From the NCBI RefSeq assembly GCF_000143885.2, contig NC_018581.1:1736001-1800000 (forward strand): a stretch of DNA of 64,000 bases, in the 5' to 3' direction. Shown in pieces: positions 1-64,000 of this stretch (position 1 is its first letter; each line of letters opens with the position of its first letter). The notes below the pieces were generated by a model. It saw nothing but the letters and a program-made list of their open reading frames with translations, ran no database searches and was not told the DNA's origin. The position numbers and the translations under genes are program-made. Origin of the DNA: Gordonia sp. KTR9 (GTDB taxonomy: Bacteria > Actinomycetota > Actinomycetes > Mycobacteriales > Mycobacteriaceae).

Positions 1-644
1 GCGTGCTGAGCTTGATGTTCTTCTTGGGCATAGCGGTGGGTGCCGTCGTCGCCACCCAGGCGTTCATGGCGCTCGATCTACTCGGGTTCGGTGCCTTGAC
101 GGGAATAATCGAGTCATTCGGCAACATTCGGGTGATCGCCCCGATCATCACGGGGATAGGCTTCGCCGCCCAGGCCGGCTGTCGGATGACTGCCGAGATC
201 GGCGCAATGCGTATCTCGGAAGAAATCGATGCTACGGAGTCCATGGGTCTGCAGTCGATTCCGTTCGTGGTCGGAACGCGCGTGATCGCGGGGCTTTTGA
301 TTATTTTGCCCGGGTATCTCATGGGCCTTGTTGTCAGTTTCGTCGTCGGGGGCATCATCATCAAAGTCTTCGAGAGACAACCCCGAGGTACATACGACCA
401 CTACTTCACCCAGTTCTTGAACTGGCCTGACCTCGGAGCGTCATTGTTGAAGACCGCGGTCTTCTGCCTGGTGGTGACTCTCATCCACTGCTACTACGGC
501 TACTTCGCGAGCGGAGGCCCCGCGGGTGTTGGGTTGGCGTCAGGCCGGGCAATTCGTGCGAGCTTGGTCGCAATTGTCGTCATGAACTTCGTTATGACCG
601 TGATGATCTGGGGTCTGAGCCCAGACTTGACCTTCAAGGGATGA
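1..644 (+). CDS. yrbEB: YrbE/MlaE-family Mce permease, 5' end outside window
   Basis: Integral-membrane permease of the MlaE/YrbE family, the channel part of a Mce lipid importer in the cytoplasmic membrane. The window opens inside the gene: 213 residues are visible against about 280 for the family, so roughly the first 60-70 residues are missing. The readable frame begins at base 3. The conserved cytoplasmic-loop signature of the family is present (AEIGAMRISEEIDATESMG), flanked by hydrophobic segments near visible residues 5-25, 85-120, 145-165 and 185-208. The stop lies 4 bases before mceA, so the two are one operon. Mce operons normally carry two permeases before mceA; by position this is the second (B) copy. 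That assignment is inference; the family call is firm. Confidence 0.93.
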   Translation, partial: VLSLMFFLGIAVGAVVATQAFMALDLLGFGALTGIIESFGNIRVIAPIITGIGFAAQAGCRMTAEIGAMRISEEIDATESMGLQSIPFVVGTRVIAGLLIILPGYLMGLVVSFVVGGIIIKVFERQPRGTYDHYFTQFLNWPDLGASLLKTAVFCLVVTLIHCYYGYFASGGPAGVGLASGRAIRASLVAIVVMNFVMTVMIWGLSPDLTFKG

Positions 645-648
645 ACCG

Positions 649-1731
649 ATGAGCAGGACACGGCACCAGGACTTTCTTCGCGGTAGCGATGGACGTCAGT
701 CCATTTTGGTGACCATCACCGGCCTTGTTGCCATAGTCACTATCGCACTCGTTGTGGCTGGATACACGGTGGTTCGGCCCATGGTCGTCGGCGACGACGG
801 CATCGAGGTCGCGATTGATGTGAGCTCGGTAGGACCCGGGGTCGCCGCCGGGACGCAGGTCATGCTGCGAGGCGCCAGGGTAGGTGAGGTAGAAGCCGTA
901 GAAGAGAAGGACGATCACACTCTGAGAATGATGGTTCGTTTGAACGATCCGAGCGTCGAGATCACCGACAGTGTGGGGGTTGACTTTCGTCCCCAGAACT
1001 ACTTTGGTATCGCCGCAGTCAACCTCGAGACGAAGCACGGGGGCGCGCGTCTGACCAACGGATCGGTGCTGAATCGCACGTCTGATGTTGCCGATTACAC
1101 AATGTCAACGATGCTCGAAAAAGGCTCCGAATCAATTAACGGCTCGTTGACCAATCAGATGGTCAAGTCTCTGGACAAAGTCGTCAACTACACGGACGGA
1201 CTTACCCCGTTGATCGACACTGCGGTGGAGTTCGCGGACATCGTCGCACGGGAACAGGTTGAGCTGCCGGCCGACCTCCTGGCGAAGATGAACGACATTC
1301 TCGTCGTCATGCCGTCATTCAGTGGGAACGCAATTGACACCCTGAAAGTCCTGTACAACACGAAGTTCAATCAAGGCCCGGACGGCTTCAGGGTCGACGA
1401 CGTCATGATGGAGCGTTCCGGGCTCGGTCTGAAGATCGCGTCAGAGGACCTGTACGGCCGTGCCGGTCGGCTCCTCGCCTCGCATAAAAATGAACTGCTA
1501 CCGGGTACACAAGCAATCGGTGCGATCGTAGGAGTGCTGCCGCATTTCCTTGTGAACGGCACGGCGCTGGGTCAGATCTCGACGATTGCGCAACGTTACG
1601 ATCGCGCGATGACGAAGAACCGAGAAGGAAACGTGACCCTTAATCTTCGAGTGGTACTCGACAGCCTCCCGGCAGTCACGACACCACTGTCTTTGACCGA
1701 GCTTCCGAACGGTAATGAGGGACCGCGATGA
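649..1731 (+). CDS. mceA: Mce family protein, A position
   Basis: First of six MCE proteins that form the envelope-spanning lipid conduit of a Mce importer. The 360-residue protein has a charged N-terminus, one transmembrane anchor at about residues 19-42 and an MlaD/MCE beta-barrel domain at about 51-127 (with the typical GTQVMLRGARVGEV core). A long C-terminal part follows, expected to be helical and tube-forming. The ATG at 649 follows the permease stop by 4 bases, and the stop overlaps the next start (ATGA). There is no signal-peptidase or lipobox motif, as expected for an anchored MceA. The A label rests on gene order, since the six paralogues are in the usual A-F arrangement; the transported lipid cannot be read from sequence. 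Confidence 0.93.
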   Translation: MSRTRHQDFLRGSDGRQSILVTITGLVAIVTIALVVAGYTVVRPMVVGDDGIEVAIDVSSVGPGVAAGTQVMLRGARVGEVEAVEEKDDHTLRMMVRLNDPSVEITDSVGVDFRPQNYFGIAAVNLETKHGGARLTNGSVLNRTSDVADYTMSTMLEKGSESINGSLTNQMVKSLDKVVNYTDGLTPLIDTAVEFADIVAREQVELPADLLAKMNDILVVMPSFSGNAIDTLKVLYNTKFNQGPDGFRVDDVMMERSGLGLKIASEDLYGRAGRLLASHKNELLPGTQAIGAIVGVLPHFLVNGTALGQISTIAQRYDRAMTKNREGNVTLNLRVVLDSLPAVTTPLSLTELPNGNEGPR

Positions 1732-2750
1732 ACCAGGCGCGCCACGTCGGTCTCACGTTCGGAAAGCTGCTAGTTGCCGCGGCGATTTGCACGATACTGA
1801 CAGTAATTATCGTCAACGCCATCAAGGCTCCAGTAGAGGGCGAAACAAAAGACTACTCCGCGGATTTCACCGATGTCTCCGGCCTGCACGAAAACGGCGA
1901 CGTACGTGTAAAGGGACTGCAGGTTGGTAAGGTCAAATCCATCGAGATGGTGCGTGTGGGCGGTGCTACTGTCGCCCGGGTCCACTTCTCGTTGGAAGAG
2001 GGCTACGAGCTCACCGAGGACAGCAGGCTGGCTGTGAAATATCAGAGTCTGACGGGTGTGCGATACCTCGACTTCACCGAGGGACCCGACGGCGGAGTCT
2101 CGGCAACTCACCTCTCGCTGGACAACACCGCCGGTGCCTTCGACATCACAGAGTTGTTCAACGGATTGCAGCCGGTCTTGGCAACGATGAGCACCGATGA
2201 GGTCAACGCCTTCACGCAGAACGCCATTATGGTTCTGCAGGGTGACGGCGGAGGTCTGAGTCCGATGATGCGAAGCGCAGAGAAGCTAGCGAGCCTGGCG
2301 AGCGATCGTCAGCAGGTGATTTCGACTCTCACCGCCAACATGTCCAGGATCGCTGAGACGATGGGCAATCGATCTCCGCAGGTAATCCAGTTCATTCAAG
2401 CTGTGCACCATACCGTTCTAGAGGCGAAGTCCGCTCTCGTAAACTTCTACAAAACAGCGGATTTCGGGCCCAAATTTGTGACTCCGCTGCACCGACTGGT
2501 GACTCAACTGGGCCTTGAGTCTGACATGGACATCGATGCGATGGTCGCTGACGTATTTCCCAACTTCGAAGAAGCGATCGAAGCAATAAGTCTGTTGCCC
2601 AATACCCTGGCAGCGATGCAGGTGGCCCCCCTTTCTCCGCGAGCTCAGCGAGGTCGGAGTGGTCCATGCGCAAACGGTGTTGCCAAGTTGCCCAGTGCGG
2701 TGACAGTTCTTCTCAACGGCAGTGAGGTGACGGTGTGCAACCCCCGATGA
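1728..2750 (+). CDS. mceB: Mce family protein, B position
   Basis: Second MCE protein of the operon, 340 residues. A single transmembrane anchor at about residues 12-31 is followed by the MCE domain at about 43-119, with the GDVRVKGLQVGKV core motif. The C-terminal half is rich in helix-forming residues. Two cysteines near the C-terminus (in SGPC and TVCNPR) could form a disulfide outside the membrane. The start overlaps the mceA stop by 4 bases and the stop overlaps mceC by 16 bases, so translation is coupled along the operon. It probably combines with the other five MCE proteins in one hetero-oligomer, as known for mycobacterial Mce systems. Confidence 0.92.
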   Translation: MNQARHVGLTFGKLLVAAAICTILTVIIVNAIKAPVEGETKDYSADFTDVSGLHENGDVRVKGLQVGKVKSIEMVRVGGATVARVHFSLEEGYELTEDSRLAVKYQSLTGVRYLDFTEGPDGGVSATHLSLDNTAGAFDITELFNGLQPVLATMSTDEVNAFTQNAIMVLQGDGGGLSPMMRSAEKLASLASDRQQVISTLTANMSRIAETMGNRSPQVIQFIQAVHHTVLEAKSALVNFYKTADFGPKFVTPLHRLVTQLGLESDMDIDAMVADVFPNFEEAIEAISLLPNTLAAMQVAPLSPRAQRGRSGPCANGVAKLPSAVTVLLNGSEVTVCNPR

Positions 2751-3727
2751 GACGAAAGCTGAATGGCATTTCAAAACAGATCAAGGTTGGTCTGTCGATG
2801 GTAGTGATCGCAGTTCTCGCGTTGACACTGACTGCGTACTTCTATACGAATCCACCAGGGCGCTCGACATTGGTGTTCGAGACAGACGACGCGTCGTCAA
2901 TCGATGTCGGAACCGACGTACGCGTCGCCGGCATCGGTGTCGGGCAAGTCACCAAATTGCGGATCAAAGAGAATGCGGTCGAGGTACAACTCGAACTTGA
3001 CTCGGAGACGTTCATCGGCGACAAGACCAGGGTTGACGTCCGCATGTTGACACCTGTCGGTGGGTACGCGGTGACTCTGATTCCGCTCGGCGATCGTCCA
3101 CTGGGATCATCGGTGATCCCGGTCGACAGAGTGAGCGTTCCCTATTCGATCGGAGATGTTCTACAAGCTGCACCGACCGTTACCGATCAAGTCGAGGGTT
3201 CGACAATTGATGCAAATATCGGACAAGTCAGCAGGGCCCTTGAGCGGAACCCCGATTCAGTTGACGCGATTATCGATGGGATGGGCTCGTTGGCCACAGT
3301 GATGGACAAACAACGTTCCCAGGTGGGTCAAATTTTCGACATGACATCAAAGTACTTCGACACCTTCGATGCCAGCAAAGAAATGATCTTCGATATGATT
3401 GTTGATCTGGACTCTGTGCTGGTCACTTACAACAATACGTACTCGGGGTTCAATGAGGCGTATAGGTTGCTTGGCGACACCCTGAGCCGCCTGGTTCCGT
3501 TGGAAAAGTTCTTCCTCAATCACGAGCCGCAGTTTCGACCCGTGATTCTGGGGCTGAGTGATGCTGTAAAAGAAGCGCAGAGAAATATGAAACCAGCGAT
3601 TGACACGCTTCAGCTCCTCCGTGATCGGTTGGCGGCGTGGGTGACACCTCAAGGGATGCTGGCGATGAGTGACGGTAAGCTCATGGCTTCTGACATCTGC
3701 ATTCCTGTGCGGGGTGTCACGTGTTGA
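2735..3727 (+). CDS. mceC: Mce family protein, C position
   Basis: Third MCE protein, 330 residues. The chosen start is GTG at 2735, inside the end of mceB; an in-frame ATG at 2747 is the alternative and would remove only four residues. A transmembrane anchor covers about residues 17-36 and the MCE domain about 44-120 (GTDVRVAGIGVGQV core). The protein ends with a Cys-containing tail (DICIPVRGVTC), like the preceding MceB. Its stop overlaps the mceD start by 7 bases. Length, topology and order fit MceC of other six-gene mce operons. Confidence 0.92.
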   Translation: MQPPMRRKLNGISKQIKVGLSMVVIAVLALTLTAYFYTNPPGRSTLVFETDDASSIDVGTDVRVAGIGVGQVTKLRIKENAVEVQLELDSETFIGDKTRVDVRMLTPVGGYAVTLIPLGDRPLGSSVIPVDRVSVPYSIGDVLQAAPTVTDQVEGSTIDANIGQVSRALERNPDSVDAIIDGMGSLATVMDKQRSQVGQIFDMTSKYFDTFDASKEMIFDMIVDLDSVLVTYNNTYSGFNEAYRLLGDTLSRLVPLEKFFLNHEPQFRPVILGLSDAVKEAQRNMKPAIDTLQLLRDRLAAWVTPQGMLAMSDGKLMASDICIPVRGVTC

Positions 3728-4731
3728 TTCGGACAGAACGATTCGGTGGGCGACTAGCAGCCCTGGTCGCTGCCGCAGTGCTACCCATCGCCTGTGTCAG
3801 CTGCTCAGCCGAATCGGTAGACGAAGGGCCGCAGGCATTCTGCGCGGTGTTGTCGGACAGTATCGGGCTCTACGAGGGCAACGCCGTGACCCAGATGGGT
3901 TATGAGCTCGGCAGGATCGACTCGATCGAACCGACTGGCGGTCAGGTCGTGGTTCGATTCAGCGTTGACGCCGACCGCACCCTACCGTCCGACGTCCGGG
4001 TGGTCACGCGATCCAAGTCCTTGCTTGCAGACAGAAGCCTGGAGTTGGTGGGCAACTATTCAGGGGGCGAGACGTTGCGGGCGGGGTCGTGCATTCCGCG
4101 GGAGCAGACTTTCACGCCGAAGAGCATCTCCGAGATCGCCGGCTCCGCCGCCGACTTCATCGAGACCTTGGCTCCTAGTGACGGCGAGCGGAACCTTCAG
4201 GACGCGGTATCGGCGCTCTCGGTGTCTCTGTCCGGTCAAGGACCGTCTGCTCGCTCGATGATGCGGCACGCAGCACGTGCGGCGGAGAGTCCGGACAAGC
4301 TCGTCTCGGATATCGGGTCGAGCATCGAGAACATGGCGCCACTGACAGAGACGGCATTAGACCAGTGGGCAAGCATCGATCTGCTGATGAAAGAGCTTCC
4401 TGGAGTGACTGATCATGCACGTGGCCTGTGGCCTGGTGCAAAGTCACTGGTGCATGGGACGGGCGACCTGATCAAGGTGCTCACCACCGTGCAGGTGAAC
4501 TATGGCGAGCTCATCTGGCCGTTGATGCACGGTCCGGTCACCCAGCTCGTCAAACTGGCCGCAACGGAATCCCAGGATATCGCCGGACTGATCGAGACAA
4601 TCCCACCAGTCGCTCAGATGATGCGCCGGATGGCGGCGAGTCCTGGCCAGCTCGAGATAGCCGTGTCGCGACCCGGAACCCCTGACGGCAAGGTCGGACT
4701 TCTGGATCTCCTGCTCGGGAAGAAGAACTGA
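3721..4731 (+). CDS. mceD: Mce family protein, D position
   Basis: Fourth MCE protein, 336 residues. A hydrophobic export or anchor segment spans about residues 11-27 and is followed by two cysteines (LPIACVSC). That resembles a weak lipobox but does not match the consensus well, so lipidation is uncertain. The MCE domain follows at about 38-115 with a QMGYELGRIDSIEP core that is more diverged than in mceA-C. It overlaps mceC by 7 bases, and its stop shares one base with the mceE start. The call is firm at family level; whether it is anchored by a helix or a lipid is open. Confidence 0.9.
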   Translation: MLIRTERFGGRLAALVAAAVLPIACVSCSAESVDEGPQAFCAVLSDSIGLYEGNAVTQMGYELGRIDSIEPTGGQVVVRFSVDADRTLPSDVRVVTRSKSLLADRSLELVGNYSGGETLRAGSCIPREQTFTPKSISEIAGSAADFIETLAPSDGERNLQDAVSALSVSLSGQGPSARSMMRHAARAAESPDKLVSDIGSSIENMAPLTETALDQWASIDLLMKELPGVTDHARGLWPGAKSLVHGTGDLIKVLTTVQVNYGELIWPLMHGPVTQLVKLAATESQDIAGLIETIPPVAQMMRRMAASPGQLEIAVSRPGTPDGKVGLLDLLLGKKN

Positions 4732-5750
4732 TGAATCTGCGTCGTAAACGTCTTCGATTGGCCTCGTCGATCTTCATGTGTGTGGGACTTCTGATGACAA
4801 CAGCGTGTTCGCTGGGCCCATCGGATCTGCCCTCTCTGGGCGGTGGGGTAAGTGGTGGCTATCAGATCAACCTGGAGTTTCCGAGCGCGTTGAATCTGCC
4901 CGATGGAGCGCATCTTGTTCTGGATGGTGTACGGATCGGCGAGGTGTCGTCGGTTGAGGTCGATGGCGACGTCGTGAATGTAACGGCCGCAGTCGAGTCC
5001 GAGAGCAGGATTCCACGTGATGTTCAGGGAATAATCCGGCAGGACACGCTCCTCGGTGACACCTATATCGCGCTGCAGTCGGGCACCGGACCGGGAACCG
5101 GTGGCTTCTTCGGACCGGAGGAGACGATCCCGGTTAGCCAGACTGTTGCACCACCTCAACTCGAGGACACGATGGCTGTTTTGGCATACTTCGTGAACGG
5201 TGGGACCATTCAGCGAATACAGGACACCATGCGACGAGTGAACCGTGTCATGCCAGCCGCCCAAGACGTCCGAAATCTGGCGTCGGTAGTCGCAACCGAC
5301 CTAGACGATCTGTCCGACAACGTCGATCAGGTGGATCGGACTATTGAAGGCCTGGCCTCGACCTCAAAGAGTATAGCCGGGCATACTGGCACCCTGGCGG
5401 AGGTATTCCAGCCGCGTGAGTCTCACGCCGGCGTCTACTACTGGGAACGGTTCAGTCGCGACTTCACCGGTCACTTGAGTATTGTGCTGCCGAACGTCGG
5501 AAGCGTCTTTGAAGGCGGGCTTTGGTTGGTCCCTATGTTGAATATATTGGCTGACTCCGGCCAAGCCGTACGAAACACGTGGGACCAAGCCGCTCCGACC
5601 TCCATCGTATTGGCAGACTTTTTGCGCGAAAAAGTACTACCATTCGCGGAGAATCCACGCGTCGATATTCGTTCGGTAACTGTGGAGGGTGGGGCTGACG
5701 TAACCAAGGACGTCGAGAACGCTCTTCGAATTCTGGGAGCTGTCCGATGA
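4731..5750 (+). CDS. mceE: Mce family lipoprotein, E position (LprK-like)
   Basis: Fifth MCE protein, 339 residues, and the lipoprotein of the set. The N-terminus is a type II signal peptide: Arg/Lys-rich residues 1-9, a hydrophobic stretch about 10-22, then a lipobox LMTTAC with the lipidated cysteine at residue 26. The MCE domain covers about residues 44-118 (LPDGAHLVLDGVRIGEV core). In six-gene mce operons the E protein is typically the lipoprotein (LprK in mce1), so sequence and position agree. The start overlaps the mceD stop by one base, and the stop overlaps mceF by 4 bases. Confidence 0.93.
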   Translation: MNLRRKRLRLASSIFMCVGLLMTTACSLGPSDLPSLGGGVSGGYQINLEFPSALNLPDGAHLVLDGVRIGEVSSVEVDGDVVNVTAAVESESRIPRDVQGIIRQDTLLGDTYIALQSGTGPGTGGFFGPEETIPVSQTVAPPQLEDTMAVLAYFVNGGTIQRIQDTMRRVNRVMPAAQDVRNLASVVATDLDDLSDNVDQVDRTIEGLASTSKSIAGHTGTLAEVFQPRESHAGVYYWERFSRDFTGHLSIVLPNVGSVFEGGLWLVPMLNILADSGQAVRNTWDQAAPTSIVLADFLREKVLPFAENPRVDIRSVTVEGGADVTKDVENALRILGAVR

Positions 5751-6712
5751 TCCGGGTGACGAAGACGCGTATCAGTGTGGTTGTGATGGTTGTGATGGCT
5801 GTTCTGTCGTTCTTCTATCTAGAATCGCTTGGCCTTCGTACGACTGCTCTGGAGGACAACCGGACTGCGCTTATTCAAGTGGATGACACCAACGGTGTCA
5901 TCGTTGGTGCGCGCGTGCTACTGCGTGGCGTGCCGATTGGCTACGTAAAAAACATCAGTCCGTCTGCAGACGGTGTGACCGTTGAATGGGAGTACTCAGA
6001 CGAGTATCAGATTCCTGTTGACAGTGTGTTCCGGATAGATAATCTCTCGGCACTGGGTGAGCCCTACGTTTCGGTGCTCCCCGCAGCAACCGATGGCCCG
6101 TATTTGGCTGACAACGCGGTGGTGAACGCGGAGCAGATAGAAGAGCCGACCTCCTTCCAAGAACTGTCGCGGCGACTTACCTTGTTGCTCGGGCAGATCG
6201 AGCCGGCCAAGGTCCGTGATGTGTTCGAGTCTCTGGACATCGCCCTGCCCGACGAACACGACGTTTTGGGGAATCTGAACTATGCCGGTGAGGTGCTCGC
6301 GTCGGAGGCTACCGCGCAGCGGGGCAGTTTCGGGCGCCTGCTGGCTGCTCTTCAACCGGTATTGATGCGATCCGCCCCGGTGGCCACTGCCCTCGGGCAG
6401 TCGGCGCCGGACCTGGTGGCAAACGGTGCTGGTCTCGCCGGTACGGCGGATGCTTACCACGGTGCAGTGCTCCGAGCCGAGCTGCCGCAGGGAATGGTCG
6501 ATGCGACGCCGCTATTGATCGAGTTGCAGAAGTTCCTGGATGTGAATGCGAGCGACCTGGAAGTCATTGGGACGAACCTGCTTCCTGGTGTGCAGGCCGC
6601 TGCCGCGTCGATGCGCGCTGTGCCAGTGCCCCAGCTGCTGCGAACTGCAATGAACGCGAGCGGTGTGGAGGATGGTGCGATTGCTATTCGCCTGGCGAAA
6701 CCGCCAAACTGA
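5747..6712 (+). CDS. mceF: Mce family protein, F position
   Basis: Sixth and last MCE protein, 321 residues. An N-terminal anchor helix (about residues 8-25) precedes the MCE domain (about 38-115, with the GARVLLRGVPIGYV core). The start overlaps mceE by 4 bases. No gene follows for 90 bases; that gap holds a hairpin and then the Mce-associated membrane protein. The full A-F set, each at the normal length and without frameshifts, indicates a functional system rather than a relic. Confidence 0.92.
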   Translation: MIRVTKTRISVVVMVVMAVLSFFYLESLGLRTTALEDNRTALIQVDDTNGVIVGARVLLRGVPIGYVKNISPSADGVTVEWEYSDEYQIPVDSVFRIDNLSALGEPYVSVLPAATDGPYLADNAVVNAEQIEEPTSFQELSRRLTLLLGQIEPAKVRDVFESLDIALPDEHDVLGNLNYAGEVLASEATAQRGSFGRLLAALQPVLMRSAPVATALGQSAPDLVANGAGLAGTADAYHGAVLRAELPQGMVDATPLLIELQKFLDVNASDLEVIGTNLLPGVQAAAASMRAVPVPQLLRTAMNASGVEDGAIAIRLAKPPN

Positions 6713-6728
6713 TCAGGAAAGGTAAGTG

Positions 6729-6769
6729 TGTTCCGTCCGGTTCTGCTGTAACGCTCCCGGGACGGAACA
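6729..6769 (+). repeat. Inverted repeat between mceF and the Mce-associated gene
   Basis: Two perfect 10-base arms (TGTTCCGTCC at 6729-6738 and its complement at 6760-6769) are separated by 21 bases. The repeat lies 17 bases after the mceF stop and 33 bases before the next start, with no T-run after it. It could reduce read-through or protect the mce mRNA 3' end; no direct evidence favours either. Confidence 0.5.
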
Positions 6770-6802
6770 ACTGACAACGGCACCACCAATCAAAGAGGCA
6801 CT

Positions 6803-7600
6803 ATGAGTAACAACGGGACCGATGACAACGGCGTCACGGAGGACAACGGAGGCGGGAGGCCGGCTGGCGCTGGCAGTTCCGTCGGCAAACCCGCGGAAAC
6901 CGAATCGCAAGCGATCGGTGACGGCGGGAAGCGGGGGAAGCAGCATCAAGACACGAGCGCAGCCGGAAACCAGGGTGACTCTGCCGCTGATGCGGATGCG
7001 GGTGAGGTGCGCTCGCGTACACCCGCGCGTGGTTGGACGATTCACCTTCCTGCGCCTGGTGTGAGTGGGAAGGCCCTGGTTGCGGCACTGGTCATTGTGA
7101 GTCTCGTGGCAGCGGTAGCTGTACTGGGTTGGCAACTGGTATCGACCCGTGACGAACGGGATGACTTGCGTGCGCAAGCTGCGGGTCAAGCACGTGCAGA
7201 ACAAGTGTCGCTCGACTACGCAGTCGGTGCTGCGAAAATGAAGTTTGATGACTTGGATTCATGGCGTGAGCGATTGACGAAGAACACAAATTCCGATCTC
7301 ACGAAACGGCTCAATGCCGCTGCAGATTCAATGGAGCAGATCGTCAAACCGCTCCAGTGGGTCTCGACTGCAGAGCCGATAGCTGCGAAGACGAGTTCGG
7401 AGTCCGATGGGATATACAAGGTGAACTGTTTTGTTGCAGTGAATACGAAAAACAGCCAGTCACCTGATGGAATCGAATCGACTGCGACTTATGAATTGAC
7501 CATCGACAGTCGTGATAATTGGATAATCACCGACATCGGGGGCGTTGACTCGTCTCTGCCCAAGCAAGCAGGTCCGCAAGACCAGCTACCGCCACCCTGA
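6803..7600 (+). CDS. Mce-associated membrane protein
   Basis: Accessory protein of the type that closes many mce operons, 265 residues. Residues 1-75 are hydrophilic, Gly/Asp/Glu-rich and probably disordered in the cytoplasm. One transmembrane helix spans about 91-111. The C-terminal 150 residues form an NTF2-like/Mam-type domain predicted outside the membrane (from about SLDYAVGAAKMKFDDLDSWRE onward). Such proteins have been linked to stability of the Mce complex, a family-level inference. It follows mceF by 90 bases on the same strand and probably shares its transcript. The next 500 bases hold no intact gene, so the operon ends here. Confidence 0.85.
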   Translation: MSNNGTDDNGVTEDNGGGRPAGAGSSVGKPAETESQAIGDGGKRGKQHQDTSAAGNQGDSAADADAGEVRSRTPARGWTIHLPAPGVSGKALVAALVIVSLVAAVAVLGWQLVSTRDERDDLRAQAAGQARAEQVSLDYAVGAAKMKFDDLDSWRERLTKNTNSDLTKRLNAAADSMEQIVKPLQWVSTAEPIAAKTSSESDGIYKVNCFVAVNTKNSQSPDGIESTATYELTIDSRDNWIITDIGGVDSSLPKQAGPQDQLPPP

Positions 7601-8100
7601 TTCGTCTGAGCGACAAATGCGCCATGCGTTGACTACCGTCGGGTTCGCGCCGAGATATATGTGATTCGAGCGGATCGTAGTTCGCCAGAAGTGGGTCGTG
7701 TCAGTGCAGTTGCAGGTCTGCTGAAAGGGTACGACGACGTAAGCACCATCCGCGGTTCCCGGTTCGGTCCCGTCCACCACGCACGTACACCTCGCCGCCA
7801 TGCTGATCGGCGTATGCGTGCTGACTTCAGTGGCACCCAAGCCGTTGGCGAGATCATTCCCGACGAAATCCCGGGCGACCCCGGACCCTGACCTACGCCT
7901 CGGACCCTGACCTACGCCTCTGGAATCGCAGAGAGAGGTCCTGGGCGCAGCGCTTCTCGCGCCGAAGACCCGGCGAGCCGGTTCAGGGCATTGCGCGATA
8001 GTGAGTGCGTTCGTCTGGAGTCCGATGTCCAAGCGCTTATGACACTGCGGTACGGCCCATCCGGGCGCGTTGTCGTCGAGGCAGCCGGAAAGGATGATGT
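7601..8100. other. Gene-free stretch after the mce operon
   Basis: No convincing gene. Open frames here lack ribosome-binding sites and recognisable domains. One leftward frame reads DGTEPGTADGAYVVVPFQQ, which might be a scrap of a secreted protein but cannot be placed. A 19-base tandem duplication sits at 7882-7919. Confidence 0.5.
7882..7919. repeat. 19-bp perfect tandem duplication
   Basis: The unit cggaccctgacctacgcct occurs twice head to tail with no mismatch (7882-7900, 7901-7919). It lies in decayed non-coding DNA and looks like a recent slippage product. Confidence 0.9.
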
Positions 8101-8322
8101 TGTCGCCGACGAGCAGTTTGACAACCTGCTCCGGCGCGATCGCCCGACATCTCTTCGCCAGGCTTCTCCTGTGCGGGCACACGGATTCCGAGGAGTTCGT
8201 CGCCGTCCCCGTTTCCGCCGCGGTCGTGCCTGGAAGAAGGCGACCTGTCCGAGCGGCGGCTGTGAGTCGGCCACCTCGGCTGCCGCGTCGCGCACCCGCG
8301 CGGCGGTGGGCCCGTCCGACAT
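8101..8322 (-). pseudogene. Broken N-terminal fragment of an AlkD-like DNA alkylation repair gene
   Basis: Three leftward frames, read in succession, rebuild the start of an AlkD-type HEAT-repeat glycosylase. The pieces are VRDAAAEVADSQPPLGQVAFFQ, then GDGDELLGIRVPAQ, then RSLAKRCRAIAPEQVVKLLVGD. The middle piece matches the family signature around G-x-G-D-x-F/L-L-G-V-R-V-P. At least two small indels separate the pieces, and nothing of the rest of the about 220-residue protein is recognisable downstream. I call it a decayed remnant; the assignment rests on the order and spacing of these motifs. Confidence 0.5.
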
Positions 8323-8329
8323 CCGCCGG

Positions 8330-9523
8330 CTATAGCAGATCCGCCACCGGAGTGGGCGTCTGGAGCTTCGGCCGGGTCTTCATCACCGCACCCGCCTTGC
8401 CCGCGCCCACCACCCCGGTCAGGACACCGTTCCGGCTGTAATACGCGACGAACTTCTTGCCGTCGTCGTCGACCAGATGGACGTCGTCATCGGCGCGCGG
8501 GGCACCGAGCACCTGGATCTTGAGGTCGAACTGGTCGCTCCAGAAGTAGGCGACGGACGCGGTCACCGCGTCACCACCGGTGATCTGCTGGGCGACGACG
8601 GAGGCCTGCTCGACAGTGTGATTCCAGTGCTCCATGCGTCGCGGAGCCCCGTCTTCGTCGAGCCAGTTCGCTACGTCACCGAGAGCGTAGACATTCTCGG
8701 CACTGGTGTGACCGGTTGCATCGCAGGCGATCCCACCACCGGCCTCGCGCGGGGCCAGGTCGATTCCCGAACCATCCAGGTAATCGGTCACCGGGGTGGA
8801 GCCGATGCCGACCACGACGATGTCGGCGGGAAGCGTGGTGCCGTCGGTGAGTTCGACGGCATCCACCCGGCCGTCTGACACCACGATCTCCACGACGCCG
8901 ACACCGGTTCTGAGGTCAATACCGTTGGCAATGTGCAGTCGGGAGACCAGTGCGCCGATCTGCTCCCCCAGGGCCTCGGCGAGCGGCGTCGGAGCCGGTT
9001 CGACAAGGCTGACTGTCAGACCACGTGTGGCGAGACCGGCCGCCACCTCACACCCGACGAAACCCGCGCCGATGACGACCGCGGTGCTCGCGGAATCGAT
9101 CTCGCCACGCAGGGCCACCGCGTCGTCGTAGGTGCGCAACACGTGCACCCCCCGGACGTTCTCGGTCAGACCTGGAAACGGGCGCGGATCGAGACCGGTC
9201 GCCAGTACCAGCGCGTCGTAGGCGACGATGGTGCCCGAGGCCAGCGCGATCGTCCGGTCCGCGGCCGACACCGCGGTCACCCTCTCATCGAGCCGCAGCG
9301 TGATGTCGGACTCGCTATAAAATTCCGCGGGCTTGAGATCGACGCGGTCGTCCTTGCCCAGCAGCACCGACTTCGACAAGGGTGGACGATCGTACGGCGG
9401 GTGGGCTTCGGCCCCGACGAGCGTGATCGGGTCCGTGAACCCGTTGTTCCGCAGGTTCTCCGCAACTTTGATTGCCCCGAGTCCGGCACCGACGACGACC
9501 ACGCCCGCGCTCGATCCACTCAT
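8330..9523 (-). CDS. FAD-dependent ferredoxin/rubredoxin-type reductase
   Basis: Flavoprotein that passes electrons from NAD(P)H to a small redox protein for an oxygenase (ThcD/CamA/BphA4 family), 397 residues. Residues 7-20 carry the FAD dinucleotide-binding GAGLGAIKVAENL motif. A second Rossmann motif for NAD(P)H lies at about 145-160 (VIGAGFVGCEVA), and the FAD-binding YALGDVANW near residue 280. A C-terminal domain of about 90 residues follows. Start: an ATG at 9523 with GGGACGAG just upstream; an ATG 39 bases further out would add an unconserved tail. It is last in a leftward six-gene operon. No ferredoxin or P450 lies beside it, so its partner must be encoded elsewhere. Confidence 0.88.
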   Translation of the reverse strand: MSGSSAGVVVVGAGLGAIKVAENLRNNGFTDPITLVGAEAHPPYDRPPLSKSVLLGKDDRVDLKPAEFYSESDITLRLDERVTAVSAADRTIALASGTIVAYDALVLATGLDPRPFPGLTENVRGVHVLRTYDDAVALRGEIDSASTAVVIGAGFVGCEVAAGLATRGLTVSLVEPAPTPLAEALGEQIGALVSRLHIANGIDLRTGVGVVEIVVSDGRVDAVELTDGTTLPADIVVVGIGSTPVTDYLDGSGIDLAPREAGGGIACDATGHTSAENVYALGDVANWLDEDGAPRRMEHWNHTVEQASVVAQQITGGDAVTASVAYFWSDQFDLKIQVLGAPRADDDVHLVDDDGKKFVAYYSRNGVLTGVVGAGKAGAVMKTRPKLQTPTPVADLL

Positions 9524-9619
9524 CTCTCGTCCCCTTTTGTCGTCTGTCCCGTGGACACCCAACTGCGCCCGTCTGGGAGTTTCGCGTCTATTCAGTACAT
9601 ACGGGCGCTGATCCGACCT

Positions 9620-10825
9620 TCAGGCAGCCCGGAAGAGCGCCGCGATTCCCTGACCGCCACCGATGCACATCGTTTCCAGTGCCAGCCCGCCTCCGCGGCG
9701 ACGCAACTCGTGAAGCATGGTGGTCATGATTCGTACACCCGTAGCCCCGATCGGGTGTCCGAGCGAGATCCCGGAACCGTTGACGTTGAGCCGATCGTCG
9801 ACGTCGGCGAGGGATACACCCCACCCCTCGAGCACCGCCAGGACCTGCACCGCGAACGCCTCGTTGATCTCGATCAGGGCGAGATCGTCGAGGGTTGCGT
9901 TGCAACGCTCGAGCAGGCGCTTCGTCGCGCTCACCGGGCCGATGCCCATGCGTGAGGGTTCGCAGCCGGTGGCAGCCCAGCCCTCGAAATACGCTATCGG
10001 CTCGAGACCGAGTTCGTCGAGCTTGTTCTCTGCGACCACGAGGCATGCGGCCGCTGCGTCGTTCTGCTGGCTAGCGTTGCCGGCGGTGACGGTCCCTCCG
10101 TCGACCACGGTTCGAAGGCGCGCGAGTTTGTCCACGGTGCTCTCCGGTCGGATACCCTCGTCGCGAGTGAAGATGAGTGAGTGGGCTTTGCGCTGCGGTA
10201 CCTCGACGGGCACCACTTCGTCATCGAATCGACTTGCGCGCCAAGCCGCATCCGCCCTCTGATGGCTCCGTGCTGCGAACTGGTCTGCGGCGTCGCGGGT
10301 CAGATTGAAATCTGCAGCGAGATTCTCGGCCGTTTCGATCATTCCGCTGAGGTGTCCGAAGCGCCATTCTGGTTGCGACCGTTCGCGGCCGCGGTCGAGA
10401 CGGTCGTAGAGCACTTGGCTGCCCGATCGCGACCCCCAGCGTGCAGTGGTCGTGTAGTGCTCGATGTTGCTCATCGACTCCACGCCGCCGGCCAGTACGA
10501 CGTCGGCCGCACCGGTCTGTACTGTCATCGCTGCGTTTATGACCGCTTGCAGGCCCCCGCCGCATCGCCGGTCGACCTGCAGACCAGGTACCTCGACGGG
10601 TAGGCCCGCGTTCAGTGCGGCCCATCGTCCGATGCATGGTGCCTCTGAGTTCGCGTACGACTGGGCAAACACCACGTCTTCGATGCGGAGAGGGTCGATC
10701 CCACTCAGGGACACGACTTCACGGATGATTACCGACGCGAGGTCCTCGGCTCGAAGGGGTCGGAGTGCGCCACCGAATGCCCCTATGGGCGTCCGGAGGG
10801 GCCGTACTATCGCTGCGCGCCGCAT
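9620..10825 (-). CDS. Acetyl-CoA acyltransferase (thiolase)
   Basis: Thiolase of 401 residues that cleaves a 3-ketoacyl-CoA with CoA, the last step of a beta-oxidation round. All catalytic elements are visible: the nucleophilic cysteine in DRRCGGGLQ (about residue 87), NEAFA (about 305), the histidine in GISLGHPIGATG (about 353) and the second cysteine in ETMCIGGGQG near the C-terminus. GGAG lies 8 bases before the ATG. It sits in the leftward operon between the MaoC hydratase and the flavoprotein reductase, consistent with a complete beta-oxidation set. Substrate chain or ring specificity is not readable. Confidence 0.93.
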   Translation of the reverse strand: MRRAAIVRPLRTPIGAFGGALRPLRAEDLASVIIREVVSLSGIDPLRIEDVVFAQSYANSEAPCIGRWAALNAGLPVEVPGLQVDRRCGGGLQAVINAAMTVQTGAADVVLAGGVESMSNIEHYTTTARWGSRSGSQVLYDRLDRGRERSQPEWRFGHLSGMIETAENLAADFNLTRDAADQFAARSHQRADAAWRASRFDDEVVPVEVPQRKAHSLIFTRDEGIRPESTVDKLARLRTVVDGGTVTAGNASQQNDAAAACLVVAENKLDELGLEPIAYFEGWAATGCEPSRMGIGPVSATKRLLERCNATLDDLALIEINEAFAVQVLAVLEGWGVSLADVDDRLNVNGSGISLGHPIGATGVRIMTTMLHELRRRGGGLALETMCIGGGQGIAALFRAA

Positions 10826-10868
10826 GTTTGGCTCCTAGATCGCTAGTTGACGGTTGGCACGCCTGATG

Positions 10869-11324
10869 TCAAGCGCGGAAGTAGCGGATGATGGACCGTG
10901 CGACCGCTGCAGGCTTGTCCGAGGACGAGACTTCGATGGTCGTGTCGAAGAAGACCTGAACGGCGTCGCCGACGTGTTGTACCTCGGCGATCACGGTGGA
11001 TGCCCGGACACGAGCCGACGACTGGACTGGGGTCACGAATCGGACCTTGTCGAGACCGTAGTTGACCGCCATCGCGACACCGTCGACGGTGTAGAGCTCC
11101 TTCAGAAGCACCGGCAATAGTGAGAGGGTCAAAAAGCCATGCGCGACGGTTCCTTTGAACGGCCCGGTTGCTGCCCGTTCGGGGTCCGTGTGAATCCACT
11201 GGTGGTCGCCCGTCGCCTGCGCAAACGTGTCGATCCGGGACTGGCCGATATCCGTCCACGAGCCGGGGCCGAGCGTCGTGCCGGTGGCCGACGCCATTTC
11301 GTCAAGACTCGAGAAGTGTCGCAT
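10869..11324 (-). CDS. MaoC-like (NodN-type) acyl-CoA hydratase
   Basis: Single-hotdog enoyl-CoA hydratase of the MaoC/NodN group, 151 residues. The catalytic Asp/His pair is seen in ATGDHQWIHTD near residues 37-47, followed by GTVAHGFLTLSLL, typical of the family. Three ATGs compete: 11339, 11327 and 11324. AAAGG is best spaced (7 bases) for 11324. It lies 33 bases downstream of the crotonase gene and 43 upstream of the thiolase gene in the same leftward operon. The operon thus has two unrelated hydratases, which may act on different intermediates or stereoisomers. Confidence 0.85.
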   Translation of the reverse strand: MRHFSSLDEMASATGTTLGPGSWTDIGQSRIDTFAQATGDHQWIHTDPERAATGPFKGTVAHGFLTLSLLPVLLKELYTVDGVAMAVNYGLDKVRFVTPVQSSARVRASTVIAEVQHVGDAVQVFFDTTIEVSSSDKPAAVARSIIRYFRA

Positions 11325-11372
11325 CATTGCACCTTTCATAAGGAGTTCGGATCGACCGACAGCGCATCGGCC

Positions 11373-12158
11373 TCATACACCGCGCCAGACCGGTGTGCGC
11401 CGCTCAGCGAAAGCCGCCGCACCCTCTTTCGCGTCCTCGGAAGCGAAAACCGCTGTGGCCATGTCGCGATGCTTTGCATACGTGTCGGAATCGACCCACC
11501 CGACAGTTTCGTTGACGATCTTCTTGGTCAAGCGAAGGGCAAGTGGCGCGTTGCGCGCAATCGACGCAGCCAGTTCCGTCGCAGCCTGTGCGGCCTCACC
11601 AGACGGACACAGACGCGTGACAATCCCTAGATCATGCGCGCGCTGAGCATCGATTCGCTCGCCGGTGAGGGCGATTTCCATCACTGCGCCGTATGGCACC
11701 GACCGCGACAACCTCAGCAGTCCGCCGCCGGCTGCGATGAGTCCGCGACTCACCTCGGGCAGGCCGAAGCTCGACGACTCCGACGCGACGATCATGTCCG
11801 CTGCCAATGCCAGTTCAAAGCCCCCGGCCAGCGCGGGACCGTCGATAGCGGCGATGAGCGGTTTCTCCAGTCCGCACTCGGTGTAACCGGCGAGACCGCG
11901 ACCCGGGATCGAAGGTTTCTCGCCACGCGCGAACGCTTTGAGATCCATGCCGGCAGAGAAGACCGGGCCCTCCGCAGCGAGTACGATTGCCGAGACATCC
12001 GAGCGGGCGACAAGGTCGTCGAACGCCGCCGCCATGTCGCTGGACATGGCGTAGTTCAACGCATTTCGCGCTTGGGGGCGGGTCATCGTCACTACGGCTA
12101 CATTATTGGCGACCTCAACGCGCACGAACTCGCTCAGCGAGTCTTCTTTGTGAGTCAT
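11373..12158 (-). CDS. Enoyl-CoA hydratase (crotonase), both catalytic Glu present
   Basis: Crotonase-fold hydratase of 261 residues. The oxyanion-hole segments are at about 66-71 (FSAGMDL) and 105-116 (IDGPALAGGFEL). The two acid/base glutamates of true hydratases are kept: the E of GGFELALAAD and the E of FGLPEVSRG. It therefore most likely adds water across a 2-enoyl-CoA. Its ATG overlaps the stop of the upstream acyl-CoA dehydrogenase by 4 bases (ATGA), so the two are translationally coupled. It contrasts with the two other crotonases in this window, which lack these glutamates. Confidence 0.9.
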   Translation of the reverse strand: MTHKEDSLSEFVRVEVANNVAVVTMTRPQARNALNYAMSSDMAAAFDDLVARSDVSAIVLAAEGPVFSAGMDLKAFARGEKPSIPGRGLAGYTECGLEKPLIAAIDGPALAGGFELALAADMIVASESSSFGLPEVSRGLIAAGGGLLRLSRSVPYGAVMEIALTGERIDAQRAHDLGIVTRLCPSGEAAQAATELAASIARNAPLALRLTKKIVNETVGWVDSDTYAKHRDMATAVFASEDAKEGAAAFAERRTPVWRGV

Positions 12159-13312
12159 GCCGAGCTCATTCCGGCGTCGGCGAGTAGCGCCCGTCCGATG
12201 ATGACTTTCTGCACTTCACTGGTGCCTTCGTAGATACGGTAGAGCCGTGCGTCGCGGAAGAAGCGCTCGACCGGGGTGGTCCGCATATATCCGGTGCCGC
12301 CATGCACCTGGACACCTCGATCGGCCACGCGTCCGACCATTTCGCTGCAGAACAGCTTGGCTGCCGACGGACCGACGGATGTATCCGAACCGTCGTCGTA
12401 CCGCTCTGCCGCAGCATGCACCATCGCTCGCGCTGCCTGGATCTCGGCGTGTGAGTCGGCCAGCATCGCTTGGACGAGCTGAAATCGTCCGATGGGTTTA
12501 TTTCCCTGCCTGGCCTGCGCCGCATACTGCACGGACTCGTCGAGGACCCGCTGCGCGAGACCGACACACAGCGCGGCGATGTGCAGTCGGCCGCGGGAAA
12601 GGACCGTCAGCGCGTTCTGGTAGCCACGGCCCTCCTCCCCGCCGATCAGGCTGTCGGCGGGTACCCGCACCTTGTCGAAGAACACCTCGGAGGTCCAGGC
12701 GCCCGCCTGGCCCATCTTCGCATCTTTGGGTGCGATCGTGACGCCCTCGGTCGCGGTCGGCACGAGGAAGCTCGAAATGCCGCGGCCACCGGCCGCACCG
12801 GGGTCGGTCCGGGCGAAGACAACCAGAACCGACGACAGTGCGGCGTTGGTGATGAAGCGCTTCGAACCATCGATCACATAGTCGTCGCCGTCTCGCTTCG
12901 CGGTCGCGCGCATGCCGGACGGGTCGCTGCCTGCTTCTGCCTCAGTCAGCGCAAAGGAGGCGATGGTCTCGCCCGAAGCGAGCGACGGAAGCCACCTCGT
13001 GCGCTGTTCCTCGGTCCCGAACCGGGCGAGCACCTGCCCGGCTATTCCGTTGTTGGTTCCGAAGAGGGACCGGAAAGCGGGTGCGGTGTAGCCGAATTCC
13101 ATTGCCAGTTGGACATCTTCGACCATGCGTAAGCCGAGGCCCCCGTACTCCTCCGGCAACGCGTATCCAAAGAGGCCCATCTCGCGAGCCTGCGCGTGAA
13201 TATCCTCGGGAATGCGGTCCGTCTTCTCGATCTCGTCCTCGCGGGGGACGACCGATTCACGAATGAACTCGCGCACAGCGGTGCGGATGTCCCTGAAGGT
13301 ATCGGTATCCAT
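12155..13312 (-). CDS. Acyl-CoA dehydrogenase, MCAD/SCAD type
   Basis: FAD-dependent acyl-CoA dehydrogenase of 385 residues that introduces the alpha-beta double bond and passes electrons to ETF. The N-terminal helical domain, the ALTEAEAGSDPSG flavin/substrate segment (about residue 120), the RQGNKPIG region and the C-terminal HGGTGYM segment are all in order. The catalytic base is at the usual C-terminal place, the E of YRIYEGTSEVQ. AGGAAAG lies 7 bases before the ATG. It is second in the leftward operon, coupled to the crotonase. Family call firm, substrate unknown. Confidence 0.92.
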   Translation of the reverse strand: MDTDTFRDIRTAVREFIRESVVPREDEIEKTDRIPEDIHAQAREMGLFGYALPEEYGGLGLRMVEDVQLAMEFGYTAPAFRSLFGTNNGIAGQVLARFGTEEQRTRWLPSLASGETIASFALTEAEAGSDPSGMRATAKRDGDDYVIDGSKRFITNAALSSVLVVFARTDPGAAGGRGISSFLVPTATEGVTIAPKDAKMGQAGAWTSEVFFDKVRVPADSLIGGEEGRGYQNALTVLSRGRLHIAALCVGLAQRVLDESVQYAAQARQGNKPIGRFQLVQAMLADSHAEIQAARAMVHAAAERYDDGSDTSVGPSAAKLFCSEMVGRVADRGVQVHGGTGYMRTTPVERFFRDARLYRIYEGTSEVQKVIIGRALLADAGMSSA

Positions 13313-13339
13313 GCTTTCCTGCTTTCAGTGAATCGGCGC

Positions 13340-14098
13340 TCAGCGCGGTGCCATCCGGAGGGCACCGTCGAGTCGGATGGTCTCGCCGTTCAGATACGGG
13401 TTGGAGACGATATGGAAGGCGAGTTCGGCAAACTCTTCGGGCTGGCCGAGTCGCGACGGATTGGGAACCGACGTCGCCAGCGATTGCCGAACATCGTCCC
13501 GCAGGCCCGCCAACATCGGCGTGTCCATGAGTCCGGGCGCGATTGTGCAGAGCCGAACGCCGCGCGAGGCCATGTCGCGGGCCCCGACAAGGGTCATACC
13601 GACGACTCCAGACTTTGAGGCCGCGTATCCCGCTTGCCCGACCTGGCCCTCGTATGCCGCGATCGAGGCAGTCATCACGATGACTCCCCGTTCGCCGTCA
13701 ACGTCGGGGTTCTGCGACATCGCCGCGGCAGCGTGACTTGCCACCAGGTAGCTGCCGACCAGGTTGGTCGACACGATGGCTGCAAACCGCTCGGCGTCGC
13801 CTGGTGTGCCGTCTTTGTCCACGAACCGCACCGGACCGCCGCGGCCGGCGGTGTGTACAACCGCGCGCATGTCGTTATTGACGTTGCCCGTGGCAACCGC
13901 GGCGGCGACCTGCTCAGCGTCGGTGACGTCGGTGGGTACAAAGGTCGCGCCCAGATCCCGGGCCCGGCTCTCGCCGTCTGAGGTTGGCAGGTCCGCGATG
14001 ACGACCCTGGCGCCCGCGGCGGCCAGCCTCCTGGCGGTTGCCAGTCCGAGCCCCGAGGCTCCGCCGGTGACGAGCGCCGACTGCGATGTGATGTGCAT
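13340..14098 (-). CDS. SDR dehydrogenase, 3-hydroxyacyl-CoA dehydrogenase type 2-like
   Basis: Classical short-chain dehydrogenase of 252 residues. The N-terminal NAD site reads VTGGASGLGLA (about residues 10-20). The catalytic tetrad includes the Ser in MTASIAAYEG and Y-A-A-S-K about 165. It resembles the HSD10/type-2 3-hydroxyacyl-CoA dehydrogenase group, which oxidises 3-hydroxyacyl-CoA and sometimes hydroxysteroids. I chose the ATG at 14098 because GAAAGGTAGG lies just upstream and the Rossmann fold starts nine residues later; a start 180 bases upstream would add an unconserved tail. It is the first gene of the leftward operon, and the control region to its right is shared with a divergent operon. 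Confidence 0.88.
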   Translation of the reverse strand: MHITSQSALVTGGASGLGLATARRLAAAGARVVIADLPTSDGESRARDLGATFVPTDVTDAEQVAAAVATGNVNNDMRAVVHTAGRGGPVRFVDKDGTPGDAERFAAIVSTNLVGSYLVASHAAAAMSQNPDVDGERGVIVMTASIAAYEGQVGQAGYAASKSGVVGMTLVGARDMASRGVRLCTIAPGLMDTPMLAGLRDDVRQSLATSVPNPSRLGQPEEFAELAFHIVSNPYLNGETIRLDGALRMAPR

Positions 14099-14590
14099 GC
14101 CTACCTTTCTGAATGCGACTACTGGTGTGATCCGCCCGGGTCCTGGACGGGTACGCGGTTGGTGCTGGTCGGGCAACGACCATGGGGTAGTTCCGTCCCT
14201 GGCGTCGGCACGCGAGAGTCGTCGCGACGGCTGACTCTCTGCGGCTTCGGGCATTTTTGCGCACGGAGGTGACACCATGCCTGGCGTCTCGGTGTGGGTG
14301 ATGTCAGGTGACTCGGCTCAGACCGCGCAAAGCATGACCGACTCCAATTCTGTTACTGCAGTTGTTCGGTCAGAGCCGCTTGAACGGTGTGCTTTGCCGA
14401 AGTCTGCTGCGCCCGCATGTCTTCGGTGTGTCTGACCGCGGACATCAAACCTCCTGCGGTCGGTGGCCGGCGTGCAGACCGGGTCTGGCCAATCGCACTC
14501 TTTTACTATACGTTAAAAAACATCTCCGAGTGCAAGCCTTGCGACTAGCAAGGACGCGGGCCCACCGCCGTTAATCAGTAAGGGAAATTC
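14099..14590. other. Divergent control region between two catabolic operons
   Basis: About 490 bases without a gene between oppositely oriented operons. Promoters for both must lie here. An AT-rich block near 14500-14522 stands out from the GC-rich surroundings and holds the dyad listed separately. I see no other motif I can support. Confidence 0.6.
14502..14515 (-). promoter_or_regulatory. Putative shared operator, TAACGTATAGTAAA
   Basis: Read on the minus strand this 14-mer matches 12 of 14 positions of TAACGAAGAGTAAA at 29971-29984, in the other divergent control region. It is an imperfect dyad (TTTTAAC, 5 bases, GTAAAA), as expected for a TetR-type site. The regulator is unknown; the TetR genes at 20136 and 41655 are candidates. 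Confidence 0.45.
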
Positions 14591-15346
14591 ATGAGTACAG
14601 TCACCACCCTGCTCGAAGGGCGCACCGCCGTCGTCACAGGGGCCGCGCAGGGAATCGGACTCGAGATCGCTCGCGTACTAGGCGTCCACGGCGCCAAGGT
14701 GGTGCTGGCCGACCTCCGAGATGATGCGGTACTCGAAGCCGCGGCCGGTCTGCGCGGGCAGGGCATCCAGTCGATCGGCGTGCAATGCGACGTCACCGAT
14801 GAGGACGAGGTTCGCAATGTCGTCGACCACGCAGTAACCGAGTTCGGCGGCCTCGACGTCTGGGTCAACAACGCCGGGATCACACGGGACGCCTCGCTGA
14901 AGAAGATGTCCCTCGCCGATTTTCGCCTGGTCACCGACGTTCACCTGACCGGAACGTGGCTGGGTGTGCGGGCCGCCTCGGCGAGGATGCGCGAGAACGG
15001 TGGTGGCGCGATCGTCAACATCTCCTCGATGTCGGGGAAGGCGGGAAATCCGGGTCAGACCAACTACTCAGCCGCAAAGGCCGGAATCGTCGGGATGACG
15101 AAGGCCGCCGCGAAAGAGTTGGCCCACCATGGTGTTCGCGTGAACGCTGTGCAACCCGGCCTGATCGAGACAGCCATGACCCGCGCGATGCCGGCCGAGT
15201 CCTTTGCTGCCATGGAGGCGAGCATCCCGATGCGACGGGCGGGACAGCCGGTCGACGTCGCAAACGTCGTGCTGTTCCTGTCCTCCGGACTGGCGGGTTA
15301 CATGACCGGTGCTGTGTTGGAGGTCGCCGGTGGCCGCCTCATGTGA
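14591..15346 (+). CDS. SDR dehydrogenase, FabG-like 3-ketoacyl reductase family
   Basis: Short-chain dehydrogenase of 251 residues with every classical motif: VTGAAQGIGLE (about 16-26), NNAGIT (about 93), the catalytic Ser in VNISSMSG, Y-S-A-A-K about 160 and the VQPGLI segment after it. It ends in a FabG-like DGA-type tail (LEVAGGRLM). In a catabolic operon it most likely oxidises a 3-hydroxyacyl-CoA. AAGGGAAA lies 5 bases before the ATG. It opens the rightward operon; the next gene follows after a 23-base gap. Confidence 0.9.
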   Translation: MSTVTTLLEGRTAVVTGAAQGIGLEIARVLGVHGAKVVLADLRDDAVLEAAAGLRGQGIQSIGVQCDVTDEDEVRNVVDHAVTEFGGLDVWVNNAGITRDASLKKMSLADFRLVTDVHLTGTWLGVRAASARMRENGGGAIVNISSMSGKAGNPGQTNYSAAKAGIVGMTKAAAKELAHHGVRVNAVQPGLIETAMTRAMPAESFAAMEASIPMRRAGQPVDVANVVLFLSSGLAGYMTGAVLEVAGGRLM

Positions 15347-15369
15347 GGGTGCCGGCGTGCACGGACCGA

Positions 15370-16539
15370 ATGCAGCGAAGGAGCGAAGAGATTAAGCGCA
15401 CGATCTTCTCCACCGAACACGACGACTTCCGTTCGACCATAAGGGCTTTCGTCGACAAAGAGGTGGTGCCGAACTTCTCGGCCTGGGAGCGCGCCGGCGT
15501 TGCGCCGCGCGAGCTGTACACCCGACTCGGTGAACTCGGAATCTTGGGCATCTACGTGCCCGAAGAATATGGGGGCAGTGGTCAGAGCAGCTACAAGTTC
15601 AGCGCCGTCCTCACCGAAGAAACGATGTCACGAGCGGTTGGCCTCGGTGCGCTGCGGGTCCATATGGACATAGTTCTGCCCTACTTCCTGCAGCTGTGCA
15701 ACGACGAGCAGAAGGCGCGGTGGTTGCCGGGGATCGGCAGCGGTGACCTCATGACGGCCATCGCAATGACCGAGCCCGCAACGGGATCCGATCTCGCGGG
15801 TGTGACGACCACTGCTGCGCGCGATGGCGAAGAGTTCGTGATCAACGGCGCGAAGACCTTCATTACGGGCGCGGTGAACGCTGATCTATTTCTCGTCGTT
15901 GTGCGGACCTCACCGGCCGGGGACGACCGCAGGACAGGGCTGAGCCTCATGGTGGTCGAGCGTGATCGGGTCGGTTTCAGTATCGGTCAGAACCTCGAAA
16001 AGCTCGGTCTGAAGGCCCAGGACACGGCGGAGTTGTCATTCACCGATGTCCGCGTGCCGGCGGCGAACCTTCTCGGCGAGGAGGGCGAGGCATTCCGCTA
16101 TCTCGGCAGCAACCTCCCGCAGGAGAGGCTCTCCATCGCGGTGGGTTCCATCGCGGCGGCCTCCGGCGCGGTACGGATGACCACAGACTACGTGCGTGAC
16201 CGCAAGGTGTTCGGGCGGAATCTGTCGTCTTTTCAGAACACCAAATTCGTTCTCGCCGAATGTTCGACAGAAATCGAGGCAGGGCAGGCGCTCGTCGACC
16301 GTGCGCTCGACGCGCATGACGCCGACGAGCTGACAGCCGTGGACGCGGCGAAGGTGAAGCTGTTCACCTCCGAACTACAGGGCCGAATCGTGGACCGCTG
16401 TCTGCAGCTCTTCGGCGGATACGGGTACATTCTGGAATACCCCATCGCACGTATGTACGCAGATGCGCGTGTCACCCGGATCTATGGTGGCACAACCGAA
16501 GTCATGAAGACAATCATCAGTAAGTCGCTCGGCCTGTGA
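15370..16539 (+). CDS. Acyl-CoA dehydrogenase, LCAD type
   Basis: Flavin-dependent acyl-CoA dehydrogenase, 389 residues from the first ATG. The C-terminal base position reads IYGGTTEVM (Gly instead of Glu). As in long-chain acyl-CoA dehydrogenases, the catalytic Glu is instead in LPQERLSIA in the middle helix, so the enzyme should be active. The AMTEPATGSD and FGGYGYILEYP segments are typical. Start: ATG 15370 has no good ribosome site. GAAGGAG is spaced 7 bases before an in-frame ATT at 15391, exactly where relatives begin (M/I-KRTIF). A non-AUG start is therefore plausible, giving 382 residues. Confidence 0.9.
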   Translation: MQRRSEEIKRTIFSTEHDDFRSTIRAFVDKEVVPNFSAWERAGVAPRELYTRLGELGILGIYVPEEYGGSGQSSYKFSAVLTEETMSRAVGLGALRVHMDIVLPYFLQLCNDEQKARWLPGIGSGDLMTAIAMTEPATGSDLAGVTTTAARDGEEFVINGAKTFITGAVNADLFLVVVRTSPAGDDRRTGLSLMVVERDRVGFSIGQNLEKLGLKAQDTAELSFTDVRVPAANLLGEEGEAFRYLGSNLPQERLSIAVGSIAAASGAVRMTTDYVRDRKVFGRNLSSFQNTKFVLAECSTEIEAGQALVDRALDAHDADELTAVDAAKVKLFTSELQGRIVDRCLQLFGGYGYILEYPIARMYADARVTRIYGGTTEVMKTIISKSLGL

Positions 16540-16585
16540 AAGTCACGGGGCAGCACAAGCGAGTAATACCCGGGAGGAGTGTCTC

Positions 16586-17749
16586 ATGAGAGACGCGGTA
16601 GTGGTTGCGGCGGTTCGTTCGCCGGTTGGAAGGCGTAATGGTGCGCTCTCAGAGCTTCATCCGGCGGATCTGTCCGCTCAGGTCCTCGCCGGGTTGGCAA
16701 GCCGGATCGACCTGGATCCGGCACTCGTCGACGATGTCATCTGGGGATGTGTATCCCAGGTCGGTGAGCAGTCGGGCAACATAGGGCGATTCGCCGTCCT
16801 CGGCGCGGGCTGGCCGGAGACAGTGCCGGCGACCACGATCGATCGTCAGTGCGGATCGTCTCAGCAGGCGGTTCACTTCGCGGCAGCAGGTGTGGTGTCG
16901 GGCCAGTACGACGTCGCTATCGCAGGTGGCGTCGAATCGATGTCACGTGTCCCGATGGGCAGCAATCGTGTCAACGGTCCGGGGAAGCCATACGGAGAAC
17001 TCGCCGTCGGACGCTACGACGGGGTCGTGTTCAACCAGGGAGTGAGCGCTGAGTTGCTTGCCGAGCGCTGGCAGTTGTCGCGCACTGATCTCGACCAGCA
17101 CGCCCTCGACTCGCACGCCAAGGCGGCCGCCGCCATCGACGCCGGCCTGTTCAGCGACGAGATCGTTCCCATTCGCACCCTCGATGCGGACGGAAACGAG
17201 GGACTCGTTCAGGTCGACGAGGGTGTGCGTCGCGGCGGTTCGCTGGAGTCGATGGCCGCCCTCAAGACCGTCTTCGCCGAGAACGGAGTCATCACCGCAG
17301 GGAATTCGTCGCAGATCTCCGACGGCGCCTCAGCTCTTTTGATCACGACCAGTGACATTGCCAGCGCACGTGGGTGGACGCCCTTGGCACGGCTCACCGG
17401 ATTCGCACTTGCCGGTGTAGACCCGGTGACGATGCTGACCGGCCCCATCCCCGCCACGGAGAAGGTGCTCAAGCAGCTCGGCATAGCCATCGACGACATC
17501 GACGCATACGAGATCAACGAGGCGTTCGCGAGCGTCTCGCTGGCTTGGCAGAAAGAGTTGGGCGCAGACCCCGCGAAACTCAACCAGCGGGGCGGTGCGA
17601 TCGCACTCGGTCATCCGCTGGGCGGCTCCGGCGGCCGACTCATGACCACATTGATCCACACGCTGCGCAGCACCGGCAAGCGCATGGGGCTGCAGGCCAT
17701 GTGCGAGGGCGGCGGAACTGCCAACGCGACCGTGATCGAGGCGTTGTGA
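16586..17749 (+). CDS. FadA5-like 3-ketoacyl-CoA thiolase
   Basis: Thiolase of 387 residues. Catalytic residues: Cys in DRQCGSSQQ (about residue 91), NEAFAS (about 312), His in IALGHPLGGSG (about 338) and Cys in AMCEGGGTAN. The N-terminal RSPVGRRNGALSELH, GEQSGNIGR and GGVESMSRV stretches resemble FadA5, the thiolase of mycobacterial cholesterol side-chain degradation, more than ordinary fatty-acid thiolases. That hints at a branched or terpenoid/steroid substrate, which is inference from recalled sequence only. GGGAGGAG lies before the ATG. The stop overlaps the next GTG start (GTGA). Confidence 0.9.
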   Translation: MRDAVVVAAVRSPVGRRNGALSELHPADLSAQVLAGLASRIDLDPALVDDVIWGCVSQVGEQSGNIGRFAVLGAGWPETVPATTIDRQCGSSQQAVHFAAAGVVSGQYDVAIAGGVESMSRVPMGSNRVNGPGKPYGELAVGRYDGVVFNQGVSAELLAERWQLSRTDLDQHALDSHAKAAAAIDAGLFSDEIVPIRTLDADGNEGLVQVDEGVRRGGSLESMAALKTVFAENGVITAGNSSQISDGASALLITTSDIASARGWTPLARLTGFALAGVDPVTMLTGPIPATEKVLKQLGIAIDDIDAYEINEAFASVSLAWQKELGADPAKLNQRGGAIALGHPLGGSGGRLMTTLIHTLRSTGKRMGLQAMCEGGGTANATVIEAL

Positions 17750-18504
17750 CCACCGGAACGAGGCCCTGGGCAGTCGTCCTTGGTGCCTCCGGAGGACTGG
17801 GGCGGGCTTGCGCCGCTGCCCTGGCCGCCGACGGGTGGGACATCGTCCTGCACTACCGTTCCAACAAGGACGGTGCTGATCGGACTGCCGCACTGGTCAG
17901 CGACAACGGCGGTGAGTCCGTCGCGGTGGCATCAGATCTCAGCGACCCGGCCGACGTCCTGCGCATGCGCAGTCAGCTCAACGTTCCGATTTCGGGTCTC
18001 GTGTATGCAGCGGGGCCCTATATCCCGATGGACTTCATCGCCAATACGCCCCCGGACGTCTTCGGAAATCAGCTTGATCAGGATACGAAGGCGTTCTACA
18101 ACGCTGTTCATGCATTCGTACCCATGCTGCGTGATACGCGCGGCGCGATCACTGCCGTGGTGACCCCCGTGATCGAGCGATACACCCGGGCCGACATCCT
18201 CTCGAGCGCGCCCAAGGCGGCCATCCAGGCGATCGTCCGGGGTCTCGCTGTCGAGGAAGGCCGCTTCGGTGTGACCGTCAATGCCGTCGGGGTCGGGGTC
18301 ATCGAGGGAGAGGGATTGTGGGGAGCTCTCAACGAAAACGGCGCCTTCACAGAGAAGGGCCTGTCCCAGGCTCTCAGCGCGGTGCCGCTTAAGCGGTTCG
18401 GCACTCCCGAGGATGTCGCCGGCGCGGTGCGCTTCCTCATGTCCCCGGCGGCGTCCTGGATCACCGGACAGACATTGAACGTCGACGGTGGTTACAGCGT
18501 CTGA
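17746..18504 (+). CDS. SDR-family protein lacking catalytic Ser and Tyr
   Basis: Rossmann-fold SDR homologue of 252 residues starting at a GTG that overlaps the thiolase stop by 4 bases. The nucleotide site is intact (LGASGGLGRA, residues 12-21) and the C-terminus has the usual ITGQTLNVDGGYSV. The active site is altered. The segment that should be Y-x-x-x-K reads SSAPKAAI, so Tyr is replaced by Ser while Lys remains; the catalytic-Ser strand reads AVVTPV; the usual NAG reads AAG; the P-G after the Asn-Ala-Val strand reads V-G. It may be a non-redox partner subunit or use another mechanism. Family call firm, activity unknown. Confidence 0.82.
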   Translation: MTTGTRPWAVVLGASGGLGRACAAALAADGWDIVLHYRSNKDGADRTAALVSDNGGESVAVASDLSDPADVLRMRSQLNVPISGLVYAAGPYIPMDFIANTPPDVFGNQLDQDTKAFYNAVHAFVPMLRDTRGAITAVVTPVIERYTRADILSSAPKAAIQAIVRGLAVEEGRFGVTVNAVGVGVIEGEGLWGALNENGAFTEKGLSQALSAVPLKRFGTPEDVAGAVRFLMSPAASWITGQTLNVDGGYSV

Positions 18505-18558
18505 TCACTGATCCAGTCACCTACAAGTAGACCCACACCGACTAGCGAAGGACCTCCA

Positions 18559-19728
18559 ATGGACTTCACTCTCTCTCCGGCTCAGCTGGAACTCCAAGAA
18601 CGCGCGCGTGTCGCCGGCGAGGCCATCCGACATCGAGCCGCACGGTGGGACCGTGAAAATCACGTGCCCTACCAGGAAGTCGTCGACCACGTACGGAATC
18701 ATGACCTTCTCGCCCTCACAGTTCCCGTCGAGTACGGCGGGAAGGGCCTGAGCGCGCTGGACTACCTCGTCGTCGTCGAGGCGCTCTTCAGAAGCTCGCA
18801 GTTCTGGATCGTCGGCGAACCCGTGTTCGCCACAGCAGGGCCCGGCCCGTCGATGATGCTCCTGGCGGAGAACCCGGCCACGCGGGAGAAGTTCCTGCCG
18901 GGGCTGGTCAAGGGCGAACAGCAGTGCGCAATCGCCCTCACTGAACCCGGCTACGGATCGGATCTGACTTCGCTGGAGACGACGGCGGTCAAAGACGGTG
19001 ACAGCTACATCATCTCGGGAGACAAAAACTTCGTTACCGGGGCCCAGGTCAACGACCTCTACGCCGTGTTCGCACGCTTCGACGACATTCCCGGTCACCG
19101 TGGCATCGGCGCCGTCGTGATCGAGAAGGGTACCGAGGGATTCCACATCGATGACGGGCCCGAGTTCCTCGGATGCCGTGGCGTCCCGCATGGCGACCTT
19201 CGGATCGAGGACGTTCGGGTCCCGGCCGAGAACGTGATAGTCGGGCCCGGAAAGTTCGCAAAGTTGATGTCTGCGTTCAACATGGAGCGTCTTCACAACT
19301 GCGGCTTCAACCTCGGGATGGCCTCTGCCGCATACGATGAAGCGCAGAAGTATGTGAGCGAGCGCAAGGCCTTCGGTCGTCCGATTGCTGAATTCCAGTC
19401 CGTCTACCACACCCTTGTGGACATGTGGACAGACATCGAGGCCCTTCGGCTGATGGCGCAGCGCGCCGCATGTACCGCGGGCGACGGCAGCCATCCGAAG
19501 GTGCTGGAAACAACCGCGGCGAAACTCTATGGCGCCCGCGTCGCGTCGGGAATCACCCTCAAGGCGCTTGAGCTGCACGGCGGCTACGGCGCCACCACCG
19601 GTTACCCGATCGAGCGGCTCCATCGCGATGTCGTTGCGACGATCGTGGCCGGCGGCAGTCCGCCGGTTCTCCGCAATTCCATCGCGGCGACGCTGATGCC
19701 GGACACCCGCATCAGTCAGCGAGGGTAG
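18559..19728 (+). CDS. Acyl-CoA dehydrogenase with Ala/Gly at the usual C-terminal Glu site
   Basis: Acyl-CoA dehydrogenase of 389 residues with the ordinary domains (ALTEPGYGSDL about 125, ERKAFGRPIAEFQ about 272, LELHGGYGATTGYP about 335). The C-terminal segment that usually reads YEGTS is VAGGSPPVL, so the MCAD-type base is absent. A Glu occurs in FNMERLHN at the LCAD/isovaleryl-CoA position and could replace it. GAAGGACC lies before the ATG. It is last in the rightward operon, 54 bases after the atypical SDR. It could also be the non-catalytic half of a heteromeric dehydrogenase, as known for FadE pairs in mycobacteria. Confidence 0.85.
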   Translation: MDFTLSPAQLELQERARVAGEAIRHRAARWDRENHVPYQEVVDHVRNHDLLALTVPVEYGGKGLSALDYLVVVEALFRSSQFWIVGEPVFATAGPGPSMMLLAENPATREKFLPGLVKGEQQCAIALTEPGYGSDLTSLETTAVKDGDSYIISGDKNFVTGAQVNDLYAVFARFDDIPGHRGIGAVVIEKGTEGFHIDDGPEFLGCRGVPHGDLRIEDVRVPAENVIVGPGKFAKLMSAFNMERLHNCGFNLGMASAAYDEAQKYVSERKAFGRPIAEFQSVYHTLVDMWTDIEALRLMAQRAACTAGDGSHPKVLETTAAKLYGARVASGITLKALELHGGYGATTGYPIERLHRDVVATIVAGGSPPVLRNSIAATLMPDTRISQRG

Positions 19729-20135
19729 CCACGCTGCCCCTTCTGTTCGGTGGCGGCGGACCGTTGAGTGCATAGCTGTCGACTCCGACGAGTTGGTCCC
19801 AAGCGCGGTGACGGACACCGAGCGGTGTGAGTTTCGCAGGCCCTCAGGATCGCCGCAACGCTGACGACGGTGGTCGACGAAGCAGGCGCTCGGCTGGGGA
19901 ACTCCAGCCGAGCGCTTCTGCGTTCGCGGCTCTTGCTGCACTGAGAAAGTCATCCTGGCAGGCCTGTCGAGAGAAGGTCGCCGACCAGCGGCCGGTGGCG
20001 ACCTCGGTGCTGTCTACGTGCAGTGCCGGCCCCATCCGCGGTGTCGACTGTCATTGCCGCCGAACCGCTTTCAGAAGTTCATTGCCGGAGAGCGCGTGCC
20101 GAAAACTGCCGGAAAGAGGCGTACGTCAGGGAGAT
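19729..20135. other. Intergenic region between convergent genes
   Basis: About 400 bases between the ends of two convergent genes. It holds one strong hairpin (19886-19915) and otherwise nothing I recognise. Confidence 0.6.
19886..19915. terminator. Hairpin terminator candidate between convergent genes
   Basis: Perfect 12-base stem (GCGCTCGGCTGG and its complement) with the 6-base loop ggaact. There is no U-run, as is common for actinobacterial I-shaped terminators. Its place between the 3' ends of two convergent genes suits a bidirectional terminator. Confidence 0.55.
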
Positions 20136-20759
20136 TCAGGGCAACAAGGCCGGCAGTATGAACTGGCGGATGAAGGTTTCGTATCGCTGATCGTCGGAGT
20201 CTTTGAACTTCATCAGATTGAAAAGGTCGAGTTGCGTCATCGCCAGCCAGGTATAGAGATCGGAGTCGTCCAATCCCGACCGCATTTCGCCTGCCGCTTG
20301 TGCCGCCTTGAAGAATCCGTCCCACAGCGCGGCGGTAAGTGATTCAGCGAGCTCGAGCGTCTTCAGCCAGCTGGCATCTTCCTGGTTGCCGGGATTGAGG
20401 GCGATGGCAACGATCGGGTCGTGGCGCGCATTGATCACCACGTGGAGGAGCCCGGCGGTGACCTTGTCGGCGAACGTCCAATCATTCCCGTCACGTGCCA
20501 GGAATTGCTGCGTTTCCTCGAGGACCTCGCGTGCACGAACATCCACAAGCGCTGTGACCAGCTCGGTCCGGTCATTGAAATAGCGGTAGACCGTGGGACG
20601 CGAGTATCCTGCTTCCTTCGCGATGTCGTCCATCGTGGTCTTGGCGATCCCGTACCGCAGGATGCACGAGCGTGCTCCCGACAGTATCGCCTCGCGCATT
20701 GAGTCGCGCGGAGACGGCGTCACGCCCGTCTCAGACGAGTCAACTCGTACCTCTGCCAT
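20136..20759 (-). CDS. TetR-family transcriptional regulator
   Basis: Repressor-type regulator of 207 residues. The N-terminal helix-turn-helix is clear at about residues 37-68 (TTMDDIAKEAGYSRPTVYRYF). The C-terminal ligand domain is helical and of normal length. An ATG at 20759 is preferred; a GTG three codons upstream is the alternative. It diverges from the carotenoid-oxygenase operon, and the 350 bases between them hold a strong palindrome overlapping a plausible promoter. By position it is the regulator of that operon, probably relieved by a pathway intermediate such as an acyl-CoA; that is inference. Confidence 0.88.
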   Translation of the reverse strand: MAEVRVDSSETGVTPSPRDSMREAILSGARSCILRYGIAKTTMDDIAKEAGYSRPTVYRYFNDRTELVTALVDVRAREVLEETQQFLARDGNDWTFADKVTAGLLHVVINARHDPIVAIALNPGNQEDASWLKTLELAESLTAALWDGFFKAAQAAGEMRSGLDDSDLYTWLAMTQLDLFNLMKFKDSDDQRYETFIRQFILPALLP

Positions 20760-21112
20760 CAGTCCCACTTCTGTTGTTGTTACATCCGACCCAACCCGCT
20801 GCCGTGCTCAAGCAGGACCGCTACGACGCGTCCGCTTGGCCACCAGCAACTGATCGCCCGACCGGCCGCTGCTGGGTAGAACATTACCGCCCGCGCAGAG
20901 CGCCGCGATGTGGCCGAAGCCGGATCGGATTGCTATTGCGAGTGTCGCCACGCCGATGTTACACTGATACAGAACATGGTTCATGTATCAGCCTGTGACT
21001 TTTACTGGCGCCCCAAGTCGTCTTGTCCCCGTATTGGTCTGTTGGGCCTGTTCCCCTCAGGGCATTGAGGCGACGGCAAATGGTGCCGCGAAGGTAGTAA
21101 CGGAGGTTTTCG
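20760..21112. other. Divergent promoter region of TetR gene and dioxygenase operon
   Basis: About 350 bases without a gene. A plausible rightward promoter is TTGCGA (about 20937) with an 18-base spacer and TACACT (about 20961). The palindromic operator starts immediately after it. Confidence 0.45.
20964..20991. promoter_or_regulatory. TetR-type palindromic operator
   Basis: Perfect 8-base arms CTGATACA and TGTATCAG lie 12 bases apart, and the centre holds a second small dyad, GAAC-atg-GTTC. The 28-base palindrome abuts the candidate -10 box of the dioxygenase promoter, so a bound dimer pair would block initiation. The adjacent TetR gene is the natural ligand. Confidence 0.65.
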
Positions 21113-22642
21113 ATGGGTATGGAGCAACGAGGCGTTTTCTGGCCGATGGCCTTTGAGGCAACGGTTCCGGAACTTCGGGTAGTCGAAGGGGAGATACCCA
21201 AAGACATCTATGGTGGGCTTTATCACAACGGCCCAACAGTCCACTACCCGGCCCGGCAGGGTATCGAAAGTGTTTTTACCACCGACGGTATGGTTCAAGG
21301 GCTTATCTTGGAGAACGGGAAGGCCAGCTTCCGCAATCGGTGGGTTCGGACGCCCAAGTTTCTTGCGGAAGAAGCAGCGGGACGGGCGCTTTTCGATTGG
21401 GAAGACTGCGAGGTCAGTAAAGACTGGCGCGCGATGGGGCTCGGAGACATCATCCGCAATGAGCAGACCGAGGGTGTTTCGAACAACACCGCCATGGTTA
21501 ATGCTTTCCCTTTCGCCGGCGAGATCTATGCCTGCGGCGAACAGGTAGGCTCGCCAATTCGTCTCGATCCTCTGACACTGGAGACGAAAGGGTTTCCTGA
21601 GTGGGGTGCCGGGCTGTCGAGGGGTATTCGCGAACCAGTGGATGCGTTCGATGGCAACATGTCGCCCCATCCGAAATGGGACGCGAAGACCGGGTTGTTG
21701 TACGGATGGGGCTACAGTGACCGACCCCCGTACGTGACGCTCCACTGGGTGTACCCCGATGGCACGATGCGCTCTCGGCCGATCACGGACGCTCCCTACA
21801 ATACGGTTGCACATGATGCTTGGCTCTCCGAGAACTACTTCATCCTTCCCTTCCAACCGTTCACGCTGTCCAGCGAGAAGGCCAACAAGGGATTGGGTGG
21901 CTATGGGTGGGAGGTCGAGAAGCCGATCATGCTGGCGCTGGTCGATCGCTTCAACATCGACGCGGAGATTATCTGGGTCACTGCTGAGCTTCCTCCGCAG
22001 TACATGATGCACATGCTGTCTGCGAACGAAGTCGGAGACACTATTCAGCTCGACGGCCCGCTGTTCGGCCGGCCGCCTTTCCAAACGGACGATATGTCTG
22101 CGCCGGGTGATCCGTTTATTCCATTCTTCCAGGTGGCCCCGAGCAAGTTGGGTCGCTGGACGATTGATCTGCGCACGAAAACCGTGAAGAGCGAAGTGCT
22201 CGATGACGTCATGTGCGAGCTACCCAAGATTGATGAGAGGTTCTTCGGGCAGCCCTATGACTGGGGTGTCATCGTCGGCGGTTCGCCGAGCGATAGCCGT
22301 AAGGGCGCGATGCGAATGGACACTCTGATCCGGCGTAACATGCGCACCGGAAGTGACCGGAGGGTGCGGCTCACGAATGACAAGCATGAGACTCCGTTCG
22401 AGCCTGCATTCATTCCTCGGGCAATCGATGCGGGGGAGGGAGACGGGTACTTGATCGTGCCGATTTCGAAGTTCGCCGCGCATCTCGGCGAGTTTCAGAT
22501 CTTCGACACCGACGACATCGCCGCAGGACCCATCTGCCGGATCGAACTGCCATTCCATATGGGTTGGACTCCGCATGGGCACTGGATGGACTTCCGCGGT
22601 GTCGACACGCCGAGTGACTTGACCGTCTCGGTAGCGGATTGA
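21113..22642 (+). CDS. Carotenoid-cleavage-type (RPE65/lignostilbene) dioxygenase
   Basis: Non-heme iron oxygenase of 509 residues in the carotenoid/stilbene cleavage family, which splits a C=C bond with O2 into two carbonyls. The four iron-ligand histidines are recognisable: H186 (SPHPKWD), H234 (TVAHDAW), H300 (MMHMLSANE) and H488 (TPHGHWMD). The N-terminal YGGLYHNGPTVHYP and FTTDGMVQG stretches are typical of the fold. There is no signal peptide, so it acts in the cytoplasm. It begins an operon with a crotonase and a thioesterase, downstream of a TetR operator. The substrate could be an apocarotenoid, stilbene, phenylpropene or another isolated alkene; the sequence does not say. Confidence 0.9.
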   Translation: MGMEQRGVFWPMAFEATVPELRVVEGEIPKDIYGGLYHNGPTVHYPARQGIESVFTTDGMVQGLILENGKASFRNRWVRTPKFLAEEAAGRALFDWEDCEVSKDWRAMGLGDIIRNEQTEGVSNNTAMVNAFPFAGEIYACGEQVGSPIRLDPLTLETKGFPEWGAGLSRGIREPVDAFDGNMSPHPKWDAKTGLLYGWGYSDRPPYVTLHWVYPDGTMRSRPITDAPYNTVAHDAWLSENYFILPFQPFTLSSEKANKGLGGYGWEVEKPIMLALVDRFNIDAEIIWVTAELPPQYMMHMLSANEVGDTIQLDGPLFGRPPFQTDDMSAPGDPFIPFFQVAPSKLGRWTIDLRTKTVKSEVLDDVMCELPKIDERFFGQPYDWGVIVGGSPSDSRKGAMRMDTLIRRNMRTGSDRRVRLTNDKHETPFEPAFIPRAIDAGEGDGYLIVPISKFAAHLGEFQIFDTDDIAAGPICRIELPFHMGWTPHGHWMDFRGVDTPSDLTVSVAD

Positions 22643-22653
22643 TCGGGGTACAG

Positions 22654-23517
22654 ATGGCAGAGCTGCAGGTGAGCGTTTCGGACGGCGTCGCGATACTGAC
22701 AATCGACCGTCCAGGCGCCAACAACTCGCTTGGCGGGTCGCTACTACGAGAACTGCTGGTCGTCGGTGAGGAGCTGAACCAGGACGACTCTGTCCGGGTG
22801 ATAGTGACGACAGCCAACGTCGTCGACGGAGCTACCGCTTGGAGTCCAGGAGTCGACTTCGCACAACTCGACGGCAAGTTGGGCCCCGATGCCGATGGTG
22901 ACGCGATGTTCTATGACGGCGTGATGGGGGGCGATCACAGTTGTCTTCACGTGTCACGACAGGGGCGGCGTTTTGATCCGTTGGGTCCGGGGCGTTGGAT
23001 TCTGCGGATGCTGGAGAACTTTGAGAAACCTTCTATTGCCGCCATCAATGGCGCGGTGGCGGGAGGAGGCCTGGGCTGGGCCGGCGTTCACACTTACCGG
23101 ATTGCCGGCGAAAGTGTGCGCTTCAAAGCGGCTTTCGCCACACTGGGCCTTGGTACTGACATGGGTGTCAGCTACTTTTTGACCAAGTTGATGGGACAAG
23201 CCGCGGCAACGGAGTTCCTTGTTCGGGACAAGGCCATGCGAGCGAGCGCCGCGTTGAACCATGGTTTGGTCAACGAGGTCGTGCCCGACGCCGAAGTCCT
23301 GAACCGTTCGATGGAGTTGGCTGCCGAACTGGCCGCGAAGCCGCCCTTGGGCATGCGGGCAATGGTTCGCTCGCTTCGCGGCGCGGAGTCGAACACGCTC
23401 GAGCAACAGCTGGCCATAGAGTGGGACAATCAGCGAGCCACATTCGCGACAGAGGACGCCGCGGCAGCATTCGAAGCGTTGCGAAGTGGTAGCAAGGCAA
23501 CCTATGTCGGACGTTGA
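22654..23517 (+). CDS. Crotonase-superfamily protein without the two hydratase Glu
   Basis: Crotonase-fold protein of 287 residues. The ATG at 22654 follows the dioxygenase stop by 11 bases with GGGGT upstream. Oxyanion-hole segments are visible (AWSPGVDF about 57; INGAVAGGG about 134). The two catalytic glutamates of enoyl-CoA hydratase are absent: the first site reads GGGLGWAG and the second AFATLGLGTDMG. It is therefore more likely an isomerase, lyase or hydrolase. The AWSPGVDF segment faintly recalls the AW-x-x-GMDL of feruloyl-CoA hydratase/lyases, which is suggestive only. An unusual about 30-residue insertion rich in Asp/Gly follows residue 65. The last 14 bases overlap the thioesterase gene. 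Confidence 0.85.
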   Translation: MAELQVSVSDGVAILTIDRPGANNSLGGSLLRELLVVGEELNQDDSVRVIVTTANVVDGATAWSPGVDFAQLDGKLGPDADGDAMFYDGVMGGDHSCLHVSRQGRRFDPLGPGRWILRMLENFEKPSIAAINGAVAGGGLGWAGVHTYRIAGESVRFKAAFATLGLGTDMGVSYFLTKLMGQAAATEFLVRDKAMRASAALNHGLVNEVVPDAEVLNRSMELAAELAAKPPLGMRAMVRSLRGAESNTLEQQLAIEWDNQRATFATEDAAAAFEALRSGSKATYVGR

Positions 23518-24247
23518 CAACGTCACGGCCGTCGAGTCACACGAGGGGATCGGTCCTGTCCACGCATACGCGTGGTCGCGGCTACTCACCGATGTGGAGG
23601 CTCCACCCGAACCGAGGCTGACCGACGAAATAATCTCACGACGGCTTGCGATCCGTGACCTCGGTCGTGCACTGCGAGCTACCGCTGACACTGCGGTGGT
23701 TTCGGAGGCGTCGACCGACGATGTGACTGCTGCAATCGAGATGCTGACCCGGGCCCGGGAGTTGCTGGGTGAGAAGCAACGTGAACCGACAGAGACGGCC
23801 TCGGTCGACGATCCCTTCCGCGGGCTACGGATGTACTCTCTCGGGGCGGGGGAGGGCAGCCCGATCCTCGCGCCTCTGCAGTTTGAACGGGTCGGCTCGG
23901 AACATGTCGCTCGAGTACGTCTCTCGCCGGCGTTTGAAGGGCCGCCGTATCACGTGCATGGTGGTGTGAGCGCGATGCTCATGGATCACGTTCTGGGTTT
24001 CGCGGTCGCATCGACCGTCGATCGGACCGGCCTGACCCGTCGTCTCACCATTGAGTACCGTGCGCCGGTTCCGATCGAGGTCGATCTCATCGTCGGCGGT
24101 GTGGTTCGTGCCGAGGGTGAGAGCGATATCTGGGCTCAGGGGTGGATCGCAACAGAAGACGAGCCGTCGAAGAGGTTAGTGACCGCTGAAGGCTCTTTCC
24201 GTGTGCTGAAAGCCGCGCAAGCTCAGGGGCTAGTGGCCGGTCTGTAG
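23504..24247 (+). CDS. Hotdog-fold acyl-CoA thioesterase with N-terminal extension
   Basis: Thioesterase-like protein of 247 residues. The C-terminal half is a PaaI/YbgC-type hotdog domain with the signature YHVHGGVSAMLMDHVLG (about residues 148-165), whose HGG/Asp pair binds and hydrolyses the thioester. The N-terminal 100 residues are helical and acidic and are not part of the fold. The ATG at 23504 overlaps the crotonase by 14 bases. As last gene of the operon it may release CoA from a product or dead-end intermediate. The family call is good, the substrate open. Confidence 0.83.
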   Translation: MSDVDNVTAVESHEGIGPVHAYAWSRLLTDVEAPPEPRLTDEIISRRLAIRDLGRALRATADTAVVSEASTDDVTAAIEMLTRARELLGEKQREPTETASVDDPFRGLRMYSLGAGEGSPILAPLQFERVGSEHVARVRLSPAFEGPPYHVHGGVSAMLMDHVLGFAVASTVDRTGLTRRLTIEYRAPVPIEVDLIVGGVVRAEGESDIWAQGWIATEDEPSKRLVTAEGSFRVLKAAQAQGLVAGL

Positions 24248-24750
24248 CCCTGAGAGGGGCGGTGGCAGGCGGTCATGTCGGGCGAGTTGATCCGCTCCGT
24301 GTCCGTGGGATGCTCTGGACCCGCGGATGTGGACCGTAATCTCGATCGCAACCGTGAGTGACAAGCCTCGGTACGCCGATGGTCGGCGATGGAGCAGCCC
24401 ACCACCCGACGTGGACAGATGGGGGTCACCGTGGTCCAAATCCAATTACGAGAATCCCACCGGAATGTGGTTGTTGTTCCGATACCAGTCGGCTTTCAGA
24501 GCCGATACGGTGAAGTCCCGCATCACCAGATCCGGCACCGACGGAGCCGACTGAGGCGCTGCGGTGCTTGACATGGATGGCGCGGTCCCAGCGGCCGTCG
24601 TGGTGTCCTCGACCTGGCGCCCAACTCGGGCCGGCTCGGTGGCCAGGTGCTGTCGTCACCGGAGCGGGAAATCCCCGAGCACCCGACACAGCCGCTGCAC
24701 GCCAACTCGGCGCGATGCTCGGGGATTAAGGCCCGGCTCCATAAGACCGT
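24248..24750. other. Gap between convergent thioesterase and mceG genes
   Basis: About 500 bases without a believable gene. It contains a long-armed inverted repeat at 24670-24727, just downstream of the mceG stop. Nothing else is recognisable. Confidence 0.5.
24670..24727. repeat. 12-bp inverted repeat with 34-base spacer
   Basis: AATCCCCGAGCA at 24670-24681 and its exact complement TGCTCGGGGATT at 24716-24727. It lies 23 bases beyond the mceG stop on the minus strand, so it may end that transcript. The long spacer is unusual for a simple terminator, so a recombination scar or IS relic is possible. Confidence 0.5.
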
Positions 24751-25776
24751 CTACATGCGGTTCGCGTGGTCCCAATTCTCAGAGGAAATCCGGTCCTCTT
24801 CGGCTTGGCTGCGGAGAATTGCTTCCTGAGCGTTCGGCGGCAGATCGGGCAGCATCTGGTGCACGCGCTCGCGGTGGCGGGCGATGGCCTTGCGTTCGGG
24901 CATACCGGGATTGGGCTGCACCTGCGGGATGATCTCGGTGAAGTCCTCCTTGGTACCACCACCGGAGATACCCGCGGCCGCCATCGCGGCCTCTTGGGCC
25001 ACCAGTGCCTCGTCCTTCTCCTCGGACATCCCGATCGGACCGAACCGATCACCGGAGAGGAACTGCTTGACCACCGGCTGCTCCGAGGTCAGCAACTGCT
25101 CACGCGGCCCGAACATCACCAACTCCTTACGGAACAACATCCCGATGTTGTCCGGGATCGTCCGCGCGATGTTGATGTTGTGCGTCACGATCAGGATCGT
25201 CGCATCGATCTGGGCGTTGATGTCGATCAGCAACTGGCTGATGTAGGCCGTACGCACCGGATCCAGACCCGAGTCCGGCTCATCACACAAAATGATCTGC
25301 GGATCCAGCACCAGCGCACGCGCCAGACCGGCACGCTTGCGCATACCGCCGGAGATCTCACCCGGGAGTTTGTCCTCGGCACCGGTCAGACCGACGAGGT
25401 CGATCTTCTCCATCACGATGTCGCGGACCTCGTTCTCCTTCTTCTTCGTGTGCTCACGAAGCGGGAACGCGATGTTGTCGAACAAACTCATCGACCCGAA
25501 CAACGCACCGTCCTGGAACAACACACCGAACAACTTGCGGATCTCATAGAGCTCCTTGGCCGAACACTGCGTGATATCGGTGCCATCGATGATCACCGAC
25601 CCCTGCTCCGGGTGCAGCAGACCGATCAAGGTCTTCAGGAACACCGACTTACCCGTACCCGACGGACCCAGCAGCGCCGACACCTCCCCCTCCGGCAGGG
25701 TCAGAGAGACATCACGCCAAATGTTCTGCGAACCAAACGACTTCGTCAGATTCTCGACACTGACTTGGACACCCAT
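24751..25776 (-). CDS. mceG: MceG/Mkl-type ABC transporter ATPase
   Basis: Cytoplasmic ATPase that powers Mce import, 341 residues. Walker A GPSGTGKS at residues 37-44, the Q-loop in LFQDGALFGSM, the ABC signature EISGGMRKRAGLAR, Walker B IILCDEPDSGLDP and the H-loop in VTHNI are all intact. After about residue 245 comes the C-terminal extension of about 95 residues typical of actinobacterial MceG rather than Mla ATPases. Codon choice is strongly biased to C/G endings, more than in the neighbours, which suggests strong expression or a separate history. MceG is normally unlinked to mce operons; here it sits 17 kb from one and next to catabolic genes. Confidence 0.93.
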   Translation of the reverse strand: MGVQVSVENLTKSFGSQNIWRDVSLTLPEGEVSALLGPSGTGKSVFLKTLIGLLHPEQGSVIIDGTDITQCSAKELYEIRKLFGVLFQDGALFGSMSLFDNIAFPLREHTKKKENEVRDIVMEKIDLVGLTGAEDKLPGEISGGMRKRAGLARALVLDPQIILCDEPDSGLDPVRTAYISQLLIDINAQIDATILIVTHNINIARTIPDNIGMLFRKELVMFGPREQLLTSEQPVVKQFLSGDRFGPIGMSEEKDEALVAQEAAMAAAGISGGGTKEDFTEIIPQVQPNPGMPERKAIARHRERVHQMLPDLPPNAQEAILRSQAEEDRISSENWDHANRM

Positions 25777-26010
25777 TATGTTACTCCTTCTTCACACTCA
25801 CAATCCGGCGAGCCGCCGGCAGCGGGTGTCTGTGGCTCGTTTACGCAGTCATTGCGCTGTTTCGGTCATCAACTCTCAGCGTCGCTGAGACTGAATGTGT
25901 TCGTTCCGCATTCAGTAGGTGCCGCGAGCGAGGCTCGAGCAGTCGGTCTAGATTCGAGGATCCGTGTCGGCGCAACTCGTGACGAGTTTGATGTTTGCGC
26001 CACGTTTGAC

Positions 26011-27165
26011 TTACCGTGACCGGCTCAGATCACGACCGATAATTCCTTTCATGATCTCCGTTGTGCCCCCGTAGATGGTTTGGACCCGCGCATCGATATA
26101 TGCACGTCCGACGGCATATTCGAGCATGTATCCGTATCCGCCGTGCAACTGCACGCACTGATCAATCACTTTCTTTTGCAGCTCGGTTGTCCACCACTTG
26201 CTCTTGGCGGCATCGACAGCAGTCAAGCGTGAGGCATTGTAATCGAGTATTTGACGGTCGATGTAGGTTTGCGCGATGTCGAGTTCGGTTGAGATTTCAG
26301 CCAGCGCGAATTGTGTCGTCTGGAAATCACCGATGAACTGGCTGAATGCACGCCGTTCGAAGCAGTAGTCGACTGTGAGGTCGAAAATCGAGCGAGCGTC
26401 GGCGACCGCGGCCACAGCGGTTCCCAGTCGCTCACGCGGGAGATGCGCCATCATGTAGCGAAGCCCTTGACCTGCTTCTCCGAGAAGGTGCGAGTCTGTC
26501 AGTTGAACGTTGTCGAAGAACAGTTCCCCGGTGTCCTGGGACCGGAGCCCGACCTTCTCCAGTTTGCGCCCGCGCGCGAAACCGTCCATGCCGGCTTCGA
26601 CGACGAAAAGGCTCAGTCCCAACGACGTTCCGTCACTTTCGGTCTGCGCCGCTACGATCACGATGTCAGAAGAGATCGCATGCGTGATGAAAGTCTTTTG
26701 GCCGTTCAAAACCCAGCGATCACCTTGCCGTTTTGCGACAGTCCGTATCCCACGCAGATCACTGCCTGCGCCAGGTTCGGTCATGGCCAGCGCGCCGATC
26801 AGGTCGCCCTGTCCGAAACGCGGGATCCACCTCGTCTTTTGTTCATCGGTTCCTAGGTCCAGAAGGTAATACAGGACGAGGTCGTCCTGGTTCGAAAAAC
26901 TTATGCTCACGGAGGTGGCGCGCGCACGGGCCAATTCCTCGCACACTACGCTGCGGTAGCGGTAATCAGAAACACCAGAACCGCCGTGTTCCTCGGGAAT
27001 CTCGAGCCCGTAGATGCCTGATTCGGTTGCGGCGCGAAATACCTTGCGATCGATCTGACCCGCCGATTCCCACTCGTCGTAGTACGGAGTCACCTCCCGA
27101 CTGATGAATTCACGAACTGTATCTCTATAAATTTCGTGGTCTTCGTCATAGATATCTCGGTACAC
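26011..27165 (-). CDS. Acyl-CoA dehydrogenase, LCAD type
   Basis: Acyl-CoA dehydrogenase of 384 residues. It has the LCAD arrangement: the catalytic Glu is in LPRERLGTA in the middle helix, while the C-terminal site reads IYGGTTEIM. AMTEPGAGSDLRG and LHGGYGYMLEY are present. I chose the GTG at 27165 because AAGGAG lies 6 bases before it and the conserved family start follows at once (VYRDIYDEDHE); this also leaves a 28-base gap after the ligase stop instead of an overlap. It is the last gene of a leftward operon (crotonase, CoA ligase, dehydrogenase). It closely resembles the enzyme at 15370 in layout. Confidence 0.9.
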   Translation of the reverse strand: MYRDIYDEDHEIYRDTVREFISREVTPYYDEWESAGQIDRKVFRAATESGIYGLEIPEEHGGSGVSDYRYRSVVCEELARARATSVSISFSNQDDLVLYYLLDLGTDEQKTRWIPRFGQGDLIGALAMTEPGAGSDLRGIRTVAKRQGDRWVLNGQKTFITHAISSDIVIVAAQTESDGTSLGLSLFVVEAGMDGFARGRKLEKVGLRSQDTGELFFDNVQLTDSHLLGEAGQGLRYMMAHLPRERLGTAVAAVADARSIFDLTVDYCFERRAFSQFIGDFQTTQFALAEISTELDIAQTYIDRQILDYNASRLTAVDAAKSKWWTTELQKKVIDQCVQLHGGYGYMLEYAVGRAYIDARVQTIYGGTTEIMKGIIGRDLSRSR

Positions 27166-27193
27166 TACCTGCTCCTTGAGTCTGATCTTTAGT

Positions 27194-28834
27194 CTATTTC
27201 TGTTGCGCGCTCGGCAGCTGTCCAGCAAGTATCTGACTCCGGACAGTCAATGTTTTGATTTTTCCTGACGCAGTCATGGGCAGCTCGCTCGCAAAGAACC
27301 ACTTCTGCGGTACCTTGTACTGTGCCAGCGATCCAGCACAGTGGTTTTTCACATTCGCAACCATTGCGTCGATTGACCCTTTTCCCGGACTGGTCACCAA
27401 CACGGCCGCAACCGTCTCGCCGAGGCGTTCGTCGGGCAGACCGACAACTGCGGCATCACGAACTTCTGGATGTCTGAGCAGCACGCCTCTCACCTCGTCC
27501 GGTGAAATGTTCTCGCCGCCGCGAATGATCAGTTCCTTAAGGCGGCCAGTGAGGCGTAGGACGCCGCGGTGGTCCATCGTGCCGATATCACCCGTGCGCA
27601 GCCATCCGTCAGTCGTGACGGCTCGGGCGGTTGCTTCGGGATCGCGATAGTATCCAAGCATCTGCTGGAACCCGCGGATGCAGATCTCTCCCGCCACACC
27701 GATGTCTGCTACCTTCCCAGTCTTGATTTCCAGCAATGCACATTCCACTTGGGGCAGCGGGCGTCCGATTGTGTTGGTGACATCTGCGACGGAGTCATCG
27801 TGGCGGGTAGCGATAACCGGAGCGCATGATTCGGTTTGGCCATAGACATTGAGAACATTGCCCCCAAAACGTCGACTGGTCTCTTCGATTACCCAACCGG
27901 GGACATTGGCAGCTCCGACGAGAATGGTCGGAATACGGACTTGATCGTCGGTCTCGACATTGAGCAGGTCCTGCAACATCGTAGGAACCAAAAGCGCGGT
28001 TGTCACATTTCGAGTCGAAATCGTCTTCATCACCTCGACTGCGTCCCAGCGATCAACAATGATCAGCGTGCCGCCGAGCGCCAGCGATCCGAGTGTCGAG
28101 GTCACGCAGCCTGCGGTGTGGAACTGCGGAAAAGGCGAGAGCAGCTTGCTGCCTCTTGGCACCCCGGTTGCGTGCATTGTGATCGCAGACACGTTCACCA
28201 TGGATCGGTGTGCGAGCATGACCGCTTTCGGTCGACCGGTGGTTCCGGAGGTGAACTGCATCATGCCCGGGGCTCGGACGTTCACTTCAGGCCACGCTCG
28301 TCGCTCCAAAAGAGATGGAGGCGAGGGTCTTTGAGCCCATTCCGCGACCTCCTCGAGTGAATATGACTCGAGAACCGTCGAACATTCGGCGACAAGGTGG
28401 GGGACCATCCCCGTCACATCGCTGTCTCGTTGCTGCCGCCCGTGAAGCAGCATCACGGAGTCCGAAATTGACAAGGTGTAGCGAATCTCGTCGTAGCCTG
28501 CCCTCGGGTTGAGCGCGACGACCACCCTCCCCGTGAGCGAGATGGCATAGAACATGAGGGGCCATTCGACGACGTTGGGGGCAAGTATCGCGATGTGGTC
28601 GCCCGGCTTCGTTCGATGAAGTATCTCAACCGCGATTGCTGCGACGCGACGCTCGACTTCGGAATAGGTGAGTTCGGCCTCCGAGCCTCGATGGTCGAGT
28701 CCGATCAGGGCAATTCGATTGGGCTGATCACCAGCCACGTCCGCCAGCTGCCGAGCGGCGTAACTCTCGACCAGGGCTACCGTCTGATCTTTCGGCCAAT
28801 AGGAATTGGCAAGCGGCGGACGTGCGGAAGTCAT
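27194..28834 (-). CDS. AMP-forming acyl-CoA synthetase/ligase
   Basis: Acid:CoA ligase of 546 residues in the ANL superfamily. It activates a carboxylic acid through an acyl-AMP to the CoA thioester, the entry step for the beta-oxidation enzymes around it. The P-loop-like motif MQFTSGTTGRPKAV (about 193-206), VYGQTES (about 328), GWLRTGDIG (about 420) and the catalytic lysine in MTASGKIK near the C-terminus are intact. The start overlaps the upstream crotonase stop by 4 bases. The class is secure; preferred acid (fatty, aryl or terpenoid) cannot be told. Confidence 0.92.
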   Translation of the reverse strand: MTSARPPLANSYWPKDQTVALVESYAARQLADVAGDQPNRIALIGLDHRGSEAELTYSEVERRVAAIAVEILHRTKPGDHIAILAPNVVEWPLMFYAISLTGRVVVALNPRAGYDEIRYTLSISDSVMLLHGRQQRDSDVTGMVPHLVAECSTVLESYSLEEVAEWAQRPSPPSLLERRAWPEVNVRAPGMMQFTSGTTGRPKAVMLAHRSMVNVSAITMHATGVPRGSKLLSPFPQFHTAGCVTSTLGSLALGGTLIIVDRWDAVEVMKTISTRNVTTALLVPTMLQDLLNVETDDQVRIPTILVGAANVPGWVIEETSRRFGGNVLNVYGQTESCAPVIATRHDDSVADVTNTIGRPLPQVECALLEIKTGKVADIGVAGEICIRGFQQMLGYYRDPEATARAVTTDGWLRTGDIGTMDHRGVLRLTGRLKELIIRGGENISPDEVRGVLLRHPEVRDAAVVGLPDERLGETVAAVLVTSPGKGSIDAMVANVKNHCAGSLAQYKVPQKWFFASELPMTASGKIKTLTVRSQILAGQLPSAQQK

Positions 28835-29706
28835 CGAGATCTCTGAGCAATGTCGTTGAACGGCGGCTCGTCAGCCCACGGGAACCATGCAGGCAATTCG
28901 TCGCTCGGGCGCATCGACCACTTGGGTGATCTCTTGTCGAGGAATGCAGTGACTCCCTCGGCTGCATCGCGGGAGGCGCCGGTGTAGGTAAGCGCGGCCG
29001 ACTCGATCTCGTGCGCCGTCATCGGGTGTGAAGCGCCGCTCATCTGCCATAACATTTGCCGAGTCAGGGCGACAGATACTGGAGCGGTCTGCTTCGCGAT
29101 GCTGTTCGCGATCTGTCGGGCGGCATCGAGCACCTCATTGGCTGGGTGCGCGCTCTGGACAAGGCCCGAACTCAGTGCCTCGTCGGCTCGAAAAATGCGA
29201 CCAGAGATCGACCAGTCGATGGCTCTGCTGAGGCCAACTGCCTTCGGCAAGAACCAGCTGGATGCGCCGTCCGGAACTATGCCGCGTGCCGTGAAGGGCA
29301 GACCAAGTTTTGCGCTGTCCGCGACCACTCGTATGTCCATCGGCAGGGTCAACGACAAACCAAAGCCAACTGCAGATCCGTTGATTGCGGCTATGACAGG
29401 TTTGAGGGATGCAAAGATTCTCAACGTGACTCGGCCGCCCGAGTCACGGCGTACGCCGGCGGACGAATCCCCGCCATCGGTGGCGTGCTCGAAAGCATCT
29501 GCGCCGGAGGATAAATCGGCGCCTGCGCAGAACGCTCGCCCAACTCCGGTCACGATGATTGCCCGAACAGAATCATCCGAGTCGGCCAGGTCGAACGCGG
29601 CGATGAGCTCGTCGCACATCACGGTCGTCACGGCGTTGAGCTGGTCCGGTCGGTTGAGGGAGATCGTGGCGACTCCGTCGGCAACGTCGTACAGTACTTG
29701 CTTCAC
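28831..29706 (-). CDS. Crotonase-superfamily protein with non-standard active site
   Basis: Crotonase-fold protein of 291 residues beginning at a GTG. Oxyanion-hole motifs are present (FCAGADL about 60; INGSAVGFGLSLTLPMD about 112). The glutamates of hydratases are replaced: GFGLSLT at the first site and FTARGIVPDGASSW at the second, a pattern closer to enoyl-CoA isomerases (R/x-G-I-x-P-D). A Ser/Gly/Asp-rich insertion lies at about 68-90. It heads a leftward operon with the CoA ligase and an LCAD-type dehydrogenase, so it may move or create a double bond before dehydrogenation. Confidence 0.83.
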   Translation of the reverse strand: MKQVLYDVADGVATISLNRPDQLNAVTTVMCDELIAAFDLADSDDSVRAIIVTGVGRAFCAGADLSSGADAFEHATDGGDSSAGVRRDSGGRVTLRIFASLKPVIAAINGSAVGFGLSLTLPMDIRVVADSAKLGLPFTARGIVPDGASSWFLPKAVGLSRAIDWSISGRIFRADEALSSGLVQSAHPANEVLDAARQIANSIAKQTAPVSVALTRQMLWQMSGASHPMTAHEIESAALTYTGASRDAAEGVTAFLDKRSPKWSMRPSDELPAWFPWADEPPFNDIAQRSR

Positions 29707-29970
29707 AATTGCTACTCGCTACGTCTTCGTTGGGTTTGCGGTCGAATTTGCAGAGCGCGACGACTGCGGCGCCACCATCCGGCCTCGCGACCCAGGTGGT
29801 CACCACATCGTCGTTGTCGTCGACCCGATGAGGCCGCAATGCGATGGGGGCGCAGGGAGGTCATCACCAGCAGACCGCGCCCGGCACGCCGGGCGTTCGG
29901 CGACGGCCGTGCGCCCGACGCGGAATTGCCGAACCGCGGTTCGACTTGACAGACGACACGACATTATTCT

Positions 29971-29984
29971 AACGAAGAGTAAAC
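29971..29984 (+). promoter_or_regulatory. Putative shared operator, TAACGAAGAGTAAA
   Basis: Matches the site at 14502-14515 in 12 of 14 bases and, like it, sits between two divergent catabolic operons. It has the same imperfect dyad TAAC-N5-GTAAA. This is the second member of a possible regulon. Confidence 0.45.
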
Positions 29985-30190
29985 TGTCAAGGGAGTTCCG
30001 ACATCGTCCTGAACTGGCATTAGATGCCACACCTTCCTGCGTGTTACCCATTTTCGAACAACAATTCAAAAGTGGAGGACCACACTCGCAGGCCTTGGGT
30101 TGCCGACCGCGGGCGCCCCGGGGGTGTCGGACGAAGGGTGCTGAGCCCATGAACCTTCCGCACGCCGGCTTCGCCTGAGGTGGAGAAGGG

Positions 30191-30214
30191 CCTCCTAGGC
30201 GTCCTCCTAGGCGT
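30191..30214. repeat. 12-bp tandem repeat, two units
   Basis: cctcctaggcgt occurs twice without a gap or mismatch. It lies in the leader region about 240 bases before the phosphotransferase-like gene. No function can be assigned. Confidence 0.8.
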
Positions 30215-30455
30215 ACTGAAACAGGGCAGTCGGCCAGTCGGTCGGAGGCCCGACCGTCGCGATCAAAAAATCTATTTCGACTTAAAAAAAGTGGTGACAA
30301 GGCGAACTCCGGTCGGGTACTGTAATCGGTGTCACCCTGCCGGCCCGGGCGCCAGATGTTCTGTGCGACTCGATGTGCCCGCGAGCGTCACTGGGAAGCG
30401 GCGCCTCCAAGCCCAGAGCGATGGCAGGACAATCGTGTCTTACAAGGAGAATTCT

Positions 30456-33095
30456 ATGTCCACAAGTTACAGGCCTGAATCCGTCGCGCAGTCGCAAATG
30501 GTACTTCCATTGCGTGAGTGTGGTTCTGACAGAGTGCATCTGGTCGGTGGGAAAGCGCTCGGGCTCGGCGAGTTGGTTTCGGCGGGCTTTGCTGTCCCTG
30601 ACGGCTTCGTTGTGACGACCGCGGCCTACCGTCGCGCGATCGATGTGGCGGGAATCGGCCCTAAAATTGCTGCACTACTGGAACAGGTGCCGGACGATCC
30701 GGCAGGACAGCAGGAGGTCTCGCATTCGCTGTCGGGGCTGTTTTCCGCCGAGGTCATCGACGACGAACTTCGGGTTGACATCCGTGAGAGTTATCGCCGT
30801 CTGGGAGGCGGTCCCGTGGCGGTCCGATCGAGTGCGGTCGCCGAAGATCGCGCGGATGCCTCCTTTGCTGGTCAGCAGGACACCTACCTGTGGATAGAGG
30901 GCGAAGCATCGGTAGAGGACGCGGTCATCAGGTGCTGGGCGAGCCTGTTCAGCAGCCGCGTGTTGAACTACCGAAAGCGTCTGAGCATCGAGATCCATGA
31001 TGTCGCCATGGCGGTTGTCGTCCAGCGAATGGTGCCCGCTAGAGCTGCTGGGGTTCTCATGTCGCTCGATCCTGTGAACGGTGACCGGTCGAAAATCTAC
31101 CTGGAGTCGTCCTACGGGCTCGGGGAGTCTGTCGTGAGCGGCGAAGTGACGCCGGACGGCTTCATGGTCGAAAAGACCTCGTTGGCGATCGAGAGCCGCG
31201 TGGTCGGCGACAAGCAATTCGCACACCGCTACGATTCCACGGTCGGTGAGGTCGTCCGTACGGGGGTCGATCTCGACGAGCGAGCTCGGTTATCGTTGTC
31301 CGACGAAGAAGTCACGCAGATCGCGGAGTTGGGGCGTCGGGTCGAAGCCGCCTTCGGCTACGTTGTCGACGTCGAGTGGGCAATCGACGAGAACGACAAC
31401 GGCATCGCCTTACTGCAGGCTAGGCCGGAGACCGCGTGGTCCTCCAAGTCGCCCGCTTCGAATATGGGCCAAGAAGAATTTCCCATTCAATGCGAAACCT
31501 GGGACCCACTGCACTCGCCGTCGTCGCCCGACCTCCACTGGAGCACTTCGAATGTCGCCGAGGCCATCCCTGGTGTGATGACGCCGTTGAGCTGGAGTCT
31601 CTGGGGGCCGACCCTCGAGCGGGGCGCTCGCTGTGCGGGATTCGAAATGGGCGTGCTGTCCAAGCGCGAGGCGCAGATGACATCCGACGTCAACAGACAC
31701 TACTTCCGCTCCTTCTACGGTCGGCCTGCCCTGCAGGTCGAGTACATGGCCCTGATGGGTGACAGGATGCCCGGGACGTCGGGTGAGGAAGCCGTTGCCT
31801 CGATCCTGGGCCGCGTACCTGATGGATGGCAGGGCAAGCCAACGAATCGACGCGTCCCGATCATTGCATGGAAGATGGCCCGACTCACGGTAACGGGGCC
31901 GGGTCGGATGAGAGGTGTCGCGGCTGCCGTGGATTCCTGGTATCTGCCGTTCCTTCGTCGAGTCGACGAAGCGAAGACGAGCTCCGAAACCGCACAGCTG
32001 TTTGCCGAGGCTGCCGAAAAGTTCGACGCTGCGGTGAATCTCCAAGTCGTGGGGAACGTCGCTGTCGTTGTCCCGATCTTCACGGCGTTGGAGAGGGTGG
32101 TCGAGCGCAGCGGGAAGGGCGACATCGCGAAACTGAGCGGCTTCGGAGGAGCCGAGGTGAGCGGTCTGGTCACAGATGTGTGGCGCGCCTCGCGTGGCGA
32201 AGTCTCATTGAAAGAAATTCTCGATCGCATCGGCTTCCACGGCCCTATGGAAGGCGAGTTGTCCGGAACGGTCTGGAGAGAGGATTCTTCTCCACTTCGC
32301 GATCTGATCGCCAGCTATGCGCGAGAAGAGGACTCCGCTGATCCGCGACTCAAGGAGGCCGAGCATCGCCGAGCGGCCACACAGTCTGCTGCCGAACTGT
32401 TGGCCGCCACCCCGATCCGCCAACGGCCGTTCGTCCGCGGACTTCTGAAATTGGCCGCGCAGCGCATACCGCTTCGAGGAGTTGCCAAGCGAGCTCTCCT
32501 GCAGGCGCTCGATGGTGCACGCGCGGCGGCGCGCAAGCACGGCGAGTTCGAAGTCGCTGCAGGACGGTTGCGGAACACATCGGACGTGTTCTTCCTTACT
32601 GCGTCTGAGATCGAGCGTCTGCCTGCTGATGCGCAGTCGTTGATAGATCAAAGGCGCACTCGCCACTCGCTGTATGAGACGGTCACAATGCCCGACTCGT
32701 GGAAAGGATCACCGGTGCCCGAGGTGGCCTCGGCGACCGACGATTCAGAACGCAGCGGTGTGGCTCGCGTGGATGGCATCGGTGTGAGTGCTGGAGTTGT
32801 GGAGGGCATCGCGCGAGTGCTACATACACCCGATTTCTCGGCCGTCCAAGCCGGTGAAGTGCTCGTAACCCCCACAACCGACCCGAGTTGGTCGTCTGTG
32901 ATGCTCCTTTCGTCGGCCCTGGTTGTCGACATCGGTGGAGCGTTGAGTCATGCGGCTGTGGTCGCTCGCGAACTCGGCGTCCCGTGTGTCGTCAATACAC
33001 GCACCGGAACGAAAGCGATCCGGACTGGAGACCGAGTCCGGGTGGATGGGAAGACCGGAGTAGTGCAGATCATCTCACCGGCCAGTATTGATTAA
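30456..33095 (+). CDS. PEP-synthase/rifampin-phosphotransferase-like dikinase
   Basis: Large phosphotransferase of 879 residues, close to the about 870 of rifampin phosphotransferases. The N-terminal ATP-grasp domain (about 1-330) begins with VGGKALGLGELVSAGFAVPDGF and contains VAVRSSAVAEDRADASFAGQ. A long middle region (about 340-770) shows no clear homology. The C-terminal swivelling domain has the phospho-carrier histidine at about residue 832 in GGALSHAAVVARELGVP. Such enzymes move the beta-phosphate of ATP by way of the histidine to a substrate hydroxyl or pyruvate. AAGGAG lies 9 bases before the ATG. Its place in a catabolic island suggests it phosphorylates a pathway compound, but drug inactivation is an alternative. 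One TTA codon is present (GCC TTA CTG CAG). Confidence 0.85.
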   Translation: MSTSYRPESVAQSQMVLPLRECGSDRVHLVGGKALGLGELVSAGFAVPDGFVVTTAAYRRAIDVAGIGPKIAALLEQVPDDPAGQQEVSHSLSGLFSAEVIDDELRVDIRESYRRLGGGPVAVRSSAVAEDRADASFAGQQDTYLWIEGEASVEDAVIRCWASLFSSRVLNYRKRLSIEIHDVAMAVVVQRMVPARAAGVLMSLDPVNGDRSKIYLESSYGLGESVVSGEVTPDGFMVEKTSLAIESRVVGDKQFAHRYDSTVGEVVRTGVDLDERARLSLSDEEVTQIAELGRRVEAAFGYVVDVEWAIDENDNGIALLQARPETAWSSKSPASNMGQEEFPIQCETWDPLHSPSSPDLHWSTSNVAEAIPGVMTPLSWSLWGPTLERGARCAGFEMGVLSKREAQMTSDVNRHYFRSFYGRPALQVEYMALMGDRMPGTSGEEAVASILGRVPDGWQGKPTNRRVPIIAWKMARLTVTGPGRMRGVAAAVDSWYLPFLRRVDEAKTSSETAQLFAEAAEKFDAAVNLQVVGNVAVVVPIFTALERVVERSGKGDIAKLSGFGGAEVSGLVTDVWRASRGEVSLKEILDRIGFHGPMEGELSGTVWREDSSPLRDLIASYAREEDSADPRLKEAEHRRAATQSAAELLAATPIRQRPFVRGLLKLAAQRIPLRGVAKRALLQALDGARAAARKHGEFEVAAGRLRNTSDVFFLTASEIERLPADAQSLIDQRRTRHSLYETVTMPDSWKGSPVPEVASATDDSERSGVARVDGIGVSAGVVEGIARVLHTPDFSAVQAGEVLVTPTTDPSWSSVMLLSSALVVDIGGALSHAAVVARELGVPCVVNTRTGTKAIRTGDRVRVDGKTGVVQIISPASID

Positions 33096-33157
33096 TCGCT
33101 GGTCACGATCAGCGGAACAATTCGAATTCATTCGATATATTACAGGAAGGGTGAGTC

Positions 33158-34042
33158 GTGCTGACAACAGAAAACAATTCATGGGGTCCGCTGAGCGAAG
33201 GGGTTCATCGAGATGTCGTAGATGAGCGTCCGTGGAGGGACAACGCATACTTGTGCTTCTGGGACATCGAGAATGACCTATACGGTGCGTTGCACGTTTC
33301 CACATCCCCGAACGCAGGCGGGCGGCGGGCTCGGCTTACCGTTCATGTTGGCAACGAAATCGCAGAGGTTGTCGAGGATCTCGAGCCCGGCACCGTCTCG
33401 AGTGAGTCGATCTCGTTTGACTTCGGTGACCGGTTCAGCGTCGACGCGGAGAATCTCAGCGGCGAACTAATATGGGAGCCGCACTTCGCGCTCGCCAACT
33501 ACACCGACGATCGAACGCCAGCAGGGTTTGAGTTCGATTCTTCGGCCCCACTCCAGCACTACCAACGTGCTGCACAGGTCTCCGGCAGCCTTACAATCAA
33601 CGGGGTCGACTATTCCGTGCGTGGCGAAGGTGTGCGAGACCGAACATGGGGATTCCGTGATGAGTCAATCAATCTTCGCGAGACGATCGGTTTCTTCTGG
33701 GTTTTCCCCGACTACGCCATAAGTGCGTTCCGTATCCTCTTGAACAACGGCACCGAAGCGGTGCAAGGTTACGTTCTGCGTCAGGAAAGTGCGGAACCCA
33801 TCACCGGGTTCAGTATCACACGTGACGCGATGGGGCTTTTCGTAGGCACCACTCTCAAGACATCGAATGGGGACGAGATCTCCGTGCGCGCTGAAAGGCG
33901 CGGTGGACACTTCTCACCTATGGGCTTCGAGCGGACAGGACCGACGCACAGTGCCTACGACGAGTTCTCAGTGCTTGATCGAAAAGACGGCGTGCGAGGG
34001 TTCGGAATGATCGAGCAGGGCGTCGTCCGCCAGATGCACTGA
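33158..34042 (+). CDS. Lipocalin/CrtC-like protein (DUF7064/7065-type)
   Basis: Protein of 294 residues with no transmembrane or signal segment. It is beta-rich throughout and contains WDIENDLYGALHVS, a central GVDYSVRGEGVRDRTWGFRD and a C-terminal RRGGHFSP. These resemble the two-domain lipocalin-like proteins related to hydroxyneurosporene synthase CrtC and AttH, annotated as DUF7064/7065. The GVRDRTWG-R stretch is the most diagnostic. It starts at GTG 33158 with AGGAAGGG upstream, 62 bases after the phosphotransferase-like gene, so the two are probably co-transcribed. Catalysis (hydration of a prenyl-type double bond) is possible by analogy with CrtC, but unproven. Confidence 0.65.
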   Translation: MLTTENNSWGPLSEGVHRDVVDERPWRDNAYLCFWDIENDLYGALHVSTSPNAGGRRARLTVHVGNEIAEVVEDLEPGTVSSESISFDFGDRFSVDAENLSGELIWEPHFALANYTDDRTPAGFEFDSSAPLQHYQRAAQVSGSLTINGVDYSVRGEGVRDRTWGFRDESINLRETIGFFWVFPDYAISAFRILLNNGTEAVQGYVLRQESAEPITGFSITRDAMGLFVGTTLKTSNGDEISVRAERRGGHFSPMGFERTGPTHSAYDEFSVLDRKDGVRGFGMIEQGVVRQMH

Positions 34043-34262
34043 GTGCTGTGGCGTCGAGTTGCCTCCGAGGCAATCACTCGGATTCATCGACCGGCGCGAC
34101 GGGGCATTCGCCGGGGGTCACCCGATCCGGCAGTTCGGCCTGCGTCGCCGGAGGACGCAGCTGAGCTGCCGGCATGTCGGCACCTGACAGATGCCCGTTC
34201 GCCGTTGGCGGTGTCGGAATCGGGCTGCAGGTCTGCGCATCCCAACTACAATGGGGCACCAT

Positions 34263-34973
34263 ATGACACAGTCATCAGACGCCGAGCTGAGGACATTTGC
34301 CAATATCAGGGACCTCGGTGGTTATAGCGTCTCCGGAGGCGGTGTCACCGCGCCCAACGTCCTCATCCGTAGTGACGCACCGTACCCCGGGGACGACGAC
34401 CCGGTGGACATTCCATGGCCGCCCGCCACCGTGGTTGATCTGCGCGAAGCCACCGAACCGGGAAGCCTGGCGGTCACATGGCCCCCCGGCGTTCGCGTCG
34501 TTCACCGTGGGGTGTCCGCCGGAGCCCGTGTCGATCGACTCGCCAGAACGGGTCTCGTTGAGATCTACATGTCGATGATGCGCGCAGGCGGGCACTGCTT
34601 GACCGCGGCATTGAACGAATTCGACTGCGGTGGAGCAACACTGGTTCACTGCACGGCTGGTAAAGACCGCACGGGTGTCATTGTTGCCCTTGCTCTGCTG
34701 CTCGCGGGCGTAGATGAAGAGTCCGTCATCAGGGACTATCAGCGGACCGAGGACGGTATCGCCGGAGTGTATTCACGCTCGCTTGAGCGAGGCCGCGTCC
34801 CGGAGGGCACCACCTTGGACGCCCCCTTCCTGCGTAGCCCACGCGAAGCGATCGAAGTCGTCATCGACGACGTGCTCGGCGCCGCAGCGGGCGCGTGGGG
34901 GTGGTTCGAAGCCCACGGTGGCGACGTTGAGCACTTTAGCCAGTGGGTCGACCACTTCGTCCCTGCCAAGTAG
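34263..34973 (+). CDS. Tyrosine/serine phosphatase-like protein (PtpB type)
   Basis: Protein of 236 residues with the Cys-x5-Arg phosphatase loop HCTAGKDRTG at about residues 128-137. The general-acid region is upstream, and the N-terminal FANIRDLGGYSV is typical of PtpB-like dual phosphatases (NFRDLGG). An ATG at 34263 is chosen; one four codons upstream is possible and the ribosome site is weak. It follows the lipocalin-like gene by 220 bases on the same strand. Next to a phosphotransferase it could remove phosphate from a small molecule rather than a protein; that is speculation from context. Confidence 0.85.
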   Translation: MTQSSDAELRTFANIRDLGGYSVSGGGVTAPNVLIRSDAPYPGDDDPVDIPWPPATVVDLREATEPGSLAVTWPPGVRVVHRGVSAGARVDRLARTGLVEIYMSMMRAGGHCLTAALNEFDCGGATLVHCTAGKDRTGVIVALALLLAGVDEESVIRDYQRTEDGIAGVYSRSLERGRVPEGTTLDAPFLRSPREAIEVVIDDVLGAAAGAWGWFEAHGGDVEHFSQWVDHFVPAK

Positions 34974-35299
34974 ACGGACTCGCTGTACTGGCAGGACAGT
35001 TCGTGGATAGTGCACTCCGTAAGGGCGAAGTGGTAGCGCGTACACACGGCCTCGAGAATTGGTCACGGTCAGGCGGGGACCTCGATCTCGCGCGGAGAAT
35101 GCCGGCGAAGTGCGCCAAGAGGGGTTCGTTCGGGAGACCGCGCGTGCGGGCTGTGAACAGTTCAACGACAACCACCTCGCCGGGCACGGGGCGGTCGCAA
35201 GCTCGCCCTCTGCGAGCATCTTCGCGTGTGATGGCGATTTGCTTTCGAGTCGGATCCTGCCGTTACCTTCGGATGTATTGCCGCAGGGGCGCACTTGCG
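34974..35299. other. Gene-free stretch before the IS zone
   Basis: About 325 bases with no supported gene. It leads into a short transposase scrap. Confidence 0.5.
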
Positions 35300-35391
35300 C
35301 AGAAGCCGAACGGTTGCACTCAGCGATCGGGTACTGCCCGCCCGCCGAGTACGAGACGCGCTACCGTGAGACTGTCGCAGCGCAAGAGTGA
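35300..35391 (+). pseudogene. C-terminal scrap of an IS3-family transposase
   Basis: The last about 29 codons read AEAERLHSAIGYCPPAEYE followed by a short tail and stop. This matches the conserved end of IS3-family OrfB (R-L-H-S-A-x-G-Y-x-x-P-x-E-Y/F). Nothing of the catalytic core remains upstream. It is a different, older element than the one that starts right after it, which lies on the other strand. Confidence 0.7.
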
Positions 35392-36080
35392 GGTGCCACG
35401 GTGGGTGTCAACTGTGGTGAGTCTCTGACTGGTTGGTTACGCGACTTTGAGTTGGTGTTCGAGTTCGTGGTGGAGGTTGATGCCGACTCGTGTGCTGGGT
35501 CGGGCGGTTTCAGGTTGTCGGTCAAACCGTTCGGGGTGTTGCTCGTAGTAGCTCGTAAGCGCCCTCGCGCGGGTGGCATGGGTGTGTTCCCAGCTGCCGT
35601 CGTGCAGCGACTGGGGCGTGAACAACGCCCTCCCGGAATGGTGGTGGTCGGTGTTGAACCAGTCCACGTAGTCGGTGATCCAGTCGCGAGCATCCTCGAT
35701 GCCGGTGAAGTGACCAGGGAACGACGGGCGGTGCCTCATCGTGCGGAACTCGGATTCTTTGAACGGGTTGTCTTTGGACACATTCGGACGGTTGAACGAC
35801 AATGTGACACCCATCGCCGAACACAGCGCCGCGAGTTTGTCCGAACGCATCGTGGCGCCGTTGTCGGAGTGGATGATCCGGGGACCGCCGCTGGTGTCGA
35901 ATGCATCGGCGAACAACCCTGCGGCGATGTCCTCATCGGCTGCGGTCGCCACACAGAACGCGATGATATTGCGGGAGTACAGGTCCTGGATCGAGTACGC
36001 CTTGTAGGCCACCCGAACGAACGGGCCCTTGATGTCAGTGATGTCCGCCATCCACACCTGCCCAGGGCCGGTGGCGGCCA

Positions 36081-36089
36081 CCACCGGTG
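36081..36089. repeat. Left 9-bp target-site duplication of the IS256-type insert
   Basis: CCACCGGTG directly precedes the element; the identical copy is at 37595-37603 directly after it. This is the expected 8-9-base duplication for the IS256 family and fixes the element ends. Confidence 0.85.
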
Positions 36090-37594
36090 AGCTTGTCAAG
36101 ATGTCTGTGTAAGAACGTGTCTCCTGGTTTTTGTGTGCTTGGTGTTGCGGTCTAGGTCAGGTGGGGTTCGATGCGGTCGGGGTAGGCCAGTGCGAGTTGG
36201 CCGAGGGCCTGTTTCCAGTTCGTCACAACCTGCCCCTCGACGAGCCGTCCGGGGGCTCTGCGCGAAGCGGATGGCTTCCCGCGTTCCTTCTCGCGTTGTC
36301 TGGCACGTTTGTCCTCGATGTCACAGATCGCCAGCCACAACAGTTTGCGGACCGCGACGTCGTTCGGGAAGTGGCCACGGTTCTTGATGACCTTGCGTAA
36401 CTGGTAGTTCAGCGACTCGATCGAGTTGGTGGTGTAGATGACCTTGCGCAGCTCGGGCGGGAACGCAAGAAACGGAATGAACCGGTCCCAGGCTCGGTCG
36501 AAAGCTAGTGCCGCACTCGGGTATTTGGCTCCCAGTTCCGAGTCACGGAAGGCCTCCCATTCGCGGCGGGCAGTATCAGCGTCGGGGGCGGTGTAGATCG
36601 GTTTGATCGCCCGCGCGACGTCTTTGCGGTCCTTGTAGTTCACGAACCGCATCGAGTTACGGATCAGATGCACCACACACGTTTGCACCGTGGCCAGCGG
36701 CCAGGTCGCCTCGATCGCCTCAGGGAAACCGGTCAGCCCGTCGCAGCACACGATGAGCACATCACGCACGCCGCGGTTGGCCAGATTCGCACACACCCCT
36801 GCCCAGAACTTCGCGCCCTCCTCGGCCTGAATCCAAATCCCCAGCACATGCTTGACGCCGGCCATGTCGACGCCAATAGCGATGTGGGCGTGCTTGTTTC
36901 GGGCATGAGCGCCGTCTTTGACCTTGACGACCAGGGCGTCGAGGTAGATGACGGGATACAACGCTTCCAGTGGGCCGGTTCTGCCATTCATCGACCGCGT
37001 CGAGGACCTCATCACAGATCTTGGAGATCGTCTCGTGGGACAGATCGGTGCCGATCGTCGAGGCCAGATGATGCTGGATGTCGCGTAACGTCATGCCTCC
37101 GGCGTAGAGCGAGATGATCATGTCATCGAGGCCACCGAGCCGGCGGGATCCCTTGGGCACCAGACGTGGGGTAAACGTGCCGTCACGGTCACGAGGAATG
37201 TTCAACTCGACCGGCCCGGCCTCCGACGCCACCGTTTTCGGACTCGACCCGTTCCGGGCGTTGGGCAACTCGCGCCCGGCCGGGTCGCCCTTCTCATAGC
37301 CGAGGTGATCGGTCAGCTCGGCCTTCAGGCCGCGTTCGAGGGCGAGCTTGATCAGGCCCGGGATCAGGCCGCCATCGCCGGTGATCTGGACCTGGCCGGT
37401 ATCGATCTGGGCGAGCAGCTCATCGACCATGCCCGAGGCTTGTAACGCCTCAGCTACCTCCGCAGTCGAGCGCGGCTCGGCCAGCTCAGGCAACCGCCGA
37501 TCGTCGTTGTCCTGCTGCTCGTCGTCTAACGCCATGCTCATAGATTGTCCTCTCACTAATGAGCACTGGACTTACACAGACCATCTGACACCCC
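36090..37594 (-). mobile_element. IS256-family insertion sequence, 1505 bp
   Basis: Element bounded by the 9-base duplication CCACCGGTG. The subterminal inverted repeats TGTCAAGATGTCTGTGTAAG (left) and TGTCAGATGGTCTGTGTAAG (right, read inward) share TGTCA and TCTGTGTAAG; the latter is typical of IS256 ends. It carries one transposase gene with a frameshift. It entered after the IS3-type host element had arrived, so the order of events is readable. Confidence 0.88.
36152..37556 (-). pseudogene. IS256-family transposase with a one-base frameshift
   Basis: Two overlapping leftward frames together make the usual about 420-residue transposase. The first runs from about 37541 (MALDDEQQDNDD) to VDEWQNRP near 36972. 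The second continues from PLEALYPVIYLDALVV to the stop at 36152. The break is a single extra base around TGGGCC at 36971-36976. DDE residues lie in YLDALVV, CCDGLTGF and NSIESLN. The protein is otherwise complete, so the loss is recent or a sequencing error. Confidence 0.88.
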
Positions 37595-37603
37595 CCACCG
37601 GTG
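37595..37603. repeat. Right 9-bp target-site duplication of the IS256-type insert
   Basis: CCACCGGTG, identical to 36081-36089, immediately follows the element's right end. Confidence 0.85.
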
Positions 37604-37970
37604 CCCGACGCCGGCCCGCCATCCTCCGCTGCGGTAACACCGGCCGCTGCGATTGATCGGTGATCCTGTTGGCGATGCGGTACCAACTGCGCAGCGAGCC
37701 CAGATAGCACCCGTCGTCCCACAGGTGGGCGAAGGTATCGAGCACCGACTGTCCCCGAGCCCACCCGGCGCAGATCGCCGCGCTGATGGTCTCGACATCG
37801 ACGGCGCTGATCCGGTTGGGATAGTCGCGGTCGGGCCTGGCCCACCGGACTGGCTGTACCCACACGCGGCGAGGTGCGGTAGTGCAACGCACTTCGCGAC
37901 ACCCCAGCGATCTGCAGGGCGGCCCGCTGGGAGTACCCGGCCGATGTAAGGTCAGTGACCAGCGCGAACC

Positions 37971-38372
37971 TCACGTCGCGGATGTCGGATCGTTCTGCGC
38001 GTCCCCGGGCCCCGGCGATTCCAGCGTCCGCAAGAGCCCGATAGCTCTTCCCAACGCGGCGTTCCCTGACTCCAGCGTCGCGATCTGTGTGCGCAGCGCG
38101 GCCAGCTCCTCGGCATGCGACCGCGGCGCCGCGGCCAACTTCTCCTCAGCTGCCATCACCCGCCGGATCGCGTCGGCACGAGTCACCTCGTTGCGAGGCA
38201 ACAGCCCCCGCTCGAGATCCCCGGCCAAATACTTTCTGCGCCACCGAACCATCTGATCTCGGCTGAACGGTTTCGACCGCAGCCATACCTTCTTCTGGCC
38301 ATGCGGCAACGCCAAATACTCCCGAACGAAACCAGCAATCTCCTCAACCGTGTACCCCGGTGACATGCTCAC
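37971..38372 (-). CDS. IS3-family OrfA (helix-turn-helix protein)
   Basis: Small protein of 133 residues that supplies DNA binding for an IS3-type transposase. A helix-turn-helix lies in the first 50 residues (YTVEEIAGFVREYLALPHG, then FSRDQMVRWRRKYLAGDLERG). A C-terminal leucine-rich helix follows (EELAALRTQIATLESGNAALG). The stop overlaps the orfB start (ATGA). It is intact, but its partner orfB is broken twice, so the element cannot move by itself. Confidence 0.82.
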   Translation of the reverse strand: MSMSPGYTVEEIAGFVREYLALPHGQKKVWLRSKPFSRDQMVRWRRKYLAGDLERGLLPRNEVTRADAIRRVMAAEEKLAAAPRSHAEELAALRTQIATLESGNAALGRAIGLLRTLESPGPGDAQNDPTSAT

Positions 38373-38382
38373 AGTGTGCCCC

Positions 38383-38873
38383 TATATCTCCTCAAGGAGT
38401 GACTCACACCAAGTCTGGCCTCCACCGCCAGAACCAGGATTCCATCCGATCCTGGACGGTTCAGGGGGATGGTCGTCTCGAACCAGGCTGCTTGCACATC
38501 ACACCGGAGCCAGCTTCGCGATCACGAACCACGTTGGTGCACATGCCGTCTCGGCTGCGCCCGTCATCCCGACACGCATCGTCCACTCGTGCGGGCAACG
38601 TGATCGGAATTCGGAGCGGGTACGCGGCGATGTGATACTTGCGGAGGAGCTTGCGTTCATCGAGAATCCTCGCGACGCCGCCCTTGTTCGCGGTTGTCCA
38701 TGCGATTGGTGGTGGCGGATGGTGCGATCTGAGCGAGCATTCCTCCCGTGCGTGCAATGCCGGCGCCTGCACGACGGTAGGTGAAGGGCTTCCTCGAGAC
38801 TCGGAAACGTTGCAGTGTGACAAGCTGCAACGTTTCCGAGCTGTATCTCGGCGCAGTTGTGACCGCGCGTGCC
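38383..38873. other. Gap between the IS3-type element and the LLM gene
   Basis: About 490 bases with no gene I can support. Its only clear structure is the 16-base hairpin at 38800-38840. Confidence 0.5.
38800..38840. terminator. Perfect 16-bp hairpin downstream of the LLM gene
   Basis: Arms CTCGGAAACGTTGCAG and its exact complement with a 9-base loop (tgtgacaag). On the minus strand it begins 33 bases after the LLM stop, the right place for a terminator; no U-run follows. An operator role is also possible, because AACGTT lies in each arm. Confidence 0.55.
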
Positions 38874-40025
38874 CTACGCCTTCAAAAGGCGCGCGCACTC
38901 GAGTTGTCGAATGAGGTACTTCTCGTCTTCTTCAGGTCCAAGAAGCAGTGGCATGAAGTCCAGGACCGTGACGCAGGTTGCGCCTGCGTCAACGTACTCG
39001 CGTAGCGAGGCCGCTACCTCCTTAGGGCTCCCGTGGAACCAGCTCCGTCGGTTCATCTCATCGCTGACCCGGGAGGAAATGTGCTCGACGTCGGCGACCG
39101 TGGCTTGAGCCGGCAGCATCTTGAGTGCATAGTGGAACCCCGGTGGGAATGCCGGCTCGATGCCCTCTTTGTGCCAGTCATCGGAGTGCAGTCGGCCGAA
39201 TGCCGCGGACACCCATCGCACCAGCGGGTTATCGAACGCTCGGTCGATTACGTGAGGGTCTTCGTGTACGAGGCTCATGGCCCAGACCGCGAAGTCGAAG
39301 TCCTCGGGATCGCGACCGGCCTTCTCCAAATCCACCTTGAGGTTGGCGACCATGGAAGCGAACTGATCAGGGGTAGAGAACGCACACGGGATCGCCGTCG
39401 AAAGGCCGTCAGCGTACTTTGCGGTCATTTTGAGGAATTGAGGGCCGCCGCCCATTCCCCAGATCCGGAGTGGGAACGGCGCCGCCGAACCGATCCACCC
39501 CTTGCTCAGGGTCCAGTGGTTTCCTTCGAAGTCAAATGGTTCTTTGGCTTCGATCAGCTGGCGGTAGAGCCGGAAGTGATCCTCGAGACGCGACAATCCT
39601 TCAGAACGCTTGTACCCGAACGGCTTCGCCTGCTTGAGCTCGCCGGCGCCGATCATCAACGCAGCGCGGCCACGCGCAGCGTGTCCGAGAGTAAGCATGC
39701 TCTGCATGAGCTCGGCCGGGCCGCGCCGGATGGCATCGGTACTCACGCCCACGCCGAGGCTCTCGGTGCTGGCAGCGCCAATGCCGGCGAGGATGAACGG
39801 ATCGGCGAAAGAATCCGGATCGGCCATCCCCGTCGCCGCCCGCGGCGTGTTTGCTGGAGTCCAGACCGATTGAGGCCACCAGCTGGTCAGCTGGTCCCAG
39901 GTCTGCATGTAATCGACTACACCAGAGGCTTCCAGTGCCCGCGCGAACGCTCCAGCCATTCGCGGGTCGATGTTGCGGTCACCCAAGTAGGGCACCATCG
40001 TCTCGACTTGACGCTTGTCGCTCAT
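38874..40025 (-). CDS. LLM-class (luciferase-like) flavin/F420 oxidoreductase
   Basis: Bacterial luciferase-like TIM-barrel oxidoreductase of 383 residues. Typical stretches are GIGAASTESLGVGVSTDAIRR (about 80), GRAALMIGAGELKQAKPFG (about 120), FEGNHWTLS (about 165) and PLRIWGMGGGPQFLKMTAKYADG (about 185). The GAGE-x-K-QAKPFG segment is like F420-dependent members such as methylene-H4MPT reductase relatives and mycobacterial LLM enzymes. The ATG at 40025 has GAAGGGAAG upstream; a start 93 bases further out is less likely. It stands alone between IS elements and may belong functionally to the island. Confidence 0.85.
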   Translation of the reverse strand: MSDKRQVETMVPYLGDRNIDPRMAGAFARALEASGVVDYMQTWDQLTSWWPQSVWTPANTPRAATGMADPDSFADPFILAGIGAASTESLGVGVSTDAIRRGPAELMQSMLTLGHAARGRAALMIGAGELKQAKPFGYKRSEGLSRLEDHFRLYRQLIEAKEPFDFEGNHWTLSKGWIGSAAPFPLRIWGMGGGPQFLKMTAKYADGLSTAIPCAFSTPDQFASMVANLKVDLEKAGRDPEDFDFAVWAMSLVHEDPHVIDRAFDNPLVRWVSAAFGRLHSDDWHKEGIEPAFPPGFHYALKMLPAQATVADVEHISSRVSDEMNRRSWFHGSPKEVAASLREYVDAGATCVTVLDFMPLLLGPEEDEKYLIRQLECARLLKA

Positions 40026-40150
40026 GTTTAGCTTCCCTTCTAACCACAGGACGTCGTCGTCCTGCGAAGCGCGGGTGTGATGTAACGCACATCTGACTGA
40101 AGTTGTCAGTGGTGTCACTTTCTACCAGCATTCTGCGCGGGCGACAAGGT

Positions 40151-41146
40151 CTACCGGTCGCTGTACTGACCTGAGAGGTTAGGTACGCGGTCGGCGGGTG
40201 ATCGACCTTTGAGTGAGGTGTGGCCGCGGTGGTGCTTGTAGTGATGCAGCCAGCTTGAGTACTCAGCGCAGCGTTCGGCGTCGCTGGTGTAGAGCCGCGC
40301 GTAGGCCCACTCATCGGCCAGCGTGCGGTGAAACCGTTCCACCTTGCCGTTGGTCTGTGGCCGATAGGGGCGGGTCCGGCGATGCTTGACCTCACCGAGC
40401 GCGTCACGGAAGACATGGGATCGGTAACAGGACCCATTGTCAGTCAGTACATTCCGGACCGTGAATCCGCACTCCAGGAACCAGGCGTTGGCCCGTTCCC
40501 AGAAGTCGGCGGCGGTTTGCTTGCGTTCGTCAGCCAGAATCTCGGAGTACACCAGTCGGGAGTGGGCATCGAGGGCGGTGTGCAGGAAATGGTGTCCCCG
40601 CAGCGGATCGCCCCATGTGCTACGGCGTCCAGAACTTTTATCGGCTTGCGAGTTGTGGTTGCCCTGGGTTCGACCGAGCATGCGCCATCCGCCGCCGGCG
40701 GGGATCTTGCCGAGTTTCTTGACATCAACGTGCACCAGATCACCGGGAGCGGCGGACTCCATCCGTCGGATGACGCGCCCGGTGGGACGGTCCAGCCAGC
40801 GCAGACGGGCCAGCTTGTACCGGCTCAACACCCGGTGCACGGTGGAGACGTTGAGCCCGAGCAGATACGCGATACGGGCTGGGCCCCAGCGACGCAGCAC
40901 GCGGACTTTGATGATGCGCCGCTCGGTGCGCGTCGGAGTCTTATTGGGGCTGCGGTGGGGTCGTGAGCTGCGGTCGGCCATGCCCGTCGGTCCCTGCTCG
41001 CGGTAACGCCGAGCCCATCGCTGGGCGGTGGTCACCGCGACTTGGAATCGTTCAGCGGCACGGCGCAGCGACCAACCGTCATCAACGATGCAGCGGGCCA
41101 GACGCAGACGCCCGGTTTCTGACAATGGGGCATTACGGTGGGACAC
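40151..41146 (-). CDS. IS481-family transposase
   Basis: DDE transposase of 331 residues from GTG 41146, where relatives begin (SHRNAPLSETGRLRLARC). The N-terminal helix-turn-helix (WSLRRAAERFQVAVTTAQRW) is followed by a second HTH and the rve core. D residues lie in LVHVDVKKLG and LTDNGSCY, with the E in NGKVERFHRTL. The C-terminus NLSGQYSDR runs out of the element: the codons for the last residues and the stop lie in flanking DNA beyond the left terminal repeat. No frameshift is visible, so it could be active. Confidence 0.9.
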   Translation of the reverse strand: MSHRNAPLSETGRLRLARCIVDDGWSLRRAAERFQVAVTTAQRWARRYREQGPTGMADRSSRPHRSPNKTPTRTERRIIKVRVLRRWGPARIAYLLGLNVSTVHRVLSRYKLARLRWLDRPTGRVIRRMESAAPGDLVHVDVKKLGKIPAGGGWRMLGRTQGNHNSQADKSSGRRSTWGDPLRGHHFLHTALDAHSRLVYSEILADERKQTAADFWERANAWFLECGFTVRNVLTDNGSCYRSHVFRDALGEVKHRRTRPYRPQTNGKVERFHRTLADEWAYARLYTSDAERCAEYSSWLHHYKHHRGHTSLKGRSPADRVPNLSGQYSDR

Positions 41147-41259
41147 GAAGACCTCCGAGGATGGGGAGCGTTCCTTAGACAGCTCGCACTCCACTCGGAG
41201 GTCTTCTTCATGTCACCACGCCACGCCGTAGGCCGTACCTAACGTCCGTGGTCAGTACA
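40162..41259 (-). mobile_element. IS481-family insertion sequence, 1098 bp
   Basis: Terminal inverted repeats: left TGTACTGACCTGAGAGGTTA and right, read inward, TGTACTGACCACGGACGTTA; both continue GGTACG. Matches cover TGTACTGACC and GTTAGGTACG around a six-base variable block. One transposase gene fills the element. I see no clear target duplication at either side. Confidence 0.88.
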
Positions 41260-41654
41260 TCTAGCGCCCCCGCTGCACTGCATAGGAGTGTTGCCTTGCG
41301 TTTGACGATGGCGCGGCGCTGACCGCGAATCGCGTCCGATCTTCGAGGGCTGTTGGTGTGCCAGAGCATTGGCCTGACCCAGCGTGATGCTCCGATAGAG
41401 AAAAGACGCTACGGGCAGCGTCGTGAGTTGCCGCCGTCTGCAACAAACACCCTGCGCCTCAGAGTCGTTCATTCTGATTCCCGACCTGGTCACCGCGTTC
41501 CGGGGCGTTCATAGCCGGGGTGAAAGGACCGATGCCTTCCTCCGTGTGGACCAAACCTGCCGACGTAGTGCTCGCTACGCCAGACATGAGTAGCTTCGGT
41601 CGCACGGCTCCAGCGGCAGGCTCCGGCAGGTTCGTCGTGTGCCACAATCGGATC
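41260..41654. other. Gap between the IS481-type element and a TetR gene
   Basis: About 395 bases. Leftward open frames here look random and lack ribosome sites. The TetR promoter is probably in this stretch, but no motif stands out. Confidence 0.45.
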
Positions 41655-42293
41655 GTGGCATCTAAAGGACCAGCCCTACGTACTGGACGTCCCCCCGGCT
41701 CCGACGGTGTCCAAACGCGGGAGCGTATCCGCCGCGTTGCGCGCGGAATCTTCGCTGAATTCGGTTACGAGAAAGCCTCGTTCGAGTCGATAAGTCGAGC
41801 AGCTGACATAAGTCGAACTGCGCTTTACAAGTACTATCCCAGTAAGGCTGAACTGTACCGCGACGTGTACACGTCGCTATTCGAGACGGTTTTCGGTCGT
41901 CTGCTGGAGGAAGCCCTAAGTCGTGCGCCGTCTTTGAGCGGTCGGCTGCGGTACCTTTTTGAGTCTGTCGCCAGCCTTCACCGGGAAGATCCCACGTACG
42001 GTAGTTTTATCGCAACGTCACTTGTCGACGCCTTGCGACATCCAGAGTTCGCCGGACTTGCAGAGGCAGAGAAGGACAGAAGCTCGGCCTTCTTCCGAAC
42101 TGTCCTTGCCGACGCTGCTAGCAGTGGAGACCTACCCGCCTCCACTGATCCCGATGATCTCGCGAATGTGCTCTTCTCACTGCTGTGGGGCTTGGGCTTG
42201 TTTTCTGTCTTCGTTGGGTCGGTCGACGAGCTGGACCGCGCAGTTGCTCTGATAATTTACGCAATTGAGAGTCAGGCAACAGGTAGGCGCTAG
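41655..42293 (+). CDS. TetR-family transcriptional regulator
   Basis: Regulator of 212 residues from GTG 41655. The helix-turn-helix lies at about residues 38-60 (ASFESISRAADISRTALYKYYPSKAELY). The C-terminal part has the AefR/TetR_C-like pattern with LVDALRHPEF. An ATG at 41520 in the same frame would add 45 unconserved residues; neither start has a strong ribosome site. It is an orphan next to IS elements, possibly the second regulator of the catabolic island. Confidence 0.83.
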   Translation: MASKGPALRTGRPPGSDGVQTRERIRRVARGIFAEFGYEKASFESISRAADISRTALYKYYPSKAELYRDVYTSLFETVFGRLLEEALSRAPSLSGRLRYLFESVASLHREDPTYGSFIATSLVDALRHPEFAGLAEAEKDRSSAFFRTVLADAASSGDLPASTDPDDLANVLFSLLWGLGLFSVFVGSVDELDRAVALIIYAIESQATGRR

Positions 42294-42565
42294 GGCCGCC
42301 TAGTACCAATTTACTGCCCAGCAGGCTGACTGGGTAACGACAGATCACAGTTGATCTGACGAGTCCGAACCGGAACTGCTCGATCCAGTCAGATCCGGTT
42401 GGCGCAGTAATTGTGGCCTGTTGCCGAGTCACGGCCAGATCGGCTGTTTCATTTGCATTGCGGCTCGTGGTGTTGCTAATCGTTCAATGCATCGGGACCA
42501 GTCCCTGCTCTGTCGCGATGAGGCGTTCCTCGCGGCGTGTCCGAGACGTGAGCGCCGACTCGGTC

Positions 42566-43429
42566 TCAATTCTGCAGGTCCCGGTCGAGAAACTCGATGA
42601 GTCCTTCGCTGAGGACGTCATTGTCATCGCCGCTGACCATGTGTCCGGCGCCGCCGACCTCGATTTGACGAGCGGTCGGGATGAGCCGGAGCAGGTCGCG
42701 GGCGTTCTCGGGACTGACAACGTCGGATTGCTCTCCCCGGATCAGCAGCGTGGGCACGGTGATCGACCGCGCGGCCGCACGGGCCTGTTCTTCGCGCACG
42801 CCGGCCTGCTCAGGACTGTTGGACGGATCGGCGATCATCTGCGGGTCCCAGTGCCAGTACCACCGACCATCGCGCCACCGCAGATTTTTGCGCAGCCCGT
42901 CCGGCCGCGGGGGCCGGCGGCGGTGTGGGTTGTAGGCGGCAACCGCCGCGGCGGCGTCGTCTAGTGAATCGAAGCCTGCCAGGCCGTCCCGCATGAAGCT
43001 TGCGATCTTTTCCAAACCTGCCGGCTCGGCGCTCGGCGCGATGTCGACCAGTACCAGGCCACATGCGAGTGCAGGGTCGGCTCCCTGGGCGATCAGCGAG
43101 GCCATCCCTCCCATCGAAGCGCCGATGAGCACCGGCTGGGTGTCGAGGTCCGCGACGACCGTGGCCAGATCGCTGGCGTGCGCGGCGATCGAATAGTCGC
43201 CGTCGGCGGCCCAGTCGCTGTCCCCGTGTCCTCGGGCGTCGATCGTCATCGCGGTCCAGCCGTGCTCGGCGAGCCGTTGTCCAGTGCGCTGCCACGAATG
43301 TCGTGTCTGACCTCCGCCGTGCAGGAGGAGCGCGGTCCCCGCCGCGGGCGGCTTCGCCGGATCCCAGCGGTCGGCCGCCAGTGTCACGCCGTCCCCGCGT
43401 AGGCGCATGGCGCTGGTGGTGTCGGACAT
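42566..43429 (-). CDS. Alpha/beta-hydrolase
   Basis: Alpha/beta-hydrolase of 287 residues. The oxyanion motif LLLHGGGQTRHSW (about 35), the nucleophile elbow IGASMGGMA (about 102), an acidic residue in RGEQSDVVSPEN and the catalytic His in GGAGHMVSG (about 267) are in order. GGAGGGAC lies before the ATG. Its codon use is markedly GC-richer than the genes to the left, so it belongs to the right-hand composition block. Substrate unknown; the cap region with HRRRPPRPDGLRKNLRW is like haloalkane/epoxide-hydrolase-type relatives. Confidence 0.85.
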   Translation of the reverse strand: MSDTTSAMRLRGDGVTLAADRWDPAKPPAAGTALLLHGGGQTRHSWQRTGQRLAEHGWTAMTIDARGHGDSDWAADGDYSIAAHASDLATVVADLDTQPVLIGASMGGMASLIAQGADPALACGLVLVDIAPSAEPAGLEKIASFMRDGLAGFDSLDDAAAAVAAYNPHRRRPPRPDGLRKNLRWRDGRWYWHWDPQMIADPSNSPEQAGVREEQARAAARSITVPTLLIRGEQSDVVSPENARDLLRLIPTARQIEVGGAGHMVSGDDNDVLSEGLIEFLDRDLQN

Positions 43430-43594
43430 GGACGTCCCTCCGTCGATGATGCACTTTTGACTCTGACTATAAATTCAGGTCCGAGGGCCAGCGAGACGGG
43501 CCCCGGGGTGCAGCGTCCAGATGGCCACCGCGGCGTCAACCTGGTTGGTCGGTCACCGCCCTGTGCTTCGCGGTCACCCCGATGATGTCGGCGC
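43430..43594. promoter_or_regulatory. Upstream region of the hydrolase gene
   Basis: Short AT-rich patch at 43457-43480 (ttttgactctgactataaattc), the only such stretch nearby. On the minus strand it offers TATAGT as a possible -10 box for the hydrolase gene. Low certainty. Confidence 0.3.
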
Positions 43595-43855
43595 ACGAGG
43601 GTCGGACCCGCAAGGATCGGCTGGGTCCTGACCACCAACCTGCTCGCGGCGGCGATACGTACGCTGGTGCTCAGCAAGCTTGCGAACTGACGCGATGGTC
43701 GACGCGTCCTGATCGGCATCCTCGTAGTGGGTGGTGGTCCTCGGCCCGGGCTGTGCGTGGTGGCCACGAGCCTGTAGCTGCTCGTGGTCGGGCGCACTGC
43801 AGGAACGCAACGTACGCCGTCGTCCCGATCGGCGTGGCGGTGCTCCGCTAGACCT
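43595..43855 (+). pseudogene. Decayed fragment of an MFS drug-transporter gene (DHA2 type)
   Basis: One rightward frame reads WVLTTNLLAAAIRTLVLSKL, a stop (TGA 43688-43690), RDGRRVLIGILVVGGG, LCVVATSL, a second stop (TAG 43775-43777) and LLVVGR. This order of transmembrane helix 2, the G-R-R-loop motif A, helix 3 and the V-V/G-R motif of helix 4 is that of 14-TM MFS exporters. VPIGVAVLR follows in another frame. It is too broken to function. Confidence 0.6.
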
Positions 43856-44226
43856 TTAACAGAATGTTGGCTCGCGCATGCCAGCGGTCAGCGGGTCGAT
43901 CGCCAGCAGCGCCCCGACAACAGCGCCGTGAGCGCAGCCCTGACGATCGGGGATTCGTGCCGGAAGTCGTCTACCACCGAGTGCGTCGAGAATCACTCGG
44001 TGGTAGACGACTTCCATTGCGCCGGTGAGGAGTCCGAACACCACGAACAGAGGCAGCTGGACGGCCGACGGGATGAAACCACCGCGAGTTCACCGGGTTC
44101 GGCGACGGGCTCGAGGCTTCCTGAGCCTCGGCTTCGACGCACGCCAGCCAAGCCGTGTCCCCAACGATCAGGACCACGGTCACCCCGACCACCAGTTTGA
44201 CTTGCCGCGCTGCCGGTACCGAGCCC
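43856..44226. other. Remaining decayed DNA before the LacI gene
   Basis: No intact gene. A leftward frame contains hydrophobic pieces (QVKLVVGVTVVLIVGDTAWLA; FIPSAVQLPLFVVFGLLTG) that could be membrane-protein remains. The 22-base hairpin at 43962-44015 is its clearest structure. Confidence 0.4.
43962..44015. repeat. Perfect 22-bp inverted repeat with 10-base loop
   Basis: Bases 43962-43983 (core GTCGTCTACCACCGAGTG) are exactly complementary to 43994-44015; the loop is cgtcgagaat. This is the longest perfect hairpin I found in the window. It lies about 210 bases downstream of the LacI stop in decayed DNA, too far for an ordinary terminator. Confidence 0.9.
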
Positions 44227-45240
44227 TTACCCCAGGGTCGACGCCCGAGCGACGAGTTCCGGCTGGAACACCAGGTTCGACGGGACATGGCGCTCCGCGG
44301 GATCGTTCGCCGCGCTGATCAGCAGGTCGACCGCGGTGACGCCGATACGGGAGGTCGGCTGCCGGATCGACGACAACGGGACGACGGTCGACCTGGCGAA
44401 GTCGATGTCGTCGTAACCGATGATCGCGATGTCCCCCGGAACCCGGATGTCCCTGCCCAGCATCGTGAACGCCTGCAGGACACCGATCGCGAGGAGGTCG
44501 TTGGCGCAGAACACCGCATCCGGCCGCTCGCGGGGGGTCCTGGCCAGCAGGGCCGTGCCCGCCTCGCGCCCGGCGAGCACGCTCAGATTCGGTGTGTGAA
44601 CCACCTCGAGTGCGGCACCGTCGACGTCCTCGACCGCGTCCTGCCCGCCCCGCAGGCGGTCGGCGACCTGCCGCAGTCCGGGTGGCCCGCCGACGAAGAC
44701 GATCCGGCGACGCCCGGTCTCGCACAGGTGCGAGACCGCGAGCCGTCCGCCCGCGATGTCGTCCACGGCGACGGAGTCGAAGGGAGACCCGCCGGCGTCC
44801 CGGTCGACGAGGATCACCGGGGTGCCGTGGCGACGCAGCGAGTCGAACCGGCGCAGATCGTCGCCGATCGGGGAGACGAGCAGGCCGAAGACCCGCTGCT
44901 CGTCGAACGTGTCGAGGTAGGCCTGTTCGCGCGACTCGTCGTCGTCGGACGTCCCCAGCAACACCGTGAGGTCGTGGTCGCCGGCCCGCTGTTCGGCGGC
45001 GCGGGCGATATCGGTGAAGAACGGGTTGCCCACGTCGAGCACCACCATGCCGACGCATCGCGAACGGCCCGCCCGGAGCTGACGCGCGGCGTCGTTGCGC
45101 ACGAAGCCCAACTGGTCGATGGCCGCCTGCACCCGCGCGACGGTCGAGGGGGAGACCTTCCCGGGCGAGTTGAGCACGTTCGAGACCGTTCCGACCGACA
45201 CCGAGGCCGCTGCCGCGACGTCTCGCATGCTCACACCCAT
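44227..45240 (-). CDS. LacI-family transcriptional regulator
   Basis: Regulator of 337 residues. The LacI helix-turn-helix and hinge lie at the N-terminus (SMRDVAAAASVSVGTVSNVLN, then LGFVRNDAARQLRAGRS). The periplasmic-binding-protein-like sugar domain follows (GMVVLDVGNPFFTDIARAAEQ; PDAVFCANDLLAIGVLQAF; IIGYDDIDFA; SSIRQPTSRIGVTAVDLL). It is divergent from an MFS gene and 1.6 kb from the rhamnose operon. Two operators of LacI type (core ATTGAAACGTT) flank rhamnose promoters, so it is the likely repressor, with rhamnose or a derivative as inducer. That link is inference. Confidence 0.9.
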   Translation of the reverse strand: MGVSMRDVAAAASVSVGTVSNVLNSPGKVSPSTVARVQAAIDQLGFVRNDAARQLRAGRSRCVGMVVLDVGNPFFTDIARAAEQRAGDHDLTVLLGTSDDDESREQAYLDTFDEQRVFGLLVSPIGDDLRRFDSLRRHGTPVILVDRDAGGSPFDSVAVDDIAGGRLAVSHLCETGRRRIVFVGGPPGLRQVADRLRGGQDAVEDVDGAALEVVHTPNLSVLAGREAGTALLARTPRERPDAVFCANDLLAIGVLQAFTMLGRDIRVPGDIAIIGYDDIDFARSTVVPLSSIRQPTSRIGVTAVDLLISAANDPAERHVPSNLVFQPELVARASTLG

Positions 45241-45359
45241 GTGTTCATCTCACCAGACGCCGCACCGCCACACGCGGTACGCAGAGTCGGGAGGGTCGCC
45301 CATCTCGGGGGCTGATTGACTACGAACAGCGCGGTATCCCCTGTATGAAAGGCGGCTCG

Positions 45360-46832
45360 ATGTCGACTCCGGCCAGCCCGTTCTCCGCGGACTACCAGCC
45401 AGACCCACGACGGTGGAAGGCACTCGCGGTCTGCCTGGTCGTGGGATTCATGACGCTTCTCGACGTCTCGATCGTCAATGTCGCGCTGCCCTCCATCGAA
45501 TCCGGTCTCGGAGCCGACTCCGCCGATCTCTCGTGGGTGGTCTCCGGGTACGCCCTGGCCTTCGGCCTCGTTCTGGTGCCTGCGGGCCGGGTCGGTGATG
45601 CCCGGGGCCGCAAGGTGACCTTCCTCGTGGGGTTGACCCTGTTCGTGCTCTCCTCCGCGGCGTGCGGCATCGCCCAGGGGCCGACGCAACTCGTCGTGTC
45701 CCGCCTGATCCAGGGTGTCGCGGGCGGCATTCTGGCACCGCAGGTCTCCGGACTGATCCAGCTGCTGTTCCGCGGCGCGGAGCGGGGCCGGGCGTTCGGC
45801 ATGTTCGCCGCGACCATCGGCATCTCGACCGCCGTGGGACCGCTGCTGGGCGGCGTCCTCATCCAGCTGGGCGGGTCCGTCGACGGCTGGCGCTGGATCT
45901 TCTTCGTCAACGTGCCGATCGGCATCGCCGCCTTCGTCGGCGCCGTCCGTCTCATCCCGGCCCGGCCCGACGAACTCAAACAGCCGTTGCGGGGGAGTTT
46001 CGATCCGGTTGGCGTGCTGCTGCTGGGTACCGGAGTGTTCGCGCTGATGCTGCCGATGGTCCAGGAACAGGAGTGGCCCGGCGGGCAGAAGTGGCTGCTG
46101 CTGGTCGTCGCCGCGGTGCTGCTGGCTGCCTTCGTGTTGTGGGAACGGCGCCAGGGGCGCGTCGGACATCAGCAACTCGTCGACCTCTCGCTCTTCTCGA
46201 TGCGGTCGTACTCGCTCGGGTGCATCATCGCCATGGTCTACTTCGCGGGCTTCACCACGGTCTTCTTCATCTACACGTTGTTCGTCCAGCAGGGGCTGGG
46301 TTACTCGGCCCTGCAGGGCGGGCTGGCGGTGACGCCCTTCGCGCTCGGGTCGGCGGTGTCGGCGAGCGTCGGCGGGAACATCGTCACGCGGGTCGGCAGG
46401 AAGCTGGTCCTGCTGGGACTGGGACTGGTCGTCCTGGGAATGATCGCGACGATCATCGCCGTCCAGCTCGTGCCCGGTCACGACGTCGGTTACGCGGCCG
46501 CACTGCCACTGCTGGTCGCCGGCGTCGGGTCCGGGCTCGTGATCTCGCCCAACCTCACGCTGAGCCTCGACCAGGTCCCGGTCACCAAGGCCGGTATCGC
46601 CGGGGGCGTCCTGCAGACCGGGCAGCGCATCGGCGCCGCCGCGGGCATCGCGCTCGTCGGTGCGGTGTTCTTCGCCCAGGTCGCGAACAGCGGTGGTGAC
46701 TGGGCGCGGGCGTTCCAGATCGGCCTGGCGACCGCAGCAGTCCTCGTGCTCATCGCGCTGGCGGTCGGTCTGGCGGACCACTTCGCACACCGCCGGGACG
46801 CATCCGCGGACGTCGGCGCCCGATCCGTCTGA
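45360..46832 (+). CDS. MFS transporter, DHA2 (14-TM) family
   Basis: Proton-driven exporter-type MFS protein of 490 residues. Motif A-like GRVGDARGRKVTF lies after the second helix, motif C-like ISTAVGPLLGGVLIQLGG about 155, and 14 hydrophobic segments can be counted. ATG 45360 has AAAGGCGG before it; an ATG five codons upstream is possible. It diverges from the LacI gene by about 120 bases, so the regulator may control it as well. DHA2 members usually export drugs; a role in sugar transport is less likely since a sugar-type MFS is present at 53000. Confidence 0.88.
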   Translation: MSTPASPFSADYQPDPRRWKALAVCLVVGFMTLLDVSIVNVALPSIESGLGADSADLSWVVSGYALAFGLVLVPAGRVGDARGRKVTFLVGLTLFVLSSAACGIAQGPTQLVVSRLIQGVAGGILAPQVSGLIQLLFRGAERGRAFGMFAATIGISTAVGPLLGGVLIQLGGSVDGWRWIFFVNVPIGIAAFVGAVRLIPARPDELKQPLRGSFDPVGVLLLGTGVFALMLPMVQEQEWPGGQKWLLLVVAAVLLAAFVLWERRQGRVGHQQLVDLSLFSMRSYSLGCIIAMVYFAGFTTVFFIYTLFVQQGLGYSALQGGLAVTPFALGSAVSASVGGNIVTRVGRKLVLLGLGLVVLGMIATIIAVQLVPGHDVGYAAALPLLVAGVGSGLVISPNLTLSLDQVPVTKAGIAGGVLQTGQRIGAAAGIALVGAVFFAQVANSGGDWARAFQIGLATAAVLVLIALAVGLADHFAHRRDASADVGARSV

Positions 46833-46841
46833 CCGGCTGGT

Positions 46842-46872
46842 GTGGGGCCCGATCCGCCGGACCGGGCCCCAC
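46842..46872. terminator. Bidirectional hairpin terminator
   Basis: Perfect 10-base stem GTGGGGCCCG / CGGGCCCCAC with an 11-base loop that itself can pair (TCCGCCGGA). It sits between the convergent ends of the MFS gene and lldD, 9 and 15 bases from the two stops. Confidence 0.75.
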
Positions 46873-46887
46873 GCGACGACCCGGGCG

Positions 46888-48147
46888 TCAGGAACGTGCC
46901 CGGGGCACCAGCCGCTCCAGTTGGGTCACATGCGCAGGCGTCAGTTCGTCCAGCGAGGCGACGCCGAGCAGGCGCATCGTGCGGGCGATCTGCTCGCCGA
47001 GGATCTCGATCATCCGGTCGACCCCGGCCTCGCCGCCGGCCATCAGGCCGTACAGGTAGGCGCGCCCGACGAGGGTGAACCGGGCGCCGAGCGCGACCGA
47101 CGCGACGATGTCGGCACCGCTCATGATGCCGGTGTCCAGCATGACCTCGGTGTCCGCGCCGACCTCGCGGGCCACCTCGGGGAGGAGATGGAACGGTATC
47201 GGCGCGCGATCGAGCTGGCGCCCACCGTGATTCGACAACACGATGCCGTCGGCGCCGAGTCCGGTGACCGCCTTGGCATCGTCGACGGTCTGGATGCCCT
47301 TGACCACGAGCTTGCCCGGCCACTGCGACTTGATCCACGCCAGATCGTCGAACGTGACCGTGGGGTCGAACATGGTGTCCAGGAGTTCGGCCACCGTGCC
47401 CGACCAGCGGTCGAGTGAGGCGAACGCCAAGGGTTCGGTGGTCAGGAAGTCGATCCACCACTGCGGCCGGGGGATGGCGTTGAGGACGGTCTTGGCGGTC
47501 AGCGCCGGTGGGATGGACATGCCGTTGCGCTTGTCGCGGAGGCGGGCACCGGCGACCGGGACGTCGACGGTCACCAGGAGTGTGTCGTATCCGGCCTTTG
47601 CGGCCCGGTCGACCAGCGCCATCGAGCGCTCCCGGTCCTTCCACATGTACAGCTGGAACCAGTTGCGCCCGTGCGGGTTCGCGTCCCGGACGTCTTCGAT
47701 CGACGCCGTTCCCATCGTCGACAGCGAGAAGGGGATCCCGGCGCGTGCGGCGGCGCGTGCACCGGCGTATTCGCCCTCGGTCTGCATCATCCGGGTGAAC
47801 CCGGTCGGGGCGATGCCGAACGGCAGTTCTGAACGGCCGCCGAGGATTGTGCACGAGGTGTCGACCTTCGCGACGTCGCGAAGGATCGCCGGGTGGAACT
47901 CGATGTCGGAGAACGCCTGTCGCGCACGTTCGATCGACAGCTCGGCCTCGGCCGAGCCGTCGGTGTAGTCGAACGCGGCCTTGGGGGTGCGACGCTTGGC
48001 GATCGCCCGCAGGTCCTCGATCGTGAGCGCGGCATCGAGACGTCGCTTCTTGGCGTCGAACTGCGGCTTCTTGAACTGCATCAGCGGTGCGAGGTCGCGC
48101 GGTTTGGGAACTCGACGCTTCATGGGGGATGTGCGTTGCATCGTCAT
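46888..48147 (-). CDS. lldD: L-lactate dehydrogenase (FMN, quinone-dependent)
   Basis: FMN-dependent alpha-hydroxyacid oxidase-family enzyme, 419 residues, oxidising L-lactate to pyruvate at the membrane. Conserved parts: [11 protein letters not shown] (about 62), [17 protein letters not shown] (about 110), [11 protein letters not shown] (about 165), [14 protein letters not shown] (about 195), [13 protein letters not shown] and the catalytic [11 protein letters not shown] with the active-site His/Arg (about 305-312). ATG 48147 overlaps the rhaB stop by 4 bases; an ATG two codons later is better spaced from AAAGG. As last gene of the rhamnose operon it consumes the L-lactate made by the aldolase/dehydrogenase fusion. 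Confidence 0.9.
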
Positions 48148-49631
48148 GCCTTTCCTGTCCCGACCGCGGTGCGGGATCGTGTGCCGCGGGAGTGTCGGGG
48201 TGCATAGTGTTGCGGCGGGAACCTGTCGGCGACGATAGACCTCATCGCCTCCAGGTCGCCATCGATCAGTCCGTGTGCGCGTGCCGTGATCAGCACGTTG
48301 CCGAGCGCAGTCGCCTCCACCGGCCCGGCCAGCACCGGCAGGCCGAGACGGTCGGCGGTGAGCTGGCACAACAGCCGGTTCTGCGAGCCGCCGCCGACGA
48401 GGTGCACGGTCTCCACCCTCGTCCCGGACAGTCGGGCCGCCCGGGTGACGCCGTCGGCGAACGCCGACGCCAGGCTGTCGACGATGGCGCGAACCATCTC
48501 CGGGCGCGTCATCGGGGGCCGCATGCCGCGCTCGTCGTACCAGGCGCGGATGCGTCCGGGCATGTCCCCGGGCGGCAGGAACCGCGCATCGTCGGTGTCG
48601 AAGATCTCGACGGTGGGCGGGGCCTCGGCCGCCTGGGCCAGCAGTTCGCCGAGGTCGGCGCGGTAACCCTCGCGCTGGTACTGACGCACGGTCTCGCTGA
48701 GCAGCCAGAGGCCCATCACGTTGTGCAGGTAGCGAATCCGGCCGTCGGCACCCACCTCGTTGGTGAAGTTGGCCTTCCACCCGTCGCGGGAGACCACGGG
48801 CTCGTCGAGTTCGACACCGACCAGACCCCAGGTGCCGCAGGAGATGTATGCCGAGCTGGTCGGGTCCATCGGGATGGCGGCGACGGCCGACGCGGTGTCG
48901 TGGGAGGCGACGGCGGTGACGCGGGTCGACGCCGACAATCCGAGTCGTTCCGCGACGTCGACGAGCAGCGGGCCCTGGTCGGTGCCGGTCTCGACGATGT
49001 CGGGGAACAACCCGACCGGCAGCCCGAGCCGCTCCATCATGGGGGTGTCCCAGCGCCCGTTGATGCCGAGCAGTCCGGTCGTGGACGCGTTGGTCCGCTC
49101 GGTGCCGCGCCGACCCGTCAGCCAGTAGGTGACGAGGTCCGGGATGAGCAGCGCGGTGTCGGCCTGGTCGAGCAGTCCGTCTGTCTTCTCGGCGGCCAGC
49201 TGGTACAGGGTGGTGAACGGTAGATGCTGTAAGCCGTTGCGCACGTACAGGTCCGCCGGACCGAGCTCGGCGTGCACGGCGTCGACCCCGGCTGCACTGC
49301 GCACGTCCCGGTAGTGGTGGGGCAACCCGAGCATCCGGCCCTCGCGGAGCAGGGCGTAGTCCACCGCCCAGGAATCCACCCCGATCCCGACCAGGTCGTC
49401 GGACTGCCTGCCCGCCTCGGCCAGGCCGGCGGACGCGGCCCGGAACAGTCCTGGGAGGTCCCAGTGGAGTGCCGACCGGCGACCGTTCCAGATGTGGACG
49501 GGATCGTTGGCGAACCGCGCGACCTGCTCGAGCTCGAGACGTCCGCGGGAGACGTCGGCGAGCATGACCCGGCCGCTGGTCGCACCCAGGTCGATCGCGG
49601 CGACCTGGGCCGACCGGGTGGAGCGACTCAT
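48144..49631 (-). CDS. rhaB: L-rhamnulokinase
   Basis: FGGY-family sugar kinase of 495 residues that phosphorylates L-rhamnulose at C1 using ATP. The N-terminal phosphate loop [14 protein letters not shown] (about 10-24), [14 protein letters not shown] (about 82), [12 protein letters not shown] (about 245), [11 protein letters not shown] (about 265) and the C-terminal adenosine motif [18 protein letters not shown] (about 403) match RhaB. The ATG overlaps the aldolase stop by 4 bases (ATGA), and its own stop overlaps lldD the same way. The kinase identity is supported by the isomerase and aldolase next to it. Confidence 0.93.
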
Positions 49632-51664
49632 CGGAGGAAGGCGGCGGCGACGCCCGCGTCCACCGGCACGTGCAGACCCGTGGTGTGGGAGAAGTCGGAC
49701 GTGCAGAGTGCGAAGGCGGCGTTGGCGATGTTCTCCGGCAGCACCTCGCGCTTGAGCAGGGTGCGCTGCGCGTAGAACTTGCCCAGATCCTTCTCCTCGA
49801 CGCCGTAGACGGCGGCGCGCTGCGCACCCCATCCGCCGGCGAAGATCCCCGAACCGCGCACCACGCCATCGGGATTGATGCCGTTGACCTTGACGCCGTG
49901 CTCGCCGAGTTCGGCGGCCAGCAGGCGGACCTGATGTGCCTGGTCGGCTTTCGTCGCCGAGTAGGCGATGTTGTTGGGTCCGGCGAAGACCGAGTTCTTC
50001 GACGAGATGTAGAGGATGTCGCCGCCCAGTTTCTGGTCGATGAGGGCGCGGGCGGCCGCCTTGCTCACCAGGAACGAGCCGCGGGCCATCACATTGTGCT
50101 GCAGGTCCCAGTCGGCGGCGGTGGTATCCAGCAACGACTTCGACAGCGACAGACCGGCGTTGTTCACCACGAGGTCGATGCCGCCGAAGGCGAGCACGGT
50201 CGCGTCGATCGCCGCCTGCACGGCTGCCTCGTCGGTGACGTCGGCCGCCACACCGATCGCGACATCGCTCGAACCGATCTCCTCGGCGGCGGCGGTTGCC
50301 TTCTCGGCGTCGAGGTCGGCGATCACCACGCACGCACCTTCGGCGGCCAGACGCGCCGCAATGGCCTTGCCGATTCCCGAGGCCGCACCGGTCACCAGGG
50401 CGATGCGGGTCGCCAGCGGCTTCGGCTTGGGCATCCGCGCGAGCTTGGCCTCTTCGAGCAGCCAGTACTCGATCCGGAACTTCTCCGACTCGTCGATCGG
50501 TGCGTAGGTCGAGATGGCCTCGGCGCCGCGCATCACGTTGATGGCGTTCAGGTAGAACTCGCCGGCGACGCGTGCGGTCTGCTTGTCCTTGCCGAAGCTG
50601 AACATGCCGACGCCGGGGACGAGCACGATGGCCGGGTCGGCGCCGCGCATCGCGGGGCTGTCCGCGGTGGCGTGGCGCTCGTAGTACGCCCGGTAGTCCT
50701 CGCGGTAGGCCTCGTGCAGAGCGGTGAGTCGTTGCTTGCACTCGTCGACCGTCGCCGACGCCGGGAGGTCGAGGACGAGGGGCTTGACCTTGGTGCGCAG
50801 GAAGTGGTCCGGGCAACTCGTGCCGAGTGCGGCCAGGCGCGGATGCTGCTCCGCCGCCAGGAATTCGAGGACCGGTTCGGCGTCGGTGAAGTGGCCGACC
50901 TGAGGCCTGTCCACCGAGGCGAGCCCACGGATGAACGGCGCGAGGGCCGCCGCCTTGGCGCGGCGTTCGTCGGCGGGAAGAGCGTCGTACCCGTCGAGCG
51001 GGGCGCCGAAGGGCTGCGGTCGGCCGTTGGCGGCGATGTACTCCTCGGCGGTGTGGATGATCTCCAGCGAGTGGGCCTGTGCCTCATCGGAGGTGTCTCC
51101 CCACGCGGTGATGCCGTGTCCGCCGAGGATGCAGCCGATCGCCTGCGGGTTGTCCCGCTTGATCGCCGAGATGTCCAGGCCGAGCTGGAAACCCGGACGC
51201 CGCCACGGCACCCACACGACGCGGTCGCCGAAGATCTTGTTCGTCAGCGCCTCTCCGTCGGCAGCGGTGGCGATGGCGATGCCGGAGTCGGGGTGCAGGT
51301 GATCGACGTGTGCGGCGTCGACCAGTCCGTGCATCGCGGTGTCGATGGACGGGGCGGCCCCGCCCTTGCCGTGCAGGCAGTAGTCGAAGGCGGCGACCAT
51401 CTCGTCCTCGCGATCGAGGCCGGGATAGACGTCGACGAGGGCGCGCATGCGATCGAGGCGCAGGACCGCGAGCCCCTGCTCGGTCAGCGTGCCGAGGTCG
51501 CCGCCGGAGCCCTTGACCCACAACAGCTCGACGTCCTCGCCGGTGACGGGATCGGTGTCGGTGCCCTTGGCGGAGGTGTTGCCGCCGGCGTAGTTGGTGT
51601 TCTTCGGATCAGAGCCGAGTCGGTTGGACCGCGCGATGAGTGCGGCGACTGCGGGATTGGTCAT
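49628..51664 (-). CDS. rhaEW: Bifunctional rhamnulose-1-phosphate aldolase / L-lactaldehyde dehydrogenase
   Basis: Fusion protein of 678 residues. The N-terminal about 410 residues form a class II aldolase (GNTSAKG near 30; zinc-binding [10 protein letters not shown] near 118; [17 protein letters not shown] near 180), splitting rhamnulose-1-phosphate into DHAP and L-lactaldehyde. The C-terminal about 250 residues are an SDR ([13 protein letters not shown] about 431; NNAGLS; Y-S-A-T-K about 574) that oxidises lactaldehyde to L-lactate. The ATG at 51664 is well placed after GGAGATCACC. This fused form is known from actinobacteria and Bacillus (RhaEW/YuxG). Confidence 0.93.
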
Positions 51665-51713
51665 TGCGGGTGATCTCCTCGGGAGTTCAGGGGTGACTGG
51701 GGCGGTGGAGGGC

Positions 51714-52874
51714 TCAGGCGCCCCAGGACGACTGGGTACCGCCGACACGCTCGGCGACGATGCGGTCGTGGTGGCCGGAAGCGGCATAGGCGGCCATCGG
51801 GTCCGCGGGCAGACCACGGCGGACGCGGCGGTCGGCGAGCATCGGACGGACGTCGGTGTAGAAGGCGTCCATCACGATGGCGTTCGCGCCCAACACATCT
51901 CCGGCGGCCTGCGCCTCGGTCAGGGCGTTGGTGTCGACGAGGAGTGCACGAGCGGTCATCTCCTCGACGTTGAGCACCGAGCGGATCTGACCGGGGATCT
52001 TCTCCTCGACGTTGTGGCACTGGTCGAGCATCAGCGCGACCGGTGAGCCGGTGTCGAGACCGCCGCCGCGGATCACCTCGAACAGGATGCGGAACAGCTG
52101 GAACGGATCCGCCGCGCCGACGATGAGGTCGTCGTCGGCGTAGAAGCGGGAATTGAAGTCGAACGATCCCAGCTTCCCGAGACGCAGCAACTGCGCGACG
52201 ATGAACTCGATGTTGGTGCCCGGCGCGTGGTGGCCGGTGTCGAGGCAGACCATCGCGCGCTCGCCCAGGGCGCTCACGTGCGCGTACGAGGTGCCCCAGT
52301 CGGGGACGTCGGTGACATAGGTCGCGGGCTCGAAGAACTTGTACTCCAACACGAGTCGCTGGTCGTCACCGATGTGCTGGTAGATGGCCGCGAGCGACTC
52401 GGCGAGGCGGTCCTGGCGGCCGCGGATGTCGCCCTGCCCGGGGTAGTTGGTGCCGTCGGCGAGCCAGATCTTGAGATCGCGTGAGCCGGTCGCGTCCATC
52501 ACCTCGATACAGGCGAGATGGTGGTCGATGGCCTTCTGCCGCACCGTCTTGTCGGTGTGGGTGAGGCTGCCGAACTTGTAGTCGTCGTCCTGGAAGGTGT
52601 TGGAGTTGATCGTCCCGAGGCCGACGCCGAGATCCTTCGCGTACGCGGCGAGCGCGCGGTAGTCGTCGACGGTGTCCCACGGGATGTGCAGGGCGACTGT
52701 CGGTGCCAGGCCGGTCAGTTCGTTGACCTTGGCGGCGTCGGTGATCTTCTCATGGATGGAACGGGGGGTGCCCGGGGTGCCGAACACCTTGAACCGGGTG
52801 CCGGAGTTGCCGAACGCCCAGGAGGGGAGCTCGATCTCGAGGTTGTCGAGGATCGTCTCGTCAAAGGTGGTCAT
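51714..52874 (-). CDS. rhaI: L-rhamnose isomerase (Pseudomonas RhaI type)
   Basis: Xylose-isomerase-fold sugar isomerase of 386 residues converting L-rhamnose to L-rhamnulose. Metal-binding and catalytic parts are visible: HIPWD (about 63), WLADGTNYPGQGD (about 137), LEYKFFEPA (about 173), CLDTGHHAPGTNIEF (about 210) and SFDFNSRFYADDDL (about 240). It is the first gene of the four-gene rhaI-rhaEW-rhaB-lldD unit, 49 bases upstream of the aldolase. A LacI-type operator and a hairpin lie in the 125 bases upstream. Confidence 0.93.
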   Translation of the reverse strand: MTTFDETILDNLEIELPSWAFGNSGTRFKVFGTPGTPRSIHEKITDAAKVNELTGLAPTVALHIPWDTVDDYRALAAYAKDLGVGLGTINSNTFQDDDYKFGSLTHTDKTVRQKAIDHHLACIEVMDATGSRDLKIWLADGTNYPGQGDIRGRQDRLAESLAAIYQHIGDDQRLVLEYKFFEPATYVTDVPDWGTSYAHVSALGERAMVCLDTGHHAPGTNIEFIVAQLLRLGKLGSFDFNSRFYADDDLIVGAADPFQLFRILFEVIRGGGLDTGSPVALMLDQCHNVEEKIPGQIRSVLNVEEMTARALLVDTNALTEAQAAGDVLGANAIVMDAFYTDVRPMLADRRVRRGLPADPMAAYAASGHHDRIVAERVGGTQSSWGA

Positions 52875-52896
52875 GAGGGTTCTTTCCGTTGGGATT

Positions 52897-52933
52897 CCCC
52901 GCCGCCGGCGTCGGGGAACTACCGGCGGCGGGG
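52897..52933. terminator. 12-bp GC hairpin between rhaI and the transporter gene
   Basis: CCCCGCCGCCGG at 52897-52908 pairs exactly with 52922-52933 across a 13-base loop. It is 67 bases beyond the transporter stop and 23 bases before the rhaI start. It may end the transporter transcript or act as a leader structure of rhaI. Confidence 0.5.
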
Positions 52934-52957
52934 AGGTCTGGGTGGAACGTCGTGCTG

Positions 52958-52975
52958 GTGGAACGTTTCAATCAC
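52958..52975. promoter_or_regulatory. LacI-type operator upstream of rhaI
   Basis: GTGGAACGTTTCAATCAC contains a centre-CG palindrome (GGAACGTTTC). Its complement shares the 11-base ATTGAAACGTT with the site at 54913-54930. It is 84 bases upstream of the rhaI start. Confidence 0.6.
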
Positions 52976-52999
52976 GCGGCGCGCGATCGGGAGGACGTG

Positions 53000-54373
53000 T
53001 CAGGCCGGGGCCTTGTGCTCGGACTCCGCGGCCGGGTTGGTGCCACGGGCCGGACGGCTGGAGGGTGACGGCGTCTCGATGAGCTCGGGTGACAGCGGAG
53101 CTCCGTAGCGCTCGACCTCGATCTCCTGCAACGTCTTGCCCTGCGTGTCCGGTGCCGCGATGGCCCCGATGATCAGTGCGACGGTGAGCAGCGCCACCAG
53201 CAGGATGCCGACCGTGGTGAGTCCGGTGGCCGCCAGCATGGTGGGGAAGAAGTAGCTCAGCAGACCGGTTGCGGTGCGGACGGCGAAGAACATGACGCCC
53301 TGGGCGCTGGCCCGGTACGGGGTGGCGAACATCTCGCTCGCCCACAGGCTGTAGAACGCCTGCGCGCCGATGCCCGAGGAGATGCCCCACAGGACCGCGA
53401 AGACGAGCATCGTCGCGACACCGCTGTCGGTGAAGGCGACCAGCACGGTCCAGGCGACGATGCCCAGCGCGGCGCCGAAGACGTACAGCGCGCGCTGCGA
53501 GACCCGATCTGCATACCGCATGAAGCCGAAGTAGGTCGCGAGGACGGTGCAGCCCCAGACGAGCACCTGCAGCAGGTTCTGCTGAACGGCGCTCTCGACG
53601 CCGGCGGTCTCGTAGACGCGCGGCATGAAGATGCCGGCCTGCCCGGCGACGGTGTTCCAGAAGAGGTAGATCCCACCGAGCAGGAGCAGGGCGGTGATGT
53701 TCACCTTCTTGGAGAACAGGCCCTTGATGCCACGCGCGCCGACGGATGCGGTGAGTTCACGCGTCTCGTTGACCGCCTCGTCGGACCAGATCTTCGACTC
53801 CGCGAGCCCCTGGCGAATCCACCAGACGACCGCCGCGACGACGAACAGGTGCAGGAAGATGATGCGCGAACCGAGGAGGCCAAGCGGGGCGAGCGCGGCC
53901 GCGAGCGCGAAACCGATCAGGGGTCCGACCGACCAGGCCAGCTGCGCGGTACCGACGTGCTTGGCGCGTTCGACCGACGGGGCCTCTTCGGCGATGTAGG
54001 TCCAGGAGGCGGGTACGCCGGCGCCGACCGCGAGACCGGTGATGATGAAGGCGGCCAGCAGCATGGTGAAGTTGAACGCGAAGGCCGCGAGCAACACGCC
54101 GACCATGTAGACCAGTAGGTCGTAGGTGTAGATCGCCTTGCGGCCGTAGCGGTCACACAGCGGGCCGCCGATCGCGGCACCGACGGCGGCACCGAAGGCG
54201 TTGGCGCTCAGAGCGGCCAGCAGGCCGACGGCGAAGTTGCTGATGCCGAACTCGTCCTGCCAGAACGTGAGACTGGTCGCGATCGCGATGATCGAGCCGG
54301 CCTCGATGTAATTCGACATGGCGACCGAGATGGTCGCCCGCCAGCCGGTGGTGGAGCGCGCTCCTACTTTCAT
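53000..54373 (-). CDS. MFS sugar transporter, probable L-rhamnose uptake
   Basis: Twelve-helix MFS importer of 457 residues of the sugar-porter/metabolite-symporter type. The loop 2-3 motif is GGPLCDRYGRKAIYTYD (about 70-86), the PAS-x-TYIAEEAP segment follows helix 4, and a mirrored loop 8-9 motif FMRYADRVSQRALY is present. The C-terminal tail of about 60 residues is hydrophilic (PDTQGKTLQEIE is typical of sugar porters). It lies between rhaM and rhaI on the same strand, so the substrate is most simply L-rhamnose; that is inference from context. Confidence 0.88.
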   Translation of the reverse strand: MKVGARSTTGWRATISVAMSNYIEAGSIIAIATSLTFWQDEFGISNFAVGLLAALSANAFGAAVGAAIGGPLCDRYGRKAIYTYDLLVYMVGVLLAAFAFNFTMLLAAFIITGLAVGAGVPASWTYIAEEAPSVERAKHVGTAQLAWSVGPLIGFALAAALAPLGLLGSRIIFLHLFVVAAVVWWIRQGLAESKIWSDEAVNETRELTASVGARGIKGLFSKKVNITALLLLGGIYLFWNTVAGQAGIFMPRVYETAGVESAVQQNLLQVLVWGCTVLATYFGFMRYADRVSQRALYVFGAALGIVAWTVLVAFTDSGVATMLVFAVLWGISSGIGAQAFYSLWASEMFATPYRASAQGVMFFAVRTATGLLSYFFPTMLAATGLTTVGILLVALLTVALIIGAIAAPDTQGKTLQEIEVERYGAPLSPELIETPSPSSRPARGTNPAAESEHKAPA

Positions 54374-54501
54374 GGTGATTCCTTGCGTCGGAGATCAGTA
54401 CAGAGGGTCGGGATCGGAGAGGTCAAACCGGGGTTCGCTGATGTCGGTGCGCCCGTCAGTACGTGTCGTGCCTGTGTCGGATCGGTGTCGTGCGGGAGAG
54501 G

Positions 54502-54849
54502 TCAGTCGAGGTGGAAGTACTCGACGAGTTCGGTGCGGATCGTGTCCGGGTTCGCGCCGTCGGCATCGGGTCCGGCCGGTGGGAGGAAGTACTCGGACAT
54601 GTGTGCCTGCCAGCGGGTGTTGACGTCGGTCGCCTCCATGGCGGCGCTGGTCGTCGCGAAGTCGTCGGTTTCGAGGTAGCCGACGACCATGCCGTCGTCC
54701 CTGCGGAGGAACAGGGAGTAGTTGCGCCAGCCGGTCTCTCGCAGGGCGTCGAGCATCTCCGGCCAGACCTCCGTGTGGGCTTCGAGGTAGTCCTCGACGC
54801 GCTCGGGACGGAGATGGAGCACGAAGCAGACGCGCTGGGGGTCGGACAT
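54502..54849 (-). CDS. rhaM: L-rhamnose mutarotase
   Basis: Small ferredoxin-like-fold protein of 115 residues that interconverts the anomers of L-rhamnose for the isomerase. The family features are present: RVCFVLHLRPERVEDYLEAH with the catalytic His near residue 12-25, VWPEMLDALRETGWRNYSLFLR and the C-terminal W-Q-A-H-M motif before the terminal helix. CAGGAGCAGCC places a ribosome site before the ATG. It is the first gene of the leftward rhamnose set, 128 bases before the transporter and downstream of a LacI-type operator. Confidence 0.93.
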   Translation of the reverse strand: MSDPQRVCFVLHLRPERVEDYLEAHTEVWPEMLDALRETGWRNYSLFLRRDDGMVVGYLETDDFATTSAAMEATDVNTRWQAHMSEYFLPPAGPDADGANPDTIRTELVEYFHLD

Positions 54850-54912
54850 GGCTGCTCCTGACGAGACGACGTGTGGGGAAACGCAGACCGTCGAGTGAGG
54901 ATCAACCCGGGG

Positions 54913-54930
54913 AATTAAAACGTTTCAATT
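54913..54930. promoter_or_regulatory. LacI-type operator upstream of rhaM
   Basis: AATTAAAACGTTTCAATT is an 18-base palindrome with a single mismatch pair around a central CG, the usual LacI-family form. It lies 64 bases before the rhaM start, in an AT-rich patch. Confidence 0.7.
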
Positions 54931-55094
54931 TGTGATGGCAGCAACATTAAGAGGGGCCTGTGAGGATGTCAAGACCCGGTCCGGGCAAAGCCGTCCGAGG
55001 TCGAGTGGGGATCGGTCATGATCGTCTGAGCCCGCTCTCGCCGACCGTCGTCGCCGGCGCGCCACGGGACCGGACTGCAACGACGGGGGTTGAC

Positions 55095-55952
55095 GTGCTC
55101 GGACGCCGGAAGACGCGAGGTCGACCGGACCTCGCGGGCAAGGTCGCGATCGTGACCGGTGGTGGGTCCGGGATCGGGGCCGCGCTCACCCGTGCGCTGG
55201 CCGCCGAGGGAGCGCTCGTGACCTGCGCGGACATCGACCTCCCCGCGGCGGAACGGGTGGCGTCGTCGCTGTCTGGCGGGCCGGGCAGGGTCCGGGCGGT
55301 GCGTCTCGACGTGACGGACGGCGCAGCGGTCCAGCGGATGATCGACGACGTCGTCGCGGAGTCGGGGCGGCTGGATCTGATGTTCAACAATGCGGGGATC
55401 ACGTGGGGCGGCCCGACCGAGATGCTGTCGCCGGACCAGTGGAACGCGATCATCGACGTCAACATCCGGGGTGTCGTGCACGGGGTCGCGGCGGCGTATC
55501 CGGTGATGATCGAGCAGCGGTCCGGGCACATCGTCAACACGGCCTCGATGGGCGGCCTCGTCGCCGCCGGACTGATCACCAGCTACGTGATGACCAAGCA
55601 CGCGGTCGTCGGGTTGTCGCTCGCCTTGCGCACCGAGGCCGCGGGTCATGGGGTCGGCGTGATGGCGGTATGTCCCTCGGCGGTGGAGACGCCGATCCTC
55701 GACAAAGGATCGGTCGGCGGATTCGTCGGTCGCTCTTACTATCTCGCGAGCCAGGGCTCGTCACAGGCCTACGACGCCGATCGGCTGGCGCAGGACACGA
55801 TCGCCGCCCTCGGGCGCAACCAGCCGCTGCTCGTCGTGCCCCGCCGATCCCGGATCACCTGGCGCATCCACAGATTGGCGCCGGGCCTCACGAATCGGCT
55901 TGCCGCGCAGTTCATCGCCCGACAGCGCGCGGAGTTGCGTCCGGAGGGTTAG
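55095..55952 (+). CDS. SDR-family oxidoreductase
   Basis: Short-chain dehydrogenase of 285 residues from GTG 55095, which follows GGGGG by 5 bases; an ATG at 54960 would add 45 unconserved residues. The Rossmann motif VTGGGSGIGAAL (about 21-32), FNNAGITWG (about 98), the catalytic Ser in NTASMGG and Y-V-M-T-K (about 164) are intact. The C-terminal about 60 residues are basic and end in a QRAELR helix, as in membrane-associated mycobacterial SDRs. It is divergent from rhaM and probably unrelated to rhamnose use. Its last 4 bases overlap the small convergent gene. Confidence 0.87.
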   Translation: MLGRRKTRGRPDLAGKVAIVTGGGSGIGAALTRALAAEGALVTCADIDLPAAERVASSLSGGPGRVRAVRLDVTDGAAVQRMIDDVVAESGRLDLMFNNAGITWGGPTEMLSPDQWNAIIDVNIRGVVHGVAAAYPVMIEQRSGHIVNTASMGGLVAAGLITSYVMTKHAVVGLSLALRTEAAGHGVGVMAVCPSAVETPILDKGSVGGFVGRSYYLASQGSSQAYDADRLAQDTIAALGRNQPLLVVPRRSRITWRIHRLAPGLTNRLAAQFIARQRAELRPEG

Positions 55953-56167
55953 CTCCCGGCGGTACTGCTCAGGATGGCCACGATGACACCCGCCACGGTC
56001 AGCACGCCGACGACCCACGCCATCGCGACGGCGACGCGTCGACGTCCGAATCGGGCGGCGTTGATCGCGATGCCCAGGCACACGAGGATCGCGATCGAGT
56101 ACACGGAGATACCGAGGGTGAGAAGAGCGACCGAGGAGTCGGCGAGCAGGACAACCCGAGTGGACAT
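55949..56167 (-). CDS. Small two-helix membrane protein
   Basis: Hypothetical protein of 72 residues starting MSTRVVLLADSSVALLTLG. Two hydrophobic helices (about residues 10-33 and 46-66) are joined by a basic loop with RFGRRR, so the loop should face the cytoplasm. It overlaps the 3' end of the convergent SDR by 4 bases. No family is recognised. GC-rich coding pattern and topology support a real gene; the start is uncertain because an upstream ATG in frame adds 27 Pro/Arg-rich residues. Confidence 0.55.
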   Translation of the reverse strand: MSTRVVLLADSSVALLTLGISVYSIAILVCLGIAINAARFGRRRVAVAMAWVVGVLTVAGVIVAILSSTAGS

Positions 56168-56203
56168 GCCGTCGAGTACAGCACGCCCGCCCGGGGGCGC
56201 GGC

Positions 56204-56233
56204 GGCCCGTCCACGCAGTCGCGTGGACGGGCC
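56204..56233 (-). terminator. Hairpin terminator after the SUKH-like gene
   Basis: Perfect 13-base stem GGCCCGTCCACGC with a 4-base loop (agtc), placed 38 bases beyond the stop of the leftward SUKH-like gene. No U-run. Confidence 0.65.
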
Positions 56234-56270
56234 TGGTGCAGCCGCCATGGAGCGTCGGGTCCGGCGCCGA

Positions 56271-56834
56271 CTACGAGCCGACGACCACCTGCTCGAATGT
56301 CAGCCGTTCCGGTGCTTCGCGTCCGGCGAAGACCTGACGGTTCGGGAACCCGCCGGTCCAGAAGTCGTAGAGGTACGACACCAGCCCACCGGAGTGGTGG
56401 TCGCAGACCATCACGCCGTCGGTGACCAGGACCGGCCACTCGTCGGGATCGTCACCCGTCAGGTGCCAATAGCCCGAGTCGCCGTCGGTGGAGCGACCCC
56501 ATCCGAAGAACGCGCCGCCGGCCAGATCGACGGCCGTGTCGGTGCCGTCGTCGCGGGCCCAGGTCACGATGCTCGGGTCCTCGAGGAGTGGATCGAGTTC
56601 CGCCACGGCGCGGCTGCCCGCCTCCTCGATCGGAGCATCGGGCCAGGGGAGTCCGGTCCACACCAAGAAGTCGTCGCAGAAGACCCCGGGGCCGTAGGTG
56701 TCGGCGAGTGCCTTGTAGTCGGTCGGGGGGCGGAACCCCAGACGCTGCTCGGTCTGCGCCCAGTCGACCGTCGCCGGCCGCGCTGCCGGTGGTGGGATCA
56801 GCGCGATCAGATCATCAATGGTGTGCTTCGGCAT
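56271..56834 (-). CDS. SMI1/KNR4 (SUKH) family protein
   Basis: Protein of 187 residues with a SUKH-type fold: TEQRLGFRPPTDYKALADTYGPGVFCDDFLVW (about 28-59) is the typical opening. FGWGRSTDGDSGYWHLTGDDPDEWPVLV and the FEQVV ending follow. Many SUKH proteins are immunity proteins against toxins, but lone copies also occur. GAGGTGA lies 6 bases before the ATG. No toxin gene is adjacent. It lies directly downstream of the tRNA gene on the same strand. Confidence 0.8.
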   Translation of the reverse strand: MPKHTIDDLIALIPPPAARPATVDWAQTEQRLGFRPPTDYKALADTYGPGVFCDDFLVWTGLPWPDAPIEEAGSRAVAELDPLLEDPSIVTWARDDGTDTAVDLAGGAFFGWGRSTDGDSGYWHLTGDDPDEWPVLVTDGVMVCDHHSGGLVSYLYDFWTGGFPNRQVFAGREAPERLTFEQVVVGS

Positions 56835-56853
56835 GGTCGTCACCTCATTCGCG

Positions 56854-56927
56854 TGCCCCCAGTCGGACTCGAACCGACACTGTGCCGATTTTAAGTCGGC
56901 TGCCTCTGCCAATTGGGCTATGGGGGC
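56854..56927 (-). tRNA. tRNA with UAA anticodon (Leu by codon), short variable arm
   Basis: A 74-base cloverleaf on the minus strand. Acceptor GCCCCCA pairs with TGGGGGC over 7 bases; a D-arm with AATTGGCAGA; anticodon stem GCCGA/TCGGC around the loop CTTAAAA (anticodon TAA); a 5-base variable loop ACAGT; T-arm GTCGG-TTCGAGT-CCGAC; discriminator A. The stems are perfect. The anticodon reads UUA (leucine), yet the long variable arm of ordinary bacterial tRNA-Leu is absent. Isotype is therefore assigned by anticodon only. Confidence 0.88.
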
Positions 56928-57119
56928 GCAGGGTCCGCGCGACGACGGTGCCCCTGGTGAGCATAGTCAGCCGGCACCGCGGCGGCCGTCCTGTGGTCCG
57001 GCGTCGCCACCGACAGACCCCAACTCGACTGCCAGACTTCGATCGAGGTCTGGCAGTCGAGTCGAGGTCTGGGAGTCAGACATCCTTGACCGGCCCTGAC
57101 GCCGGGGTGATCATGGGGC

Positions 57120-58358
57120 ATGGACGCGGCAGCAGTGACCGGGGCACGTAATTGGAAGGCCGTCCGAGAACGGCATCCCGAGATCGTCGAGCGTCTCGAG
57201 GCCGGCCTGATGCAGGGTGATCCGCTCGCCGACGCGGTGATCATCGAGGCCCGGGAGCGGGGGATCTCGTTCTCCACCCTCGTCGCGCTGCTGGAAGAGC
57301 ACGCCGCCGATGCGGCGTCCGATCCCGACCATCTCGAGATGCCCGCCTCGATGCAGCGCCTGTTGCAGGCGGCGAGCACCCCACCGCCGTGGTTCGACGC
57401 CGCCTGGGCGGAGGCCGGCGCCCGTGCGTGGTGGCGCTTCGGGACCCTGCAGTCGTCGACGCTGTATCAGTCGCTGATCTATGGATTCAAGGCCCAGGGT
57501 TTCGTCCGTCCACTCGTCGCCACCGGCCGGCTGGGGTCGGGGACACGTGATCGGGTCGAGTCGACGGCGCGCTGGGTCGCCGAGGCCACGACCCCCGGGT
57601 CGATGCTGCCCGGTCGTCCCGGTTGGGTTGCCACACTGCGTATTCGGCTTCTGCACGCGTACATCCGCGACATCCTGCGTCACCCGCCCGGCGGCGAGTC
57701 GTCGGCGTGCGACGATGCGGGCTGGGACGAAACGGAGTGGGGTGCGCCGATCAACCAGACGTATTCGGTGATGACCATCTCGTGCGGGTTCCTCGCCCTG
57801 CCGCTCGTCGTCGCACGGGATTTCGGTATCCACTACAGCAGTGCCGAACACGAGGCGATCACCCACCTGTGGCGCTGGATCGGCTGGGTCATCGGCGTCG
57901 ACGACGACCTGCTGCCGGCGAGTTACGACTCGGCGAGCGAATTGTTCCGGGTGGCAGGCGAATTCGAGCTACGGCCCGACGACTCGTCGAAGATCCTGAT
58001 CAAGGCGCTCCTGCGCGAGGGCTACGACCTTCCGCGCGTCGTCCACGGTGCCGCCCCGATACCGGTGCCCGGGCTGCTGGTCTCCGCGGTGGATGCGCTC
58101 ACGAGGCCTCTGCTCATGTCCTCGTTCTCGGCCATCAGCACCAGGTGGGTCGAGCGACCGGTCGCCCGGCGGATGGGTCTGCGCCGTACGCCATTGCACC
58201 ATCTCGTCGACGTCGCGCGTCCCGCCGTCCGGCTGCGTGAGATCGCGCGGACGACCGGACTGCTCGGTTCGGAATCGACGGTGATCGAACGCGAACTGCG
58301 CACCGTTCGGCGCGGACTCGGAATGCCCCAACCGGCGAACACGTCCTTGACCGCCTAA
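57120..58358 (+). CDS. DUF2236 / MpaB-like (latex-clearing-protein family) oxygenase
   Basis: Protein of 412 residues in the DUF2236 group, which includes heme-binding latex clearing protein Lcp and MpaB. Family hallmarks are ARAWWRFGTLQSSTLYQSL (about 101-119), RWVAEATTPGSM and the conserved R-I-R-L-L-H-A-Y-I-R-D helix (about 178-188), whose His is the likely heme ligand, then WGAPINQTYSVMTISCGF. There is no signal peptide, unlike secreted Lcp, so it should act inside the cell. It precedes the MMPL gene by 54 bases, but an operator lies between them. Substrate unknown. Confidence 0.82.
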   Translation: MDAAAVTGARNWKAVRERHPEIVERLEAGLMQGDPLADAVIIEARERGISFSTLVALLEEHAADAASDPDHLEMPASMQRLLQAASTPPPWFDAAWAEAGARAWWRFGTLQSSTLYQSLIYGFKAQGFVRPLVATGRLGSGTRDRVESTARWVAEATTPGSMLPGRPGWVATLRIRLLHAYIRDILRHPPGGESSACDDAGWDETEWGAPINQTYSVMTISCGFLALPLVVARDFGIHYSSAEHEAITHLWRWIGWVIGVDDDLLPASYDSASELFRVAGEFELRPDDSSKILIKALLREGYDLPRVVHGAAPIPVPGLLVSAVDALTRPLLMSSFSAISTRWVERPVARRMGLRRTPLHHLVDVARPAVRLREIARTTGLLGSESTVIERELRTVRRGLGMPQPANTSLTA

Positions 58359-58371
58359 ATTACTGCTGATA

Positions 58372-58388
58372 ACTTAACGCCGTAAAGT
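58372..58388. promoter_or_regulatory. Putative TetR operator before the MMPL gene
   Basis: ACTTAACGCCGTAAAGT is an imperfect palindrome (ACTTaACG-c-CGTaAAGT) in an AT-rich patch 24 bases before the MMPL start. The TetR gene downstream of MMPL is the likely partner. Confidence 0.5.
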
Positions 58389-58412
58389 CGACCGACGCGA
58401 CGAGGGGTCCGC

Positions 58413-60686
58413 ATGCTGGTCAGATTGACACGGCTGGTCATATCCATGCCCAAAAGAGTGCTCGTGGGTGCGCTCATCCTGCTTGTCGTGTGTGGCGCGT
58501 ACGGCGCCACCGCGGCCCAACACCTGCTGGCCGGCGGCTACAGCGACCCGAACTCGGGTTCGGCACGAGCCCAGGAGGTACTCGACGAGACCTTCAACCG
58601 AGGCGGGATCCAGGTCGTCCTCAAGCTCGACGGGCCCGCCGGCGTCGACATCTCACGCGACCCGACGGCCAAGGCCGTCGGCGACGAGATCATCGCCGAT
58701 CTGAACCGCAATGAGTATGTGCAGGACCAGATCCTGTCGGTCTGGGCCAATCCGGCGCTCGACTCGGCGCTGGTCAGTCGCGACCGGACGTCGACTTTGG
58801 TCATCGCCTCGCTCGACGGGGGCGAGGACTCGGCACCGGCTCACGCCGAGGAGATCGAAGCGGCTTTCGCCGGTGTCCGTGACGGGATCACCGTGCAGGT
58901 CGGCGGCCAGGGACTCGTCTTCGCGCAGGTCAACGACCAGACCTCGTCGGACCTGCTCATCGCCGAGGCGATCGCGATCCCGATCACGTTCGTCGTGCTG
59001 ATCTTCATCTTCGGCGGATTGCTCGCGGCGGCCGTCCCCGTCGGCATCGGCATCGTCTCGATCATCCTCACCTTCGCGCTTCTCCGCGTGATCGGATCGC
59101 TCACCGACGTCTCCGTGTTCGCGCTGAACCTCACCACCGCACTGGGTCTCGCGCTCGCGATCGACTACACGCTGCTGCTGTTGACGCGCTACAGGGAAGA
59201 GGTCGAGCACGGGCTGAGCCGGCCCGACGCGATCGTCCGGACCCTGGCCACTGCCGGGCGGACCGTCGCATTCTCCGCTGTGACCGTCGCCCTCTCGTTG
59301 AGCGCGCTCGTGCTGTTCCCGCAGTACTTCCTGCGATCCTTCGCATTCGCGGGTCTCGGCGTCGTGGTCGTGGCGGCGGTGTCGGCGCTCGTCCTGACCC
59401 CGGCCGTGCTCATGCTCCTCGGCGACCGCATCGACGCGTTCGATGCACGCAAGCCGCTGCGGCGTGTGCTGCGGCTGCCGCCGTCGCGACCCGTCGAGCC
59501 CGAGGAGACCTGGTGGTACCGGCTCGTGCAGTGGGTGCTCCGCCACGCCCTGCCGGTCGCCGCGGTGGTCACGGTCTTCCTGTTGGTGCTCGGCGCTCCG
59601 TTCCTGTCGATCAAGATGGGATTCCCCGACGACCGGGTGCTACCCGAATCGGCGAGCTCGCACGCCATCCAGCAGGAGATCCGTGAGGACTACGAGGACG
59701 ATCTGTCCGCCGCGGTCACCGTCGTCGTGCGGGGACCCGTGGACGATCAGACCCTGGCGGCCTACACCCGCGCCCTCTCGGAGGTCGAGGACGTCAACTC
59801 GGCGGGCTCGTCGGCCGGAACGTTCGTCCGAGGGGCGCCGGTCGCCCCCGGCAGTCCGGACGACAGCCGGGGTGACGTGCACGTGCTGAACGTCTCCACC
59901 GACCGCGACCCGATGAGCGACGGCGGTATCGGCCAGCTCGGTCAACTGCGCGCGGTGGCGCCCCCGGAGGGAACGGAGACGCTGTTCACCGGACTCGCCG
60001 CCACCACCGACGACACCGTCGGGTCGATCTATGCGCACCTGCCGTGGGTACTCGGCCTGATCGCGATCGCGACGTTCGTCCTGCTGTTCCTGTTCACCGG
60101 CAGCGTCGTGCTGCCCCTGAAGGCGCTGGTCCTCAACGTCCTGTCGCTGTCGGCGACCTTCGGGGCGATGGTCTGGTTCTTCCAGGAGGGGCATCTCGGT
60201 GGTTTGGGGACCACCGCCACGGGCACCCTCAACGCGACGATGCCGGTGCTGCTGTTCTGCGTCGCATTCGGCCTGTCGATGGACTACGAGGTGTTCCTGC
60301 TGGGACGGATTCGTGAGGAGTGGTTGCGATCGGACCGGACGCGAGCGGCCAGCGACCATGCCGTGGCGATGGGCCTGGCCCGAACCGGTCGGGTCATCAC
60401 CGCGGCGGCATTGCTGATGAGCATCGTCTTCGCCGCCATCGCGGCGTCGGAGGTCTCGTTCATGCGGATGTTCGGGGTCGGACTCACGCTGGCGGTCCTG
60501 ATGGACGCGACGCTCATCCGGATGTTCCTCGTCCCCGCGTTCATGCGGCTGGTGGGGCGGGCCAACTGGTGGGCTCCGGGGCCCCTGAGGCGCCTGCACG
60601 ATCGGATCGGGTTGTCCGAGGAGGCACCCGAGATCGGGCAACCCGCCGAGAAGTCGACGGCCGAGACCTCGCCGACAAGGGTCTGA
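58413..60686 (+). CDS. MMPL/RND-family transporter
   Basis: RND-type exporter of 757 residues with two repeats. Each has one N-terminal helix, an outer loop of about 130-170 residues and five or six helices. The functional Asp-Tyr pairs of the proton relay are visible: LALAIDYTLLLLTRYREE (about 250) and FGLSMDYEVFLLGRIREEW (about 625). Basic Pro/Glu-rich tail at the C-terminus. MMPL proteins move lipids or drugs across the membrane in mycolata; the substrate here is unknown. GAGGGG lies before the ATG. It is followed by a TetR gene after 55 bases, a common regulator-exporter pair. Confidence 0.92.
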   Translation: MLVRLTRLVISMPKRVLVGALILLVVCGAYGATAAQHLLAGGYSDPNSGSARAQEVLDETFNRGGIQVVLKLDGPAGVDISRDPTAKAVGDEIIADLNRNEYVQDQILSVWANPALDSALVSRDRTSTLVIASLDGGEDSAPAHAEEIEAAFAGVRDGITVQVGGQGLVFAQVNDQTSSDLLIAEAIAIPITFVVLIFIFGGLLAAAVPVGIGIVSIILTFALLRVIGSLTDVSVFALNLTTALGLALAIDYTLLLLTRYREEVEHGLSRPDAIVRTLATAGRTVAFSAVTVALSLSALVLFPQYFLRSFAFAGLGVVVVAAVSALVLTPAVLMLLGDRIDAFDARKPLRRVLRLPPSRPVEPEETWWYRLVQWVLRHALPVAAVVTVFLLVLGAPFLSIKMGFPDDRVLPESASSHAIQQEIREDYEDDLSAAVTVVVRGPVDDQTLAAYTRALSEVEDVNSAGSSAGTFVRGAPVAPGSPDDSRGDVHVLNVSTDRDPMSDGGIGQLGQLRAVAPPEGTETLFTGLAATTDDTVGSIYAHLPWVLGLIAIATFVLLFLFTGSVVLPLKALVLNVLSLSATFGAMVWFFQEGHLGGLGTTATGTLNATMPVLLFCVAFGLSMDYEVFLLGRIREEWLRSDRTRAASDHAVAMGLARTGRVITAAALLMSIVFAAIAASEVSFMRMFGVGLTLAVLMDATLIRMFLVPAFMRLVGRANWWAPGPLRRLHDRIGLSEEAPEIGQPAEKSTAETSPTRV

Positions 60687-60741
60687 CACCGAATACGTCA
60701 TATCGGCAGCCGAATCGGGGCGGCACGGATTCAGGAGCGCA

Positions 60742-61428
60742 GTGACGACACGACGACGAGCGAGATCACCACGCGGGTCCGGGGAGATCCTCGCGGAGGA
60801 GATCATCGAGGCAGCGGGCGAATTGCTGGTGGAGAACGGCGATGACACCGCGATGTCCATCCGCGCGGTCGCCAACCGTGTCGGGGTCACGCCGCCGTCG
60901 ATCTACCTGCACTTCGCCGACAAGGAGGCGCTGCTCGACGCCGTGTGCGCCCGTTACTTCGAGCGCCTCGACGACGAGATGGCCGCCGCGTCGGCGGGTG
61001 TCGACGACCCGTTCGAGCAAGCGCTGAACCAGGGGATGGCCTATGTGCGTTTCGCCGTCGCCAACCCCGTGCTCTACCGCGTGGCGTTCGGCAAGCCCAC
61101 CTCCGAGGGGCATCCGTCGAAGGTCGACGAGGTGCTCGCCGCCAGTGCGTACACCCGGTTCGTCGGCACCGTCACCGCGCTGGCCGACGACGGCATGTTC
61201 GACCGCGCGGAGGTCGCCGACATCGTTCTCGAGTTCTGGGCGACTGCCCACGGGATCGCCTCGTTGATGCTCGCCAAGCCGGGCCTGCCCTGGGGTGGGG
61301 ACTTCGCGCGGGCCGAGTCGATGCTCACCGCGATGTGCCTCGGCCGGGCCGCGCTCGGGACGGGCGAGGGTGTCGGTCGGACCGCCGTCGGCGACCGGTT
61401 GAGGTCGCTGCGCGAGCGCGCGAACTGA
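60742..61428 (+). CDS. TetR-family regulator of the MMPL gene
   Basis: Regulator of 228 residues from GTG 60742. The helix-turn-helix is at about residues 40-63 (SIRAVANRVGVTPPSIYLHFADKEALL). The C-terminal domain is of the TetR_C_33 kind seen in mycobacterial regulators (VRFAVANPVLYRVAFG; EFWATAHGIASLML). It lies 55 bases downstream of the transporter on the same strand, so repression of the shared promoter through the palindrome at 58372-58388 would be autoregulatory. Confidence 0.88.
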   Translation: MTTRRRARSPRGSGEILAEEIIEAAGELLVENGDDTAMSIRAVANRVGVTPPSIYLHFADKEALLDAVCARYFERLDDEMAAASAGVDDPFEQALNQGMAYVRFAVANPVLYRVAFGKPTSEGHPSKVDEVLAASAYTRFVGTVTALADDGMFDRAEVADIVLEFWATAHGIASLMLAKPGLPWGGDFARAESMLTAMCLGRAALGTGEGVGRTAVGDRLRSLRERAN

Positions 61429-61572
61429 CCCCGGGGCGGGTGTTCGACGACAGAAGGGTCAAGAGTCGGTAAAGTCGATGTCGACTCGGTCGTCGTGCGT
61501 TCTCGTCAGGGAACTCACAGGAACGACCCGACGTTGAGACGGTATACATCCGTACCGATTAAGGAGCGCTTC

Positions 61573-62439
61573 GTGCGAGAAAGCAGCAATCCGGTGATGC
61601 GCGGCGTGGTCCGCGACAATCAGTCCGGGTACGCGGGTTTCGGGGCCGGCATGGCCGGCGCCGGCGCCGCGGCCAATCAATACGGTCAGGCCACTGACCC
61701 CTACACCCAGCCGGCACCGCCGACCACTCGTCAGCTCACCATCGACGACGTCGTCACGAAGACCGCGATCACCCTCGGGGTGCTGACCCTGGCCGCGGTC
61801 GCCACGTACTTCGCCATCAGCAGCCGCGCGACCGAGTCCGCTCAGGCAGCTCTCGCCACGCCGCTCATGCTGGTCGGTGCCATCGCCGGTCTCGTCCTCG
61901 TCCTGGTGGCGAGCTTCGGGCGCAAGCAGGACAACCCGGCCATCGTGCTGGCCTATGCCGCGTTCGAGGGTCTGTTCGTCGGTGCCATCTCGTTCGTGTT
62001 CGCGAACTGGGCAGTCGCCGGTGACACCTCCGCCGGTGCCCTGATCGGGCAGGCGGTCCTCGGCACCTTCGGCGTGTTCTTCGGCATGCTGGTCGTGTAC
62101 AAGGTCGGCGCCATCCGCGTGACGCCGCGTTTCACGCGCATGCTGTTCGCCGGCATGATCGGCGTCCTGGTGCTGATGCTCGGCAACCTGGTCATCGGTC
62201 TGTTCACCGGTGAGGCCGGGGTGCTCCGCGACGGCGGCCCGATCGCGATCATCTTCTCGCTGGTCTGCATCGCCCTCGCCGCGTTCAGCTTCCTGCTGGA
62301 CTTCGACGCCGCGGATCGCCTGATCCGCGCCGGCGCACCCGACCGCGCCGCCTGGGGCGTCGCACTCGGCCTGACCGTCACCCTGGTCTGGCTCTACGTC
62401 GAGATCCTGCGACTGCTGACCTACTTCAACTCCGACTAG
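61573..62439 (+). CDS. Bax inhibitor-1/YccA family membrane protein
   Basis: Seven-helix membrane protein of 288 residues. A Gly/Ala/Gln-rich soluble N-terminus of about 60 residues precedes the helices, as usual in actinobacterial members. Conserved parts: TIDDVVTKTAITLGVLTLAAV (about 56), AFEGLFVGAISFVF (about 130), TPRFTRMLFAGMIGVL and the final acidic pair DFDAADRLI about 250. I chose GTG 61573 because TTAAGGAGC lies 6-8 bases before it. Function in bacteria is poorly known (ion or pH-related leak). A strong terminator follows at once. Confidence 0.9.
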   Translation: MRESSNPVMRGVVRDNQSGYAGFGAGMAGAGAAANQYGQATDPYTQPAPPTTRQLTIDDVVTKTAITLGVLTLAAVATYFAISSRATESAQAALATPLMLVGAIAGLVLVLVASFGRKQDNPAIVLAYAAFEGLFVGAISFVFANWAVAGDTSAGALIGQAVLGTFGVFFGMLVVYKVGAIRVTPRFTRMLFAGMIGVLVLMLGNLVIGLFTGEAGVLRDGGPIAIIFSLVCIALAAFSFLLDFDAADRLIRAGAPDRAAWGVALGLTVTLVWLYVEILRLLTYFNSD

Positions 62440-62447
62440 TCCGTCAC

Positions 62448-62489
62448 ACGACAGTGGCCCCGCACCTCTCGGTGCGGGGCCACTGTCGT
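62448..62489 (+). terminator. Strong 18-bp hairpin terminator
   Basis: Perfect 18-base stem (ACGACAGTGGCCCCGCAC at 62448-62465 and its complement at 62472-62489) with loop ctctcg, starting 9 bases after the Bax-inhibitor-like gene stop. Followed by only a weak pyrimidine stretch. Confidence 0.85.
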
Positions 62490-62572
62490 CTCGAGGGTCC
62501 TGTGTGCGACAAAATGTGCCGCCCAGACGCGTTTGCGGGGGCGACCCACCGCCGCGGTTCTACCGTTCGGGC

Positions 62573-63133
62573 ATGGTGTTCTTTCTGATTCAGCTGGCGC
62601 TGATGATCGTCGGCGCCGTGGTGCACATACTGGTGGACCGATCGGTGCGGCGGCGCACCTTCGGCCGCGCAGCCGAGCTCGTGATGCTCTGGATCCTGGT
62701 CCCCGGAGGTGCGTTCGGCATCCTCGCGGGCATCGGGCACGTCGGCCCGAACGCCCCCGAGATCGCCGAAGGCATCGGACCGGACTTCATCCCGTCGATG
62801 TTCCAGTGGGAACTCGGGTGGAACGACATCGCCGTGGGCGTGCTCGGTGTGCTCTGCTTCCGGGTGAGCAACCGCGGTGGATGGCTCGATGCCGCCGTCT
62901 GGGCGCTGGCCATCAGCTACGGCGGGGACCTCGCCGGGCACATCTCGCAGTACTACATCCACGACAACACGGCGACCAACAACGTCTGGGCGATCCCCGC
63001 CGAGATCTACATCGTCGGCGTGGTCGTCATCGCCTGGTTCGTCTACCGACGAACAACCCCCCGCAGCGTCGCGATCCAAGGACCCAACGCGGCGAGGGGC
63101 GTCGACGAGACGGAAACGGTCTCGATCAGCTGA
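62573..63133 (+). CDS. Multi-pass membrane protein, possibly DUF6790-like
   Basis: Protein of 186 residues with about four or five hydrophobic segments: residues 2-21, 35-55, 86-100, 106-125 and 142-160. It begins MVFFLIQLALMIVGAVVHILVD and has conserved-looking FQWELGWNDIAVGVLGVLCF and GGDLAGHISQYYIHDN parts with polar residues inside the membrane region. This pattern recalls small membrane proteins annotated DUF6790; I am not certain of that label. ATG 62573 is the first reasonable start. It ends 15 bases before the stop of the convergent thiolase. Confidence 0.7.
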   Translation: MVFFLIQLALMIVGAVVHILVDRSVRRRTFGRAAELVMLWILVPGGAFGILAGIGHVGPNAPEIAEGIGPDFIPSMFQWELGWNDIAVGVLGVLCFRVSNRGGWLDAAVWALAISYGGDLAGHISQYYIHDNTATNNVWAIPAEIYIVGVVVIAWFVYRRTTPRSVAIQGPNAARGVDETETVSIS

Positions 63134-63148
63134 GGCGCTCCAGCCCGT

Positions 63149-64000
63149 TCAGCTGAGGCGCTCGAGCACCATGGCCATACCCTGGCCGCCGCCCACACAC
63201 ATCGATTCGATGCCGAAGGTCTTGTCGTGGGTACGAAGGTTGTTGAGCAGGGTGGTCGTGATGCGGGCGCCGGTCATGCCGAACGGGTGACCGAGGGCGA
63301 TCGCCCCACCGGACACGTTCAGCTTGTCGTGGTCGATGCCGAGTTCGGCGGCCGAACCGAGGACCTGGACGGCGAACGCCTCGTTGATCTCGACGAGATC
63401 GATGTCCGACAGCGACATCCCCGAGACGCGCAGCACCTTCCGGATCGCCTCGATCGGACCGAGCCCCATGATCTCCGGCGACAGGCCGGTGGCCGCGGTG
63501 GCGACGACCCGTGCGAGCGGGGTCAGGCCCAGTTCCTTCGCCTTGGTGTCGCTCATGATGACCAGTGCCGCGGCGCCGTCGTTCAACGGGCAGGCGTTAC
63601 CCGCGGTGATGGTGCCGTCGGGGCGGAAGACCGGCTTGAGCTGCGAGATCTTCTCGTAGGTCGTGCCGGCGCGCGGACCGTCGTCGGTGGTGACGAGTGA
63701 GCCGTCGGGCAGGGTGACCGGGTCGATCTCGCGCTCGAAGAACCCGGACTTGATCGCTGCCTCGGCACGGTTCTGGCTCAGCACGCCCCACCGGTCCTGG
63801 TCCTCGCGGGAGATGCCGGTGGACGACGCCACGTTCTCGGCGGTCTGACCCATTGCGATGTACACGTCGGGGACGACGCCGTCCTTGCGCGGGTCGTGCC
63901 AGATGCCGGCGTCGCCGGCGGCTGCCTTCTCGGTCCGGGCCATCGCGTCGTCGAACATCGGGTTCTTCGAGTTCGGTGCGCCGTCGGCGCCGCCGGAGAT
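63149..64000 (-). CDS. Acetyl-CoA acetyltransferase (thiolase), 5' end outside window
   Basis: C-terminal 283 residues of a thiolase; the start and the nucleophilic cysteine lie beyond base 64000. Visible catalytic parts are VEINEAFAVQVLG, the His in IALGHPFGMTGARI and the second Cys in ESMCVGGGQGMAMV. It also has ITAGNACPLNDGAAALVIMS, which is common in FadA/PhaA-type enzymes. Its GC-rich codon use fits the right-hand block rather than the catabolic island. It has no visible operon partner in this window. Confidence 0.92.
   Translation of the reverse strand: MSGGADGAPNSKNPMFDDAMARTEKAAAGDAGIWHDPRKDGVVPDVYIAMGQTAENVASSTGISREDQDRWGVLSQNRAEAAIKSGFFEREIDPVTLPDGSLVTTDDGPRAGTTYEKISQLKPVFRPDGTITAGNACPLNDGAAALVIMSDTKAKELGLTPLARVVATAATGLSPEIMGLGPIEAIRKVLRVSGMSLSDIDLVEINEAFAVQVLGSAAELGIDHDKLNVSGGAIALGHPFGMTGARITTTLLNNLRTHDKTFGIESMCVGGGQGMAMVLERLS

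Follow-up and report, generated by a model that had tools for sequence, protein, structure and literature searches.

What does a dioxygenase of the carotenoid-cleavage type do among genes for beta-oxidation? The question is posed by positions 20136-24247 of the window, the 64,000-nucleotide stretch of the Gordonia sp. KTR9 chromosome analysed here, for which a first-pass annotation had listed a TetR gene, a dioxygenase, a crotonase and a thioesterase. Pfam profiles confirmed these genes and their positions. In our preferred reading, to which we assign a probability of about 0.55, this soil-type bacterium has acquired an island for breaking down an oily, hydrophobic compound, probably of a plant type and probably an isoprenoid or terpenoid, and the dioxygenase (CCO) splits a C=C bond oxidatively as one of the steps. 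We infer this mechanism from sequence features: gene content, low GC, conservation in Rhodococcus koreensis R85 (R85), a CCO clade of its own and the absence of a stilbene-binding lysine.

20136-20768, minus strand: TetR-type regulator (PF00440 TetR_N, 54.6 bits; 54% relative on R85 plasmid unnamed4)
20964-20991, no strand: predicted TetR operator, palindrome CTGATACA-N12-TGTATCAG, 121 bases 5' of the CCO start
21113-22642, plus strand: CCO-family dioxygenase of an uncharacterised clade (RPE65 PF03055, 278.9 bits)
22654-23517, plus strand: crotonase, probable enoyl-CoA or epoxide isomerase (ECH_1, 129.4 bits; hydratase Glu pair replaced, PaaG-type Asp169)
23504-24247, plus strand: PaaI-like hotdog acyl-CoA thioesterase (4HBT PF03061, 30.4 bits; matches to PDB 2ov9 and THEM4)

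The TetR gene is divergent from the other three, which plausibly form an operon because of their spacing: the CCO stop lies at 22642 and the crotonase ATG at 22654, and the thioesterase ATG at 23504 overlaps the crotonase end at 23517. The strong palindrome described earlier is present and is likely the TetR operator. With two or fewer mismatches, TGATACA-N12-TGTATCA occurs at five sites in the genome, and the copy at 20964-20991 is the only one with zero. No similar palindrome turned up near other CCOs or TetRs in the five stretches examined, of which two held unrelated inverted repeats and three held none, and a scan for sigma-70 promoters found 0, against a mean of 1.0 in shuffled sequences. 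The order TetR-palindrome-CCO-crotonase-thioesterase is not kept in R85, where ~13 kb separates the crotonase and thioesterase from the CCO and a different plasmid carries the best TetR match; given this arrangement, we rejected a fixed CCO-crotonase-thioesterase operon.

The crotonase is non-standard, as had been noted. The protein at 22654-23517 lacks both Glu residues at what we take to be the catalytic positions of enoyl-CoA hydratases. Among 40 (P0121-P0160) of the 57 relatives found, the first position holds Gly (26), Ser (9) or Ala (5) and the second Phe (39) or Leu (1). Asp169 is kept in the window protein, its position being Asp in 25, Glu in 14 and Gly in 1 of the same 40. PaaG-type crotonases share this catalytic Asp position and also have the hydratase Glu positions replaced; the window protein differs from them in being ~30 residues longer ahead of the core. 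It is probably an enoyl-CoA or epoxide isomerase. The subfamily is small and rare, found at E<=1e-30 in 3 of 301 genomes including its own, with the other two proteins 31-38% identical.

The surrounding island

The neighbours include four acyl-CoA dehydrogenases, two thiolases, SDRs and one CoA ligase, as had been claimed:

3-6712, plus strand: MlaE/YrbE permease, whose 5' end lies left of the window, and six Mce-type genes (Pfam scan of four of the seven: one PF02405 and three PF02470 matches)
8330-9562, minus strand: ferredoxin reductase-like flavoprotein (PF07992, PF14759; 49% in R85)
9620-10825, minus strand: thiolase (PF00108; R85 match 34% only)
10869-11339, minus strand: MaoC-type hydratase (PF01575; 50% in R85)
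11373-12158, minus strand: enoyl-CoA hydratase (PF00378; 48% in R85)
12155-13312, minus strand: acyl-CoA dehydrogenase (R85 match 36% only)
13340-14098, minus strand: SDR dehydrogenase (longer frame to 14278; 65% in R85)
14591-15346, plus strand: SDR, FabG-like (NF004198, 341 bits, cut-off 296)
15343-16539, plus strand: acyl-CoA dehydrogenase (longer frame from 14956; 70% in R85)
16586-17749, plus strand: thiolase (73% in R85)
17746-18504, plus strand: SDR-like gene, so named solely because its product is 56% identical to an annotated SDR of R85 unnamed4 (no NCBIfam match at 1e-60)
18559-19728, plus strand: acyl-CoA dehydrogenase (72% in R85)
24751-25776, minus strand: MlaF/MceG-like transporter ATPase (PF00005; 77% relative adjoining R85 Mce genes)
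26011-27228, minus strand: acyl-CoA dehydrogenase (65% R85, 76% M. rhodesiae)
27194-28834, minus strand: AMP-forming acyl-CoA ligase (PF00501)
28831-29706, minus strand: enoyl-CoA hydratase (NF006109, 393 bits, cut-off 320)

The Mce importer, earlier described as complete, is so only when the sequence to the left of the window, home of the first permease gene, is included. Two permeases, six Mce proteins and an ATPase are then found: MlaE, three MlaD-domain genes and the ATPase by Pfam, and MceC, MceE, MceF and the permease that comes first (L095:18831) through their Mce-operon homologues in R. rhodochrous pNit and R85. Each of the seven genes at 3-6712 has a homologue in the annotated permease/MlaD/Mce set of pNit and on an R85 plasmid.

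The island is low in GC (0.61 versus 0.683) and continues left of the window with a P450, an aldehyde dehydrogenase, a CoA ligase, a mycofactocin-coupled dehydrogenase and the Mce permease. The mycofactocin-coupled SDR (L095:17304-18161) scores 327.8 against TIGR03971 (cut-off 300), and the genome's mycofactocin gene mftC reaches 649.7 bits (cut-off 265). Among solved structures, the P450 comes closest to CYP125MRCA, CYP143 and others, and P450cin and P450terp rank lower; the P450 family is uninformative as a clue to the substrate. The first-pass annotation included neither this left part nor the dikinase/DUF7065 pair described below.

With >=45% identity and >=60% coverage required, linear plasmids of R85 carry relatives of 34 of the 38 island genes (26 plus 8 more; 45-85% identity), compared with 4 of 38 in a 400-kb portion of the chromosome that contains the window. 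The gene set is therefore shared beyond chance with another genus, which bears out its predicted conservation, gene order apart, and its recurrence on linear plasmids leads us to regard the island as a large acquired, mobile catabolic module. No description of the gene set was found among the literature matches listed on CCOs in such settings, a search mostly outside subscription journals.

The dioxygenase and its likely substrate

The CCO match to PF03055 far exceeds the cut-off of 27 bits and spans positions 2-468 of 469. The four histidines of the proposed four-His dioxygenase (H186, H234, H300 and H488) are all present, and they are invariant among 120 listed relatives of the 356 found; in the same 120 the second-shell Glu residues E369 and E430 are each conserved 120/120, and E143 is Glu in 113 and Asp in 7. 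The structural model (pLDDT 90.8) has LSD4 and LsdA as its closest folds. The protein is probably an Fe(II) enzyme that cuts a C=C bond as one pathway step.

A tree was built from 9 of the 120 CCO relatives listed, 10 of 30 loci and L001 (L055 was left out), with reference rows including the Pseudomonas brassicacearum LSD (5v2d) and SYK-6 LSD4 (PDB 6xm6). The LSDs and L052 formed a 100/98 group, apart from a 43-row clade with the window CCO, with long branches flagged. This places the enzyme outside the stilbene clade; nor does it fall in a known biosynthetic clade, biosynthetic CCOs being covered solely via family models and unnamed relatives. On sequence, its clade appears separate and uncharacterised, with members in Mycobacterium, Mycolicibacterium, Nocardia, Rhodococcus, Amycolatopsis, Nocardioides, Streptomyces and Spongiibacter. 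The clade's loci tend to have acyl-CoA dehydrogenases close by: 21 of 26 do, versus 2 of 20 control stretches, a count that omits the 4 of 30 CCO loci shorter than 19 kb (L011, L016, L029 and L030).

An enzyme cleaving apocarotenoids or retinoids, whether taken up or made by the cell itself, is an unlikely alternative that would accord with the function of the family. The clade carries Gly, Ser or Ala at the position of PbLSD Lys135, a residue at the edge of a tunnel that, in the authors' model, opens for carotenoids (PMC6097328, partial text). Five of the CCO loci at ~50% identity (L009, L019, L020, L024 and L027) also have a flavin oxidoreductase neighbour in common, the L019 copy matching NAD_binding_8/amine oxidase on the scan and looking, by eye, like a CrtI-type desaturase. 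However, the CCO scores just 160.2 of the 675 bits needed for the 8'-apo-carotenoid 13,14-cleaving dioxygenase model NF052295 (CarotCleavDioxg), which was rejected as its identity; the genome holds a second, different CCO (L001); and the surroundings are dehydrogenases, ligases and thiolases, with no carotenoid-biosynthesis family among the matches of the scanned island genes. A search of 101 family genomes for apocarotenoid family members gave no match anywhere, the controls included, and so carries no weight.

We consider it improbable that the island is a patchwork in which the CCO operon has a job of its own, for instance detoxification, and sits beside unrelated beta-oxidation genes by chance. 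The divergent regulators, the use of several strands, the transposase genes at 35-41 kb, the unconserved operon order and the CCO fragments elsewhere on R85 plasmids, indicative of shuffling, would all fit, but the recurrence of 34 of 38 genes in a second genus and the acyl-CoA dehydrogenase linkage across the CCO clade argue against it.

Lignostilbene-alpha,beta-dioxygenases (LSD4, LsdA, NOV1 and PbLSD) are the nearest solved structures by both sequence and fold, and share the four-His iron site and Glu shell at 26-28% identity by structural alignment. Key catalytic residues of a lignostilbene dioxygenase include Phe59, Tyr101 and Lys134 (PMC8191317, partial text). Unlike these enzymes, the window CCO belongs to a separate clade, has an acyl-CoA dehydrogenase/Mce setting and keeps neither Lys134 nor Tyr101. 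Lys134 is missing from 43 of 43 clade rows, replaced by Gly, Ser or Ala (G142 in the window protein), and the Tyr101 column is Glu (E97), although the HMMER alignment sets Trp105 there instead; the Phe59 equivalent is kept (F55), Ser283 is replaced by Met and Leu475 by Pro. Because the clade lacks the stilbene-binding Lys134, 4-hydroxystilbene substrates are disfavoured, and with no Tyr at the Tyr101 position in the window protein either, the case for stilbenes and phenylpropenes, both suggested earlier, is weakened. A lignostilbene/phenylpropene-type dioxygenase acting on lignin-derived aromatics is the least probable alternative: its model LigStilDioxAlpha (NF053778) is the best NCBIfam match, F55 would suit it, and R85 comes from the apple rhizosphere, in a paper on phenolics (PMC10986565, partial text), but the 231.5 bits fall far below the cut-off of 800 (NF053780, 145.3 of 650), no vanillin/protocatechuate pathway appears among the Pfam/NCBIfam matches listed for the island genes covered by this general scan, and score, residues and tree together rule it out as the leading reading.

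If the island breaks down a hydrophobic compound, as we propose, a terpenoid is the likeliest substrate. Of the earlier interpretation, the catabolic role, the conserved gene set, and import with degradation as CoA esters are supported; the stilbene and phenylpropene substrates are weakened.

A dikinase/DUF7065 pair and a possible route

Two further genes lie side by side at 30534-34042:

30534-33095, plus strand: PEP-synthase-like dikinase, proposed alcohol kinase (PF01326, PF00391, frame from 30180; phospho-His motif GGALSHAA intact)
33158-34042, plus strand: DUF7065 protein with AttH/25-phosphosteroid-lyase fold, proposed phosphoester lyase (PF23213; model pLDDT 92.2)

The DUF7065 model has a two-domain AttH-like fold and resembles 25-phosphosteroid lyase and isoprenoid hydratases. 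A profile of 46 DUF7065 sequences matched no PDB chain at E<=1, and the protein is not classed as a member of the lyase family. A kinase-type gene is found no more than 8 kb from the DUF7065 relative in 15 of 15 loci examined (the window, 5 plasmid hits, 7 other genomes and the CCO loci L003 and L032; 412 further database proteins came without loci). This fold and linkage suggest a role for DUF7065, and we propose that the pair may use ATP to dehydrate an alcohol, leaving an alkene.

Actinobacterial sterol side-chain catabolism, with Mce import (Mce4), a P450 (CYP125), CoA ligases, beta-oxidation by acyl-CoA dehydrogenases and thiolases, and TetR control, follows the same logic as the island. 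P450 and CoA steps of the sterol side chain are described in PMC8449060 (partial text). Unlike that pathway, the island has a CCO, a mycofactocin SDR and the dikinase/DUF7065 pair.

In the mechanism we propose, (1) the Mce system would import the compound, and (2) the P450 with its redox partner, the mycofactocin-coupled dehydrogenase, the aldehyde dehydrogenase and the CoA ligase would oxidise one end to an acyl-CoA. Acyl-CoA dehydrogenases, hydratases, SDRs and thiolases would (3) shorten it, with the PaaG-type crotonase moving awkward double bonds. The dikinase may (4) phosphorylate a hindered alcohol, from which the DUF7065 protein would eliminate phosphate to give an alkene. The Fe(II) CCO would (5) cut a double bond impassable for beta-oxidation, yielding two carbonyl fragments that return to steps 2-3, and the thioesterase would free CoA from dead-end esters. 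Finally, (6) TetR would repress the CCO operon via the single palindrome until its ligand arrives. The order of steps 2-5 is tentative.

More speculatively, the island may encode an aerobic make-then-cut alkene route, in which the dikinase and DUF7065 lyase convert an inert, probably tertiary alcohol of the imported terpenoid to a C=C bond at the cost of ATP, the new CCO clade cleaves it, bypassing branch points that block beta-oxidation, and linear plasmids carry the complete route from one genus to another. We hold this to be doubtful; if true, it would add to aerobic metabolism a dehydration step that depends on ATP, together with a biocatalyst that cleaves alkenes independently of a 4-hydroxyaryl group. 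The island as a whole places an uncharacterised CCO clade in a specific metabolic context, yields a few substrates that can be tested, and suggests a job for DUF7065.

The pair differs from the 25-hydroxysteroid kinase (25-HSK)/25-phosphosteroid lyase system of Sterolibacterium denitrificans in several respects. The DUF7065 protein is only 17% identical to the lyase over the fold, and the island is aerobic, with a P450 and a CCO. Its kinase is a PEP-synthase-like dikinase, whereas an enriched 25-HSK fraction gave bands of 30, 40 and 50 kDa with relatives in the phosphotransferase family and not PEP-synthase-like (PMC8449060, partial text). The nearest solved chain to the pNit kinase is annotated as an 'aminoglycoside phosphotransferase-like protein'.

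The four-gene unit and its dioxygenase

Pfam confirmed all four genes of the unit at window positions 20136–24247, in a genome of 5.89 Mb and four contigs. To the right of a divergent TetR gene lie:

20964–20991, palindrome
21113–22642, carotenoid-cleavage-oxygenase-family dioxygenase (CCO)
22654–23517, PaaG-type crotonase
23504–24247, hotdog thioesterase

The CCO scored 278.9 bits against RPE65; among named database entries its closest relative, at 80%, comes from Gordonia sp. NPDC058843. Among the 120 relatives listed of 356 found, the four His and two of the three second-shell Glu were invariant, with the third being Glu in 113 and Asp in 7. The palindrome, plausibly the TetR operator, lies 121 bases upstream of the CCO start and is the sole zero-mismatch copy in the genome; nothing like it occurred in the five stretches examined near relatives.

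In the crotonase family, hydratases use a catalytic Glu pair and PaaG-type isomerases a catalytic Asp. Both hydratase Glu of the crotonase are replaced (Gly/Ser/Ala and Phe), and the isomerase Asp is D169 in the window protein, at a position holding Asp in 25, Glu in 14 and Gly in 1 of 40 subfamily proteins. The enzyme most likely isomerizes double bonds or epoxides. Its subfamily is rare, reaching E ≤ 1e-30 in 3 of 301 family genomes.

Extent and conservation of the island

The unit sits in a low-GC block of 38 genes (the island), with GC of 0.611 over window positions 1–34973 versus 0.680 right of 42 kb and a chromosomal mean of 0.683 (s.d. 0.012; twenty 20-kb samples from across this chromosome). 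Transposase genes occupy 35–41 kb, and the block starts some 12–15 kb left of the window.

Left part of the island, numbered in gene order, with the basis of each assignment
1, 2, 6 and 8: TetR-like protein, ferredoxin/FAD protein, 135-aa protein and first Mce permease; homology to annotated Rhodococcus koreensis R85 or Mce-operon genes
3: P450; matches many solved P450s
4 and 5: AMP ligase and aldehyde dehydrogenase; NCBIfam matches below cut-offs
7: mycofactocin-coupled SDR; TIGR03971, 327.8 bits (cut-off 300)

The genome also carries mftC, for mycofactocin. Directly after the DUF7065 gene, on the same strand, is a Y_phosphatase3 protein (34251–34973) with a 33% relative on R85 plasmid unnamed4, and a second acyl-CoA dehydrogenase/hydratase cluster, 46–55% like the island genes, lies elsewhere in the genome (G000:C2:600001-620000).

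The gene set is real and conserved. The best CCO match among plasmids came from R. koreensis R85, from apple rhizosphere, which holds the same gene set on two linear plasmids. At thresholds of at least 45% identity and at least 60% coverage, 26 of the 38 island genes matched plasmid stretches L066 or L067 and 8 more the adjoining L098, giving 34/38 versus 4/38 when the same criteria were applied to 400 kb of the chromosome that carries the window. The four missed were a thiolase (34%), one acyl-CoA dehydrogenase (36%), the DUF7065 protein (42%) and the phosphatase (33%). Mycolicibacterium rhodesiae JS60 has relatives of the CCO (73%), acyl-CoA dehydrogenase (76%), DUF7065 protein (71%), dikinase (64%), P450 (52%) and ligase (49%), totalling 7/38 genes at ≥45%, and Rhodococcus sp. 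ZPP pRZP2 keeps 5/38. Protein-database clusters of the CCO and of the crotonase subfamily agree in source and in the lengths of their longest contigs (10968, 39672 and 6774), and those of the CCO and DUF7065 in one such length (108875), which suggests that relatives of each pair occur on the same contigs.

The first-pass annotation had proposed an undescribed pathway. No description of this gene set was found in the literature searched, and the main text of the R85 paper (PMC10986565) contains none of 'carotenoid', 'Mce', 'terpen' or 'lignostilbene'. As far as seen in that literature, the enzyme families are known, with the CCO clade and gene combination lacking characterization.

R85 also has short CCO-like fragments (69–74%; L066:7945-8112, L066:37009-37122 and L067:8858-8971), which are probably remnants of another copy of the CCO gene; two of these fragments directly precede TetR-SDR-crotonase-thioesterase genes. 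Genes for COX4_pro and COX3-type cytochrome oxidase subunits lie near its CCO or crotonase (L066:33476-34299; L067:5327-6213); by eye, similar genes also occur near CCOs in loci L013 and L028.

Neighbourhoods across the CCO clade

The clade is patchy: of 59 genomes in the genus, one gave a strong match, and of 301 family genomes, only the window's own, G266 and G253 had E below 1e-150. We compared 26 CCO loci of at least 19 kb with 20 control stretches. Acyl-CoA dehydrogenase genes occurred in 21/26 versus 2/20 (Fisher p = 3e-6, a flattering value because the CCO loci are mutually related and come from different genomes than the controls). Enoyl-CoA hydratases (10/26 versus 4/20), ligases (6/26 versus 3/20), thiolases (4/26 versus 0/20) and Mce genes (4/26 versus 0/20) were each not significant alone, and the thioesterase was found in 0/26. 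Genome-wide, the acyl-CoA dehydrogenase N-domain gave 65 matches, four of them within about 15 kb of the window.

In five mycobacterial loci (L009, L019, L020, L024 and L027) a common gene block adjoins the CCO; that of L019, the sole one scanned, encodes flavin oxidoreductases, DUF1295, luciferase-like monooxygenases and Mce proteins. Other DUF7065 loci (L107–L113, L070 and L117) carry dikinase homologues that align with only a portion of the window's dikinase, or encode a 'pyruvate, phosphate dikinase' and a 'PEP-utilizing enzyme' separately, a pattern suggestive of a split dikinase. In the L117 and L118 set, the DUF7065/kinase pair adjoins ring-hydroxylating dioxygenase genes on a Diaphorobacter plasmid and P450 and TonB genes on a Novosphingobium plasmid, and the module is therefore not limited to Actinobacteria.

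Stilbene-site residues and substrate

An AlphaFold model of the CCO (pLDDT 90.8) best matched the lignostilbene dioxygenases LSD4 and LsdA (TM about 0.8, identity 26–28%). In a 57-row maximum-likelihood tree, the CCO fell in a 43-row clade (support 100/100; stem 1.64 changes per site). Lignostilbene dioxygenases lie outside it, grouping (100/98) with L052 of the window's genus, as do the other family CCOs included, the genome's second CCO among them. The tree tool flags long branches, so the deep branching order is unsure.

We compared the CCO and its clade with residues that PMC8191317 names as key in a lignostilbene dioxygenase. Phe59 is Phe in the window CCO (Leu in 24/43 clade rows), Lys134 is replaced by Gly (34), Ser (8) or Ala (1), Ser283 by Met (40) or Leu (3), and Leu475 by Pro in 43/43. 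The Tyr101 column, Glu in the window CCO, adjoins an insertion; the HMMER alignment instead sets Trp105 opposite Tyr101, a position with Trp in 113, Tyr in 6 and Phe in 1 of the 120 relatives listed of 356. The stilbene site's phenol-binding Lys is therefore absent clade-wide and its Tyr from the window CCO. For the alkene substrate proposed in the first-pass annotation, 4-hydroxystilbenes are disfavoured, and a terpenoid or isoprenoid is favoured.

Outside the island, normal-GC DNA carries a sugar-utilization region (44227–54373; LacI regulator, MFS transporters, FGGY kinase and RhaA-like isomerase) and an MPAB_Lcp_cat protein of the rubber-oxygenase/mpaB family (57120–58358), followed by an MMPL transporter (58413–60686).
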